Shown here one piece after another: positions 1 to 33,988 of a stretch of DNA of 33,988 nucleotides. This DNA is from Anaerolineae bacterium (GTDB lineage Bacteria > Chloroflexota > Anaerolineae > Aggregatilineales > Phototrophicaceae): assembly GCA_030950085.1 (NCBI GenBank), contig JAUZRW010000123.1, positions 1 to 33,988 on the forward strand, read 5' to 3'. A model generated the notes under the pieces. It had not been told where the DNA came from. It worked only from the letters and a program-made list of their open reading frames with translations, and did not search any database. The position numbers and the translations under genes are program-made. The stretch's first letter is position 1; every line of letters starts with the position of its first letter.

Positions 1-260
1 TGAGGTGTGTCACCATTGTTGGAGGTAACGTCCCTTGAATCTAGCATATTGGATGTTTTGACTGTCGTATCAACCTGAGTTGATGATTTAACTAATGAAG
101 ATTTGACTAATTTTAGCGCCACATAGTCATCTTCTAGACGATCATAGGCGACATAGACATCGCCCATGCCCCCACCACCTAGACGATTGAGGATTATGTA
201 TCGATAATCTACTACTGTACCCGCAGAGACTAGATTGCCATCAAGATTCGAATCAGTCAT
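1..260 (-). CDS. Ser/Thr protein kinase, N-terminal fragment (runs off window)
   Basis: This is the N-terminal 86 residues of a bacterial eukaryotic-like (PknB-type) Ser/Thr kinase, cut by the window edge. The minus strand from the ATG at 260 reads a short leader and then the kinase ATP-binding region. The glycine-rich loop is LGGGGMGDV (residues 28-36), followed by VALK with the likely ATP-binding lysine at K50. The upstream AAAGG on the minus strand is a reasonable ribosome-binding site. The catalytic loop, any membrane segment and any sensor domain lie outside the window. After K50 the sequence becomes Ser/Thr/Asp-rich, where a helix C would be expected, so the N-lobe may carry an insertion or be poorly conserved. 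The gene is divergent from the giant surface protein; the two may share a control region, but nothing shows a functional link. Confidence 0.8.
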   Translation of the reverse strand, partial: MTDSNLDGNLVSAGTVVDYRYIILNRLGGGGMGDVYVAYDRLEDDYVALKLVKSSLVKSSTQVDTTVKTSNMLDSRDVTSNNGDTP

Positions 261-730
261 GGACACACCTTTCTTGTTTGGGATGTAGCGAATAAGATAA
301 TGCGGTTATTTGCATGTCTAAAGATTTATGGCTATATTTTGAGGAACGAGACACTAGAGATGTTTGCATTTCCGCTTGTATCATCACAACGTTTGCATTA
401 ATTATGAATTGATGCTTACTATAGAACAGTTTGTAGCACACGACTTATGACCCCATATCCCCAAATGTATGAATGATAATTACTAAAGCGTTAACCCTAT
501 ACAAAATCATTACAACACATTAATGAAATATTATCGGACTATAACCTTGTTTTATATTATACTCTTTATACGAGATTATGTAAAATTATATAATTTTCGT
601 GAAGTTTATCTTTACAATTGGATAAATCCAACCTGATTCTAACTTAGATTCGTACTGAATGGCATCATATGTTAATCTATCGTCATAAAGGGGAATCGTT
701 GGATAACATTCAGTGGGGTAGAAAAATCCG
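261..730. other. AT-rich divergent intergenic region
   Basis: These 470 bases separate the kinase and the giant surface-protein gene and contain no convincing gene. Short ORFs here have no recognisable content. The likely elements are the two divergent promoters. A perfect TATAAT at 589-594 on the plus strand could be the -10 of the giant gene, leaving a leader of about 130 nt, but no good -35 sits 16-18 bases upstream. Runs such as 551-595 are strongly AT-rich. No convincing long palindrome or direct repeat was seen. Confidence 0.5.
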
Positions 731-3700
731 ATGAAACACACGCGATTAATTGGCATCAGTGCAACTACGTTGCTCATCTTTGTATGGGGTGTAGCATTTT
801 TACTATTAGGATTGCGTGCCAACCCACCCACTATTGAAGTACCCACTCTTGCCAGTCTGTCACAGTTAGATGAGAATCAGCAAATTATTGCTGCAACTGC
901 TCCACCCGTGTTGGACTTCGCAGATGAGTCTACTAATGTACAGCAAGTGGATATAGACAATCAATCTCCCCCACAGAATGATATCATTAAAAATCATACA
1001 TCTTCAGTAAGTGAAGCAACAGCGAATGAAACAACTATATCAATAGATACACAAAATATCCCTCTTATTGACTTGCCAGACCAAGAAGTGCCAAATACTG
1101 TTGTTATCCAGTTTGAAATCGGGACAGATAACGCAACTCTTGTTGACTATGCGGCAACTTTCGGCGGAACTGTCGAGTCCGTCTTGCGGGCAGTCAATAC
1201 GGCAGTCATTTCACTGCCTCCAACAGTTACTTCTGTCCCACCAGCACCCTTCATTGAAGAAGAAACAGAACCTGATTATTATATCATGGCACTCGAAGTC
1301 CCCAATGACCCAGATTATCCCACACAATGGAATCTTGAAGCCGTTAATGCCCATTTTGGCTGGCATTTGCTACCTGCCGATGCCAGCGTGACCGTTGCGG
1401 TCATTGACAGTGGTGTATGCTTTGAAAATATAGAATTACAAGGACGTTTGTTAAACAACGGTTGGGACTTTGTAGACAATGACGCAGACCCCACAGATGA
1501 ATACGGACATGGTTGTGGGGTGGCAGGTGTTTTAGCTGCCAATATGAATAATGCAATCGGTATCGCCGGAGTCGCACCGCATGTTGATGTGATGCCGCTA
1601 CGTGTATTAGACGCGAGTGGTATCGGCACGTACTCGCGAGTGGCAAAAGCCCTTATCTATGCGGTTGATAATGGCACACAAATAATAAACTTAAGCCTTG
1701 GTGGTACTAGCCAATCGACATTATTAGCGAATGCCATTGCCTATGCCGATGAACGTGGGGTTGTCGTCATTGCGGCTGCCGGAAACAGTGGCTCAACGCA
1801 ACCTGTTTACCCAGCAGCAATTGAATCTGTGATTGCTGTTGGATCAGTTGATGCAGATTTAGGTCGCAGCAGCTTTAGCAATTATGGCACATGGGTTGAC
1901 CTGTATGCGCCGGGACGTAGTATCCGAACCATCGGTCTAAATGGGTTAACAAACATGAGTGGTACCTCACTTGCTGCACCTCATGTGGCTGGCATAGCGG
2001 CTATTGAAATGGCGCTGGGACGTTCACTCGTAGTGGCTGGCGGTATAGCTGCTGTTCAAGATGGAAGTAATTCTACCCCCGTTGGTGGAGACGATGAACC
2101 TGTCGCGTGCGACAATTCCTTAATTCCGGATTTGTTGGCGGAGCTAGATGTTCTCGTTACCCAATATCTGACTAACCCTTCATCTGTATCCGAGACGGAG
2201 CTAGATGCCGCACGACAAGCATACCGCGATGCCGCAGTACCCTGTTATACCACAGCTTATGGGGCAACATTGCAATTTGACGGTGGTGGTCAGATTCCAT
2301 CTTATAGCGAACCAACCGCGCAATATCGCCTATTCGGTACTAAATGGGGTGAAGACTCGCCATTCGAGCCTGACAACCCTCCTGCATCATCGGGCGGTGT
2401 CGTCACATACAGCTTTATGCCGGGTAATGTTACAGTGATTGAAGGTGAGCCAGTCAATGGGGTACTCACGACTTCGTGGAGTGAAATCGAAGTCCAGAAT
2501 AACACTTGTAACCTCATCCAGTATGCCCGTGATGTCTTCACAGAATGGGGTGCCGAGGCAAATATTACATTTGTGTATCAAGAGACTGATTCAGGTGACC
2601 CTTTCAATTCTGATGCAGGGAATTTTGGTCATATTCGCATCGGTTTTATTCCCATTGATGGTTTCAAAAATGAACTAGGTCATGCTTATTTTCCGGGACC
2701 CGACCCTATGGAACTGGATTCAACGGGTGTTGGCGATATTCTTCTGGATACCAATGAACTGTGGGGGTGCGAAACCCTGACTGTAATGGAAGATACCGAC
2801 GGCGACGGCTTGCCCGATACCGAAGTCGTATCACAATTAGACTTCGGTGTGGTATTGCGGCATGAAGTTGGTCATGCGATAGGTTTATCACATCAAGGCG
2901 ATGCCACCTTAGCTGTGATGAATGCAGACTATAATGGCACAGTCGAGGTGCTACAAACTGACGATGTGACAGGTTTGCAGGCGATTTATGGTAATGCAAG
3001 TCTTGGAGCGATTCCGTTGCTTCCTCCGACAACCATCACCAGTAATCAGGTGACGCTTGAATGGATAGAGGATACGGCGGATTTTTATCAAATTCAAATT
3101 ACAACAGCCAGCGACCCGACTTTTGCAACACCTTTTTTAGATCATGAACAGACAGACACTATATACGAAACAGGGGTATTATCCGTCGGTAATTATTTAT
3201 GGCGTGTGCGTGGTTATATCGTGGGTTCAGGTTGGGGGCAGTGGAGTGGTGAAACCAATGCACTCTTTATGATAGATACGGGTATTCCAACACTCATTAG
3301 ACCCTTGAATGGGATTGCTCTACGTACTGGTAACGTTGAATTTCGTTGGGGAGAAGTTGCAGGAGTTACCACATTTGAGTTAGAGATTGCAGATTCAAGC
3401 AATTTTGCGGCTTCGGTTCTGCAAACACTGCTTGTCAGCAACGACACAAATGGGAACATAATTATCCACCAACTATCAGGTTCAGAACTATTAGAAGATG
3501 GTAGCTATTTCTGGCGTGTGCGTGCCTCACAGCCGAGTGTTGGTGAATGGAGTAGAGTCTGGCAATTCCGAGTTGATTCAGCTGTGCCTACCCCATTATT
3601 CCCACCATCAGATGAATGTCAGCCGCTACCTAGTAACGCTGATGTTGCGTGGTGTACGACAAATTCTTTGACGATGGAATGGACACCTGTGGACGGGGCG

Positions 3701-6700
3701 GTTGAATACGAAGTCATCTTCGATACCGCAGCCAATTTCGTTGGTGTATTGTTTATGGATACACAGTTCCTTCAAAACCTCTTCATGGACACTTTGTTTA
3801 TGGATACTCTCTTCATGGACACTTTGTTTATGGATACCCTCTCCATGGACACTTTGTTTATGGATACTCTCTTCATGGACACCTTGTTTATGGATACTCT
3901 CTTCATGGACACTTTGTTTATGGATACTCTCTTCATGGACACCTTGTTTATGGACACCTTGTTTATGGACACCTTGTTTATGGACACCTTGTTTATGGAT
4001 ACCCTCTTCATGGACACTTTGTTTATGGATACCCTCTTCATGGACACTATTCAGGATAATAACGTTGCAGTACCCAATTTCACCGATGGTTACCACTATT
4101 GGCGAGTACGAGCAGTGCGCGAGGATGGAACATTCAGCCCATGGAGTGAGGCGAATGTCTTTATTGTCGATACAGATCGCAACGATATTGTCATCAGCGA
4201 AATTTATCTCGGCAATAGTAGTACGCTGGAATCAGCTTGGTTCGAAATAACCAATGCCAGTCCCCGTGAAATAGGAACAGCTACTGACCTCACCGATTGG
4301 TTGTTGATTGCCTACAATCCAGATGGCACTGAAATGCTACGGTATACCTTCGACCCATTGCAAGACTCGCAACTGACACCGGATTTGCTAACATTTGAGC
4401 CGGGCGAGTATCTTGTACTGATGGGAGATGATTATCCGGGTATAGCATCTGCCCTTCCCAATACGATTTACCTTGGTGCTGATACCCTTAATTGGTCATT
4501 AAATAGCGTGACGGGTCTCAGCCTGTCCGATGCAGATGGCACAACTGAATCTTTCAGCTTAAATCCCAATGAGCAATTTGTCTCGGTCACTACAGACACC
4601 CTATCGAGTTACAATATAAATACCATTAGCCAATCGCCAGAAGATGAATGGACGTATCCTAGCAATGAAGATTCATCGGCTTCAAGCGATATCATATTCA
4701 ATGATACGTCTAACTCACGAGATAGCACGGCAAGCGCATCTATTATCATCCAGCCTAGTAACTCATCAGGCAACAGTATTGGTACAAGAACGGATACCGA
4801 ATTTGTTGATTCAATACCTGAAACAGATGCGGCTAGTGAGACCATCACAGCACTGACCACGGTATCATCATTTGCTGTTCAGGCTGGACCTAATTACACT
4901 GTCAACACAACTGATATGACCGACGATGGGGTTTGTGATGATGTCCACTGTTCGTTGATTGAAGCTATTAACGCGGCAAATGCAGATGGTGTCGATAGCA
5001 CGATTGATTTGCAGGCATCTGCAACCTATACATTGACGGCAATTCACAACATTCTAAATGGTGAAAATGGTCTACCGTCTATCACAAGTACAGTCATAGT
5101 TAATGGCAATAATGCGCTTATCACTCGTGACGCTGGTTCACCCGATTTTCGTATTCTTCATGTCGATAGTGGTGGGAATTTGACTATCGACGCAGTGACA
5201 TTAACTAACGGTCTCGCCGCTGATTCACTATTTGGTGGTGGCGCGATTCTTAACAATAATATTTTGACTGTTCAAAATAGTACACTGAACGGCAATACGT
5301 CGGATACTTACGGTGGCGCAATCTATAGCGACGATGCTTCTACACTGATAATCGAGAATACGACCTTCGATACGAACACCGCAACCAATAACGCGGGTGG
5401 CGCTATTTATCTCTCTGAGGGCTTTGCTACCGTTACTAGCAGCACATTCACCAATAACACGACGGCAACGGGTGGTGGTGCGATTGACAATGATAATGGC
5501 AGTACACTCATCGTGACTGACAGCACTTTCACAGGTAATCAAGCGAACGGATTGTTTACCGGCGGCGCAATTGCATCAAATGGAACACTCACGATTGCCA
5601 GCAGTACCTTCGATACCAACACAGGTGCGATTGGTGGCGCAATCTATAGCTTCCTCACTGGTGGCACAATTCACAACACTACCTTCAACAATAATTCAAG
5701 TAATTTGGGCGGCGCGATATTCATACAAGATAATAGCGCATCGCTGGATATCACCCATAGCACATTTGTAGCAAATACTGCTGACACTGGTGGCACGATT
5801 TATGCCCTCTCTAATGCCAATGTACAAGTCAAGAATAGTATATTAGCACAATCAATCGGCGCTTGTTTCAGCGATGGCACGGGTACTTTTGTCGGACTTG
5901 GTGTGAACTACGAAGATACAGATACCTCGTGTGATACTGTTGCCGGAAACTTTACACTTGTTTCTGATGTCGATTTGGCACTGGGGGCATTGACTAACAA
6001 TGGCGGTATCACACAGACTTTTGCGCTCGAATCCGGCAGCTTTGCTATAGATGTAGCAACCGACTGCACACTGATTGATGGCATTACCTCCGTAACAGAA
6101 GACCAGCGTGGCATACCACGTCCGATGGGTGTTGCCTGTGAAAGTGGTGCATTTGAAGTCAGTACAGCCCCTGTCGCAATTGATGATTCTGCAATCACTA
6201 GCGCCAACACCTCAGTAACAATTCCAGTAACTCAGAATGACTCTGACCCTAATAATGACCCTATCACTGTCGTGAACGCCGATACTCCAAGCAATGGCAG
6301 CATCCAAATTAACATTGATATACCCGGCACGATTCCAGTACCCTGTAATTTAGATGGTGTACGAGACCCATTATCCGATACGTCGAGTTCTACCGATACA
6401 ATTACAAACTTGGTCGATTGCGATAATTGGGTTTCCGTCGCAACTATCGGTTTGAACGTCGAAGGCATTTTTACAACAACTGGGAATTTAGTGCCGTGGA
6501 TTCTGGTCTTTACGGCTGACGAACCTAATCCTAAATATTATCCTCAAGGGCTAGTAGATGGCAATTGTGATGCCTTGCCAACAACTTGGGACGGTAACAC
6601 ATTCTCTGTGAATACAATTCTAGGAAATCGTGTGGGACTTGTAGAAGAGTTTCACATTGTCCTTGTTGCGGTTGAAGCAGGCGGTCTTGCCGATACAACG

Positions 6701-9700
6701 TTCAGCGATTGGTTGAGCCAAGGATGCCAACTATCCCGAATTAAAGCCTCCAACCCTTACCCAGGTTTCTTAACGGCAGAAGAAACTCGGCTACCGGGCG
6801 AGGTAGATAATGCAGTCATGCCCTCCGGTGTTATGGAACAAGACTCGAAGCGCGTTCGCACAACAGACCATAATACGATTACCTATACACCTACCACCAA
6901 TTATCAAGGTATTGATACCTTTAATTATACAATCAGCGATGGAGAGCGCAGCGCCTCGGCACAAGTCACCGTGACCATTGACGACGGTGTTGTAGAATGT
7001 GATGCTTTCAGCTTGATTAGGACGCTTGAGGCAGTGAATGAGGACCCAGATATTGATACTGTCGTATTGAGTCCAGATTGTAATTACAATTTGACTGCTG
7101 TCCACAATACCACGAATGGCAATAACGGACTGCCATCTATCACAACACCAGTAATCATTAATGGCAACGGCGCGACAATTCGACGCGATGCGGCTGCACC
7201 AGATTTCCGCATATTCCATATAGCATCCACTGGCGATTTGACACTGAATAATGTGACGATTAGTGGTGGCTCAGTTGTAGCAACTCTTGGAGAAGGCGGC
7301 GGTGGTGCAGTCCTTAATCTCGGCATACTACAAATCACCAATGTCACCTTACGAGATAATCAGGCAAGTGTAGGTGGTGCGATTCGTAATGGTTTGACTA
7401 ATAACAGTGGGTCAGTCACGATTAATGCCAGCGTGCTAGAGAACAATACTGCCGCACAAAATGGCGGGGCGCTTGCTTCCTTTGGCGGAACAGTAAATAT
7501 CTCCGAAACAACTATTGCACAAAATAGCGCGAGTAACAGTGGTGGCGGCTACTACGCTGTCGCAACGGGTGGCGAAATCACACGCAGCACATTCTCGTCT
7601 AATACAGCGAACAGTGGCGCAGGTATCTACACGGCTAATCCGAATGCTCTCTTCCTGGAAAACAGCACACTTTCCACCAATAACGGAAGCGGCTTCTACA
7701 TCGCAGACGGTGGCAGCGCGAATCTCGTTCATGTGACCATCGCCAATAACACCCTTGGTTTTGATGGTAGCGGTGGTTCTGTTAGCTTGGCGAATTCACT
7801 GCTAATTGACAATAGCGCGGACTGTGGAACATCAATTACACCACTTACGCTTGTTAGCTTCACAGCCGTTAGCAGCCTTGCAACTCAGAATGAATGTGCG
7901 ACTTATGGCTTTACTGTTGTCATTCCTGAGTTGATTGAAATTCAGCCTTTGATACTCAGTGCTGGCTTGACGGCAACACATGGTTTGCCAGACCAACTCC
8001 GTATCAATCCTGATTTATCGAGTGCGGCAATTGACGCTGGAGATGCTACATTCTGTACACTCACTGATCAACGGGGTATTGAGCGCCTCGCTAATGCCTG
8101 TGATGTTGGTGCTTATGAACGTGTCGAATTCGCCCTACCAGAAATTGGTACAAGTGGTGGCGGTTTGGCACTTGTCCGCCCCGATGACGCTTCAGCAGAC
8201 TTTGTACGTTTTGGCAATGTCACATTCTCTGACCCGAATGGTGGCGATTTCACGAGTGGCACAGTGTCATTACCATTAGACAATGGTCGAAGCATCGGGC
8301 GTGACCCTATCAATGGCGATGCCGATAGTCGCCTCGACTGGTTAACACAATCTCTGACACTAGGGGGGCAAAATGTGGTCAAACTGGTCGTGAACGAAAT
8401 TTTCACTGGTTCAGTCGATGCCATTGAGATTTATAACCCGTCTATCCATTTCGTGGATGCCAGTGGTTGGGAAGTTGTCATTTATGATGCAGGCGGTAAC
8501 TTAGTATTAACCCACACATTTAGTGATAACTATCTAATATTGCCGTCAACTTTTGTGGTTCTCTACGAAGGCGATCTACCAGTAGGGACAACACCTGCTG
8601 CAAACGAAATTTATCTGGGACAAGACATCCCATGGCCAACCAGTGGCGCACAGGGCGCGGTGGAAATTACCAATGGTGTTAGCGGAGTCGATTTCATGCG
8701 CTTTGGCGATAATGCCGATAGCACTGGTGACATCACTACTTTCGCACTACAAGATGTGCAACCGACTCGCGGTTCGGAATGGCTACAACCCAGTCCACTT
8801 TCACCCCTACCCAATCAGTCGCTTGGACGCGATGACCGTAGCACGGATACAGACAGAGGGCGCGATTGGATTCCGCAAATCTCAACATTGGGTAGGCGCA
8901 ATGCAGCCGAAGCGATAACCATCAATGATGAGTGGATGAATGCGATTGTGATACCGTTTGTCCCATTCCGCGACTCACGCTCCATCCAAACTGCTGCCGT
9001 CTCTGATGATGAGCCATTGTTGCCTCCAGAATGTGGTGTGGATATTACGCATACCGTTTGGTATAGCTATACACCACAAGATACAGGTAACACGACCTTC
9101 CAGACCGATGGGTCAAACTTCAATACCATCCTCACAGTTTGGGAACGAATCGGTAGTAGTTTCACCCTTGTCGCTTGTGACAATGATAGTGGTGAGGGCA
9201 GTCGGTCACGCCTGACGGTTCAAACACAAAGCAATCGCACCTATTACATCATGATTGGCAGTACCTTAGGTACAACAGGTCGATTGGTCTTTTCGGTACA
9301 ACCACCCGAAAATGATGATTTCGATAACGCCATTGATATTGCAACGCTACCCTTCTCTGACTCACAAATAACAATAGCCGCTAGTTCTGCTGCCGATGAC
9401 CCACTACCTGAATGTGGTATTTTGACCGGGCGTTCAGTCTGGTACTCTTACACAGCACAGACAAGTAATCGTTTGCATCTGTTTACACTAGATTCAAATT
9501 ACGATACGGTTATTGCAGTCTATACGAAGGATAGAGGCAATCTTCTACCCGTAGCATGTTCTAATAATTCAACAATTGACAGTACTAGCGACCTTGTATT
9601 CGAGCCAATGATTGGTGAGACATATACAGTCATGGTAGCTGGTAACGCTAAGAGTGGGGGCAACCTCATCCTGCAAGCGGAGCTTATTATTCCGCCGCCC

Positions 9701-11179
9701 AATGATGACTTTGAAAATGCTATTAATGTTGGCGAACTTGGCTCACCGTTCTTATTCACAGAAGAAACTTACGGAGCAAGCAACCAAGCCCTAGACCCTG
9801 TACCAACAGAGGGCAATAATCCTAGCAATACAGTATGGTTCACTTATACAGCACCCACCAGCGCACAGGTCACATTTGAAACAATAACTTCCACCTACAA
9901 TACAATACTCTCTGTATGGACGGGTGAACCCTTCGCCTTTAGCCATGTGGGTAGCAATGATAACAACGGTATCGGAACGCAAACATCCCGTCTGACCGTA
10001 GACCCGATTCCGGGTGAGACATACTACATCATGGTGAGTGGTTATCTCGGTGAAGTTGGAACACTCAGCTTCCGAGCCTATCGACCAGACCCATCCCCCA
10101 TGAATGACCTTCGCTTGGCGGCGATTCTGATACCGCCATTAGAAGATGCTGGCACAGCCTTTGTTTATGAACAAGATACCAGTGGTGCAACCTTATCAAT
10201 TAATGAGCAAATACCGAGTTGTATCTCCAGCTCTAGCACGCCTGCCACAAATGCAACAACTTTTGAACATTCGGTTTGGTTCCGTTATAACGTGGGTTCA
10301 AAGGAGCAGTTCTTACGCTTCCAAACGATAGGCTCACTCTACAATACTGTGCTAGGTGTCTGGGTTGAGCAACGTGACCCAGTAACGGGTGCTATTATCA
10401 TTGACCCTGTTACCGCTATGCCTATCTTGCAAGAAGTGATTTGTAATCATGATACAGATGGCAGTTCGGCATCCGACCTCATTATGCCTTCTGGTATAAA
10501 CACGACACTGTACATTCAAGTCAGTAGTTTCTTACCCGGTGGTGGTTTACTACATTTTGAGGCTAGTGCGTTACCGAATAAACCTCCGAATGATTTATTC
10601 GACGCGCCTATCATAATCCCTGACTTGAGACCTCTCGCGCCTGATACATCTGGATTACCGCCAGAAGCAACTGTGTTTAACAGAGTCTTCACCCATGCTG
10701 AGAGCAGTATCCGCGCAACAACGAGCCTAGATGATCCAAATCCAACTTGTACCTTGGTAGTTGGCGAGACTGTCTGGTATACATACCAACCCTCACATGA
10801 CGCGACATTGCTACTCGATACAGAATCATCTGATTTTGATACCGTGTTATCTATCTGGACACTGGAAACTATTCCAGACCCAAATAACCCGACGCAAACT
10901 ATTGATATACTCGTTCAGCGTGCATGTAACAATGATAACGGTTCACAAGAAACATCGTTTATTGAGTTCCAACCTAATCTCAATGACCACACAATGCCCT
11001 ACTATATTATGTTGGGTGGTAACAATGGCGAAAATGGCAACTTTACACTCCATGTACAAGAACGCACACCGCCCAATAATGACGAATCTACGGGTGCATC
11101 GGTAATTACTCAAGAGAGTCTCGCACTTGCAATTACAGGTAGCCAAGAAATTATCGTGACACAGAATACACGATCATGA
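731..11179 (+). CDS. Giant secreted multidomain protein with S8 and metzincin-like proteases, beta-helix, lamin-tail and PPC domains (5' part of a split gene)
   Basis: This 3482-residue protein is probably exported; a hydrophobic segment lies at residues 5-29. A subtilisin-like domain (about 190-440) keeps D226 (VIDSG), H260 (GHG), N352 (AAGNSG) and S413 (GTSLAAPHVAG). A second protease domain (about 580-755) has HEVGHAIGLSH at H711/E712/H715/H721 with a Met-turn-like M730, as in matrixin/metzincin zinc proteases. Then follow Ig/FN3-like modules with WRVRA strands (760-1150) interrupted by an FMDTL array, a lamin-tail-like domain (1152-1290), a CSLREA plus beta-helix block (1386-1815), a split cadherin-like domain, a second beta-helix block (2090-2475), lamin-tail-like repeats (to about 2730) and PPC domains. 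The sixth PPC domain breaks off where the frame ends, and the next ORF continues it. An in-frame stop at 719 fixes the ATG at 731; the ribosome-binding site is weak. A role in surface adhesion or degradation is inferred. Confidence 0.85.
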   Translation: MKHTRLIGISATTLLIFVWGVAFLLLGLRANPPTIEVPTLASLSQLDENQQIIAATAPPVLDFADESTNVQQVDIDNQSPPQNDIIKNHTSSVSEATANETTISIDTQNIPLIDLPDQEVPNTVVIQFEIGTDNATLVDYAATFGGTVESVLRAVNTAVISLPPTVTSVPPAPFIEEETEPDYYIMALEVPNDPDYPTQWNLEAVNAHFGWHLLPADASVTVAVIDSGVCFENIELQGRLLNNGWDFVDNDADPTDEYGHGCGVAGVLAANMNNAIGIAGVAPHVDVMPLRVLDASGIGTYSRVAKALIYAVDNGTQIINLSLGGTSQSTLLANAIAYADERGVVVIAAAGNSGSTQPVYPAAIESVIAVGSVDADLGRSSFSNYGTWVDLYAPGRSIRTIGLNGLTNMSGTSLAAPHVAGIAAIEMALGRSLVVAGGIAAVQDGSNSTPVGGDDEPVACDNSLIPDLLAELDVLVTQYLTNPSSVSETELDAARQAYRDAAVPCYTTAYGATLQFDGGGQIPSYSEPTAQYRLFGTKWGEDSPFEPDNPPASSGGVVTYSFMPGNVTVIEGEPVNGVLTTSWSEIEVQNNTCNLIQYARDVFTEWGAEANITFVYQETDSGDPFNSDAGNFGHIRIGFIPIDGFKNELGHAYFPGPDPMELDSTGVGDILLDTNELWGCETLTVMEDTDGDGLPDTEVVSQLDFGVVLRHEVGHAIGLSHQGDATLAVMNADYNGTVEVLQTDDVTGLQAIYGNASLGAIPLLPPTTITSNQVTLEWIEDTADFYQIQITTASDPTFATPFLDHEQTDTIYETGVLSVGNYLWRVRGYIVGSGWGQWSGETNALFMIDTGIPTLIRPLNGIALRTGNVEFRWGEVAGVTTFELEIADSSNFAASVLQTLLVSNDTNGNIIIHQLSGSELLEDGSYFWRVRASQPSVGEWSRVWQFRVDSAVPTPLFPPSDECQPLPSNADVAWCTTNSLTMEWTPVDGAVEYEVIFDTAANFVGVLFMDTQFLQNLFMDTLFMDTLFMDTLFMDTLSMDTLFMDTLFMDTLFMDTLFMDTLFMDTLFMDTLFMDTLFMDTLFMDTLFMDTLFMDTLFMDTLFMDTIQDNNVAVPNFTDGYHYWRVRAVREDGTFSPWSEANVFIVDTDRNDIVISEIYLGNSSTLESAWFEITNASPREIGTATDLTDWLLIAYNPDGTEMLRYTFDPLQDSQLTPDLLTFEPGEYLVLMGDDYPGIASALPNTIYLGADTLNWSLNSVTGLSLSDADGTTESFSLNPNEQFVSVTTDTLSSYNINTISQSPEDEWTYPSNEDSSASSDIIFNDTSNSRDSTASASIIIQPSNSSGNSIGTRTDTEFVDSIPETDAASETITALTTVSSFAVQAGPNYTVNTTDMTDDGVCDDVHCSLIEAINAANADGVDSTIDLQASATYTLTAIHNILNGENGLPSITSTVIVNGNNALITRDAGSPDFRILHVDSGGNLTIDAVTLTNGLAADSLFGGGAILNNNILTVQNSTLNGNTSDTYGGAIYSDDASTLIIENTTFDTNTATNNAGGAIYLSEGFATVTSSTFTNNTTATGGGAIDNDNGSTLIVTDSTFTGNQANGLFTGGAIASNGTLTIASSTFDTNTGAIGGAIYSFLTGGTIHNTTFNNNSSNLGGAIFIQDNSASLDITHSTFVANTADTGGTIYALSNANVQVKNSILAQSIGACFSDGTGTFVGLGVNYEDTDTSCDTVAGNFTLVSDVDLALGALTNNGGITQTFALESGSFAIDVATDCTLIDGITSVTEDQRGIPRPMGVACESGAFEVSTAPVAIDDSAITSANTSVTIPVTQNDSDPNNDPITVVNADTPSNGSIQINIDIPGTIPVPCNLDGVRDPLSDTSSSTDTITNLVDCDNWVSVATIGLNVEGIFTTTGNLVPWILVFTADEPNPKYYPQGLVDGNCDALPTTWDGNTFSVNTILGNRVGLVEEFHIVLVAVEAGGLADTTFSDWLSQGCQLSRIKASNPYPGFLTAEETRLPGEVDNAVMPSGVMEQDSKRVRTTDHNTITYTPTTNYQGIDTFNYTISDGERSASAQVTVTIDDGVVECDAFSLIRTLEAVNEDPDIDTVVLSPDCNYNLTAVHNTTNGNNGLPSITTPVIINGNGATIRRDAAAPDFRIFHIASTGDLTLNNVTISGGSVVATLGEGGGGAVLNLGILQITNVTLRDNQASVGGAIRNGLTNNSGSVTINASVLENNTAAQNGGALASFGGTVNISETTIAQNSASNSGGGYYAVATGGEITRSTFSSNTANSGAGIYTANPNALFLENSTLSTNNGSGFYIADGGSANLVHVTIANNTLGFDGSGGSVSLANSLLIDNSADCGTSITPLTLVSFTAVSSLATQNECATYGFTVVIPELIEIQPLILSAGLTATHGLPDQLRINPDLSSAAIDAGDATFCTLTDQRGIERLANACDVGAYERVEFALPEIGTSGGGLALVRPDDASADFVRFGNVTFSDPNGGDFTSGTVSLPLDNGRSIGRDPINGDADSRLDWLTQSLTLGGQNVVKLVVNEIFTGSVDAIEIYNPSIHFVDASGWEVVIYDAGGNLVLTHTFSDNYLILPSTFVVLYEGDLPVGTTPAANEIYLGQDIPWPTSGAQGAVEITNGVSGVDFMRFGDNADSTGDITTFALQDVQPTRGSEWLQPSPLSPLPNQSLGRDDRSTDTDRGRDWIPQISTLGRRNAAEAITINDEWMNAIVIPFVPFRDSRSIQTAAVSDDEPLLPPECGVDITHTVWYSYTPQDTGNTTFQTDGSNFNTILTVWERIGSSFTLVACDNDSGEGSRSRLTVQTQSNRTYYIMIGSTLGTTGRLVFSVQPPENDDFDNAIDIATLPFSDSQITIAASSAADDPLPECGILTGRSVWYSYTAQTSNRLHLFTLDSNYDTVIAVYTKDRGNLLPVACSNNSTIDSTSDLVFEPMIGETYTVMVAGNAKSGGNLILQAELIIPPPNDDFENAINVGELGSPFLFTEETYGASNQALDPVPTEGNNPSNTVWFTYTAPTSAQVTFETITSTYNTILSVWTGEPFAFSHVGSNDNNGIGTQTSRLTVDPIPGETYYIMVSGYLGEVGTLSFRAYRPDPSPMNDLRLAAILIPPLEDAGTAFVYEQDTSGATLSINEQIPSCISSSSTPATNATTFEHSVWFRYNVGSKEQFLRFQTIGSLYNTVLGVWVEQRDPVTGAIIIDPVTAMPILQEVICNHDTDGSSASDLIMPSGINTTLYIQVSSFLPGGGLLHFEASALPNKPPNDLFDAPIIIPDLRPLAPDTSGLPPEATVFNRVFTHAESSIRATTSLDDPNPTCTLVVGETVWYTYQPSHDATLLLDTESSDFDTVLSIWTLETIPDPNNPTQTIDILVQRACNNDNGSQETSFIEFQPNLNDHTMPYYIMLGGNNGENGNFTLHVQERTPPNNDESTGASVITQESLALAITGSQEIIVTQNTRS
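3752..4051 (+). repeat. 15-bp coding minisatellite encoding FMDTL
   Basis: Eighteen tandem 15-bp units run from 3782 to 4051, each encoding FMDTL; unit 5 is SMDTL and the last is FMDTI. Two decayed units (FMDTQ, FLQNL) precede them from 3752. Early units alternate between two codon versions (ttc atg gac act ttg and ttt atg gat act ctc), so the first half has a 30-bp higher-order period. Three consecutive identical units at 3947-3991 suggest recent slippage or unequal exchange. The array sits inside an Ig/FN3-like module whose strands continue on both sides. Because the unit is a multiple of three, copy-number change keeps the frame. Confidence 0.95.
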
Positions 11180-14100
11180 TTGGCGGCGCATTCGGCGAAA
11201 CGGGTACACTGAACTTACAAGTAAATATTACCAATGCACCGGAAAATGACGAGCTTGTATCGCCATTTGCAATCAATATTCAACCGAACAGCAACATTCA
11301 AGACACATCTGGCGCGACTCGCGGCGCTAGTGACCCACAGGTTTGTGGTTTAGATGCTGGGCATACTGTCTGGTATCGCTACACACCCACACAGAATAGT
11401 ATCTTACTACTGTCATTTGATAGCAGTGATTATCAGACAGCTATTGGTGTCTACACAGGTACACCCACTAGCTTAGAAGAAACCTTGTGCGGTGTGGGGC
11501 AAGATATCACAATAGAAGCCAGCGCAGGCACATCTTACCTTATCATGGTGGGGAGTGTAGCTGGCAACGGCAGACAATTAAACATTCAAGCAGAAGATGT
11601 TCTTGTTCCTGCTAATAACTTGCAAAGTCAACCAATTGTCATCAATACTATTCCATTTGTTCCCAATACGCCCTACCAGAACATCCAAGATACACGCGGA
11701 GCAACTTCTGTAGGCGACCCCGTTCCAACTTGTGCATCGGGTGTCAGCGTTGGCAAGTCTGTCTGGTATCAATATACAGCAGCAGCGACAGATGGATTGT
11801 TACGCTTCAATACCAGCCTCTCGGACTATAATACTGTGCTTGCTATCTACCGTGTCGAGGGTGCAACGCTAATTGAAGTCACTTGTGATACACCCGGTAA
11901 TGTGACGTTGGCAGCCGAAGGTGGCGCAACCTACCTCATCATGGTAGGTGGAGTCAATAATGCGAGCGGCAACCTTGTCCTCCAAGCTGACCAGATTCCG
12001 CGCCCACCCCATGATGACTTTGAATTAGCGCAACTGGTTTCCAACTTACCGTTCCAGCACAATGTTGATACGAGGGGTGCCAGCGACCCACTTGGAGACC
12101 CATCATCATGTCAGGTTAGTTCCGGTAAATCAGTATGGTATCGCTACGACAGCTTTGGCAATGGAACACTGAATATTACAAGCAGTGGTTATGCAGGTGT
12201 TGTCTCAGTGTATACAGGCGAATATGAGAACCTGACTGCGGTAGCATGTGGAAATGCGAATGCGGAAGTAACGGTCATCCCATTGCAGACTTACTACATT
12301 CTGATTACTGATGCAAGCAATATCGGTGGGGCATTGTCTATCAGCATCAGTGGCGATATTCAAGTCCCAGCGCCCGCTATGTCGATGTTATTGGAAGCGA
12401 ATGTTTCAAGTGTCGATGAACCGGGCGCTTCTGTCATGTTTACAGCAACCGTCACCAGTGATAGCATTTTCGAGACAATCAATCTGACGAGTATCAGCGA
12501 CGATACACTTGGTAATCTCGGAATCGCGTGTGGCTTGCCTGTCAGTCTCGCACCGGGCGCAAGCACAATCTGTAACTTCTCGGATACGATTAACGGACAA
12601 GCGTTTGCCTCAGTGACAAACACCGTTACAGCAAGTAGCACGACGAATACGGGTGCTACACTCAATGCCGAATCATCTGTGACACTGACAGTCACCGATA
12701 GACCATCATCATTACAGGTTACGAAAACACCGGATGTACTGGAAATTCTCGCACCCGGCGGCATCGTGGGCTTCACTGTGACTATAGAAAACACCAGCGC
12801 AGTTGATGATGTGACAATTAACAATGTCACAGATTCTATCTTTGGCGATATCACCTCAAGTTGTACCCCGACGATACCCACCACACTCGCGCCAAGTGAG
12901 GTGATAGTCTGCGAGTTTGAGGGTAATGTAAGTGGTGCAGGCGGCACAATTCATATCAATACGATATTTGTCATCGGCATTGATGACGATCAAATTCTTG
13001 TCGAGGCTGATGACACCGCTCAAGTGCAAATCCAGTGCAACCTATCGCAAGCAAGCAATGATTTGGAAGCCATTCTAGACGCACCCTATAATACGACAAC
13101 GATAAGTAATAGTACCGAAGGTTGTGCCTACGACGTAGGTATCGCATCTTATCGTCGAGTTAGAATCAGAGGTGGTCACAATCTTTGGGAATTACACGAT
13201 TTCACGACAAGCTATTTGTCACCTGATAGTAACGCCACTCTGTCGGTGGAACTGCCGCAGTGCAATTCAGTCTCAGAAATTACGCTGAATTTTGGTCCAA
13301 ATGAAGCAGATTGGCTGCCCATAATTGGTGATTGGGATGGCGATAATATCGATGACCTTGGACTCTATCGTGATGGTCAATGGATACTGCGTGATACGAC
13401 GTTGACAGATACAGTCGTGTCCTTCGGAGAAGCGGGTTGGCTACCCATAGTTGGTGATTGGGATGGCGATAATGTCGATGACCTTGGACTCTATCGTGAC
13501 GATATATGGCAATTATGGAACGCTGGCAATGTGACAATCTTGACTTCTGCAACAGGTTTGTCAAATGCGCTACCCGTAGCGGCGGATTGGAACAATGATG
13601 GCTTAGACATGCCGGCTTTGTATGCTAATGGTCAGTGGGTACTCTTCCATGTCTTAGCTAGTCTGGTGAATGGAACACCTATTGCATTTGGTCCCACTGA
13701 TGTAGGTTGGTTGCCTCTTGTCGGTGATTGGAACGCAAATACAACAGAAAGTATCGGGCTATTCAATAACGGTTTATGGCGAATGCGCGATACCCTCAGT
13801 GATGGGCGTAGCGACATCGGATTCAATTTTGGTCTTGCGGATAGTGCTTGGTTGCCAGTTGCTGGTTTTAATACAACCCTCAATGACTTAGCAGCACTGG
13901 ATAATGGGAATGGTGTAACAACATTGCCCGACACTGTGACACCGGAAGCAACAATGGTGGTCACTGAACCACCTGAAATCACACCGGAAGCAACAGCAGT
14001 GGTCACTGAACCGCCCGAAATCACTCCCGAAGTGACATCGGATGTGACTGCTACTCAGGAGTCTACACAGGAAGTGATACTGGAAGCAACACTGAACGTC

Positions 14101-14508
14101 ACGGAACTATCACCAGTGACACAAGAGCCTGTTGCCACTCAGGAAGTGACACCAGAAGTGATACCGGAATCTGTCATTACCGTAGAAGTAACACCAGAAC
14201 CTGTCGCTACCGTAGAAGTGATACCGGAATCTGTTATCACTGTAGAACCTATTGCTACTGTGGAAACTGTAGTCACAGTCGTTACTGAGGAATCACCAGT
14301 CGTATTACCACCGCCTGTCGTGATTTGCCATACAACTGGCAATCTTGATGACCCAGCTAACTGGATTATCCTCACCCTGCCCCCTTCAGCACTCGATAAC
14401 CATTTTGATGAAAATCTGAATCCACGTCAGGGGCATGATGGTGATTTCATAATTGATGCTTCTCGTCCGATTGGTCTGTGTGAACCACCTACAGCTTCAG
14501 GTGGATAG
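11176..14508 (+). CDS. 3' part of split giant surface protein: PPC domains, Ig-like repeats, VCBS/FG-GAP-like repeats
   Basis: This 1110-residue ORF begins in a different frame from the preceding gene at an ATGA overlap, with no Shine-Dalgarno sequence and no signal peptide. Its first residues, MIGGAFGETGTLNL, match the last strands of a PPC domain (compare TYYIMIGS and TYTVMVAG upstream), so the ATG is probably an internal methionine. PPC domains follow at about 21-142, 144-277 and 278-398. Two Ig-like repeats with LAPG and TVTD motifs lie at 400-618. Asp-rich GDWDGDN repeats of VCBS/FG-GAP type, likely Ca-binding, lie at 699-915. A Thr/Pro/Glu/Val linker (919-1045) leads to a C-terminal domain with ICHTTGN and two further conserved-looking features (HFDEN, GLC). 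As a separate protein it would be cytoplasmic, which is implausible for these domains. It is best read as the continuation of the upstream gene after a deletion or assembly error. Confidence 0.8.
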   Translation: MIGGAFGETGTLNLQVNITNAPENDELVSPFAINIQPNSNIQDTSGATRGASDPQVCGLDAGHTVWYRYTPTQNSILLLSFDSSDYQTAIGVYTGTPTSLEETLCGVGQDITIEASAGTSYLIMVGSVAGNGRQLNIQAEDVLVPANNLQSQPIVINTIPFVPNTPYQNIQDTRGATSVGDPVPTCASGVSVGKSVWYQYTAAATDGLLRFNTSLSDYNTVLAIYRVEGATLIEVTCDTPGNVTLAAEGGATYLIMVGGVNNASGNLVLQADQIPRPPHDDFELAQLVSNLPFQHNVDTRGASDPLGDPSSCQVSSGKSVWYRYDSFGNGTLNITSSGYAGVVSVYTGEYENLTAVACGNANAEVTVIPLQTYYILITDASNIGGALSISISGDIQVPAPAMSMLLEANVSSVDEPGASVMFTATVTSDSIFETINLTSISDDTLGNLGIACGLPVSLAPGASTICNFSDTINGQAFASVTNTVTASSTTNTGATLNAESSVTLTVTDRPSSLQVTKTPDVLEILAPGGIVGFTVTIENTSAVDDVTINNVTDSIFGDITSSCTPTIPTTLAPSEVIVCEFEGNVSGAGGTIHINTIFVIGIDDDQILVEADDTAQVQIQCNLSQASNDLEAILDAPYNTTTISNSTEGCAYDVGIASYRRVRIRGGHNLWELHDFTTSYLSPDSNATLSVELPQCNSVSEITLNFGPNEADWLPIIGDWDGDNIDDLGLYRDGQWILRDTTLTDTVVSFGEAGWLPIVGDWDGDNVDDLGLYRDDIWQLWNAGNVTILTSATGLSNALPVAADWNNDGLDMPALYANGQWVLFHVLASLVNGTPIAFGPTDVGWLPLVGDWNANTTESIGLFNNGLWRMRDTLSDGRSDIGFNFGLADSAWLPVAGFNTTLNDLAALDNGNGVTTLPDTVTPEATMVVTEPPEITPEATAVVTEPPEITPEVTSDVTATQESTQEVILEATLNVTELSPVTQEPVATQEVTPEVIPESVITVEVTPEPVATVEVIPESVITVEPIATVETVVTVVTEESPVVLPPPVVICHTTGNLDDPANWIILTLPPSALDNHFDENLNPRQGHDGDFIIDASRPIGLCEPPTASGG
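13311..13503 (+). repeat. Near-identical direct repeat within VCBS/FG-GAP-like region
   Basis: About 65 bases starting at 13311 recur at 13437 (126-base period, 42 codons) with only about four differences over the aligned stretch. Each copy encodes WLP-I-GDWDGDN-DDLGLYRD. The Asp-rich loop resembles calcium-binding loops of VCBS/FG-GAP repeats. Further diverged copies at about 13700 (WLPLVGDWN) and 13850 (WLPVAG) show an older repeat series with one recent duplication. Confidence 0.85.
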
Positions 14509-14519
14509 ACGTACTGCTA

Positions 14520-14560
14520 TAAGGCATCACTGACATATAATTTCGGCGATGCCTTATTTC
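14520..14560 (+). terminator. Hairpin after giant surface-protein gene
   Basis: TAAGGCATC (14520-14528) pairs perfectly with GATGCCTTA (14548-14556) across a 19-base loop, 12 bases after the stop codon. The following tract (TTTCGCTT) is only partly T-rich, so this is a plausible but weak intrinsic terminator. Confidence 0.55.
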
Positions 14561-14589
14561 GCTTCCTAAAATTTTCCTAGTTTGCCCAT

Positions 14590-14618
14590 TTGACAAATTG
14601 AATAATATGATATACAGT
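14590..14618 (+). promoter_or_regulatory. Promoter of the LacI-family gene
   Basis: A perfect -35 hexamer, TTGACA, lies at 14590-14595. The -10 is either TATACA at 14611-14616 (15-base spacer) or TACAGT at 14613-14618 (17-base spacer). The palindromic operator begins 8-10 bases downstream and would cover the transcription start. Confidence 0.6.
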
Positions 14619-14625
14619 AACATAA

Positions 14626-14641
14626 ATGAGAACGTTCTCAT
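14626..14641. promoter_or_regulatory. LacI-family operator, copy 1 (autoregulatory site)
   Basis: ATGAGAACGTTCTCAT is a perfect 16-bp palindrome with a central CG, the usual form of a LacI-family operator. It lies just downstream of the promoter elements and 21 bases before the regulator's start codon, where a bound repressor would block transcription. The same 16 bases recur at 15681-15696. Binding by the adjacent regulator is inferred. Confidence 0.85.
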
Positions 14642-14662
14642 CAGTTAGACATATGGAAAAAT

Positions 14663-15667
14663 ATGGCTCGTCGTCCCACAATTATTGATGTCGCACGTTT
14701 AGCAAGAGTATCAAAAGCGACTGTTGCGCGTGTGGTTAATGGACAACACGATATTGTTAGAGATGCGACTCGCGAGCGTGTAGAACAAGCCATTGAACAA
14801 TTAGGCTATGAACGGAATGCAGTCGCAAGTAGTTTACGCACTGACCAAACATTCGTCATTGCGCTTTCCATACCCGACATTTCAAATCCATTTTGGCCCG
14901 ACGTAACACGAGGGGTTCAAGATACACTTGAGGAAAATGATTACGCGGTTGTCACTCTCAATACAGATTGGAAAGTGGAGCGCGAAAGAAATTATCTTAA
15001 GATGATTCGGCGTAACCGTTTTGATGGTTTGATTATTAATCCTAACCGTGTTTCAACGAACGAATTGGCTGACCTCAAGATACCTGTGGTTATTCTCGGT
15101 TCAGGCGAGGCATATCCCGATTATGATTCAGTAGGCAGTGCCACAGAGCAAGGCGCTCAAGATGCCTTCAAACACTTATACGAACTCGGTCATCGGCGCA
15201 TTGGTCTCATTACAGGTCAATCAGCACGAAAGAAAGTCCAAACACGTCGAGATAGTTATTTGAAATTTTTATTGATGAATCAAATACCTTTAGACGAAAC
15301 ACTGATTATAGAAAGTGAATTTTCTCGTGAGGCAGGTTACGAAGCAATGCGACAATTTCTAACATTAGCCGTCCCCCCTTCTGCGGTTGTGGCAGCAAAT
15401 GATATTCTTGCAATTGGTGTCCTAAAAGCCGCACAAGAGATGCACTATCGCGTGCCAGAGGATATTTCAATCATCGGTATAGATGATATTTATGCCGCAG
15501 CAACGACATCGCCTGCCTTAACAACAGTAGCCAAATTGAAGTATGAGACAGGCGTTCAAGCGGCTAAATTCTTACTTGAGCGCCTTACAAGCCAAGCGCC
15601 TCAAGCAGCCCGTCATATTCAATTACCATGCACACTTGTCGTTCGAGGTTCAACAACTTCGGTTTAA
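14663..15667 (+). CDS. LacI-family transcriptional regulator
   Basis: This 334-residue protein has the usual LacI-family length. The N-terminal helix-turn-helix (residues 6-28) includes TIIDVARLARVSKATVARVV, followed by a hinge-helix region near AVASSLRT (residues 53-60). The rest is a periplasmic-binding-protein-like sensor domain with typical SNPFW, GHRRIGLITG and ISIIGIDD segments. It probably represses itself and the downstream ADP-ribosylglycohydrolase/ABC/citrate-lyase-like cluster, because identical palindromes sit before its own start and directly after its stop. The effector is likely a sugar or glycoside from the imported compound; it cannot be named from sequence. The ATG at 14663 gives the canonical MARRPTIIDVA start; an earlier ATG at 14653 is out of frame. 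Confidence 0.93.
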   Translation: MARRPTIIDVARLARVSKATVARVVNGQHDIVRDATRERVEQAIEQLGYERNAVASSLRTDQTFVIALSIPDISNPFWPDVTRGVQDTLEENDYAVVTLNTDWKVERERNYLKMIRRNRFDGLIINPNRVSTNELADLKIPVVILGSGEAYPDYDSVGSATEQGAQDAFKHLYELGHRRIGLITGQSARKKVQTRRDSYLKFLLMNQIPLDETLIIESEFSREAGYEAMRQFLTLAVPPSAVVAANDILAIGVLKAAQEMHYRVPEDISIIGIDDIYAAATTSPALTTVAKLKYETGVQAAKFLLERLTSQAPQAARHIQLPCTLVVRGSTTSV

Positions 15668-15679
15668 TATTTTATCCAA

Positions 15680-15697
15680 AATGAGAACGTTCTCATT
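15680..15697. promoter_or_regulatory. LacI-family operator, copy 2 (catabolic cluster control)
   Basis: AATGAGAACGTTCTCATT is an 18-bp perfect palindrome whose central 16 bases equal the site upstream of the regulator. It lies 12 bases after the regulator's stop and 20 bases before the GTG start of the next gene. Its position suggests that the downstream cluster has its own repressible promoter rather than depending on read-through. A TAATAT at 15665-15670 could be the -10, but no clear -35 was found. Confidence 0.85.
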
Positions 15698-15717
15698 ATC
15701 ATTTTTTGGTGGAAATT

Positions 15718-16710
15718 GTGATTAATAAAAACATAAAGCAGAAAAAAGAGATTTTACTTGACCGTGCGCGAGGATGCCTATTGGGTTTAGCGGTTGGGGA
15801 CGCATTCGGCGATATTGGGCGCAATGATGCTTATCGACAACGGTATGGCATCGTGACCAATCTTTACGACGGGGCGAAGAGTACCGATGATACAGAATTT
15901 GCGATTCTCACAGCACAAACACTGATTGATTGCCAAGGGGATTTGACAACCGAACATCTTGTTGCTTCATGGAAAAAGTACATTCTCGATGAAGGTGGGA
16001 TGTTTGAGCGCGGTGGGAAACCCCTCTATGGCGCTGTGGCTAATCTCGAACGTGGCATGTTACCCCCTCTTTCGGGTCATGATAATGTGCAAAACAAAGA
16101 CGATGGTGCTGCTATGCGGATTGCTCCTATTGGCATTATTTGTGTAGGAGACCCCAATCGTGCCTCTGAAATGGCAAAAATCGAGTCGGAAATTAGTCAT
16201 GCGGAAGATGGTATTTGGGCAGCACAAGCTGTCGCTGCCAGTATTGCCGTTGCGCTAGTTGATGCAAGCATCACAGAAATTGTAAATACAGGGCTAGAAC
16301 AAATCCCAGAGGATAGTTGGCTAGGTCGCAAAATGGCACTGGCAATGAAAATCTGTCATGACAACCCAACGATTGAAGCAGCTTGGGAAGCTCTTCATAC
16401 CCAATTTTGGACACCCGCACATTCTATGGCGGCTGAGGCTATCCCACAAGCCTATGCCATCTTTAGATTAACAGGCGGAGATTTTCATAAGGGGATGTTC
16501 TGGGCGGGTAATTTTGGGCGCGATGCCGATACCATTAGTGCCGTTGTCGGTGCGCTGTCGGGTGCTATTCATGGCGAAGGTGTCATTCCTGCTGATTGGA
16601 TTGAGAAAGTATCGCATCCTGCGGGCGTTTGCCTAAAATTTTCGGCGCAACTGGATATTAGAGATATCGCAGACCAATTGGTTGACTTGGTTGAAATAAT
16701 GAAAAAATAG
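15718..16710 (+). CDS. ADP-ribosylglycohydrolase-family protein (single domain)
   Basis: This 330-residue, all-helical DraG/ARH-type protein opens with RARGCLLGLAVGDAFGD, the family signature. Metal-binding motifs are STDDTE (D57, D58) and, near the C-terminus, GRDADT (D269, D271), consistent with a binuclear Mg/Mn site. Family members hydrolyse N- or O-glycosidic bonds to ribose, classically removing ADP-ribose from proteins, but many bacterial members sit in catabolic clusters with unknown substrates. Here it is the first gene after the second operator and precedes a sugar-type ABC cassette, so a catabolic role on an imported riboside-like compound is inferred. The GTG at 15718 is chosen because GGTGGA precedes it; in-frame TTG 15706 and GTG 15709 are alternatives. 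The stop codon touches the left 90-bp inverted repeat. Confidence 0.85.
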   Translation: MINKNIKQKKEILLDRARGCLLGLAVGDAFGDIGRNDAYRQRYGIVTNLYDGAKSTDDTEFAILTAQTLIDCQGDLTTEHLVASWKKYILDEGGMFERGGKPLYGAVANLERGMLPPLSGHDNVQNKDDGAAMRIAPIGIICVGDPNRASEMAKIESEISHAEDGIWAAQAVAASIAVALVDASITEIVNTGLEQIPEDSWLGRKMALAMKICHDNPTIEAAWEALHTQFWTPAHSMAAEAIPQAYAIFRLTGGDFHKGMFWAGNFGRDADTISAVVGALSGAIHGEGVIPADWIEKVSHPAGVCLKFSAQLDIRDIADQLVDLVEIMKK

Positions 16711-16799
16711 CCCCTTTCGGGGTTTTACCGCGCCTCACATAAAATTGCAAAGTGAGACAGGCGTTAGAGCATCATCGTAGATAGTTTGTTAAACAAGAA
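16710..16799 (+). repeat. Left copy of 90-bp inverted repeat flanking ABC cassette
   Basis: These 90 bases are the reverse complement of 20124-20213 with three mismatches (one in CACAT/CACAC, two in ATCATCG/ATCACTG). The element contains a CCCC-TTTC-GGGG hairpin at its outer end. A bulged hairpin follows, formed by CGCCTCAC (16731-16738) and GTGAGACAGGCG (16752-16763). A short palindrome, TTGTTAAACAA (16786-16796), lies at its inner end. It begins at the last base of the preceding gene's stop codon and ends 16 bases before the permease start. There is no coding capacity and no transposase nearby. Confidence 0.95.
16711..16726 (+). terminator. Terminator in left inverted repeat
   Basis: CCCC TTTC GGGG (16711-16722) forms a compact hairpin followed by TTTT, directly after the stop codon of the ADP-ribosylglycohydrolase-family gene. 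The preceding A-run could make it act in both directions. It may lower or block read-through into the ABC genes, which would then need their own promoter or anti-termination. Confidence 0.6.
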
Positions 16800-16815
16800 T
16801 AGTCGGATTTTATTG

Positions 16816-17799
16816 ATGACAGCAAAAATAGAACAACACTCAAATACTTGGCGTGGACTGCCCCTCATACGCAACTTTACATCTTTAACGTCAAGTGAAC
16901 AACGCGAAGCCTTGTTTGGTTACTTATTCATCTCACCTTGGATGATTGGTTTTTTGGTGTTTTTTCTCGGACCCATTATCGCTTCTTTCGTCCTTAGTTT
17001 CTCACGTTGGGATATTGTCGGCGAAATACAATGGGTCGGTTTCGCCAATTATGAACGCATTTTTACCAATGACCCCTCTTTCCGTAAGTCCGTGCAAGTC
17101 ACACTCACCTATGCCGTTTTCTATTTGCCACTGGAAGTCATTTTTGGTATTGGCTTGGCAGTCGTCATGAACCAAAAGGTAAAAGCTATCGGCATCTTCC
17201 GAACACTTTTCTATATGCCCTATGTTGTCCCGAAAGTGGCAGGAGCTTTAGTCTGGGTTTGGATGTTGAGTGCGCGTTATGGGGCTGTCAACACCCTGCT
17301 TGGATGGGGTGGCATAGAGGGACCAAGATGGCTTGAGAGTCCGCGTTATGTTTTACCAAGCATCATTATTATGAGCCTGTGGGGTGTCGGAGGCAGTGCC
17401 GTTATCTATCTTGCTGGGCTTCAAAATATTCCAGAACAACTCTATGAAGCGGCGACAATTGATGGTGCAAATGCTAGACAGCGTTTTCGATATGTGACTT
17501 TGCCAATGCTCACGCCGACCATCTTTTTTCAAATCGTATTGGGGTTAATTGGTGTGTTCCAGACCTTTACACCAGCCTTCATTGCCGCAGGACAAGCCGG
17601 TGGGCCCTTGCAATCGGGTTTGTTTTATATGCTCTACATTTACAACAAAGCCTTTGGAGCTAGTGGCGCAGGGTCTCGAATGGGCTATGCGTCGGCACTC
17701 TCATGGATTATCACGGTTTTCATCCTGATTATAACTGTTCTTATCTTCCGTAGCTCCAAATACTGGGTTCATTACGAAGCGGAACGGCAAGGGAGATAA
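16816..17799 (+). CDS. Carbohydrate ABC transporter permease, MalF/UgpA type
   Basis: This 327-residue inner-membrane permease has about six hydrophobic segments. The first follows a cytoplasmic stretch of about 35 residues and begins near LFGYLFISPWMIGF. The EAA loop that docks on the ATPase is EAATIDGANARQRF (from about residue 211), with typical LPMLTP after it. Together with the next two genes it forms a sugar-type (CUT1) uptake system; no ATPase gene is present. The ATG at 16816 is preferred. An in-frame TTG at 16786 would start inside the inverted repeat and add 10 residues of no family likeness. The ribosome-binding site is weak. Confidence 0.9.
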   Translation: MTAKIEQHSNTWRGLPLIRNFTSLTSSEQREALFGYLFISPWMIGFLVFFLGPIIASFVLSFSRWDIVGEIQWVGFANYERIFTNDPSFRKSVQVTLTYAVFYLPLEVIFGIGLAVVMNQKVKAIGIFRTLFYMPYVVPKVAGALVWVWMLSARYGAVNTLLGWGGIEGPRWLESPRYVLPSIIIMSLWGVGGSAVIYLAGLQNIPEQLYEAATIDGANARQRFRYVTLPMLTPTIFFQIVLGLIGVFQTFTPAFIAAGQAGGPLQSGLFYMLYIYNKAFGASGAGSRMGYASALSWIITVFILIITVLIFRSSKYWVHYEAERQGR

Positions 17800-17805
17800 A
17801 TCAAT

Positions 17806-18684
17806 ATGGCACAATTAACAACAACTGTTGCTCATCAAAATCAAAATAAAGTCTTGGCTGCTCTGACTTGGCTACGGTCAAAAAGTATGTATGTCCTTCT
17901 GATTGTTTTGGCAGCACTCTTTCTTATTCCACTTTATTGGATGCTTGCAACTTCGTTAAAAACGCCCGCACAAACATTCGCACTGCCGCCCGAATGGATT
18001 CCTAATCCAGTTGCGACTGAGAATTATACTCAAGTATTTGAGGAAGTTCCTTTTGGTCGTTTCATTTTGAATTCATTCTTCCTTGTAATCATGAATGTTA
18101 TCGGGCAATTGGTCTCTGTTACTTTAGTGGCTTATGGTTTCGCCCGCTTACGCTTTCCGGGACGCAGTATTCTCTTCTTGCTGATGCTTGCGACACTCAT
18201 GATTCCTTATCAAGTGACACTTGTGCCACGCTTTATTTTGTTTGCCAAGATTGGTTGGGTGAATACCTATCTACCACTCATTGTCCCTGCATTTACTGGT
18301 AGCCCGTTTCTAATTTTTCTCGTTCGCCAATACATGATGAGTATCCCTTTCGACCTTGACGAAGCGGCTTATATTGATGGTGCTAATCAATTTGATGTAT
18401 TTTGGCGAATTATCTTGCCCTTAGCGCGTCCAGCCTTAGTTTTAGTCGTCGTCTTTACATTCATCGACGTTTGGAACGATTTTTTGCAACCCCTCATCTA
18501 TCTCAATGACCCAAACCTGTTTACCGTATCACTAGGGTTAAGTTTCTTCCAAGGACAACGAGAAACAGCATGGAATCTCTTGATGGCGGCGGCGCTGATG
18601 GCAATGACACCTCCCCTATTGCTATTCTTTTTTGCCCAGAAACAGCTTATCGGAGGCATCTCAGTTGAGGGGTTGAAGGGATAA
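17806..18684 (+). CDS. Carbohydrate ABC transporter permease, MalG/UgpE type
   Basis: This 292-residue inner-membrane permease is the partner of the preceding gene, starting only 6 bases after its stop; GGGAG at the end of that gene can serve as ribosome-binding site. MalG-type features include the first membrane segment ending IPLYWMLATSLKTP, the LPPEW periplasmic segment and the EAA loop DEAAYIDGANQFDVF (from residue 185) followed by LPLARPAL. The C-terminal FFFAQKQLIGGISVEGLKG is typical of MalG-like permeases. The specific sugar cannot be inferred. Confidence 0.92.
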   Translation: MAQLTTTVAHQNQNKVLAALTWLRSKSMYVLLIVLAALFLIPLYWMLATSLKTPAQTFALPPEWIPNPVATENYTQVFEEVPFGRFILNSFFLVIMNVIGQLVSVTLVAYGFARLRFPGRSILFLLMLATLMIPYQVTLVPRFILFAKIGWVNTYLPLIVPAFTGSPFLIFLVRQYMMSIPFDLDEAAYIDGANQFDVFWRIILPLARPALVLVVVFTFIDVWNDFLQPLIYLNDPNLFTVSLGLSFFQGQRETAWNLLMAAALMAMTPPLLLFFFAQKQLIGGISVEGLKG

Positions 18685-18687
18685 GTC

Positions 18688-18726
18688 ATGACAACAATCT
18701 TGAGAAAGGAGCAATTTATGGAATGA
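18688..18726 (+). other. Possible 12-codon leader ORF between permease and binding-protein gene
   Basis: An ATG at 18688 opens a 12-codon frame ending TGA at 18724-18726. Within it, a strong AAAGGAG (18706-18712) precedes a second in-frame ATG that has only one more codon before the stop. A good Shine-Dalgarno sequence before an almost empty frame is odd. It could be a leader peptide, a remnant of a lost gene or chance. The real binding-protein start has its own GAGGAAA further on. Confidence 0.25.
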
Positions 18727-18785
18727 GGGTTTCCGTAAGACTGCAAAATTATCAAACTTTTAGTCAATAATGAGGAAAATTTGTC

Positions 18786-20078
18786 ATGAATAAACGTACT
18801 TTACTAACTTTGATGCTCATCATTGGCATTCTCATTCCTGTGTTATCAATCCAAGCACAAGATGAGACTGTTACCATTACATGGTGGGGAACAGAACGTG
18901 GACGTGATACCGCCGCAACCCGTGAGGTTCATTTCCAATTGGCGCGTGCCTTTGAAGAAGCTAATCCGGGCATTAACGTTGCGGTTTCGCTCTTCCCCAG
19001 CCGTGGATTTAACACCCGTGTCGCTACAGCGATTGCAGCAGGTCAAGGTCCCGATGTTTGGTATCATACCCTTCCCGCCGATGCCGCCGACCAAGGTTTT
19101 TTGTTAGATTTAACACCCCTTATGGAACGCGATGGCATCAATCCTGAAGAACTGTGGTTCTCTGGTGCAGAACAACGTATGAAATACGAGGGTCGCTATT
19201 ACGGCGCTCCACGCGATGCAGTTTCAGCATTGGTATTTTACAATATAGACATGTTTGAAGCGGCTGGTGTCGATATCCCACAAGCCGGCTGGACAGTTGA
19301 TGACTTCCGTTCTATCGCTAATCAACTAACTGACCGTGATAATGACCTCTATGGTGTCGGCGCGATTGTCGGCGGCGATGGTTGCACGCTCTGGTCTTCT
19401 TTCTCCTTCAATCTCGGTGCAGATACCATCAGCCCAGATGGTCGCCAAGTTGTCGGTTATCTGGATACACCAGAAGCCGCGAATGCTTTCCGCTATTGCC
19501 TAGAACTCGTGACCGAAGACCAAGTAACCGCACCATCCGAACTGCAAGACCAGTTTGGCGAATTAGTGTTCTTGTCCGGTCAAGTTGCGATGCAATCTGG
19601 CTCAAACTGGGAAATTCCAGCCGTGCAGGAACAAGCCGATTTTGCTTGGGGCGTGATTGAATCACCGCGCTTCGACACAGATTCAGAAGGCATCCCTTGG
19701 ACAGATAGCATTTCCTACTCCATCTGGGAAGGCAGCAGCAATCAAGAGGCAGCATGGGAATTAGTCAAATGGTTGAGTGGCGCTGATGCACAACGCATGG
19801 CAGCAGAAGCTAATGTTTGGTTCCCCAATAGCCCTGCAATCTGGGAAGAATTGAGTTGGGATGCAGATCCTATTCTCGGTATCTCTTATAGTGAATTGCT
19901 CAAAGACACCGTGATACCCAACTATCTGCGCTCGCGTTTCTTCTTTGATTGCGCCTATTCAGTCCACAGCAACGCCCGTGTTCGCTGGGTAGAAAATGGT
20001 GAACGCGATATAGACTCCATATTAGCGGAAGAAACCGCTAATGCACAATCTTGTCTGGATGATAATTACGGCGTTTAA
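18786..20078 (+). CDS. ABC transporter extracellular sugar-binding protein
   Basis: This 430-residue solute-binding protein (SBP_bac_1 family) is the substrate-capturing part of the ABC cassette. It starts with a signal peptide (MNKRTLLTLMLIIGILIPVLS), probably cut after IQA; there is no lipobox cysteine. Family features include TITWWG at the mature N-terminus, AFEEANPGINV, AAGQGPDVWY and WELVKWLSG. GAGGAAA lies at good distance before the ATG. It is the last gene inside the inverted-repeat-bracketed segment and is followed at once by a strong terminator. A polysaccharide- or glycoside-derived ligand is likely; its identity is unknown. Confidence 0.93.
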   Translation: MNKRTLLTLMLIIGILIPVLSIQAQDETVTITWWGTERGRDTAATREVHFQLARAFEEANPGINVAVSLFPSRGFNTRVATAIAAGQGPDVWYHTLPADAADQGFLLDLTPLMERDGINPEELWFSGAEQRMKYEGRYYGAPRDAVSALVFYNIDMFEAAGVDIPQAGWTVDDFRSIANQLTDRDNDLYGVGAIVGGDGCTLWSSFSFNLGADTISPDGRQVVGYLDTPEAANAFRYCLELVTEDQVTAPSELQDQFGELVFLSGQVAMQSGSNWEIPAVQEQADFAWGVIESPRFDTDSEGIPWTDSISYSIWEGSSNQEAAWELVKWLSGADAQRMAAEANVWFPNSPAIWEELSWDADPILGISYSELLKDTVIPNYLRSRFFFDCAYSVHSNARVRWVENGERDIDSILAEETANAQSCLDDNYGV

Positions 20079-20088
20079 TTGACAATCT

Positions 20089-20132
20089 GGGGTTTCATCA
20101 CTTCTTAAGCGGTGAGACCCCGTTTCTTGTTT
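20089..20132 (+). terminator. Intrinsic terminator after binding-protein gene
   Basis: GGGGTTTCATC (20089-20099) pairs over 11 positions (two G-T wobbles) with GGTGAGACCCC (20111-20121), followed by GTTTCTTGTTT. It lies 10 bases after the stop codon. Its T-tail overlaps the first bases of the right inverted repeat, so the repeat border coincides with the end of the transcript. Confidence 0.8.
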
Positions 20133-20213
20133 AACAAACTATCTACAGTGATGCTCTAACGCCTGTCTCACTTTGCAATTTTGTGTGAGGCGCGGTAAAA
20201 CCCCGAAAGGGGC
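20124..20213 (-). repeat. Right copy of 90-bp inverted repeat flanking ABC cassette
   Basis: This is the reverse complement of 16710-16799, with 87 of 90 positions identical. Its outer end carries the CCCC-GAAA-GGGG hairpin and its inner end overlaps the T-tail of the binding-protein terminator. The next gene starts 29 bases beyond. In this orientation TTGCAA (20173-20178) and TAAAAC (20196-20201), 17 bases apart, could make a weak promoter toward the next gene; this is speculative. Confidence 0.95.
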
Positions 20214-20217
20214 TTTT
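20201..20217 (+). terminator. GNRA-loop terminator in right inverted repeat
   Basis: CCCC GAAA GGGG (20201-20212) followed by CTTTTT is a classic short intrinsic terminator with a stable GAAA tetraloop. Flanking AAAA and TTTT could lengthen the stem. It is the second terminator in a row between the binding-protein gene and the next gene, so the downstream genes probably do not rely on simple read-through. Confidence 0.7.
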
Positions 20218-20242
20218 TAATGTTAAGCGTAAAGGGGAAATA

Positions 20243-22330
20243 ATGCTGCCTGTTGACTATGAAAATCGAGTGTATGCAGCGTGGCTCGGTAAATGTATTG
20301 GTGTACGATTTGGCGCACCGCTTGAAAATTGGACATACGAAGAAATCCGCGACAATCTCGGCGACCTCCAATGGTATGTGCGCGAAGATAGAGGGAAAAT
20401 CTTTAAGCCCGATGATGATACGTCTGTCCCACTGATACAACTCCGTGCGATACAAGATTATGATAGTCGGTCTCATTTGACAGCCCAAGAATGTGCCGAA
20501 ACGCTGCTGAATTATATCGGCGACCATCATGGGACGTTTTGGTGGGGAGGCTATGGTATATCTAGCGAAGAAACAGCCTATATGAACCTCATCAGTGGTA
20601 TTCCTGCCCCTCTCTCTGGTTCTATCGCAATGAACGGCGAAATTCTACCTGAGCAAATTGGAGGACAAATTTTTAGTGATATTTGGGGGTTAGTTGCCCC
20701 TAATCAACCGGCGCTTGCTGCGGATTTAGCAGGCACAATGGCGAGTGTTTCTCATGACCGCAACGGCATCTATGGTGGGCGTTTTATTGCCGCGCTAACT
20801 GCCGCCGCCTTCTCAGAATCCGACCCCCGAAAATTAATTGAAATCGGATTAGAGCATATCCCAAGTGACAGTCAATATACAGAAGTTGTCCGCGCAATGC
20901 TCGATTTCCATGCCCAACATCCCGAAGATTGGCACGCCGCATTTGCACATCTCAAAGCACACTATGGCGACCATCTCTATCCCGGCTTGGTACACATTAT
21001 TCCCAATGCAGGGGTTGTTATTTTGGGTTTGCTTTATGGCGAAGGTGATTTTTCACAAACTTTACGAATCACGAATATGGCAGGTTGGGATACGGATTGT
21101 AATGTCGGCAATGTAGGCGCAATCATGGGCGCGGCTGTTGGCTTAGAGGCAATTGATTATCAGTGGCGCGAACCGATGAACGACCTTGTTGTACTGGCAA
21201 GCCTCATCGGAACACGCAATATTATGACGATTCCGCAATGTGCTGACCTCATCTGCCATTTAGGACGCAAATTGAGTGGAGAAGCGCAGAGTGAAACTAA
21301 GGCACGCTATCACTTTGGCTATTCAGGGTCAACTAATAACTTCATTGCAACAGGCAAAAAAGGTCGCCCGATTCATATTCAGCAAGCAATCGTTGAGGGT
21401 GAACCATCGCTCAAAGTATCCGTTCGGAAATTGAACAAAAAAGGCGAAATACGAGTTGCAACACGCACCTACTATCGCCCCTCAGAATTGCTCAGTAATT
21501 ATTACGGCGCGGCATTTACGCCTCGCATCTATCCCGAACAAACAGTCACAGCAAAGTTGTATTTGCCAACCGATGCCCCACAAGATATTAAAGCCGCTAT
21601 TTTTGTCTATGACGATAATCATGCACAATCATATCAAGCACAAGCAATAACATTGACACCCAACACATGGCACAACTTGACCTACACCATTCCGCCACTT
21701 GACGATGCTTGTTTGTCACAAGTTGGTATCGTCTTACGCAATGTGAGCGCCAATTGGACAGTTGGTTCTTTTGCTATTTCAGAACTCGATTGGGACAATA
21801 CACCACATTACAGCACAACGTTTGCCAAAGAACGTCCTGAAACGGGTGCTATCAGTCAATGGACATATTTACGCGGTTATTGGCGACTTGAGAATGGTGC
21901 TTATCATGGTAGCGGCATCGGCTATAGCGAAAGTTATTCTGGTGACATTGACTGGACAGATTACACCGTATCTAGCGAAATCACACCGCTTATGGGCGAT
22001 TATCACCTTATCAATGTGCGTGTACAAGGTGCTTTACGCAGTTATGCTTTCGGATTAGCACCCGATAATACGATTGCCCTCTACAAAAAAAATACGTCCT
22101 ACCAGCTAATGCAAAAAACCGACTTTACATGGCAACATGGACAGTCTTATCGCTTAAAAATCTGTGCAAAGGGCGATGAATTTGTAGCGACGATTGAGGG
22201 CGATGAAGAAACGAAAACTATCCATTGGCGTGATACAAATGCCCCCTATCGCAATGGACAAATCGGGCTTTCAATCTGGAATAATGGGCATACCGCCTTT
22301 CATTGGCTCAAAGTTGTGCCAGAGGAATAA
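20243..22330 (+). CDS. ADP-ribosylglycohydrolase-family protein fused to C-terminal LamG-like domain
   Basis: This 695-residue protein combines an ADP-ribosylglycohydrolase-like domain (about 1-345) with a beta-sandwich region. The N-terminus AAWLGKCIGVRFGAPLE and PDDDTSVPL (D57-D59) form the first metal motif; GWDTDCNVGN (D283, D285, N287) forms the second. The C-terminal part has a carbohydrate-binding-like segment (about 370-525), then a concanavalin/DUF1080-like domain (about 530-695) with DWTDYTVSSEI and NGQIGLSIWNNG. No signal peptide is visible, so it is probably cytoplasmic. The reaction is likely hydrolysis of a ribosyl or related glycosidic bond, with the extra domain binding the substrate; this is inference. 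AAAGGGGAAATA gives a good ribosome-binding site. It is only distantly similar to the single-domain family member upstream, so the two are probably not a recent duplication. Confidence 0.85.
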   Translation: MLPVDYENRVYAAWLGKCIGVRFGAPLENWTYEEIRDNLGDLQWYVREDRGKIFKPDDDTSVPLIQLRAIQDYDSRSHLTAQECAETLLNYIGDHHGTFWWGGYGISSEETAYMNLISGIPAPLSGSIAMNGEILPEQIGGQIFSDIWGLVAPNQPALAADLAGTMASVSHDRNGIYGGRFIAALTAAAFSESDPRKLIEIGLEHIPSDSQYTEVVRAMLDFHAQHPEDWHAAFAHLKAHYGDHLYPGLVHIIPNAGVVILGLLYGEGDFSQTLRITNMAGWDTDCNVGNVGAIMGAAVGLEAIDYQWREPMNDLVVLASLIGTRNIMTIPQCADLICHLGRKLSGEAQSETKARYHFGYSGSTNNFIATGKKGRPIHIQQAIVEGEPSLKVSVRKLNKKGEIRVATRTYYRPSELLSNYYGAAFTPRIYPEQTVTAKLYLPTDAPQDIKAAIFVYDDNHAQSYQAQAITLTPNTWHNLTYTIPPLDDACLSQVGIVLRNVSANWTVGSFAISELDWDNTPHYSTTFAKERPETGAISQWTYLRGYWRLENGAYHGSGIGYSESYSGDIDWTDYTVSSEITPLMGDYHLINVRVQGALRSYAFGLAPDNTIALYKKNTSYQLMQKTDFTWQHGQSYRLKICAKGDEFVATIEGDEETKTIHWRDTNAPYRNGQIGLSIWNNGHTAFHWLKVVPEE

Positions 22331-22335
22331 GAAAT

Positions 22336-23883
22336 ATGGTCAAGTTACACGAATATCAAGGCAAGCAAATTCTAGCAAAATACGGGATTTCTCTTCCCCA
22401 AAGCATCCTTGCAACATCACCAAATGAAGCGCGGCAATTTGCTGAAAAAATCGGTGCTGTCGTTGTTAAAGCACAAGTTTGGACAACCAGTCGTGCGGCA
22501 CAGAATCTGATTCACTTTGCAGCAACAAGCGATGAAGCAGCACAGGCAGCAAACACCTTAATCGGTCAAAGAGTCGGTAATTTCATTGTTGAACATGTCT
22601 TGGTTGAAGAACAAGTCGCTATTGAGCAAGAATGGTATCTCGGACTCATCATTGATGACCAAGCCCGTGTGCCTGTATTGCTATTTAGTGCTGTTGGTGG
22701 AAGCGGTATCGAAGAGATTCTGACAGCAAATCCAAACCAAGTGATTCGCCATCAGATTAATATCCGCGAAGGCTTGCAAGATTTTGAAGCGCGTGAGATT
22801 TGCCGTCGCGCAGGAATCGGCGGACGCACAATGTTGAAACTGAGCCAAGTGATTCGGCGTTTTTATGATGCGACGCGGTATTATGAGGCACGGTCAGCCG
22901 AAATCAATCCGCTTGTTCTCACAAAAGACGGGCAGATTATGGCGCTTGATGCCCGTTTCACGATTGATGATTATGCGCTATTTCGTCATCCTGATTTGGA
23001 CATTGAAGTGGCACGAGAACTTGACCGTCCGCCTACAAAACTCGAAAAAATAGCGTGGCAAGTCGAGAAAGATGATTATCGTGGGACATTTTACTTCATC
23101 CAGATGATGAGTGACTTTGAAAAAGGTCAAAATGTGGTCGGTTTTCATGGCGCAGGCGGTGGCGGCAGTATGATGAACATGGATGCCCTCTTAGCGCGTG
23201 GATTCCAAATAGCAAATTTTGTCGATACCAGTGGCAATCCCCCAGCGAGCAAAGTTTATCGTGCCGCACGAATCATTCTCAGCCAAGCCAATATAGACGG
23301 CTATTATGCAGGCGGTAGTGGTGTTGCCAGTCAAGAACAATTTCATTCGGCGCGTGGTTTAGTCAAGGCATTTATGGATACCCAACTCAACATTCCGGCA
23401 GTAATTCGTATTGGTGGCAATGCTGAGGAAGAAGCAATCGACATTTTACAGCGTGCGAAAGGGACTTTCCCTGCACCGCTAGAGGCTTATGGGCGCGATG
23501 ATTCGCCGGATATGTGCGCCGAACGTTTGCAAGCACTCATTGAAACTTATGAGCCACTTCAAGACCCTCCTGTGCGCGAAAATCCCCAAGCACAAGACCC
23601 TTATCAGTTCGAGACCGTCACGGGCGGCACAGTCACCTTTGACCATGCTCTTTGCCGAAACTGCGAGAGCAAAATTTGTATCGAAACTTGTGTACCGCAA
23701 ATATTATCGCTAGACGAAGGCGTTCCTGTTCTCAATATTGGACACGACGAGGCAAAACGTGGCGCATGTACCGAATGTCTTGCTTGCGAGGTGGAATGTT
23801 ATTTTTTAGGCAATCGGGGCGGTATTATTCATTTGCCCATACAAGGTTTAAGCAGCGAGAAAAATCATGCCGATATTGATTAA
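22336..23883 (+). CDS. ATP-grasp CoA-ligase beta subunit (ATP-citrate-lyase/SucC-like) with ferredoxin-like C-terminus
   Basis: This 515-residue protein starts like SucC/AclB (KLHEYQGKQILAKYGI). An ATP-grasp region includes the conserved EINPLVLTKDGQIMALDAR, followed by a CoA-ligase domain with FHGAGGGGS and NFVDTSGNPP. The C-terminal part is unusual: it carries C440-x2-C443-x4-C448-x3-C452 and C478-x2-C481-x2-C484-x3-C488, the spacing of a two-[4Fe-4S] ferredoxin-like domain, not part of standard succinyl-CoA synthetase or ATP-citrate lyase beta chains. With the next gene, overlapping by 17 bases, it should form an ATP-dependent acyl-CoA ligase/lyase. AGAGGAATAAGAAAT precedes the ATG, 5 bases after the previous stop. 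A longer start (TTG 22303) would overlap the previous gene and lacks support. Confidence 0.85.
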   Translation: MVKLHEYQGKQILAKYGISLPQSILATSPNEARQFAEKIGAVVVKAQVWTTSRAAQNLIHFAATSDEAAQAANTLIGQRVGNFIVEHVLVEEQVAIEQEWYLGLIIDDQARVPVLLFSAVGGSGIEEILTANPNQVIRHQINIREGLQDFEAREICRRAGIGGRTMLKLSQVIRRFYDATRYYEARSAEINPLVLTKDGQIMALDARFTIDDYALFRHPDLDIEVARELDRPPTKLEKIAWQVEKDDYRGTFYFIQMMSDFEKGQNVVGFHGAGGGGSMMNMDALLARGFQIANFVDTSGNPPASKVYRAARIILSQANIDGYYAGGSGVASQEQFHSARGLVKAFMDTQLNIPAVIRIGGNAEEEAIDILQRAKGTFPAPLEAYGRDDSPDMCAERLQALIETYEPLQDPPVRENPQAQDPYQFETVTGGTVTFDHALCRNCESKICIETCVPQILSLDEGVPVLNIGHDEAKRGACTECLACEVECYFLGNRGGIIHLPIQGLSSEKNHADID

Positions 23884-25567
23884 TAAAACCAAGCGCGTTC
23901 TCATACAAGGCATTACAGGGCGTGAGGGAGTCGCTCGCACAAAATTGATGAGCAACTATGGGACACAAGTTGTTGCCGGAGTTACGCCGGGCAAAGGCGG
24001 ACAAACTGTATTGGGTATCCCTGTATTTGATACAGTTCAAGAGGCTTGTGAAACGGTTGGGAAAATTGATATTAGTGTTCTGTTTGTCCCTGCCCCGTTG
24101 GTCTTAGGCGCAGCATTAGAAGCATTTGCAGCCGATATCAAGTTGCTCGTCATCGTTCCAGACCGTGTTCCCCTTTATGATGTCTTAGAAATTGCGGCAG
24201 TTGCAAAAAAGCATGGCGCTCAATTTGTAGGACCCAACACTTTAGGTATTCTCAGCCCCGATGCCGGTGTATTAGGCATGATGGGCGGACGGGCGGAAAG
24301 CGCCAGCGAATGGCTATTTCCGGGTCCAGTCGGCATCACGAGTCGTAGTGGGGGTATCACAACCAGCATCGCTTACTATATCGCGCAATCCGGCATCGGA
24401 TTATCGACTTTGGCACATGTTGGCGGTGATTCCGTTGTCGGCATGACTCATGCGGATATGTTGCGCTTATTCCAAAAAGATGAACAGACCAAACTCGTTG
24501 TGTTATTCGGCGAAATTGGTACATCACAAGAAGAAGAAGCGGCGCATTGTGTCGCATCCGGTGAATTTACGAAACCACTCATTGCTTACATCGGGGGCAA
24601 AGCAGCAAAAGAAGGTACACGATTCAGTCATGCCGGAGCAATTATTGAAGGCAATAAAGGCACTCATGAAGGCAAAGTTCGCCGTCTGCGCGAAGTGGGT
24701 GCAGTCGTCGCCGAATCATTTTCGGATATTCCACAACTTGTCGCTGAAACATTGCAATCGCTAAAATCTGAATCCGCAGCGCCAACCTCAAAATCTGTTA
24801 AAAATGCCTCATGGTATACCGCCATCACTGAGATACAGCCGAACCTCATTCGACTGCGCGGTCATCGCATTGAGAATCTGATAGGTGACATTTCATTTTC
24901 TCAAGCAATTTATCTCGCTCTCACAGGCAAACTCCCCGACAAATCAATCGGTACGATTCTTGATGCAATTTTGGTATCGTCTATCGACCACGGCGCAACT
25001 CCCCCATCGACATTAGCTGCACGCACGGCAGCCAGTACCGGGGCTGCAATAAACGCCGCGTTATCAGCCGGACTGCTTTCGATTAACAAACATCATGGGG
25101 GCGCAATCGAAGCCTGTATGCGCCTTATTCAAACTGCGCTGGACAATCAACAGGCAGAAAAATGTTCTGTAGAAGATGCTGCGATGAGTCTTGTGCGTGA
25201 ATATCGTCAGTCAAAACGTCGTTTAGCGGGCTTTGGGCATCGGATTCATAGTGCTGACCCACGTAGCGAACGCTTGCTAAAACTAGCGTCCCAAGAAAAA
25301 CTTGCTGCTGACGGTATAACGATGCTTCAGGCGTTGCGAGATGCGCTATCAGAACAAACGGAGCACGATTTTCCGATAAATGTCGATGGCGCAATAGCAG
25401 CAATCTTACTCGACATCGGCATTGAAGCCCCATTAGGCAATACATTTTTCATGATGGCACGTTTACCGGGTTTAATTGCCCATATCCGCGAAGAACAGAC
25501 TCGTGAACGTCCGATGCGTGTTATTCATCCGCGTAATCATGGATATGATGGTGAACGGCATGAGTAA
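23867..25567 (+). CDS. ATP-citrate-lyase alpha-like protein: SucD domain fused to citrate-synthase-like domain
   Basis: This 566-residue fusion has the domain order of ATP-citrate lyase alpha. Residues 1-300 match SucD, with VLIQGITGREG near the start, a CoA-binding GVTPGKGG, GITSRSGG and FSHAGA with the likely phospho-histidine H255. Residues about 320-560 form a citrate-synthase-type lyase domain keeping HHGGA (H409/H410), GFGHRIH (H458) and NVDGA (D507), the usual catalytic triad positions. The expected reaction is ATP- and CoA-dependent cleavage of citrate or a related 3-hydroxy acid to acetyl-CoA and an oxoacid. In a sugar-uptake cluster a different substrate is possible. It overlaps the preceding gene by 17 bases and so is translationally coupled. 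It could serve reductive TCA carbon flow, but the location argues for a catabolic role. Confidence 0.85.
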   Translation: MPILINKTKRVLIQGITGREGVARTKLMSNYGTQVVAGVTPGKGGQTVLGIPVFDTVQEACETVGKIDISVLFVPAPLVLGAALEAFAADIKLLVIVPDRVPLYDVLEIAAVAKKHGAQFVGPNTLGILSPDAGVLGMMGGRAESASEWLFPGPVGITSRSGGITTSIAYYIAQSGIGLSTLAHVGGDSVVGMTHADMLRLFQKDEQTKLVVLFGEIGTSQEEEAAHCVASGEFTKPLIAYIGGKAAKEGTRFSHAGAIIEGNKGTHEGKVRRLREVGAVVAESFSDIPQLVAETLQSLKSESAAPTSKSVKNASWYTAITEIQPNLIRLRGHRIENLIGDISFSQAIYLALTGKLPDKSIGTILDAILVSSIDHGATPPSTLAARTAASTGAAINAALSAGLLSINKHHGGAIEACMRLIQTALDNQQAEKCSVEDAAMSLVREYRQSKRRLAGFGHRIHSADPRSERLLKLASQEKLAADGITMLQALRDALSEQTEHDFPINVDGAIAAILLDIGIEAPLGNTFFMMARLPGLIAHIREEQTRERPMRVIHPRNHGYDGERHE

Positions 25568-25569
25568 TT

Positions 25570-25611
25570 AAGCCTTTTTTCTTTAGCCAATGAATCCCCG
25601 ACAGGCTTTTT
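25570..25611 (+). terminator. Possible terminator after citrate-lyase-like genes
   Basis: AAGCCT (25570-25575) can pair with AGGCTT (25603-25608) over a long loop, followed by TTT. The stem is only 6 bp, so support is weak. Confidence 0.35.
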
Positions 25612-25638
25612 GCATCTTGCAGAATATATTGCTATTAT

Positions 25639-25680
25639 GGGTCAGATTCTATCCATAGTGAGAGAATCAATCATAGACCC
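25639..25680 (+). promoter_or_regulatory. Nested inverted repeat in leader of GNAT gene
   Basis: GGGTC (25639-25643) with GACCC (25676-25680) encloses GATTCT (25645-25650) with AGAATC (25663-25668), giving a two-part hairpin 33 bases before the GNAT start. There is no T-run after it, so it is not a typical terminator. It may be a regulatory leader structure or a dyad for a DNA-binding protein. Confidence 0.35.
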
Positions 25681-25713
25681 GTTGAAGAATCAGAAAAACT
25701 CAAAGCACATTCT

Positions 25714-26529
25714 ATGAGCGAAAACATTACACTGCGCGTCCTCCACACAATGGACGACTTTGCAAAAATAGTTGAATTAGAGCAGATAGTCTGGCAGATG
25801 GCACTCGAAAACACAGCCTCGCCACCTGTCATGAACGCCATCAGTCATAATGGCGGCTCTGTCATTGGTGCCGAGATTGACGGTGTTTTGGTGGGTTTCT
25901 GTTTCGGTTTCCCAGCCAAAAATGGAGATGAGATATCACTTTGGTCACATATGGCAGGAGTCCATCCGAATTATCAAGGGCGTGGGATTGGTGTTTTGCT
26001 CAAGCAGGAGCAACGGATTTGGGCGCTAAAGAATGGCTACATAGCTATTCGTTGGACATTTGACCCCCTACAGCGCGGCAATGCCAATTTCAACTTCAAC
26101 TGTCTTGGCACAATTGCCCGCAAATATCATGTCAATCATTATGGCGAGATGACTGATGAAATCAATATCGGTCTGGCTAGTGACCGTTTAGAGGCATTGT
26201 GGGACTTGAACGATGCCCATGTCGTGATGCTTGCCAACGGTCATTCGTGCGAAGAGAACAAAGAGACTTTTCCCGAAGAAGCGTTTTTGCTGCACCATAA
26301 AGAAGGCGATATTATCACTTATGATGAGTCTGCCCCGTTAATGCTTGATGCTTACTGTATCGAGATTCCTTATCACATTGCAACTTTAAAAAAAGACAAT
26401 AAGCCCCTAGCAATCACATGGCAACTAGCTATCCGTGAAGCGATGCTGTATACCTTAGCACAAGGGTATATTATCCGCGATTTCATCATGCGCGATGACC
26501 GTTGTTGGTATGTTATCCGCAAAAATTAA
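25714..26529 (+). CDS. GNAT-superfamily acetyltransferase (COG3375-like)
   Basis: This 271-residue protein has a GNAT fold, with the acetyl-CoA-binding motif A at VHPNYQGRGIGVLLKQE (about residues 83-99). The following IRWTFDPLQRGNANFNFN is characteristic of the COG3375 group of predicted GNAT enzymes, and the C-terminal extension is also usual there. The substrate is unknown. It ends 10 bases from the convergent ceramidase-like gene. No clear Shine-Dalgarno sequence is visible; the ATG at 25714 is the first suitable start. Confidence 0.82.
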   Translation: MSENITLRVLHTMDDFAKIVELEQIVWQMALENTASPPVMNAISHNGGSVIGAEIDGVLVGFCFGFPAKNGDEISLWSHMAGVHPNYQGRGIGVLLKQEQRIWALKNGYIAIRWTFDPLQRGNANFNFNCLGTIARKYHVNHYGEMTDEINIGLASDRLEALWDLNDAHVVMLANGHSCEENKETFPEEAFLLHHKEGDIITYDESAPLMLDAYCIEIPYHIATLKKDNKPLAITWQLAIREAMLYTLAQGYIIRDFIMRDDRCWYVIRKN

Positions 26530-26539
26530 TCCCGATAAG

Positions 26540-27820
26540 TTATTTTGGAATATGCTTTTTGAGGATAGGCATGATGGCAGTTTGAATACGCGCCTGTGTA
26601 TAGCGACTGATTCCGATAGCAAGTGGCCAATCAACCTCATATCCACCTTCGGAAAAGGCATTCTCTGGCGGCAAATAACCATAACTGCCATTGGCATAGG
26701 TTACAAACATAGCGTAGTCATAACCGAGTTGTTGGCAAACTTTACGAAAATCAAGCGATGTTTCACTAAAACTTTCGCCCGGTTGTCCCACAATGACTGT
26801 ATTGCCAATGCCGATGAGCATAATTTCCAGACGGAGGGCTTCATTGCTTATACCGGGTATCAATTGTTTGAAGAAGTCGGGTATTGTCTCAGGTTTTGCT
26901 TCGTCATCAGATAAGCCTGCATCAACCATGATATGTTCTGACCATATCTGACTATCTGCTACTGTCTTAATCCGTCGCCAGATGCGCTGTACTTCAGCAC
27001 TATAGGCTCGTGCGAGTGCCTCACACTCAGCAAATGTACCTCCTGCGCGGTCTTCAATATTCCAACCCTCAGAAAGTGCCATTTCTTTATCGCCATAATA
27101 GCTTGTCAGTTCGCCAATCGTTATCACGGGGTCTCCATTAGTGAGATGTTCTTGCACCGTTTCAGTGAGTGGATTCACATCACCTGCCCCGCCCTGCATA
27201 AAAATAGCAACACAATCCTCGCCAAGCATTTCCTCAAGATTGCGACTAGCATAACCGGGCCAGTCACCAGAAATTAGAAAATTATCATAACCCATGACCA
27301 CCGCATGACAAGCAAAATTACCAATGACTGCCATCGGTTTACCCTCTATTGTATCCACCCGAATAACGCCAACAGCCGGGTCTACAGGACGGTCTAGCCA
27401 ACGCCGATTGATACTATACCCCAGCAATAAACCACCACCGACTCCTATTTTAGCCGATTGCATTGCTTCATTCGCTTCTAAAATCGTTGACCCTATCGAC
27501 TCTACAAACGGCACATTCCACGCACTAATATCGTGGGCAGCAGGCGCTGAGTGAGTATGAGTCGTCGTAATAAAAATATTCTCTGCTAACAAGTCTGATT
27601 GACGAGTGACGTAATCACGAATTTCGTGAACTTGAGGAGCGCGTAGATAACATACCTCGATACTACAGAAGACTGATTTATTTTTGCCGTCATCTAGCAC
27701 CACTACTCGGATATAAAGGTCATCATGAACGCCCGTGCTGGCAGAAATCCGATTGCCATAACCCATTAGTCCTGAGCCAATTTTGGGAGATAATTTTTGT
27801 TTCGCCACGCCTGCTTGCAT
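26540..27820 (-). CDS. Neutral/alkaline ceramidase-like protein lacking the usual nucleophile serine
   Basis: This 426-residue protein resembles the N-terminal domain of neutral/alkaline non-lysosomal ceramidases. Zinc-ligand positions appear conserved at THTHSAP (H88, H90) and FACHAVVMG (H172). The sequence GGAGDVNP at about 211-217 matches the ceramidase active-site loop, but the catalytic serine position of characterised ceramidases (GDVSP type) is N216 here. No signal peptide is seen, while true bacterial ceramidases are secreted. It is therefore likely a metal-dependent hydrolase acting on something else, perhaps a sugar-derived amide or ester. The ATG at 27820 with upstream AAAGG is preferred; the longer frame starts with TTG at 27850. 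It converges on the GNAT gene and diverges from the second ABC operon. Confidence 0.75.
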   Translation of the reverse strand: MQAGVAKQKLSPKIGSGLMGYGNRISASTGVHDDLYIRVVVLDDGKNKSVFCSIEVCYLRAPQVHEIRDYVTRQSDLLAENIFITTTHTHSAPAAHDISAWNVPFVESIGSTILEANEAMQSAKIGVGGGLLLGYSINRRWLDRPVDPAVGVIRVDTIEGKPMAVIGNFACHAVVMGYDNFLISGDWPGYASRNLEEMLGEDCVAIFMQGGAGDVNPLTETVQEHLTNGDPVITIGELTSYYGDKEMALSEGWNIEDRAGGTFAECEALARAYSAEVQRIWRRIKTVADSQIWSEHIMVDAGLSDDEAKPETIPDFFKQLIPGISNEALRLEIMLIGIGNTVIVGQPGESFSETSLDFRKVCQQLGYDYAMFVTYANGSYGYLPPENAFSEGGYEVDWPLAIGISRYTQARIQTAIMPILKKHIPK

Positions 27821-27967
27821 GTCCTGAACCTTTATGATAATTGTCCACAATATCCTATAGAGACTAACACGAAATATAGAAAATACGAATTTCGGCGGTC
27901 TTGAGGCTACAAATCACGCAATAAGACCATTTGCTTTACTTTTTTGGCGAGCGTTGTTATAAATGAC

Positions 27968-27996
27968 TTGCGATATATACGTGCTTTTTGTATCAT
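27968..27996 (+). promoter_or_regulatory. Sigma-70-type promoter of second ABC operon
   Basis: TTGCGA (27968-27973) and TATCAT (27991-27996) are separated by the optimal 17 bases, and lie about 40 bases before the binding-protein start. No palindrome like the LacI-family operator is present here, so this operon seems to be under different control. Confidence 0.6.
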
Positions 27997-28037
27997 ACAG
28001 TCGAAGAATTATAATTACTTTTCAAAAGGAGTAGCTT

Positions 28038-29303
28038 GTGAAAAAAGTTACACTGTTAGCATTTGTTATTCTCATGTTGTTGCCAATGACCATTTACGCA
28101 CAAGACGATGTTGTTGAACTCGTTATGGGCAGTTGGCGTACCGAAGATATTGAACAGTGGGAAGCGATGATTGCATTATTTGAGGCGGAAAATCCCAATA
28201 TTAAGGTGATTTTTGAACCGACCTTGAATACCGAGTATAATACCCAAATCCAAACATTGCTTTCAGCTGGCGAAGGTCCCGACCTAATCACTTGTCGTCC
28301 TTTCGACACAACGCTGCTATGGTATCAAGATTTGAACGGTCTGGCTGACATTTCCGACCTACCGGGTCTGGAAAACTTTAGCGATGTCGCTCTCGGTGCT
28401 TGGTCAACCGATGATGGCAGTGCCACCTATTGTGTTCCGATGGCAACCGTGATTCATGGTTTCATTTACAATGTGGAAATCTTTGATGAACTCGGCTTAG
28501 AAGAACCGCGTACCGAAAGTGAGTTCTTCGCGGTGCTAGATGCTATCCAAGAAGCTGGCATTACCCCACTCGCAATCTCCACCAAAGACGCATGGACAAT
28601 TACCACAATGGGTTTCAACAATCTATGGCCGAATTTCTGTGATGGTGAAAATACACGCCTTGCAATGCTCAGTGGTGAAGCCAAGCATACAGACGATTGC
28701 TTTGTGAATACATTTGAGTCCGTGCAACGTTGGGCTGACTATATGCCAGATGGTTTCCAATCCATTGGTTATGCTGATACACAACAGATGTTCCCACTCG
28801 GATTAGCCGCGATTTATCCGGCTGGCTCATGGGAAATTCCGCTTTTCAATAGCATTGCCGATTTTGAAATGGGCGCATTCCGTCCCTATCAACCCGATGA
28901 CCGCGCTCCCGAAGATTGCTGGATTGATGACCATGTGGATATCGCTGTTGGTATGAATGCCAATACTGACCATCCCGAAGAAGCACGTATTTTCTTGGAA
29001 TGGCTGACGACACAAGAATTCGCCCAAGCCTTCTTCAATAATCAACCCGGTTTCTTCCCACTGGGTCAGCATGAACTTGAAGCGCCAGACGACCCACTAG
29101 CAGCCGCCTTCTTGTCATGGCGCAGCGAATGTGGCTCGACCATCCGCTTGTGGGATCAACGCCTTCGCCGTGACCCCGAAAACGATGGCTACGCGGTCAC
29201 ACGCGATAATATGCCCTTGCTGATGAATGGCGAACTGACACCGCAAGAAATTGCACAAATCGCCCAAGACCGTATGGATTCATGGTATGTACCGGGTGAA
29301 TAG
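28038..29303 (+). CDS. ABC transporter extracellular sugar-binding protein (second system)
   Basis: This 421-residue SBP_bac_1-type protein is the first gene of the second ABC operon. It has a signal peptide (MKKVTLLAFVILMLLPMTIYA, likely cut before QDD). Typical segments are LFEAENPNIKV, LLSAGEGPDLI, GSWEIPLF and ARIFLEWLTT. The GTG start at 28038 is fixed by a strong AAAAGGAG seven bases upstream and by the signal peptide right after it. Several cysteines in the mature part may form disulfides. It is unlike the first binding protein beyond family features, so the two systems probably import different sugars. Confidence 0.92.
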   Translation: MKKVTLLAFVILMLLPMTIYAQDDVVELVMGSWRTEDIEQWEAMIALFEAENPNIKVIFEPTLNTEYNTQIQTLLSAGEGPDLITCRPFDTTLLWYQDLNGLADISDLPGLENFSDVALGAWSTDDGSATYCVPMATVIHGFIYNVEIFDELGLEEPRTESEFFAVLDAIQEAGITPLAISTKDAWTITTMGFNNLWPNFCDGENTRLAMLSGEAKHTDDCFVNTFESVQRWADYMPDGFQSIGYADTQQMFPLGLAAIYPAGSWEIPLFNSIADFEMGAFRPYQPDDRAPEDCWIDDHVDIAVGMNANTDHPEEARIFLEWLTTQEFAQAFFNNQPGFFPLGQHELEAPDDPLAAAFLSWRSECGSTIRLWDQRLRRDPENDGYAVTRDNMPLLMNGELTPQEIAQIAQDRMDSWYVPGE

Positions 29304-29327
29304 ACCCAATTTCTAAAATAGTAACCG

Positions 29328-29362
29328 TAAGTTAGGGGTGTGGTTTTCCATGCCCCTACTTA
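29328..29362 (+). other. Strong intercistronic hairpin between binding protein and permease genes
   Basis: A stem of about 14 bp with one bulge and two G-T pairs forms around TAGGGGTGTGG, a TTTT loop and CCATGCCCCTA. No T-run follows. Such structures between binding-protein and permease genes commonly protect the upstream mRNA part and raise binding-protein levels over permeases. The TAGGGG/CCCCTA ends also recall REP-like repeats. Confidence 0.7.
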
Positions 29363-29380
29363 GTTATTTGGATATAGATT

Positions 29381-30301
29381 ATGCGAACCACAAAACGCGC
29401 TCATTGGCATCACCTTCTTATTTTTATAGGTCCAGCAGTTCTCATTTACAGTGTTTTTTTAGCCTTGCCGCTCGTTGATTCTTTGCGTCTTAGCTTATAT
29501 AGCCGCGTTGATGGTGAGGTCGTATTTGTTGGCTTACAAAACTTCGACAAATTGCTCAATAATCCCTTCTTCAGCGAACGTTTCTGGGGCGCATTGAAGC
29601 ATAACTTTGCGTGGTTTGTCTTATTTATGGCTATTCAGAATCCTGTCGGCTTATTATTAGCCGCACTGGTTTCATCGCCGAAGTTAAAAGGGGCGGCATT
29701 TTATCGCACTGTCATTTTTACGCCAACGACCATGTCGATTGTTATCATCGGCTGGGCATGGACACTCATGCTCAATCCATTATGGGGTATTGTGAATGAC
29801 ATCTTAAACTTTTTCAGATTAGGCGCGATAATACCCTCACGGGGTTGGTTAGGGTCAGAAGATACGGCACTGATTGTCGTTATCCTAGTCGGCATCTGGC
29901 AATATATTGGCTTGCCCTTTGTCCTCTTCTTGGCATCCCTAACCGCCATTGATGAAGAACTTATCGAAGCCGCACGGGTTGATGGTGCAACGGGATGGAG
30001 TATCTTCTGGCGTATCAAATTCCCACTCATCCTACCGACTGCCGGAATTGTTGCTATCCTCACATTCGTCGGCAATTTTAGCGCCTTTGATAATGTCTAT
30101 GTCATGCAAGGTAGTACAGCAGGTCCCGATTATGGCACGGATTTGCTGGGGGTTTTCTTCTATCGGACTGCCTTTGGAACCTTAGGCTCAGTTCCCGACC
30201 TATATATGGGGACGACTATCGCAACTGTCATGTTCGGCATCATCTTGACAGGGGTGTTACTATATTTCTTTGGCATCCAACAGCGTCTTATCCGCGATTA
30301 A
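29381..30301 (+). CDS. Carbohydrate ABC transporter permease, MalF/UgpA type (second system)
   Basis: This 306-residue inner-membrane permease has six or so hydrophobic segments, starting with HLLIFIGPAVLIYSVFLALP. The EAA loop EAARVDGATGWSIFWRIKFP begins at residue 196. It follows the binding-protein gene after a 77-base gap holding a strong hairpin. The ribosome-binding site is weak (TTGGATATAG), which fits lower expression than the binding protein. The start at 29381 gives the expected short basic N-terminus (MRTTKRAHWH). Confidence 0.92.
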   Translation: MRTTKRAHWHHLLIFIGPAVLIYSVFLALPLVDSLRLSLYSRVDGEVVFVGLQNFDKLLNNPFFSERFWGALKHNFAWFVLFMAIQNPVGLLLAALVSSPKLKGAAFYRTVIFTPTTMSIVIIGWAWTLMLNPLWGIVNDILNFFRLGAIIPSRGWLGSEDTALIVVILVGIWQYIGLPFVLFLASLTAIDEELIEAARVDGATGWSIFWRIKFPLILPTAGIVAILTFVGNFSAFDNVYVMQGSTAGPDYGTDLLGVFFYRTAFGTLGSVPDLYMGTTIATVMFGIILTGVLLYFFGIQQRLIRD

Positions 30302-30324
30302 CAGAGTCTTGAAAAAGGTGTTTT

Positions 30325-31245
30325 ATGGCTGTTCAAGTTGATGCTAAACAAGGTTATTCGGCAGAAAATCTAGTACCCACCAAATCTTGGGGGCAACGGA
30401 TAAGTGCGATAATTCCGCACTTAATCCTCATACCCTATTCTCTTTTAGCACTTTTCCCACTCTTCATTATTATTGTCAATTCACTTAAAGACCGCCGTGA
30501 TTTATTCCGTACACCTTATATCCCTCCGCTCTGGTTCTCGTTTGAAGACGGCTTTCACTTCGTCTATATATTTTCATCCAGTGGTTATCAGCAGGTCTTT
30601 GAACGTGCGAATGTCTTGCTCTATTTCGGCAATAGCATCGTTGTGACGAGTGCGGCTCTCTTCCTCATTTTGCTGACAGGTTCGATGATTTCTTTTGCAT
30701 TATCGGAATATAGTTTCTGGGGTAGTCGCTTTTTGGCACTCTATATGGCGCTTGGTATCATGATTCCCATTCGTTTGGGAACAGTCAGTCTCATTGGAAT
30801 CGTGCGCTTCTTGGGTTTATATAACAGCTTGCCGGCGCTTATCTTGGTTTATGCGGCATCGGGCTTACCCATTGCTGTCTTTGTCCTGACAGAATATATG
30901 CGACAAGTCCCAATGGAACTCAAAGATGCGGCACGGGTGGATGGTGCAAGTGAATATCGCATCTTGTTTACACTCGTGATGCCCGTTATTCGACCTGCCC
31001 TAGCAACGGTGCTAGTCTTTAACATGCTGCCGATTTGGAACGGTTTATGGTTTCCGCTCACACTTGCCCCTAACGAAAAGGTGCGAACAGTTACACTTGG
31101 CTTATCAGCATTTGCAGGGCAGTATAAGACCGATTGGACAGCCTTACTCGCAGCACTGACATTAGCCATGATACCCGTCCTCATTCTCTATGGTATCTTC
31201 TCGCGTCAGTTTATTTCAGGGCTAACACGCGGCGCAGTCAAGTAA
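30325..31245 (+). CDS. Carbohydrate ABC transporter permease, MalG/UgpE type (second system)
   Basis: This 306-residue inner-membrane permease is the partner of the previous gene, 23 bases downstream, with AAAAAGG as ribosome-binding site. The first membrane segment reads LLALFPLFIIIVNSLKDRRD. The EAA loop DAARVDGASEYRILF begins at residue 201, followed by VMPVIRPAL. The C-terminus ends FSRQFISGLTRGAVK, typical of the MalG group. No ATPase gene follows, so this system too must use an ATPase encoded elsewhere. Confidence 0.92.
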   Translation: MAVQVDAKQGYSAENLVPTKSWGQRISAIIPHLILIPYSLLALFPLFIIIVNSLKDRRDLFRTPYIPPLWFSFEDGFHFVYIFSSSGYQQVFERANVLLYFGNSIVVTSAALFLILLTGSMISFALSEYSFWGSRFLALYMALGIMIPIRLGTVSLIGIVRFLGLYNSLPALILVYAASGLPIAVFVLTEYMRQVPMELKDAARVDGASEYRILFTLVMPVIRPALATVLVFNMLPIWNGLWFPLTLAPNEKVRTVTLGLSAFAGQYKTDWTALLAALTLAMIPVLILYGIFSRQFISGLTRGAVK

Positions 31246-31266
31246 GTTAATAGGAAATTGTGCGGC

Positions 31267-31322
31267 GGATGCGACAGGTCACATCCCTACACATATCACA
31301 GCTGGTCTGTAGGGACTGCATC
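31267..31322. repeat. REP-like nested palindromes at convergent gene ends
   Basis: An imperfect palindrome, GGATGCGACAGGTCACATCC (31267-31286), is nested next to a longer dyad. In that dyad TCCCTACA (31284-31291) pairs with TGTAGGGA (31308-31315), and GATGC (31268-31272) with GCATC (31318-31322). It spans the end of the second ABC operon and the last codons of the convergent MFS gene. No T-run is present. It may stop or stabilise both transcripts, or be a dispersed REP-type element. Confidence 0.6.
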
Positions 31323-32534
31323 TATGCTGTCCGTTGTTAAGAATTCTTCTGTCGCAGGTGTTTTGGCAAATTCTCGACGGGCGGCGACAAATAAAATAGA
31401 CCCCAGCAAAGCAACCATCGCCACCAGACGGAACAAGGCACGCGCCCCTAATACGTCGAAAACCCAACCCGCAATCGGACCCGTCACCAGTATAGCTAAT
31501 GCCGGAATTGTCACTTGCGAAAGTGCTTGATTAGTCGCTGCATTGCTAGGATGACTGATGCGTGAGACGAGCAGCGTATTCGCAACATTTTGAAAGGTAT
31601 AGAATGTTCCACGTACCATCATGAGAGGAATTAAGAATGTTGCGGCATTGAGCAGTGTAAATGTTAGCCATAACCCTGCCATGCCCAACATGCCTATCAG
31701 TAACGTAATGCGGATGTTCACACGGCGCATCATACGGTCTATCACCATCATTGACGGAATCTCAGACAATGCTGCCACCGAAGCCAATACCCCTACCATT
31801 GTATTGCTTATCCCTAAGTCTTGCTGAAAATAGACATAGACAAACGTGCTAACGGCACTCATCCCCACATGAAAAAAGAACCAACTGACCATCAAAATGG
31901 TGAAAGCACGTTGCCGCTTCATGGGGGTTTCTGTTGTATTTTTGACTTTTTCATCAGGATTAACGTCTGTGGTACGACGTGGCAATGCTTGTGAGAAATA
32001 CAGCGACCCAAAATTTAACAACGCCGCTACCATGAATAATGTGGCATACCCTCCCAAACCGAAAAGGAAGCCACTCATCATCGTTGTAATACCCCAACCT
32101 AGCGACCCCCACGCCCGTAATTGCCCATAATTATCGCGTCTCTGTTGTTTGAGCTTTGTAATGGTCAGTTGCGACAGTAATGAGGCACTCGGACTATCCA
32201 ACGAATCACGAATGACAACAGTTGCGCCCAAAGCCCACTTCGAGAAGGCAGAAACAACCAATCCGAACGTTGCAAGCGCATTGCCCGTCACCAAGCCATA
32301 ATACAATTGCCGATGCTTGCCAAGACGGTCAGCGATGGCACTCAATACAGGGGGTATGATTAAACGCATAGCAGCACTCGCACTGAGAACAAGACCAATC
32401 TGTATTCCCGAAAAACCAACTGCCACCAGATATAGGCTAATAAATGGAACAGTTAAACCGCGTGCAGCATACGTGAGGAAGGTAATAACGGAGACTGACC
32501 GTAGCGATGAGTCATCATTTTTGAGTTTGTACAT
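31296..32534 (-). CDS. MFS transporter
   Basis: This 412-residue major facilitator has about 12 hydrophobic segments, two six-helix halves and a charged central loop (about residues 185-210). It resembles the MFS_1-like/nucleoside-symporter-like group, with the N-terminal TYAARGLTVPFISLYL and conserved PPVLSAIADRLGKHR between helices 2 and 3. Substrate uncertain: a sugar or nucleoside fits the neighbours. The ATG at 32534 is chosen, with AAGG about 8 bases upstream; the codon before it is a TTG. It lies downstream of two dehydrogenase genes on the same strand, so all three may be cotranscribed. Its 3' end overlaps a REP-like palindrome. Confidence 0.88.
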   Translation of the reverse strand: MYKLKNDDSSLRSVSVITFLTYAARGLTVPFISLYLVAVGFSGIQIGLVLSASAAMRLIIPPVLSAIADRLGKHRQLYYGLVTGNALATFGLVVSAFSKWALGATVVIRDSLDSPSASLLSQLTITKLKQQRRDNYGQLRAWGSLGWGITTMMSGFLFGLGGYATLFMVAALLNFGSLYFSQALPRRTTDVNPDEKVKNTTETPMKRQRAFTILMVSWFFFHVGMSAVSTFVYVYFQQDLGISNTMVGVLASVAALSEIPSMMVIDRMMRRVNIRITLLIGMLGMAGLWLTFTLLNAATFLIPLMMVRGTFYTFQNVANTLLVSRISHPSNAATNQALSQVTIPALAILVTGPIAGWVFDVLGARALFRLVAMVALLGSILFVAARREFAKTPATEEFLTTDSIDAVPTDQL

Positions 32535-32553
32535 CAAGTAGCCTTAAGGTAAA

Positions 32554-32581
32554 GAAGTTATGCCTAAGAAAACATAACTTC
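32554..32581 (-). terminator. Hairpin between dehydrogenase and MFS gene
   Basis: GAAGTTATG (32554-32562) and CATAACTTC (32573-32581) form a perfect 9-bp stem with a 10-base loop. On the minus strand TTTACC follows, so it could be a weak terminator or processing site between the dehydrogenase and MFS genes. Confidence 0.45.
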
Positions 32582-32606
32582 AAATGAATGACCAATCGAA
32601 AAAATG

Positions 32607-33611
32607 TTATTGCCCCACTTCTAAGCGCACAGGCTGACCTGATTCTGCGGATTCAAAACACGCCAAAGCAACCCGAACAGCTTCATAGCCATCGCGCCAT
32701 GTCACCGCAGGTTCACGATTTTCACGAATGGCAGCGACAAATTCGTTAATCATATGCTGGTTCGAGTCATTGCCGTAATTCATCCATGTTGGATTGCGCG
32801 ACAACTTTTTGGAATAGACCGTCAAATGTTCTGCTTGACCATCAAGCGTCATAAAGCCCTTCTCGCCCACGATATCCATCTTGAGATGCCCCCAACGCGG
32901 ATAAAATGTCGGACGACTCCAGCTACAATCAATTGTGGCAAAGACTCCATTTTCCATCGTCAGTGTGACAATCCCTGCTGTATCGACATCGACTTCACCA
33001 CGATAAAACAAATTGTCCACTTCGGCATACACTTCCACCACCTCACAACCGAAAAACCAGCGATAAGCATCAACTAAATGCACGGTATGATCCATCACTG
33101 CGCCGCCCCCTGCCAGTGCTTTTTGGGCAAACCACGCTCGATGCTCAAGCGGAATTTCACTATGATTGATACCATTAATCGCATAAATACGCCCTAAATC
33201 GCCTCTATCGAGTGCATTTTTGACTTGCTGCACAGATGATGAGAATCGTACCGGAAAAGCAGTCATGAACGTCACATTGTTAGCCTTGCAGACATCGCGC
33301 ATCGCTCTGGCATCTTCTAAAGTTACTTCAATCGGTTTCTCACACAGAATAGGCACACCAGCACCAGCCGCCATTTCCACAAGTTCGCGGTGGCGGGCAT
33401 TCTCAGAGCAGATGACGACACCATCTAGCCCCTCTTTGAGCAAGTCTTCATGCGAGTCATACCATTTTGTCTTAAAAACACCTGCAAAGTGTGTACCGCG
33501 CTCGGCATCCAAGTCAGAAAAACCGACAAATTCGACATCCAGTGCATTCCGCAAATTGTTGATATAGGCTTCGGCATGTAAATGGGCAAAACTCATGATT
33601 GCCAGACGCAT
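32607..33611 (-). CDS. Gfo/Idh/MocA-family NAD(P)-dependent oxidoreductase
   Basis: This 334-residue protein has the usual family length. It carries CEKPIE (E91-K92-P93), the family signature containing the catalytic lysine, and GGGAVMDHTVHLVD (168-181, with D174 and H178). The family oxidises or epimerises sugars, inositols and their derivatives using NAD(P). The nucleotide-binding start is unusual: MRLAIMSFAHLHAEAY has no GxGxxG, where most members have GxG near residue 10. FSDLDAERG follows, with the acidic residue that often binds the NAD ribose. The ATG at 33611 is 2 bases after the stop of the upstream relative. The two probably act together on a sugar imported by a neighbouring transporter. 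Confidence 0.9.
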   Translation of the reverse strand: MRLAIMSFAHLHAEAYINNLRNALDVEFVGFSDLDAERGTHFAGVFKTKWYDSHEDLLKEGLDGVVICSENARHRELVEMAAGAGVPILCEKPIEVTLEDARAMRDVCKANNVTFMTAFPVRFSSSVQQVKNALDRGDLGRIYAINGINHSEIPLEHRAWFAQKALAGGGAVMDHTVHLVDAYRWFFGCEVVEVYAEVDNLFYRGEVDVDTAGIVTLTMENGVFATIDCSWSRPTFYPRWGHLKMDIVGEKGFMTLDGQAEHLTVYSKKLSRNPTWMNYGNDSNQHMINEFVAAIRENREPAVTWRDGYEAVRVALACFESAESGQPVRLEVGQ

Positions 33612-33613
33612 GA

Positions 33614-33988
33614 TTAATCCTTTCCTGAGAGGGTAATAGGCTTACCTGTTTTAGCAGATTCAATCGCCGCTAGACCAATTTCTAATGCGACGACAGCATC
33701 TTGTGATGTCACAATCGGTTGCGTATTATTTTGTATCGCTTCATAGAAATGCCGTAGTTGCGCTGTAAAGGGACTATCAATGGCTTTTGCCGATGGAACA
33801 GCAACCTCTTCAACTTCTGCTTCTGGTGGATTTTCTAAATGCGTATAAAGTGTCTGTGCATCATCAGACATCCATTCAATCACGCCTTCAGTACCCGCAA
33901 TATCCATAGATGTCCGGAAAAATCCCGGTGGATATGCCCAACCACCTTCGATATGTGCCATCGCCCCATTCTCAAAGCGCAATGTCAC
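33614..33988 (-). CDS. Second Gfo/Idh/MocA-family oxidoreductase, C-terminal fragment (runs off window)
   Basis: Only the C-terminal 124 residues are inside the window; the N-terminal Rossmann domain lies beyond the edge. MTLRFENGAMAHIEGGWAYP and SMDIAGTEGVIEW are typical of the family's C-terminal beta-sheet domain, as is the closing VVALEIGLAAIESAKTGKPI. The same segments have counterparts in the next gene (VTLTMENGVFATIDCSWSRP, KMDIVGEKGFMTL), so the two are paralogues. It stops 2 bases before the start of that gene, a clear operon arrangement. The reading frame is open at the window end, so the apparent start is not real. Confidence 0.88.
   Translation of the reverse strand: MTLRFENGAMAHIEGGWAYPPGFFRTSMDIAGTEGVIEWMSDDAQTLYTHLENPPEAEVEEVAVPSAKAIDSPFTAQLRHFYEAIQNNTQPIVTSQDAVVALEIGLAAIESAKTGKPITLSGKD

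Follow-up and report, generated by a model that had tools for sequence, protein, structure and literature searches.

Inverted repeats framing an ABC-transporter operon in an Anaerolineae bacterium are very probably two insertions of an 87-bp dispersed element

PATE-like elements, which are non-autonomous derivatives of IS200/IS605 insertion sequences, have neither terminal inverted repeats nor a target duplication; they insert 3′ of a short conserved target, and their right end resembles that target. REPs are 20–40 bp long (PMC3733652), and RAYTs cut at CT next to them (PMC8266576). IS607 elements also lack terminal inverted repeats and target duplication, display minimal target specificity and have a 2-bp dinucleotide common to their ends and the target (PMC6188088). 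Here we analysed a stretch of 33,988 nucleotides (the window; contig C28, JAUZRW010000123.1) from the genome of an Anaerolineae bacterium (GCA_030950085.1, 5.09 Mb in 266 contigs), in which a pair of inverted repeats frames three ABC-transporter genes. The two repeats are very probably independent insertions of an 87-bp, non-coding, dispersed mobile element; copy number, sharp and conserved ends, empty sites, absence from relatives and the ancestral operon are the observations on the element.

A repeat search of the window revealed inverted arms at 16705–16799 and 20124–20218 (95 nt, 96% complementary, 3324 nt apart), and the family alignment found the two copies to differ at 3 of 89 positions, confirming the near-identical inverted repeats reported by the first-pass annotation. 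With the AG at the hairpin end included, the element extends over 16709–16797 (copy 1) and 20126–20214 (copy 2). Pfam also bore out the described gene content, placing two permeases, both binding-protein-dependent, and a solute-binding protein between the repeats and ADP-ribosylglycohydrolase genes outside both (Table 1). The start given for permease 1 in the ORF list, a TTG at 16786, lies inside the element. A 29-nt segment within the LacI gene (15533–15561) matches the element middle at 79%, probably by chance since the element ends are missing there. Further upstream, an ORF of 3482 codons (731–11179) contains a degenerate tandem array with a 15-bp period (3719–4107), and the ORF that follows it (11176–14508) has short repeated segments too.

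Table 1. Positions of the operon genes and of the two element copies in the window, with the basis of each assignment
Feature	Position	Strand	Basis
LacI-family regulator, first conserved-operon gene	14663..15667	+	Pfam, synteny
ADP-ribosylglycohydrolase family gene 1 (ADPRGH1)	15706..16710	+	Pfam, synteny
Hairpin-end junction AG of copy 1, target side	16709..16710	+	sequence; empty-site logic
Element copy 1, 87-bp unit CCCC...CAAG	16711..16797	+	copies and empty sites aligned
Copy 1 tip hairpin CCCC-TTTC-GGGG	16711..16722	+	sole conserved pairing in RNAalifold
Copy 1 right terminus TTTGTTAAACAAG	16785..16797	+	positions 77–89 conserved at 93–99%, 107 copies
ABC permease 1, likely ATG start	16816..17799	+	sequence, ORF list, Pfam, synteny
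ABC permease 2	17806..18684	+	Pfam, synteny
Extracellular solute-binding protein	18786..20078	+	Pfam, relative's protein, synteny
Host hairpin GGGGTTTCATC...GGTGAGACCCC 3′ of binding-protein gene	20089..20121	+	direct sequence reading
Element copy 2, 87-bp unit, inverted	20126..20212	-	repeat search, profile and covariance-model matches
Copy 2 tip hairpin (CCCC-GAAA-GGGG on + strand, then CTTTTT)	20201..20212	-	sequence; RNAalifold
Hairpin-end junction AG of copy 2 (CT on + strand), target side	20213..20214	-	sequence
ADP-ribosylglycohydrolase family gene 2 (ADPRGH2)	20243..22330	+	Pfam, synteny

Copies were counted in about one third of the genome, including a blind set of 1.604 Mb of contigs picked mostly by number. 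An own-genome search gave 307 first-look candidates, of which 40 were scored and all 40 matched at 85–100% identity; two more weak partial matches adjoin other copies. With an iterated nhmmer profile, 92 copies were found in the blind set (1.60 Mb), 94 in the blind set plus window (1.64 Mb) and 132 in 1.94 Mb, the last two sets being mostly full length, and extrapolation from the 92 copies gives a genome-wide total of about 290 in 5.09 Mb. A covariance model recovered at least 150 copies from the same genome, 150 of 150 scored candidates matching over the whole model length. The same model gave no hit in a further 97 genomes from the family and 153 from the order. Nor was any copy detected by blastn in 399 other genomes of the phylum, the best two candidates per genome being scored. 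The window had no match to Rfam covariance models at the gathering score, and 16650–16850 had none at E up to 1. The element family is apparently species-restricted. Among the origins offered by the first-pass annotation was a dispersed structured element inserted twice, and this proved right: the searches returned well over 100 copies genome-wide and none in the other genomes searched.

A full copy typically runs AG-CCCC-TTTC-GGGG-TTTYAYCGCGCCTCACACAAAAT, followed by a variable middle and finally TTTGTTAAACAAG. Among 107 copies, positions 1–37 are mostly conserved at ≥90% and positions 77–89 at 93–99%, and positions 43–76 drift. Alignment of the copies revealed that element similarity ends sharply, flank similarity stopping at both ends; conserved ends with a variable middle are as expected for a non-autonomous element recognised by a transposase. 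The two ends, AGCCCC... and ...AACAAG, do not form inverted repeats, and RNAalifold identified the CCCC/GGGG tip hairpin as the only conserved pairing in the family. The structures first described within the repeats fared differently. The outer hairpin is a genuine family feature, but its stem comprises only four GC pairs and it went unflagged in the terminator scan. The inner bulged hairpin folds in the young consensus and is not conserved, RNAalifold retaining the tip hairpin alone, and the inner palindrome GTTTGTTAAAC is present in the sequence but corresponds to the conserved right terminus of the element.

The likeness of the two window copies had been attributed to a recent event or to conversion. 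Copy 2 differs from a copy on C153 at 2 positions and from copy 1 at 3, copy 1 is equally close to four other copies as to copy 2, and the window pair resembles copies on other contigs as closely as its members resemble each other. Both fall in a young subfamily, members of which are no more distant although they lie on other contigs, and no conversion specific to the pair is needed.

Comparison of the flanks revealed a one-sided target. The left flank reads A-A-W-A, where position −3 is A in 89%, position −2 is A or T and position −1 is A in 90%; the right flank is not conserved. No target duplication of 3–10 bp was found above shuffles in the flank comparison of copies; for k = 2 the match was 0.49 versus 0.40 ± 0.03, the AG at both ends being ambiguous. 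As empty sites we used unoccupied paralogous versions, in the same genome, of places where copies sit in other repeats, some of them provided by large families such as GTAGAATCTGGAAAAACTTAGAAAAAGATGAACCACAAAG.... In the best case, C14:12738 compared with four empty sites (92–94% identity), exactly two nucleotides, AG, stand in the element's place: ATGATA-AG-GAAAAAAG when empty, ATGATA-[AG...CAAG]-GAAGAAAG when occupied. More diverged empty paralogues mostly keep the same two-base spacing, filled by AG, AC, GG or AA. Because empty sites keep just AG, the inserted unit is 87 bp and is placed after AAWAAG; because AG stands at both element ends, it might just as well represent a duplication of 2 bp. 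Other large families of dispersed repeats were encountered, for example GTAGAATCTGGAAAAACTTAGAAAAAGATGAACCACAAAG... with dozens of copies (L040:10451, L127:7076, L036:10241 and paralogues). At L123:6127–6309 a different repeat, itself containing the GTAG REP, interrupts an element copy after position 72, and therefore repeats nest in each other here.

At site 1 in the window (a slash marks the junction), the joined flanks read AAAAAATAG/AATAGTC, and the TAG stop of the upstream gene ADPRGH1, formed by T16708 and AG 16709–16710, straddles the target; this stop is native and not a truncation, because the orthologue in G013, a genome from a different genus of the same family, ends within a few codons of it. 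Joining the flanks at site 2 gives ACCCCGTTT/CTTTTTAATG, which indicates that copy 2 split the T-rich tail of the host hairpin (GTTTCTTTTT once joined). Targeting of hairpins or terminators as a general rule was rejected, since 106 sites were no different overall from control AAWAAG sites; two clear insertions into hairpin loops were seen (C40:7156 and C5:13796).

Very probably, then, a non-autonomous 87-bp element has spread to about 290 sites in one lineage. Insertion takes place directly 3′ of the short A-rich target AAWAAG and leaves no target duplication besides the ambiguous AG common to the target and the right end. A transposase supplied in trans would probably recognise the conserved left ~37 nt, at the start of which stands the CCCC/GGGG tip hairpin, together with the right ~13 nt, TTTGTTAAACAAG. 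Most likely the enzyme would belong to the single-strand IS200/IS605 (HUH) type; the chief alternative would be a serine enzyme like that of IS607. An IS200/IS605-like route is favoured because only the left flank is conserved and because CAAG, at the right end, is similar to WAAG in the left target; the position of the hairpin at the tip and the lack of clear strand bias do not support it, and the HUH route is preferred tentatively, at slightly below an even chance. Strand bias judged by local GC skew was 37 of 70 copies, or 16 versus 10 where skew exceeded 0.02, neither of them clear, and insertion into the lagging strand thus gains no support.

Candidate mobilisers were sought among the genes of the genome. 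Y1 transposase matches comprised one RAYT, one decayed fragment and one match in a long frame unlike a transposase. TnpB genes are present on C124, C251, C14 and C250, serine recombinases on C16 and C14, and one IS110 gene on C38; element ends were not found near the RAYT, TnpB, serine recombinase or IS110 genes in the flanks fetched. An IS110-type mobiliser was rejected, as the flanks fetched for the one gene hold no matching ends. Likeness to integron attC (the GTTRRRY-like GTTAAAC) was also dismissed, the element having neither a cassette ORF nor a matching opposite core. The IS91-type search returned 0 matches to Y2_Tnp, as did the control search. No circle or tandem junctions (CAAG-CCCC) were found among the matches listed, and single copies occur whose own flank reads AACA. 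With the genome split over 266 contigs, the assembly may lack multi-copy insertion sequences, and the mobiliser may have been lost in this way.

The alternative that survives best is that the element derives, in miniature form, from an IS607-type transposon moved by a serine recombinase, which we nevertheless consider unlikely. Like IS607 elements (PMC6188088), it combines the lack of terminal inverted repeats and of duplication with what may be a shared dinucleotide, AG standing at both element ends and empty sites reading AG in the best case and AC, GG or AA in diverged paralogues. The genome also holds a decayed IS607-like tnpA-tnpB pair at C14:604–2221 (L209, L047), in which a serine recombinase fragment is followed by a TnpB gene broken by a stop codon; a related TnpB is a single open frame on C250. 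However, the ends of the C14 element do not match those of our element within the flanks fetched, and the one-sided AAWA preference exceeds the bare dinucleotide reported for IS607.

Less probable again is that the element is a REP moved by the RAYT of this genome. There is a single RAYT gene, C29:10789–11343 (L101, minus strand, 184 aa), encoding a Y1 transposase with the HUH motif MPNHFH, and the AG/CT at both element ends recalls the CT beside REPs at which RAYTs cut (PMC8266576). However, a classical GTAG REP, TGTAGGGGCGC...GCGCCC, occurs in inverted copies on either side of this RAYT, which was therefore assigned to that other repeat; the pattern GTAGGGGCG...CGCCC has 107 matches in 1.94 Mb. 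Element copies do not flank the C29 RAYT, and the ends, AGCCCC and AACAAG, are absent from the flanks fetched. Neither GTAG nor CGTC is conserved at the end of the palindrome: GTAG is found in some young copies only, at about positions 69–72 within the variable middle. The element also exceeds the 20–40 bp length of REPs (PMC3733652) and has its conserved hairpin at the very tip.

A host regulatory function, with the repeats acting as mobile intrinsic terminators retained through selection at the 3′ ends of genes, appears equally improbable. The hairpin end is directed toward a stop codon in 38 of 61 classifiable copies; of 70 copies, 11 create or lie on the stop codon of a frame that is open for at least 100 codons. 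No copy lies inside the ORF proxy, a count that is biased and not independent evidence because an insertion would itself end the ORF. Against a regulatory function, convergent gaps hold just 16 of the 61 classifiable copies (26%) versus 157 of 863 gaps overall (18%), the tip hairpin is short and unflagged as a terminator, and no copy occurs in the sampled relatives. A TAA-containing target together with selection against gene disruption explains the stop-codon pattern without regulatory function, and such a role is not needed to explain the arrangement. Locally, copy 2, lying in the T-tract of the host hairpin, may add a weak terminator.

G013 carries the order LacI-ADPRGH1-perm1-perm2-SBP-ADPRGH2-ATP-grasp-CoA ligase/citrate synthase, colinear and in the same orientation, at 56–76% identity (62% for the binding protein), and G063 has the same series from LacI to ADPRGH2, with a weaker ADPRGH1 match; the covariance-model search found no element in either genome. 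Colinearity with the G013 operon shows the transporter genes to be ancestral members that still keep their original orientation; the elements were added at their two borders. In the window, 22303–25567 holds the ATP-grasp gene and a CoA-ligase/citrate-synthase fusion gene, a pair that resembles a split ATP-citrate lyase and is likewise conserved downstream of the operon in G013.

Two further proposals of the first-pass annotation do not withstand this comparison, and they fail by the refuting condition that the annotation itself had set. Inversion of the segment by recombination between its arms, switching the transporter genes, is very improbable: near-identical arms of ~90 bp, 3.3 kb apart, could in principle recombine, but the assembled orientation is the ancestral one, no recombinase adjoins the arms in the window by Pfam, and in a family of more than 100 copies inverted pairs are commonplace at chance level (22 neighbouring pairs closer than 5 kb among the 92 blind-set copies versus 22.9 expected under random (Poisson) placement, 12 of the 22 inverted). 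That the repeats border a captured or mobile transporter cassette is scarcely credible: the two inverted copies do enclose exactly the three ABC genes, but relatives carry the same genes in the same order (G013, from a different genus, fully and without the element; G063 largely), and close inverted neighbours are as frequent elsewhere as chance predicts. By chance the copies came to lie in two gaps within what is an old operon for sugar transport, and they mark neither a cassette nor an invertible switch.

With this tempting false lead removed, the locus illustrates that large families of small repeats frame operons by chance. About 290 copies of 87 bp, in one species among the genomes searched and with ends fixed nearly to the base, lend themselves well to a search for the transposase behind an orphan miniature element, and the family would help test how small repeats alter gene 3′ ends. 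The family is new but of a common type, that of small mobile repeats that are not autonomous, and two of its copies happen to lie around an old operon.

Compared with REP/REPIN and RAYT systems, the element is likewise short, extragenic and species-specific in its populations, with hundreds of copies, a hairpin and AG/CT at the junctions, but it is 87 bp long, carries its hairpin at the very tip and does not lie beside a RAYT. With MITEs such as RUP, NEMIS and ERIC it shares a length within 70–300 bp, non-coding intergenic dispersal, conserved ends and, presumably, movement in trans; it differs in having neither terminal inverted repeats nor a 3–10 bp target-site duplication. IS607-family ends similarly lack inverted repeats and duplication and have 2 bp common to both ends and the target, as may be the case here, but here the dinucleotide is AG instead of GG, with an extra one-sided AAWA preference and no partner found. 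PATE-like IS200/IS605 derivatives resemble it in the lack of inverted ends and duplication, in insertion 3′ of a target (conservation being confined to AAWA plus AG on the left, with fitting empty sites) and in a target-like right end; in contrast to subterminal hairpins with guides at both ends, it has one conserved hairpin, at the left tip, with no guide sequence recognised and no transposase with such ends found. It seems rather improbable, a little less so than a RAYT-driven REP, that the element represents an undescribed class of miniature mobile element, distinct from REP/RAYT, inverted-repeat MITEs and known IS200/IS605 or IS607 derivatives, whose transposase uses the tip hairpin, an asymmetric AAWAAG target and the shared AG. 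The element is best read as a REP/MITE-like family, new and restricted to this species, whose movement probably depends on an IS200/IS605-like (HUH) or IS607-like enzyme acting in trans.

Follow-up and report, generated by a model that had tools for sequence, protein, structure and literature searches.

A candidate citrate-type CoA ligase from an Anaerolineae genome whose beta chain ends in a conserved ferredoxin-like tail

Within the analysed stretch of Anaerolineae DNA (33,988 nucleotides, hereafter the window) we identified a beta-alpha gene pair resembling ATP-citrate lyase (ACL), in which the SucC-type beta chain ends in a ferredoxin-like tail with two four-cysteine motifs. We read this pair as a citrate-type CoA ligase whose iron-sulphur tail would respond to redox state and serve in docking or regulation, with a probability of roughly 0.45. 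ATP-citrate lyase and succinyl-CoA synthetase (SCS) are, to our knowledge, textbook enzymes without a redox cofactor, and we know of no redox step in the citrate ligase/lyase reaction. Although the reaction moves no electrons, the tail is nearly unchanged in at least three phyla, which makes it probable that the tail senses electron-transfer machinery or docks to it; a sensor or docking role fits best, regulation being reached by exclusion. An initial annotation had proposed both the pair and its tail, and the ORFs, domain matches and eight cysteines bear it out, with the motifs lying exactly where it had put them. The features concerned are as follows.

22336..23883, + strand: beta chain (ORF), 515 aa, a SucC-type ATP-grasp CoA-ligase subunit (approximately residues 1-405) followed by the C-terminal tail
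23314..23340, + strand: specificity-loop region of beta, G327-S-G-V-A-S-Q-E-Q335, located by HMMER alignments with 6hxj_A and 6hxq_B
23614..23847, + strand: ferredoxin-like tail of beta, a sub-threshold Fer4_9 match
23653..23691, + strand: cysteine motif I, C440-x2-C443-x4-C448-x3-C452, read from the sequence, four cysteines invariant in 20/20 chains
23767..23799, + strand: cysteine motif II, C478-x2-C481-x2-C484-x3-C488, read from the sequence, four cysteines invariant in 20/20 chains
23867..25567, + strand: alpha chain, 566 aa, a SucD part (approximately 1-300) fused to a citryl-CoA-lyase (CCL) part (approximately 309-566)

The beta chain, its start being taken as the ATG at 22336 (the mechanical ORF begins upstream, at TTG 22303), matched ATP-grasp_2 (E 2.9e-45) and passed the cut-off of Citrate_bind (29.2 against 26.8 bits). 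SucCD was the best overall match of both beta (Thermus 3ufx, E 4.9e-62) and the SucD part of alpha; beta nevertheless fell under the cut-offs of NCBIfam sucCoAbeta (243.2 against 375.55 bits) and PRK00696 (237.7 against 370 bits), and the pair differs from SucCD in its added CCL domain and tail. The AlphaFold2 model of full-length beta (pLDDT 87) aligned over residues 1-405 with SCS (3ufx, Z 32), citryl-CoA synthetase (CCS; 6hxq, Z 28.6) and ACL (6hxj, Z 27.6). In a plasmid collection, 88 records matched beta and none spans 80% of it; of the 20 records listed, one is unannotated and the others bear the names succinate-CoA ligase, malate-CoA ligase or ATP-grasp protein.

The alpha chain matched NCBIfam sucCoAalpha over its SucD part (E 1.4e-85), while its CCL part was closest to the Hydrogenobacter thermophilus citryl-CoA lyase (6hxp, E 2.9e-51). 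The SucD-citrate-synthase fusion with its catalytic residues kept, as originally described, was recovered: phospho-His255 and the CCL residues His410, His458 and Asp507 are all present. Wherever the alignment reaches in relatives, these positions are retained (SucD His 37/37; CCL His 57/57 and 54/54; Asp 32/32). A SucC-type ATP-grasp chain, the SucD phospho-histidine and a CCL domain with two histidines and one aspartate are thus found together, the combination that marks ACL or CCS plus CCL.

Among characterized enzymes, AclAB of Chlorobium limicola (6hxj) shares the SucD-CCL fusion, the separate SucC-type chain and the fold, although identity in the structural alignment is approximately 27% and the window's beta chain differs in its tail and in a replaced citrate-loop motif. 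The CCS (6hxq) and CCL (6hxp) of H. thermophilus likewise combine SucC-type and SucD-type subunits with a CCL, the beta chain having the GGGGS and GNPPA motifs in common with 6hxq_B; SucD and CCL are separate there, as in several tail-bearing relatives, whereas the window shows a SucD-CCL fusion, the ferredoxin-like tail and a replaced A-N-x-T loop. The Planctomycetes forms OTU-14 and DG20, placed as intermediates between CCS-CCL and type II ACL, also have SucC/SucD/citrate-synthase-type gene sets, fused or separate; compared by description rather than by sequence, they carry no mention of an Fe-S tail in the portion of the paper describing them (PMC5459899).

Judged from these domains, citrate is the likely substrate. 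After phosphorylation of the SucD histidine by ATP, the enzyme would convert its acid substrate, most probably citrate or a closely related hydroxy-tricarboxylate, to the CoA thioester. The CCL domain would split this into acetyl-CoA and an oxoacid, or catalyse the reverse. Supplying no electrons to the bond chemistry, the tail would instead make the activity or recruitment of the ligase depend on ferredoxin-pool state or oxygen exposure. The acid may, however, not be citrate, since the citrate-loop motif of ACL and CCS is replaced: in HMMER alignments, the A-N-x-T motif of 6hxj_A and 6hxq_B, which we take to have a role in citrate binding, is without counterpart in beta, where GSGVASQEQ stands against GGAIANFTD in ACL and GGTANNTRID in CCS. 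Eight of these nine positions (G327, S328, G329, A331, S332, Q333, E334 and Q335) are invariant in the 20 chains of our alignment A1. The description of the pair as ATP-citrate-lyase-like consequently holds as a likeness of domains and catalytic residues and does not extend to this motif. That the true substrate is another acid (homocitrate, 2-methylcitrate, citramalate or a sugar-derived acid), released within the operon described below, is a tentative but sizeable possibility, compatible with any reading of the tail. It is at odds with the Citrate_bind match and with the CCL part of alpha, which exceeds the cut-offs of the curated models NF004866 (254.6 against 245 bits) and NF004869 (240.5 against 212 bits).

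The eight tail cysteines (the cysteines of beta being at 156, 394, 440, 443, 448, 452, 478, 481, 484 and 488) showed no variation across the 20 aligned chains of A1, tail and ligase being collinear in every one. Among 44 distinct tail strings, 42 retain the full set of eight cysteines with a spacer of exactly 25 residues; together with the collinearity, this indicates that the tail is not due to chance. The possibility that the cysteines vary in close homologues, raised at the outset, was thereby answered by their conservation. Spacings are those of 2[4Fe-4S] ferredoxin domains (Fer4_9; HycB-type subunits, e.g. 7qv7_B), from which the tail differs by C-x-P in place of C-P after the fourth cysteine, by its sub-cut-off scores and by its fusion to a CoA ligase. 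Two diverged paralogues with altered motif II occur in one MAG (G555). In the L112 paralogue this motif is C-x2-D-x2-C-x3-C, a cysteine-to-aspartate substitution known from 3Fe-4S/4Fe-4S ferredoxins, which with the invariant cysteines backs the two-cluster reading first suggested. We infer that the tail binds two [4Fe-4S] clusters and packs against the ligase.

The search of the beta C-terminus against HMMs, one of the checks originally proposed, gave a Fer4_9 match, although at 19.5 bits it stays below the Pfam gathering cut-off of 27, as does Fer4_6 (18.4 against 25 bits); 15 of 17 tails matched Fer4_9 at E <= 0.01. These sub-threshold scores and the C-x-P variant would suit zinc ligands or disulfides rather than Fe-S clusters, a reading made very improbable by two intact four-cysteine motifs spaced as in ferredoxins, by their near-invariance, by the Fe-S-type substitution in L112 and by the Fer4_9 matches of most tails. 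Kinship of the tail with FixX/ETF-QO was rejected, no such Pfam family appearing among its matches up to E 10.

No significant PDB match to the tail was obtained with either the single sequence or a 17-sequence profile, the best profile match being the ferredoxin subunit of a 2-oxoglutarate oxidoreductase (8ys5_D, E 0.056, not significant). The VIA-align matches listed for the beta model include no ferredoxin chain; all cover residues 1-405 and are hence silent on the tail. Residues 420-500 were modelled at pLDDT of approximately 72-90 in the full-length chain, and poorly (pLDDT 52) when the tail was modelled by itself. Confident folding only together with the ligase could mean that the clusters are a structural or oxygen-labile stability element, which secures the C-terminal segment or the contact between alpha and beta without any signalling. 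The tail is also never lost within its clade and stays constant while fusion state and operon vary; we nevertheless consider this unlikely, as ordinary SucC, CCS and ACL manage without a tail and as the tail is, outside its cysteines, more variable than the ligase core (A1).

In the beta-chain phylogeny called for earlier, the tail-bearing rows form a single clade (100/96) apart from ordinary SucC, which occupies the other main branch (31 rows). This clade has 46 rows, 41 with the tail and five whose contig stops before the tail region, and tail-bearing chains were found in MAGs of at least three phyla (Chloroflexota, Calditrichota and Deinococcota). The window's own genome encodes an ordinary SucCD separately, elsewhere. 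The tail is retained where separate genes encode SucD and CCL (L013, L014 and L052) and where beta stands alone with its partners elsewhere (L049-L051); at L111 a tail with seven cysteines lies beside an HpcH/HpaI lyase rather than a CCL. Retention across split genes, a lone beta, a catabolic operon and another lyase indicates that the tail goes with the ligase and not with one pathway. Tail-bearing paralogues adjoin HpcH/HpaI lyase or HMG-CoA reductase, which favours a substrate other than citrate. An Fe-S tail on a SucC or ACL chain was not described in the literature searched (titles and abstract openings, with subscription journals mostly outside its scope).

Upstream of beta, the window carries the following genes.

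14663..15667, + strand: LacI-family regulator (PF00356, PF13377)
15706..16710, + strand: second ADP-ribosylglycohydrolase-family protein (PF03747, E 2.9e-48)
16786..17799, + strand: ABC permease 1 (PF00528)
17806..18684, + strand: ABC permease 2 (PF00528)
18786..20078, + strand: sugar-type ABC solute-binding protein (PF01547)
20243..22330, + strand: ADP-ribosylglycohydrolase-family protein with an extra C-terminal region (PF03747, E 1.5e-48), 5 bases upstream of beta

This LacI/ABC-importer/ADP-ribosylglycohydrolase operon was present at 20 of the 23 loci of the window's order with upstream DNA, an ADP-ribosylglycohydrolase gene of the 20243..22330 type remaining beside beta in related loci and an esterase being added in relatives. 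Such a setting also favours a non-citrate acid; in this lineage the operon might take up and hydrolyse a glycoside-like solute, the enzyme feeding the released acid into acetyl-CoA. Four further citrate-synthase-family genes are encoded in the same genome, so an extra citrate enzyme is not obviously needed. Scanning for promoters and terminators yielded fewer sites than shuffled sequence did, and no use is made of these sites.

A different neighbourhood was found in the sister order (that of G555), where 10 of 13 loci have at least one 2-oxoacid:ferredoxin-oxidoreductase (OFOR)-type and/or HdrA gene divergent from the ligase (KorABC and HdrA2/FlpD; KorA in six loci, a gamma-type subunit in nine and HdrA in eight). 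Aconitase and isocitrate-dehydrogenase-like genes lie downstream, with a LeuC/LeuD-type aconitase at all seven loci whose DNA extends far enough. There the enzyme would sit among genes for citrate to 2-oxoglutarate and ferredoxin oxidoreductases, which speaks for citrate; PrpD-like neighbours also occur, however, and the neighbours are as similar to homoisocitrate dehydrogenase and PrpD as to TCA enzymes. In Calditrichota, one tail locus (L114) has isocitrate-dehydrogenase-like and PrpD-like genes and another (L116) weak aconitase-like matches.

The coupling to an oxoacid:ferredoxin oxidoreductase originally envisaged thus has partial, indirect support from gene linkage in the sister order and none in the window's order, where not one of 26 beta loci has a Kor/Hdr-type gene next to the ligase. 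KorA of the sister-order type occurs in only 4 of 27 tail-bearing genomes of the window's order and, at E <= 1e-60, is missing from the window's own genome. Other POR_N-family genes are present in 26 of these 27 genomes (two in the window's own) and keep the idea possible, but their presence says little as they are common in control genomes too (10/14). An obligate OFOR link was accordingly rejected as a general explanation. It is unlikely that the tail serves as a ferredoxin for electron transfer or docking, physically tying the ligase to an OFOR/HdrA complex in one (reverse) TCA assembly: the sister-order loci and the 8ys5_D match agree with it, whereas catalysis needs no electrons and the cysteines stay invariant even though this KorA is absent from 23 of the 27 genomes.

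More broadly, and with low probability, the tail clade may be a branch of the succinyl-CoA-synthetase superfamily that is gated by redox state. Its members would be hydroxy-acid CoA ligases, each paired with a C-C lyase of its own (citryl-CoA lyase or HpcH/HpaI), and their tail, by sensing the state of ferredoxin or by docking on a bifurcating OFOR-HdrA complex, would determine whether citrate is made or split. If true, electrons would control a switch of the TCA cycle between its oxidative and reductive modes. Two Fe-S motifs kept on a ligase subunit in at least three phyla would imply a principle of control or assembly linking electron carriers with acetyl-CoA/citrate metabolism. If real, this would also make it possible to recognise by sequence a citrate-cleaving system now seen by current models as just a succinate-CoA-ligase relative, and would bear on claims of reverse TCA autotrophy for Chloroflexota and Calditrichota.

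The window is contig 28 of its source genome (5.09 Mb, 97% complete), in which the ligase genes overlap by 17 bases and the first of them lies 5 bases beyond the end of an ADP-ribosylglycohydrolase gene:

22336–23883, beta chain (SucC-type), 515 amino acids
23867–25567, alpha chain (SucD fused to a citryl-CoA-lyase domain, CCL), 566 amino acids

The beta chain matched ATP-grasp_2 and, just above the cut-off, Citrate_bind, while scoring well below the curated succinate-CoA-ligase cut-offs. The CCL domain of the alpha chain passes two curated citryl-CoA-lyase subfamily models, and its nearest solved structure is the citryl-CoA lyase of H. thermophilus. Catalytic residues were retained in all relatives with at least 50% identity and an alignment covering the residue (SucD His 37/37; CCL His 57/57 and 54/54; Asp 32/32), bearing out the SucD–CCL fusion with its catalytic residues. 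Four more citrate-synthase-family genes are encoded in this genome (contigs C48, C262, C90 and C53).

Residues 440–488 of the beta chain read C-x2-C-x4-C-x3-C, a 25-residue spacer and C-x2-C-x2-C-x3-C. All eight cysteines are invariant in an alignment of 20 relatives (window included), and they recur with an exactly identical spacer in 42 of the 44 distinct tail strings from all loci compared (identical strings counted once, some genomes being present twice). The initial annotation, which described two four-cysteine motifs (C440–C452 and C478–C488) and depended on their conservation among close homologues, is confirmed in all points of observation, and its interpretation is partly supported. 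Pfam Fer4 families matched the tail below threshold only, which is probably why it is absent from annotation. AlphaFold2 modelled the whole beta chain with a mean pLDDT of 87 (blocks within residues 420–500 at 72–90) and the tail on its own poorly (pLDDT 52).

Both exceptions are paralogues of a single MAG, RBG_16_48_8 (G555), from the sister order. L111, without the first cysteine of motif II, adjoins fumarase and an HpcH/HpaI lyase (5343–11024: two-part fumarase, SucC-like chain, seven-cysteine tail in another frame past a run of N, SucD, lyase) and from its sequence resembles a set for malyl- or citramalyl-CoA. In L112 (7141–8680), a SucC-like chain broken by a stretch of N and a shift of reading frame ends in a seven-cysteine tail with C-x2-D-x2-C-x3-C as motif II; flanked by HMG-CoA reductase on one side and by a SucD-like gene, then 3-hydroxyisobutyrate-dehydrogenase-like genes, on the other, it is possibly a further CoA ligase of the tailed branch.

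Every genome in a 61-genome sample of relatives contained some SucC-like match; the tail family is rarer, occurring in 27/154 genomes of the window's order, 13/301 of the G555 order, 4/40 of the phylum of a Calditrichota MAG and 2/111 of that of a Trueperaceae MAG. In the last phylum 64 genomes matched at threshold, of which 62 were judged ordinary SucC (39–42% identical, ending near residue 420 or sooner). A 400-genome sample of the window's phylum yielded the source genome and one 47%-identical chain truncated by a contig end. In a tree of 78 ligase cores, the tail-bearing rows formed one group (46 rows, 100/96, including five whose contigs stop before the tail) separate from ordinary SucC, and the tail therefore marks one clade, with no loss seen. 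L040, a tail-less SucC-like row from a same-family genome, joins the base of this group on a very long branch (4.27), its placement being unsure; with a stop codon inside the match, it is either a decayed gene or an assembly error.

The neighbourhood survey of the window's order took in 26 of the 27 tail-bearing genomes (G499 was left out). An ADP-ribosylglycohydrolase-family gene precedes beta in 20 of the 23 loci having upstream DNA (in three further loci, L047, L055 and L097, the contig stops upstream of beta). Most of the 20 also share the window's permease, solute-binding and LacI genes, often with an esterase 3′ of alpha. In the remaining three of the 23 (L049–L051) beta stands alone, SucD and CCL being elsewhere in those genomes.

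In the G555 order beta is followed by SucD and CCL, and these in turn by a conserved 179-residue protein and LeuC/LeuD-type aconitase subunits (7/7 loci whose DNA extends that far), with isocitrate/homoisocitrate-dehydrogenase-like and PrpD-like genes in the same cluster. Calditrichota locus L114 shares the 179-residue protein, a dehydrogenase and a PrpD-like gene, and L116 gave weak aconitase-like matches; no such neighbours were detected with the queries used in Deinococcota L117 and L157. The 179-residue protein matches no Pfam family, looks HD-phosphohydrolase-like by eye, and lies near CCL in most tail-family clusters outside ADP-ribosylglycohydrolase operons:

L148, 14733–15269, 179-residue protein
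L011, 9427–9963, 179-residue protein
L098, 11517–12044, 179-residue protein
L099, 263–796, 179-residue protein
L100, 9058–9588, 179-residue protein
L114, 4865–5395, 179-residue protein

These sister-order neighbours point to citrate as the substrate, but the acid-binding loop counts against it: solved ATP-citrate lyase (ACL) and citryl-CoA synthetase (CCS) have A-N-F-T or A-N-N-T, whereas the window's beta family has a nearly invariant GSGVASQEQ. Because the acid pocket thus differs, we call the enzyme ACL/CCS-like and do not assign it to ACL. Judged by sequence, the family would be a variant of a known enzyme type, namely citrate-type CoA ligases distinguished as a branch by their ferredoxin-like tail. 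The section of a 2017 study on Planctomycetes intermediates of SucC/SucD/citrate-synthase type (PMC5459899) makes no mention of Fe–S.

Divergent from beta in 10 of the 13 G555-order loci are 2-oxoacid:ferredoxin oxidoreductase (OFOR)-type genes and/or HdrA2-type proteins (KorA in 6, a gamma-type subunit in 9, HdrA2-type in 8), and L147 and L149 carry FlpD and VhuG-like genes as separate genes. A fixed partnership of the tail with OFOR/HdrA would suit these loci but fits only part of the family, although the OFOR coupling proposed in the initial annotation may apply more widely. Whether its partners are split or fused, the tail is retained; it occurs both in a catabolic operon and in a TCA-like cluster, as well as, with seven cysteines, beside another lyase, and therefore goes with the ligase. 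Redox sensing or docking by the predicted Fe–S tail, the other role proposed at the outset, explains this pattern best, although the cluster may be purely structural.

ACL and CCS activate the acid with ATP at the SucC/SucD site via the SucD histidine, and CCL then splits it. The window enzyme would likewise activate its acid with ATP at this site through the SucD histidine, and its CCL domain would split the product, bond chemistry in which the predicted Fe–S tail cannot serve.

Elsewhere in the window, 731–11179 encodes a giant protein of 3482 amino acids, probably secreted or exposed on the surface, in which subtilase, matrixin, beta-helix, lamin-tail and cadherin-like domains were recognised; the end of its gene is overlapped by that of a 1110-amino-acid protein with weak matches only (11176–14508). 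On the minus strand, 26540–27850 encodes a 436-amino-acid protein with weak likeness to neutral ceramidase (E 6e-13, far under the cut-off). Near downstream lies a second sugar-type ABC importer (28038–31245; a solute-binding protein and two permeases), whose permeases share about 30% identity with their counterparts in the ligase operon.
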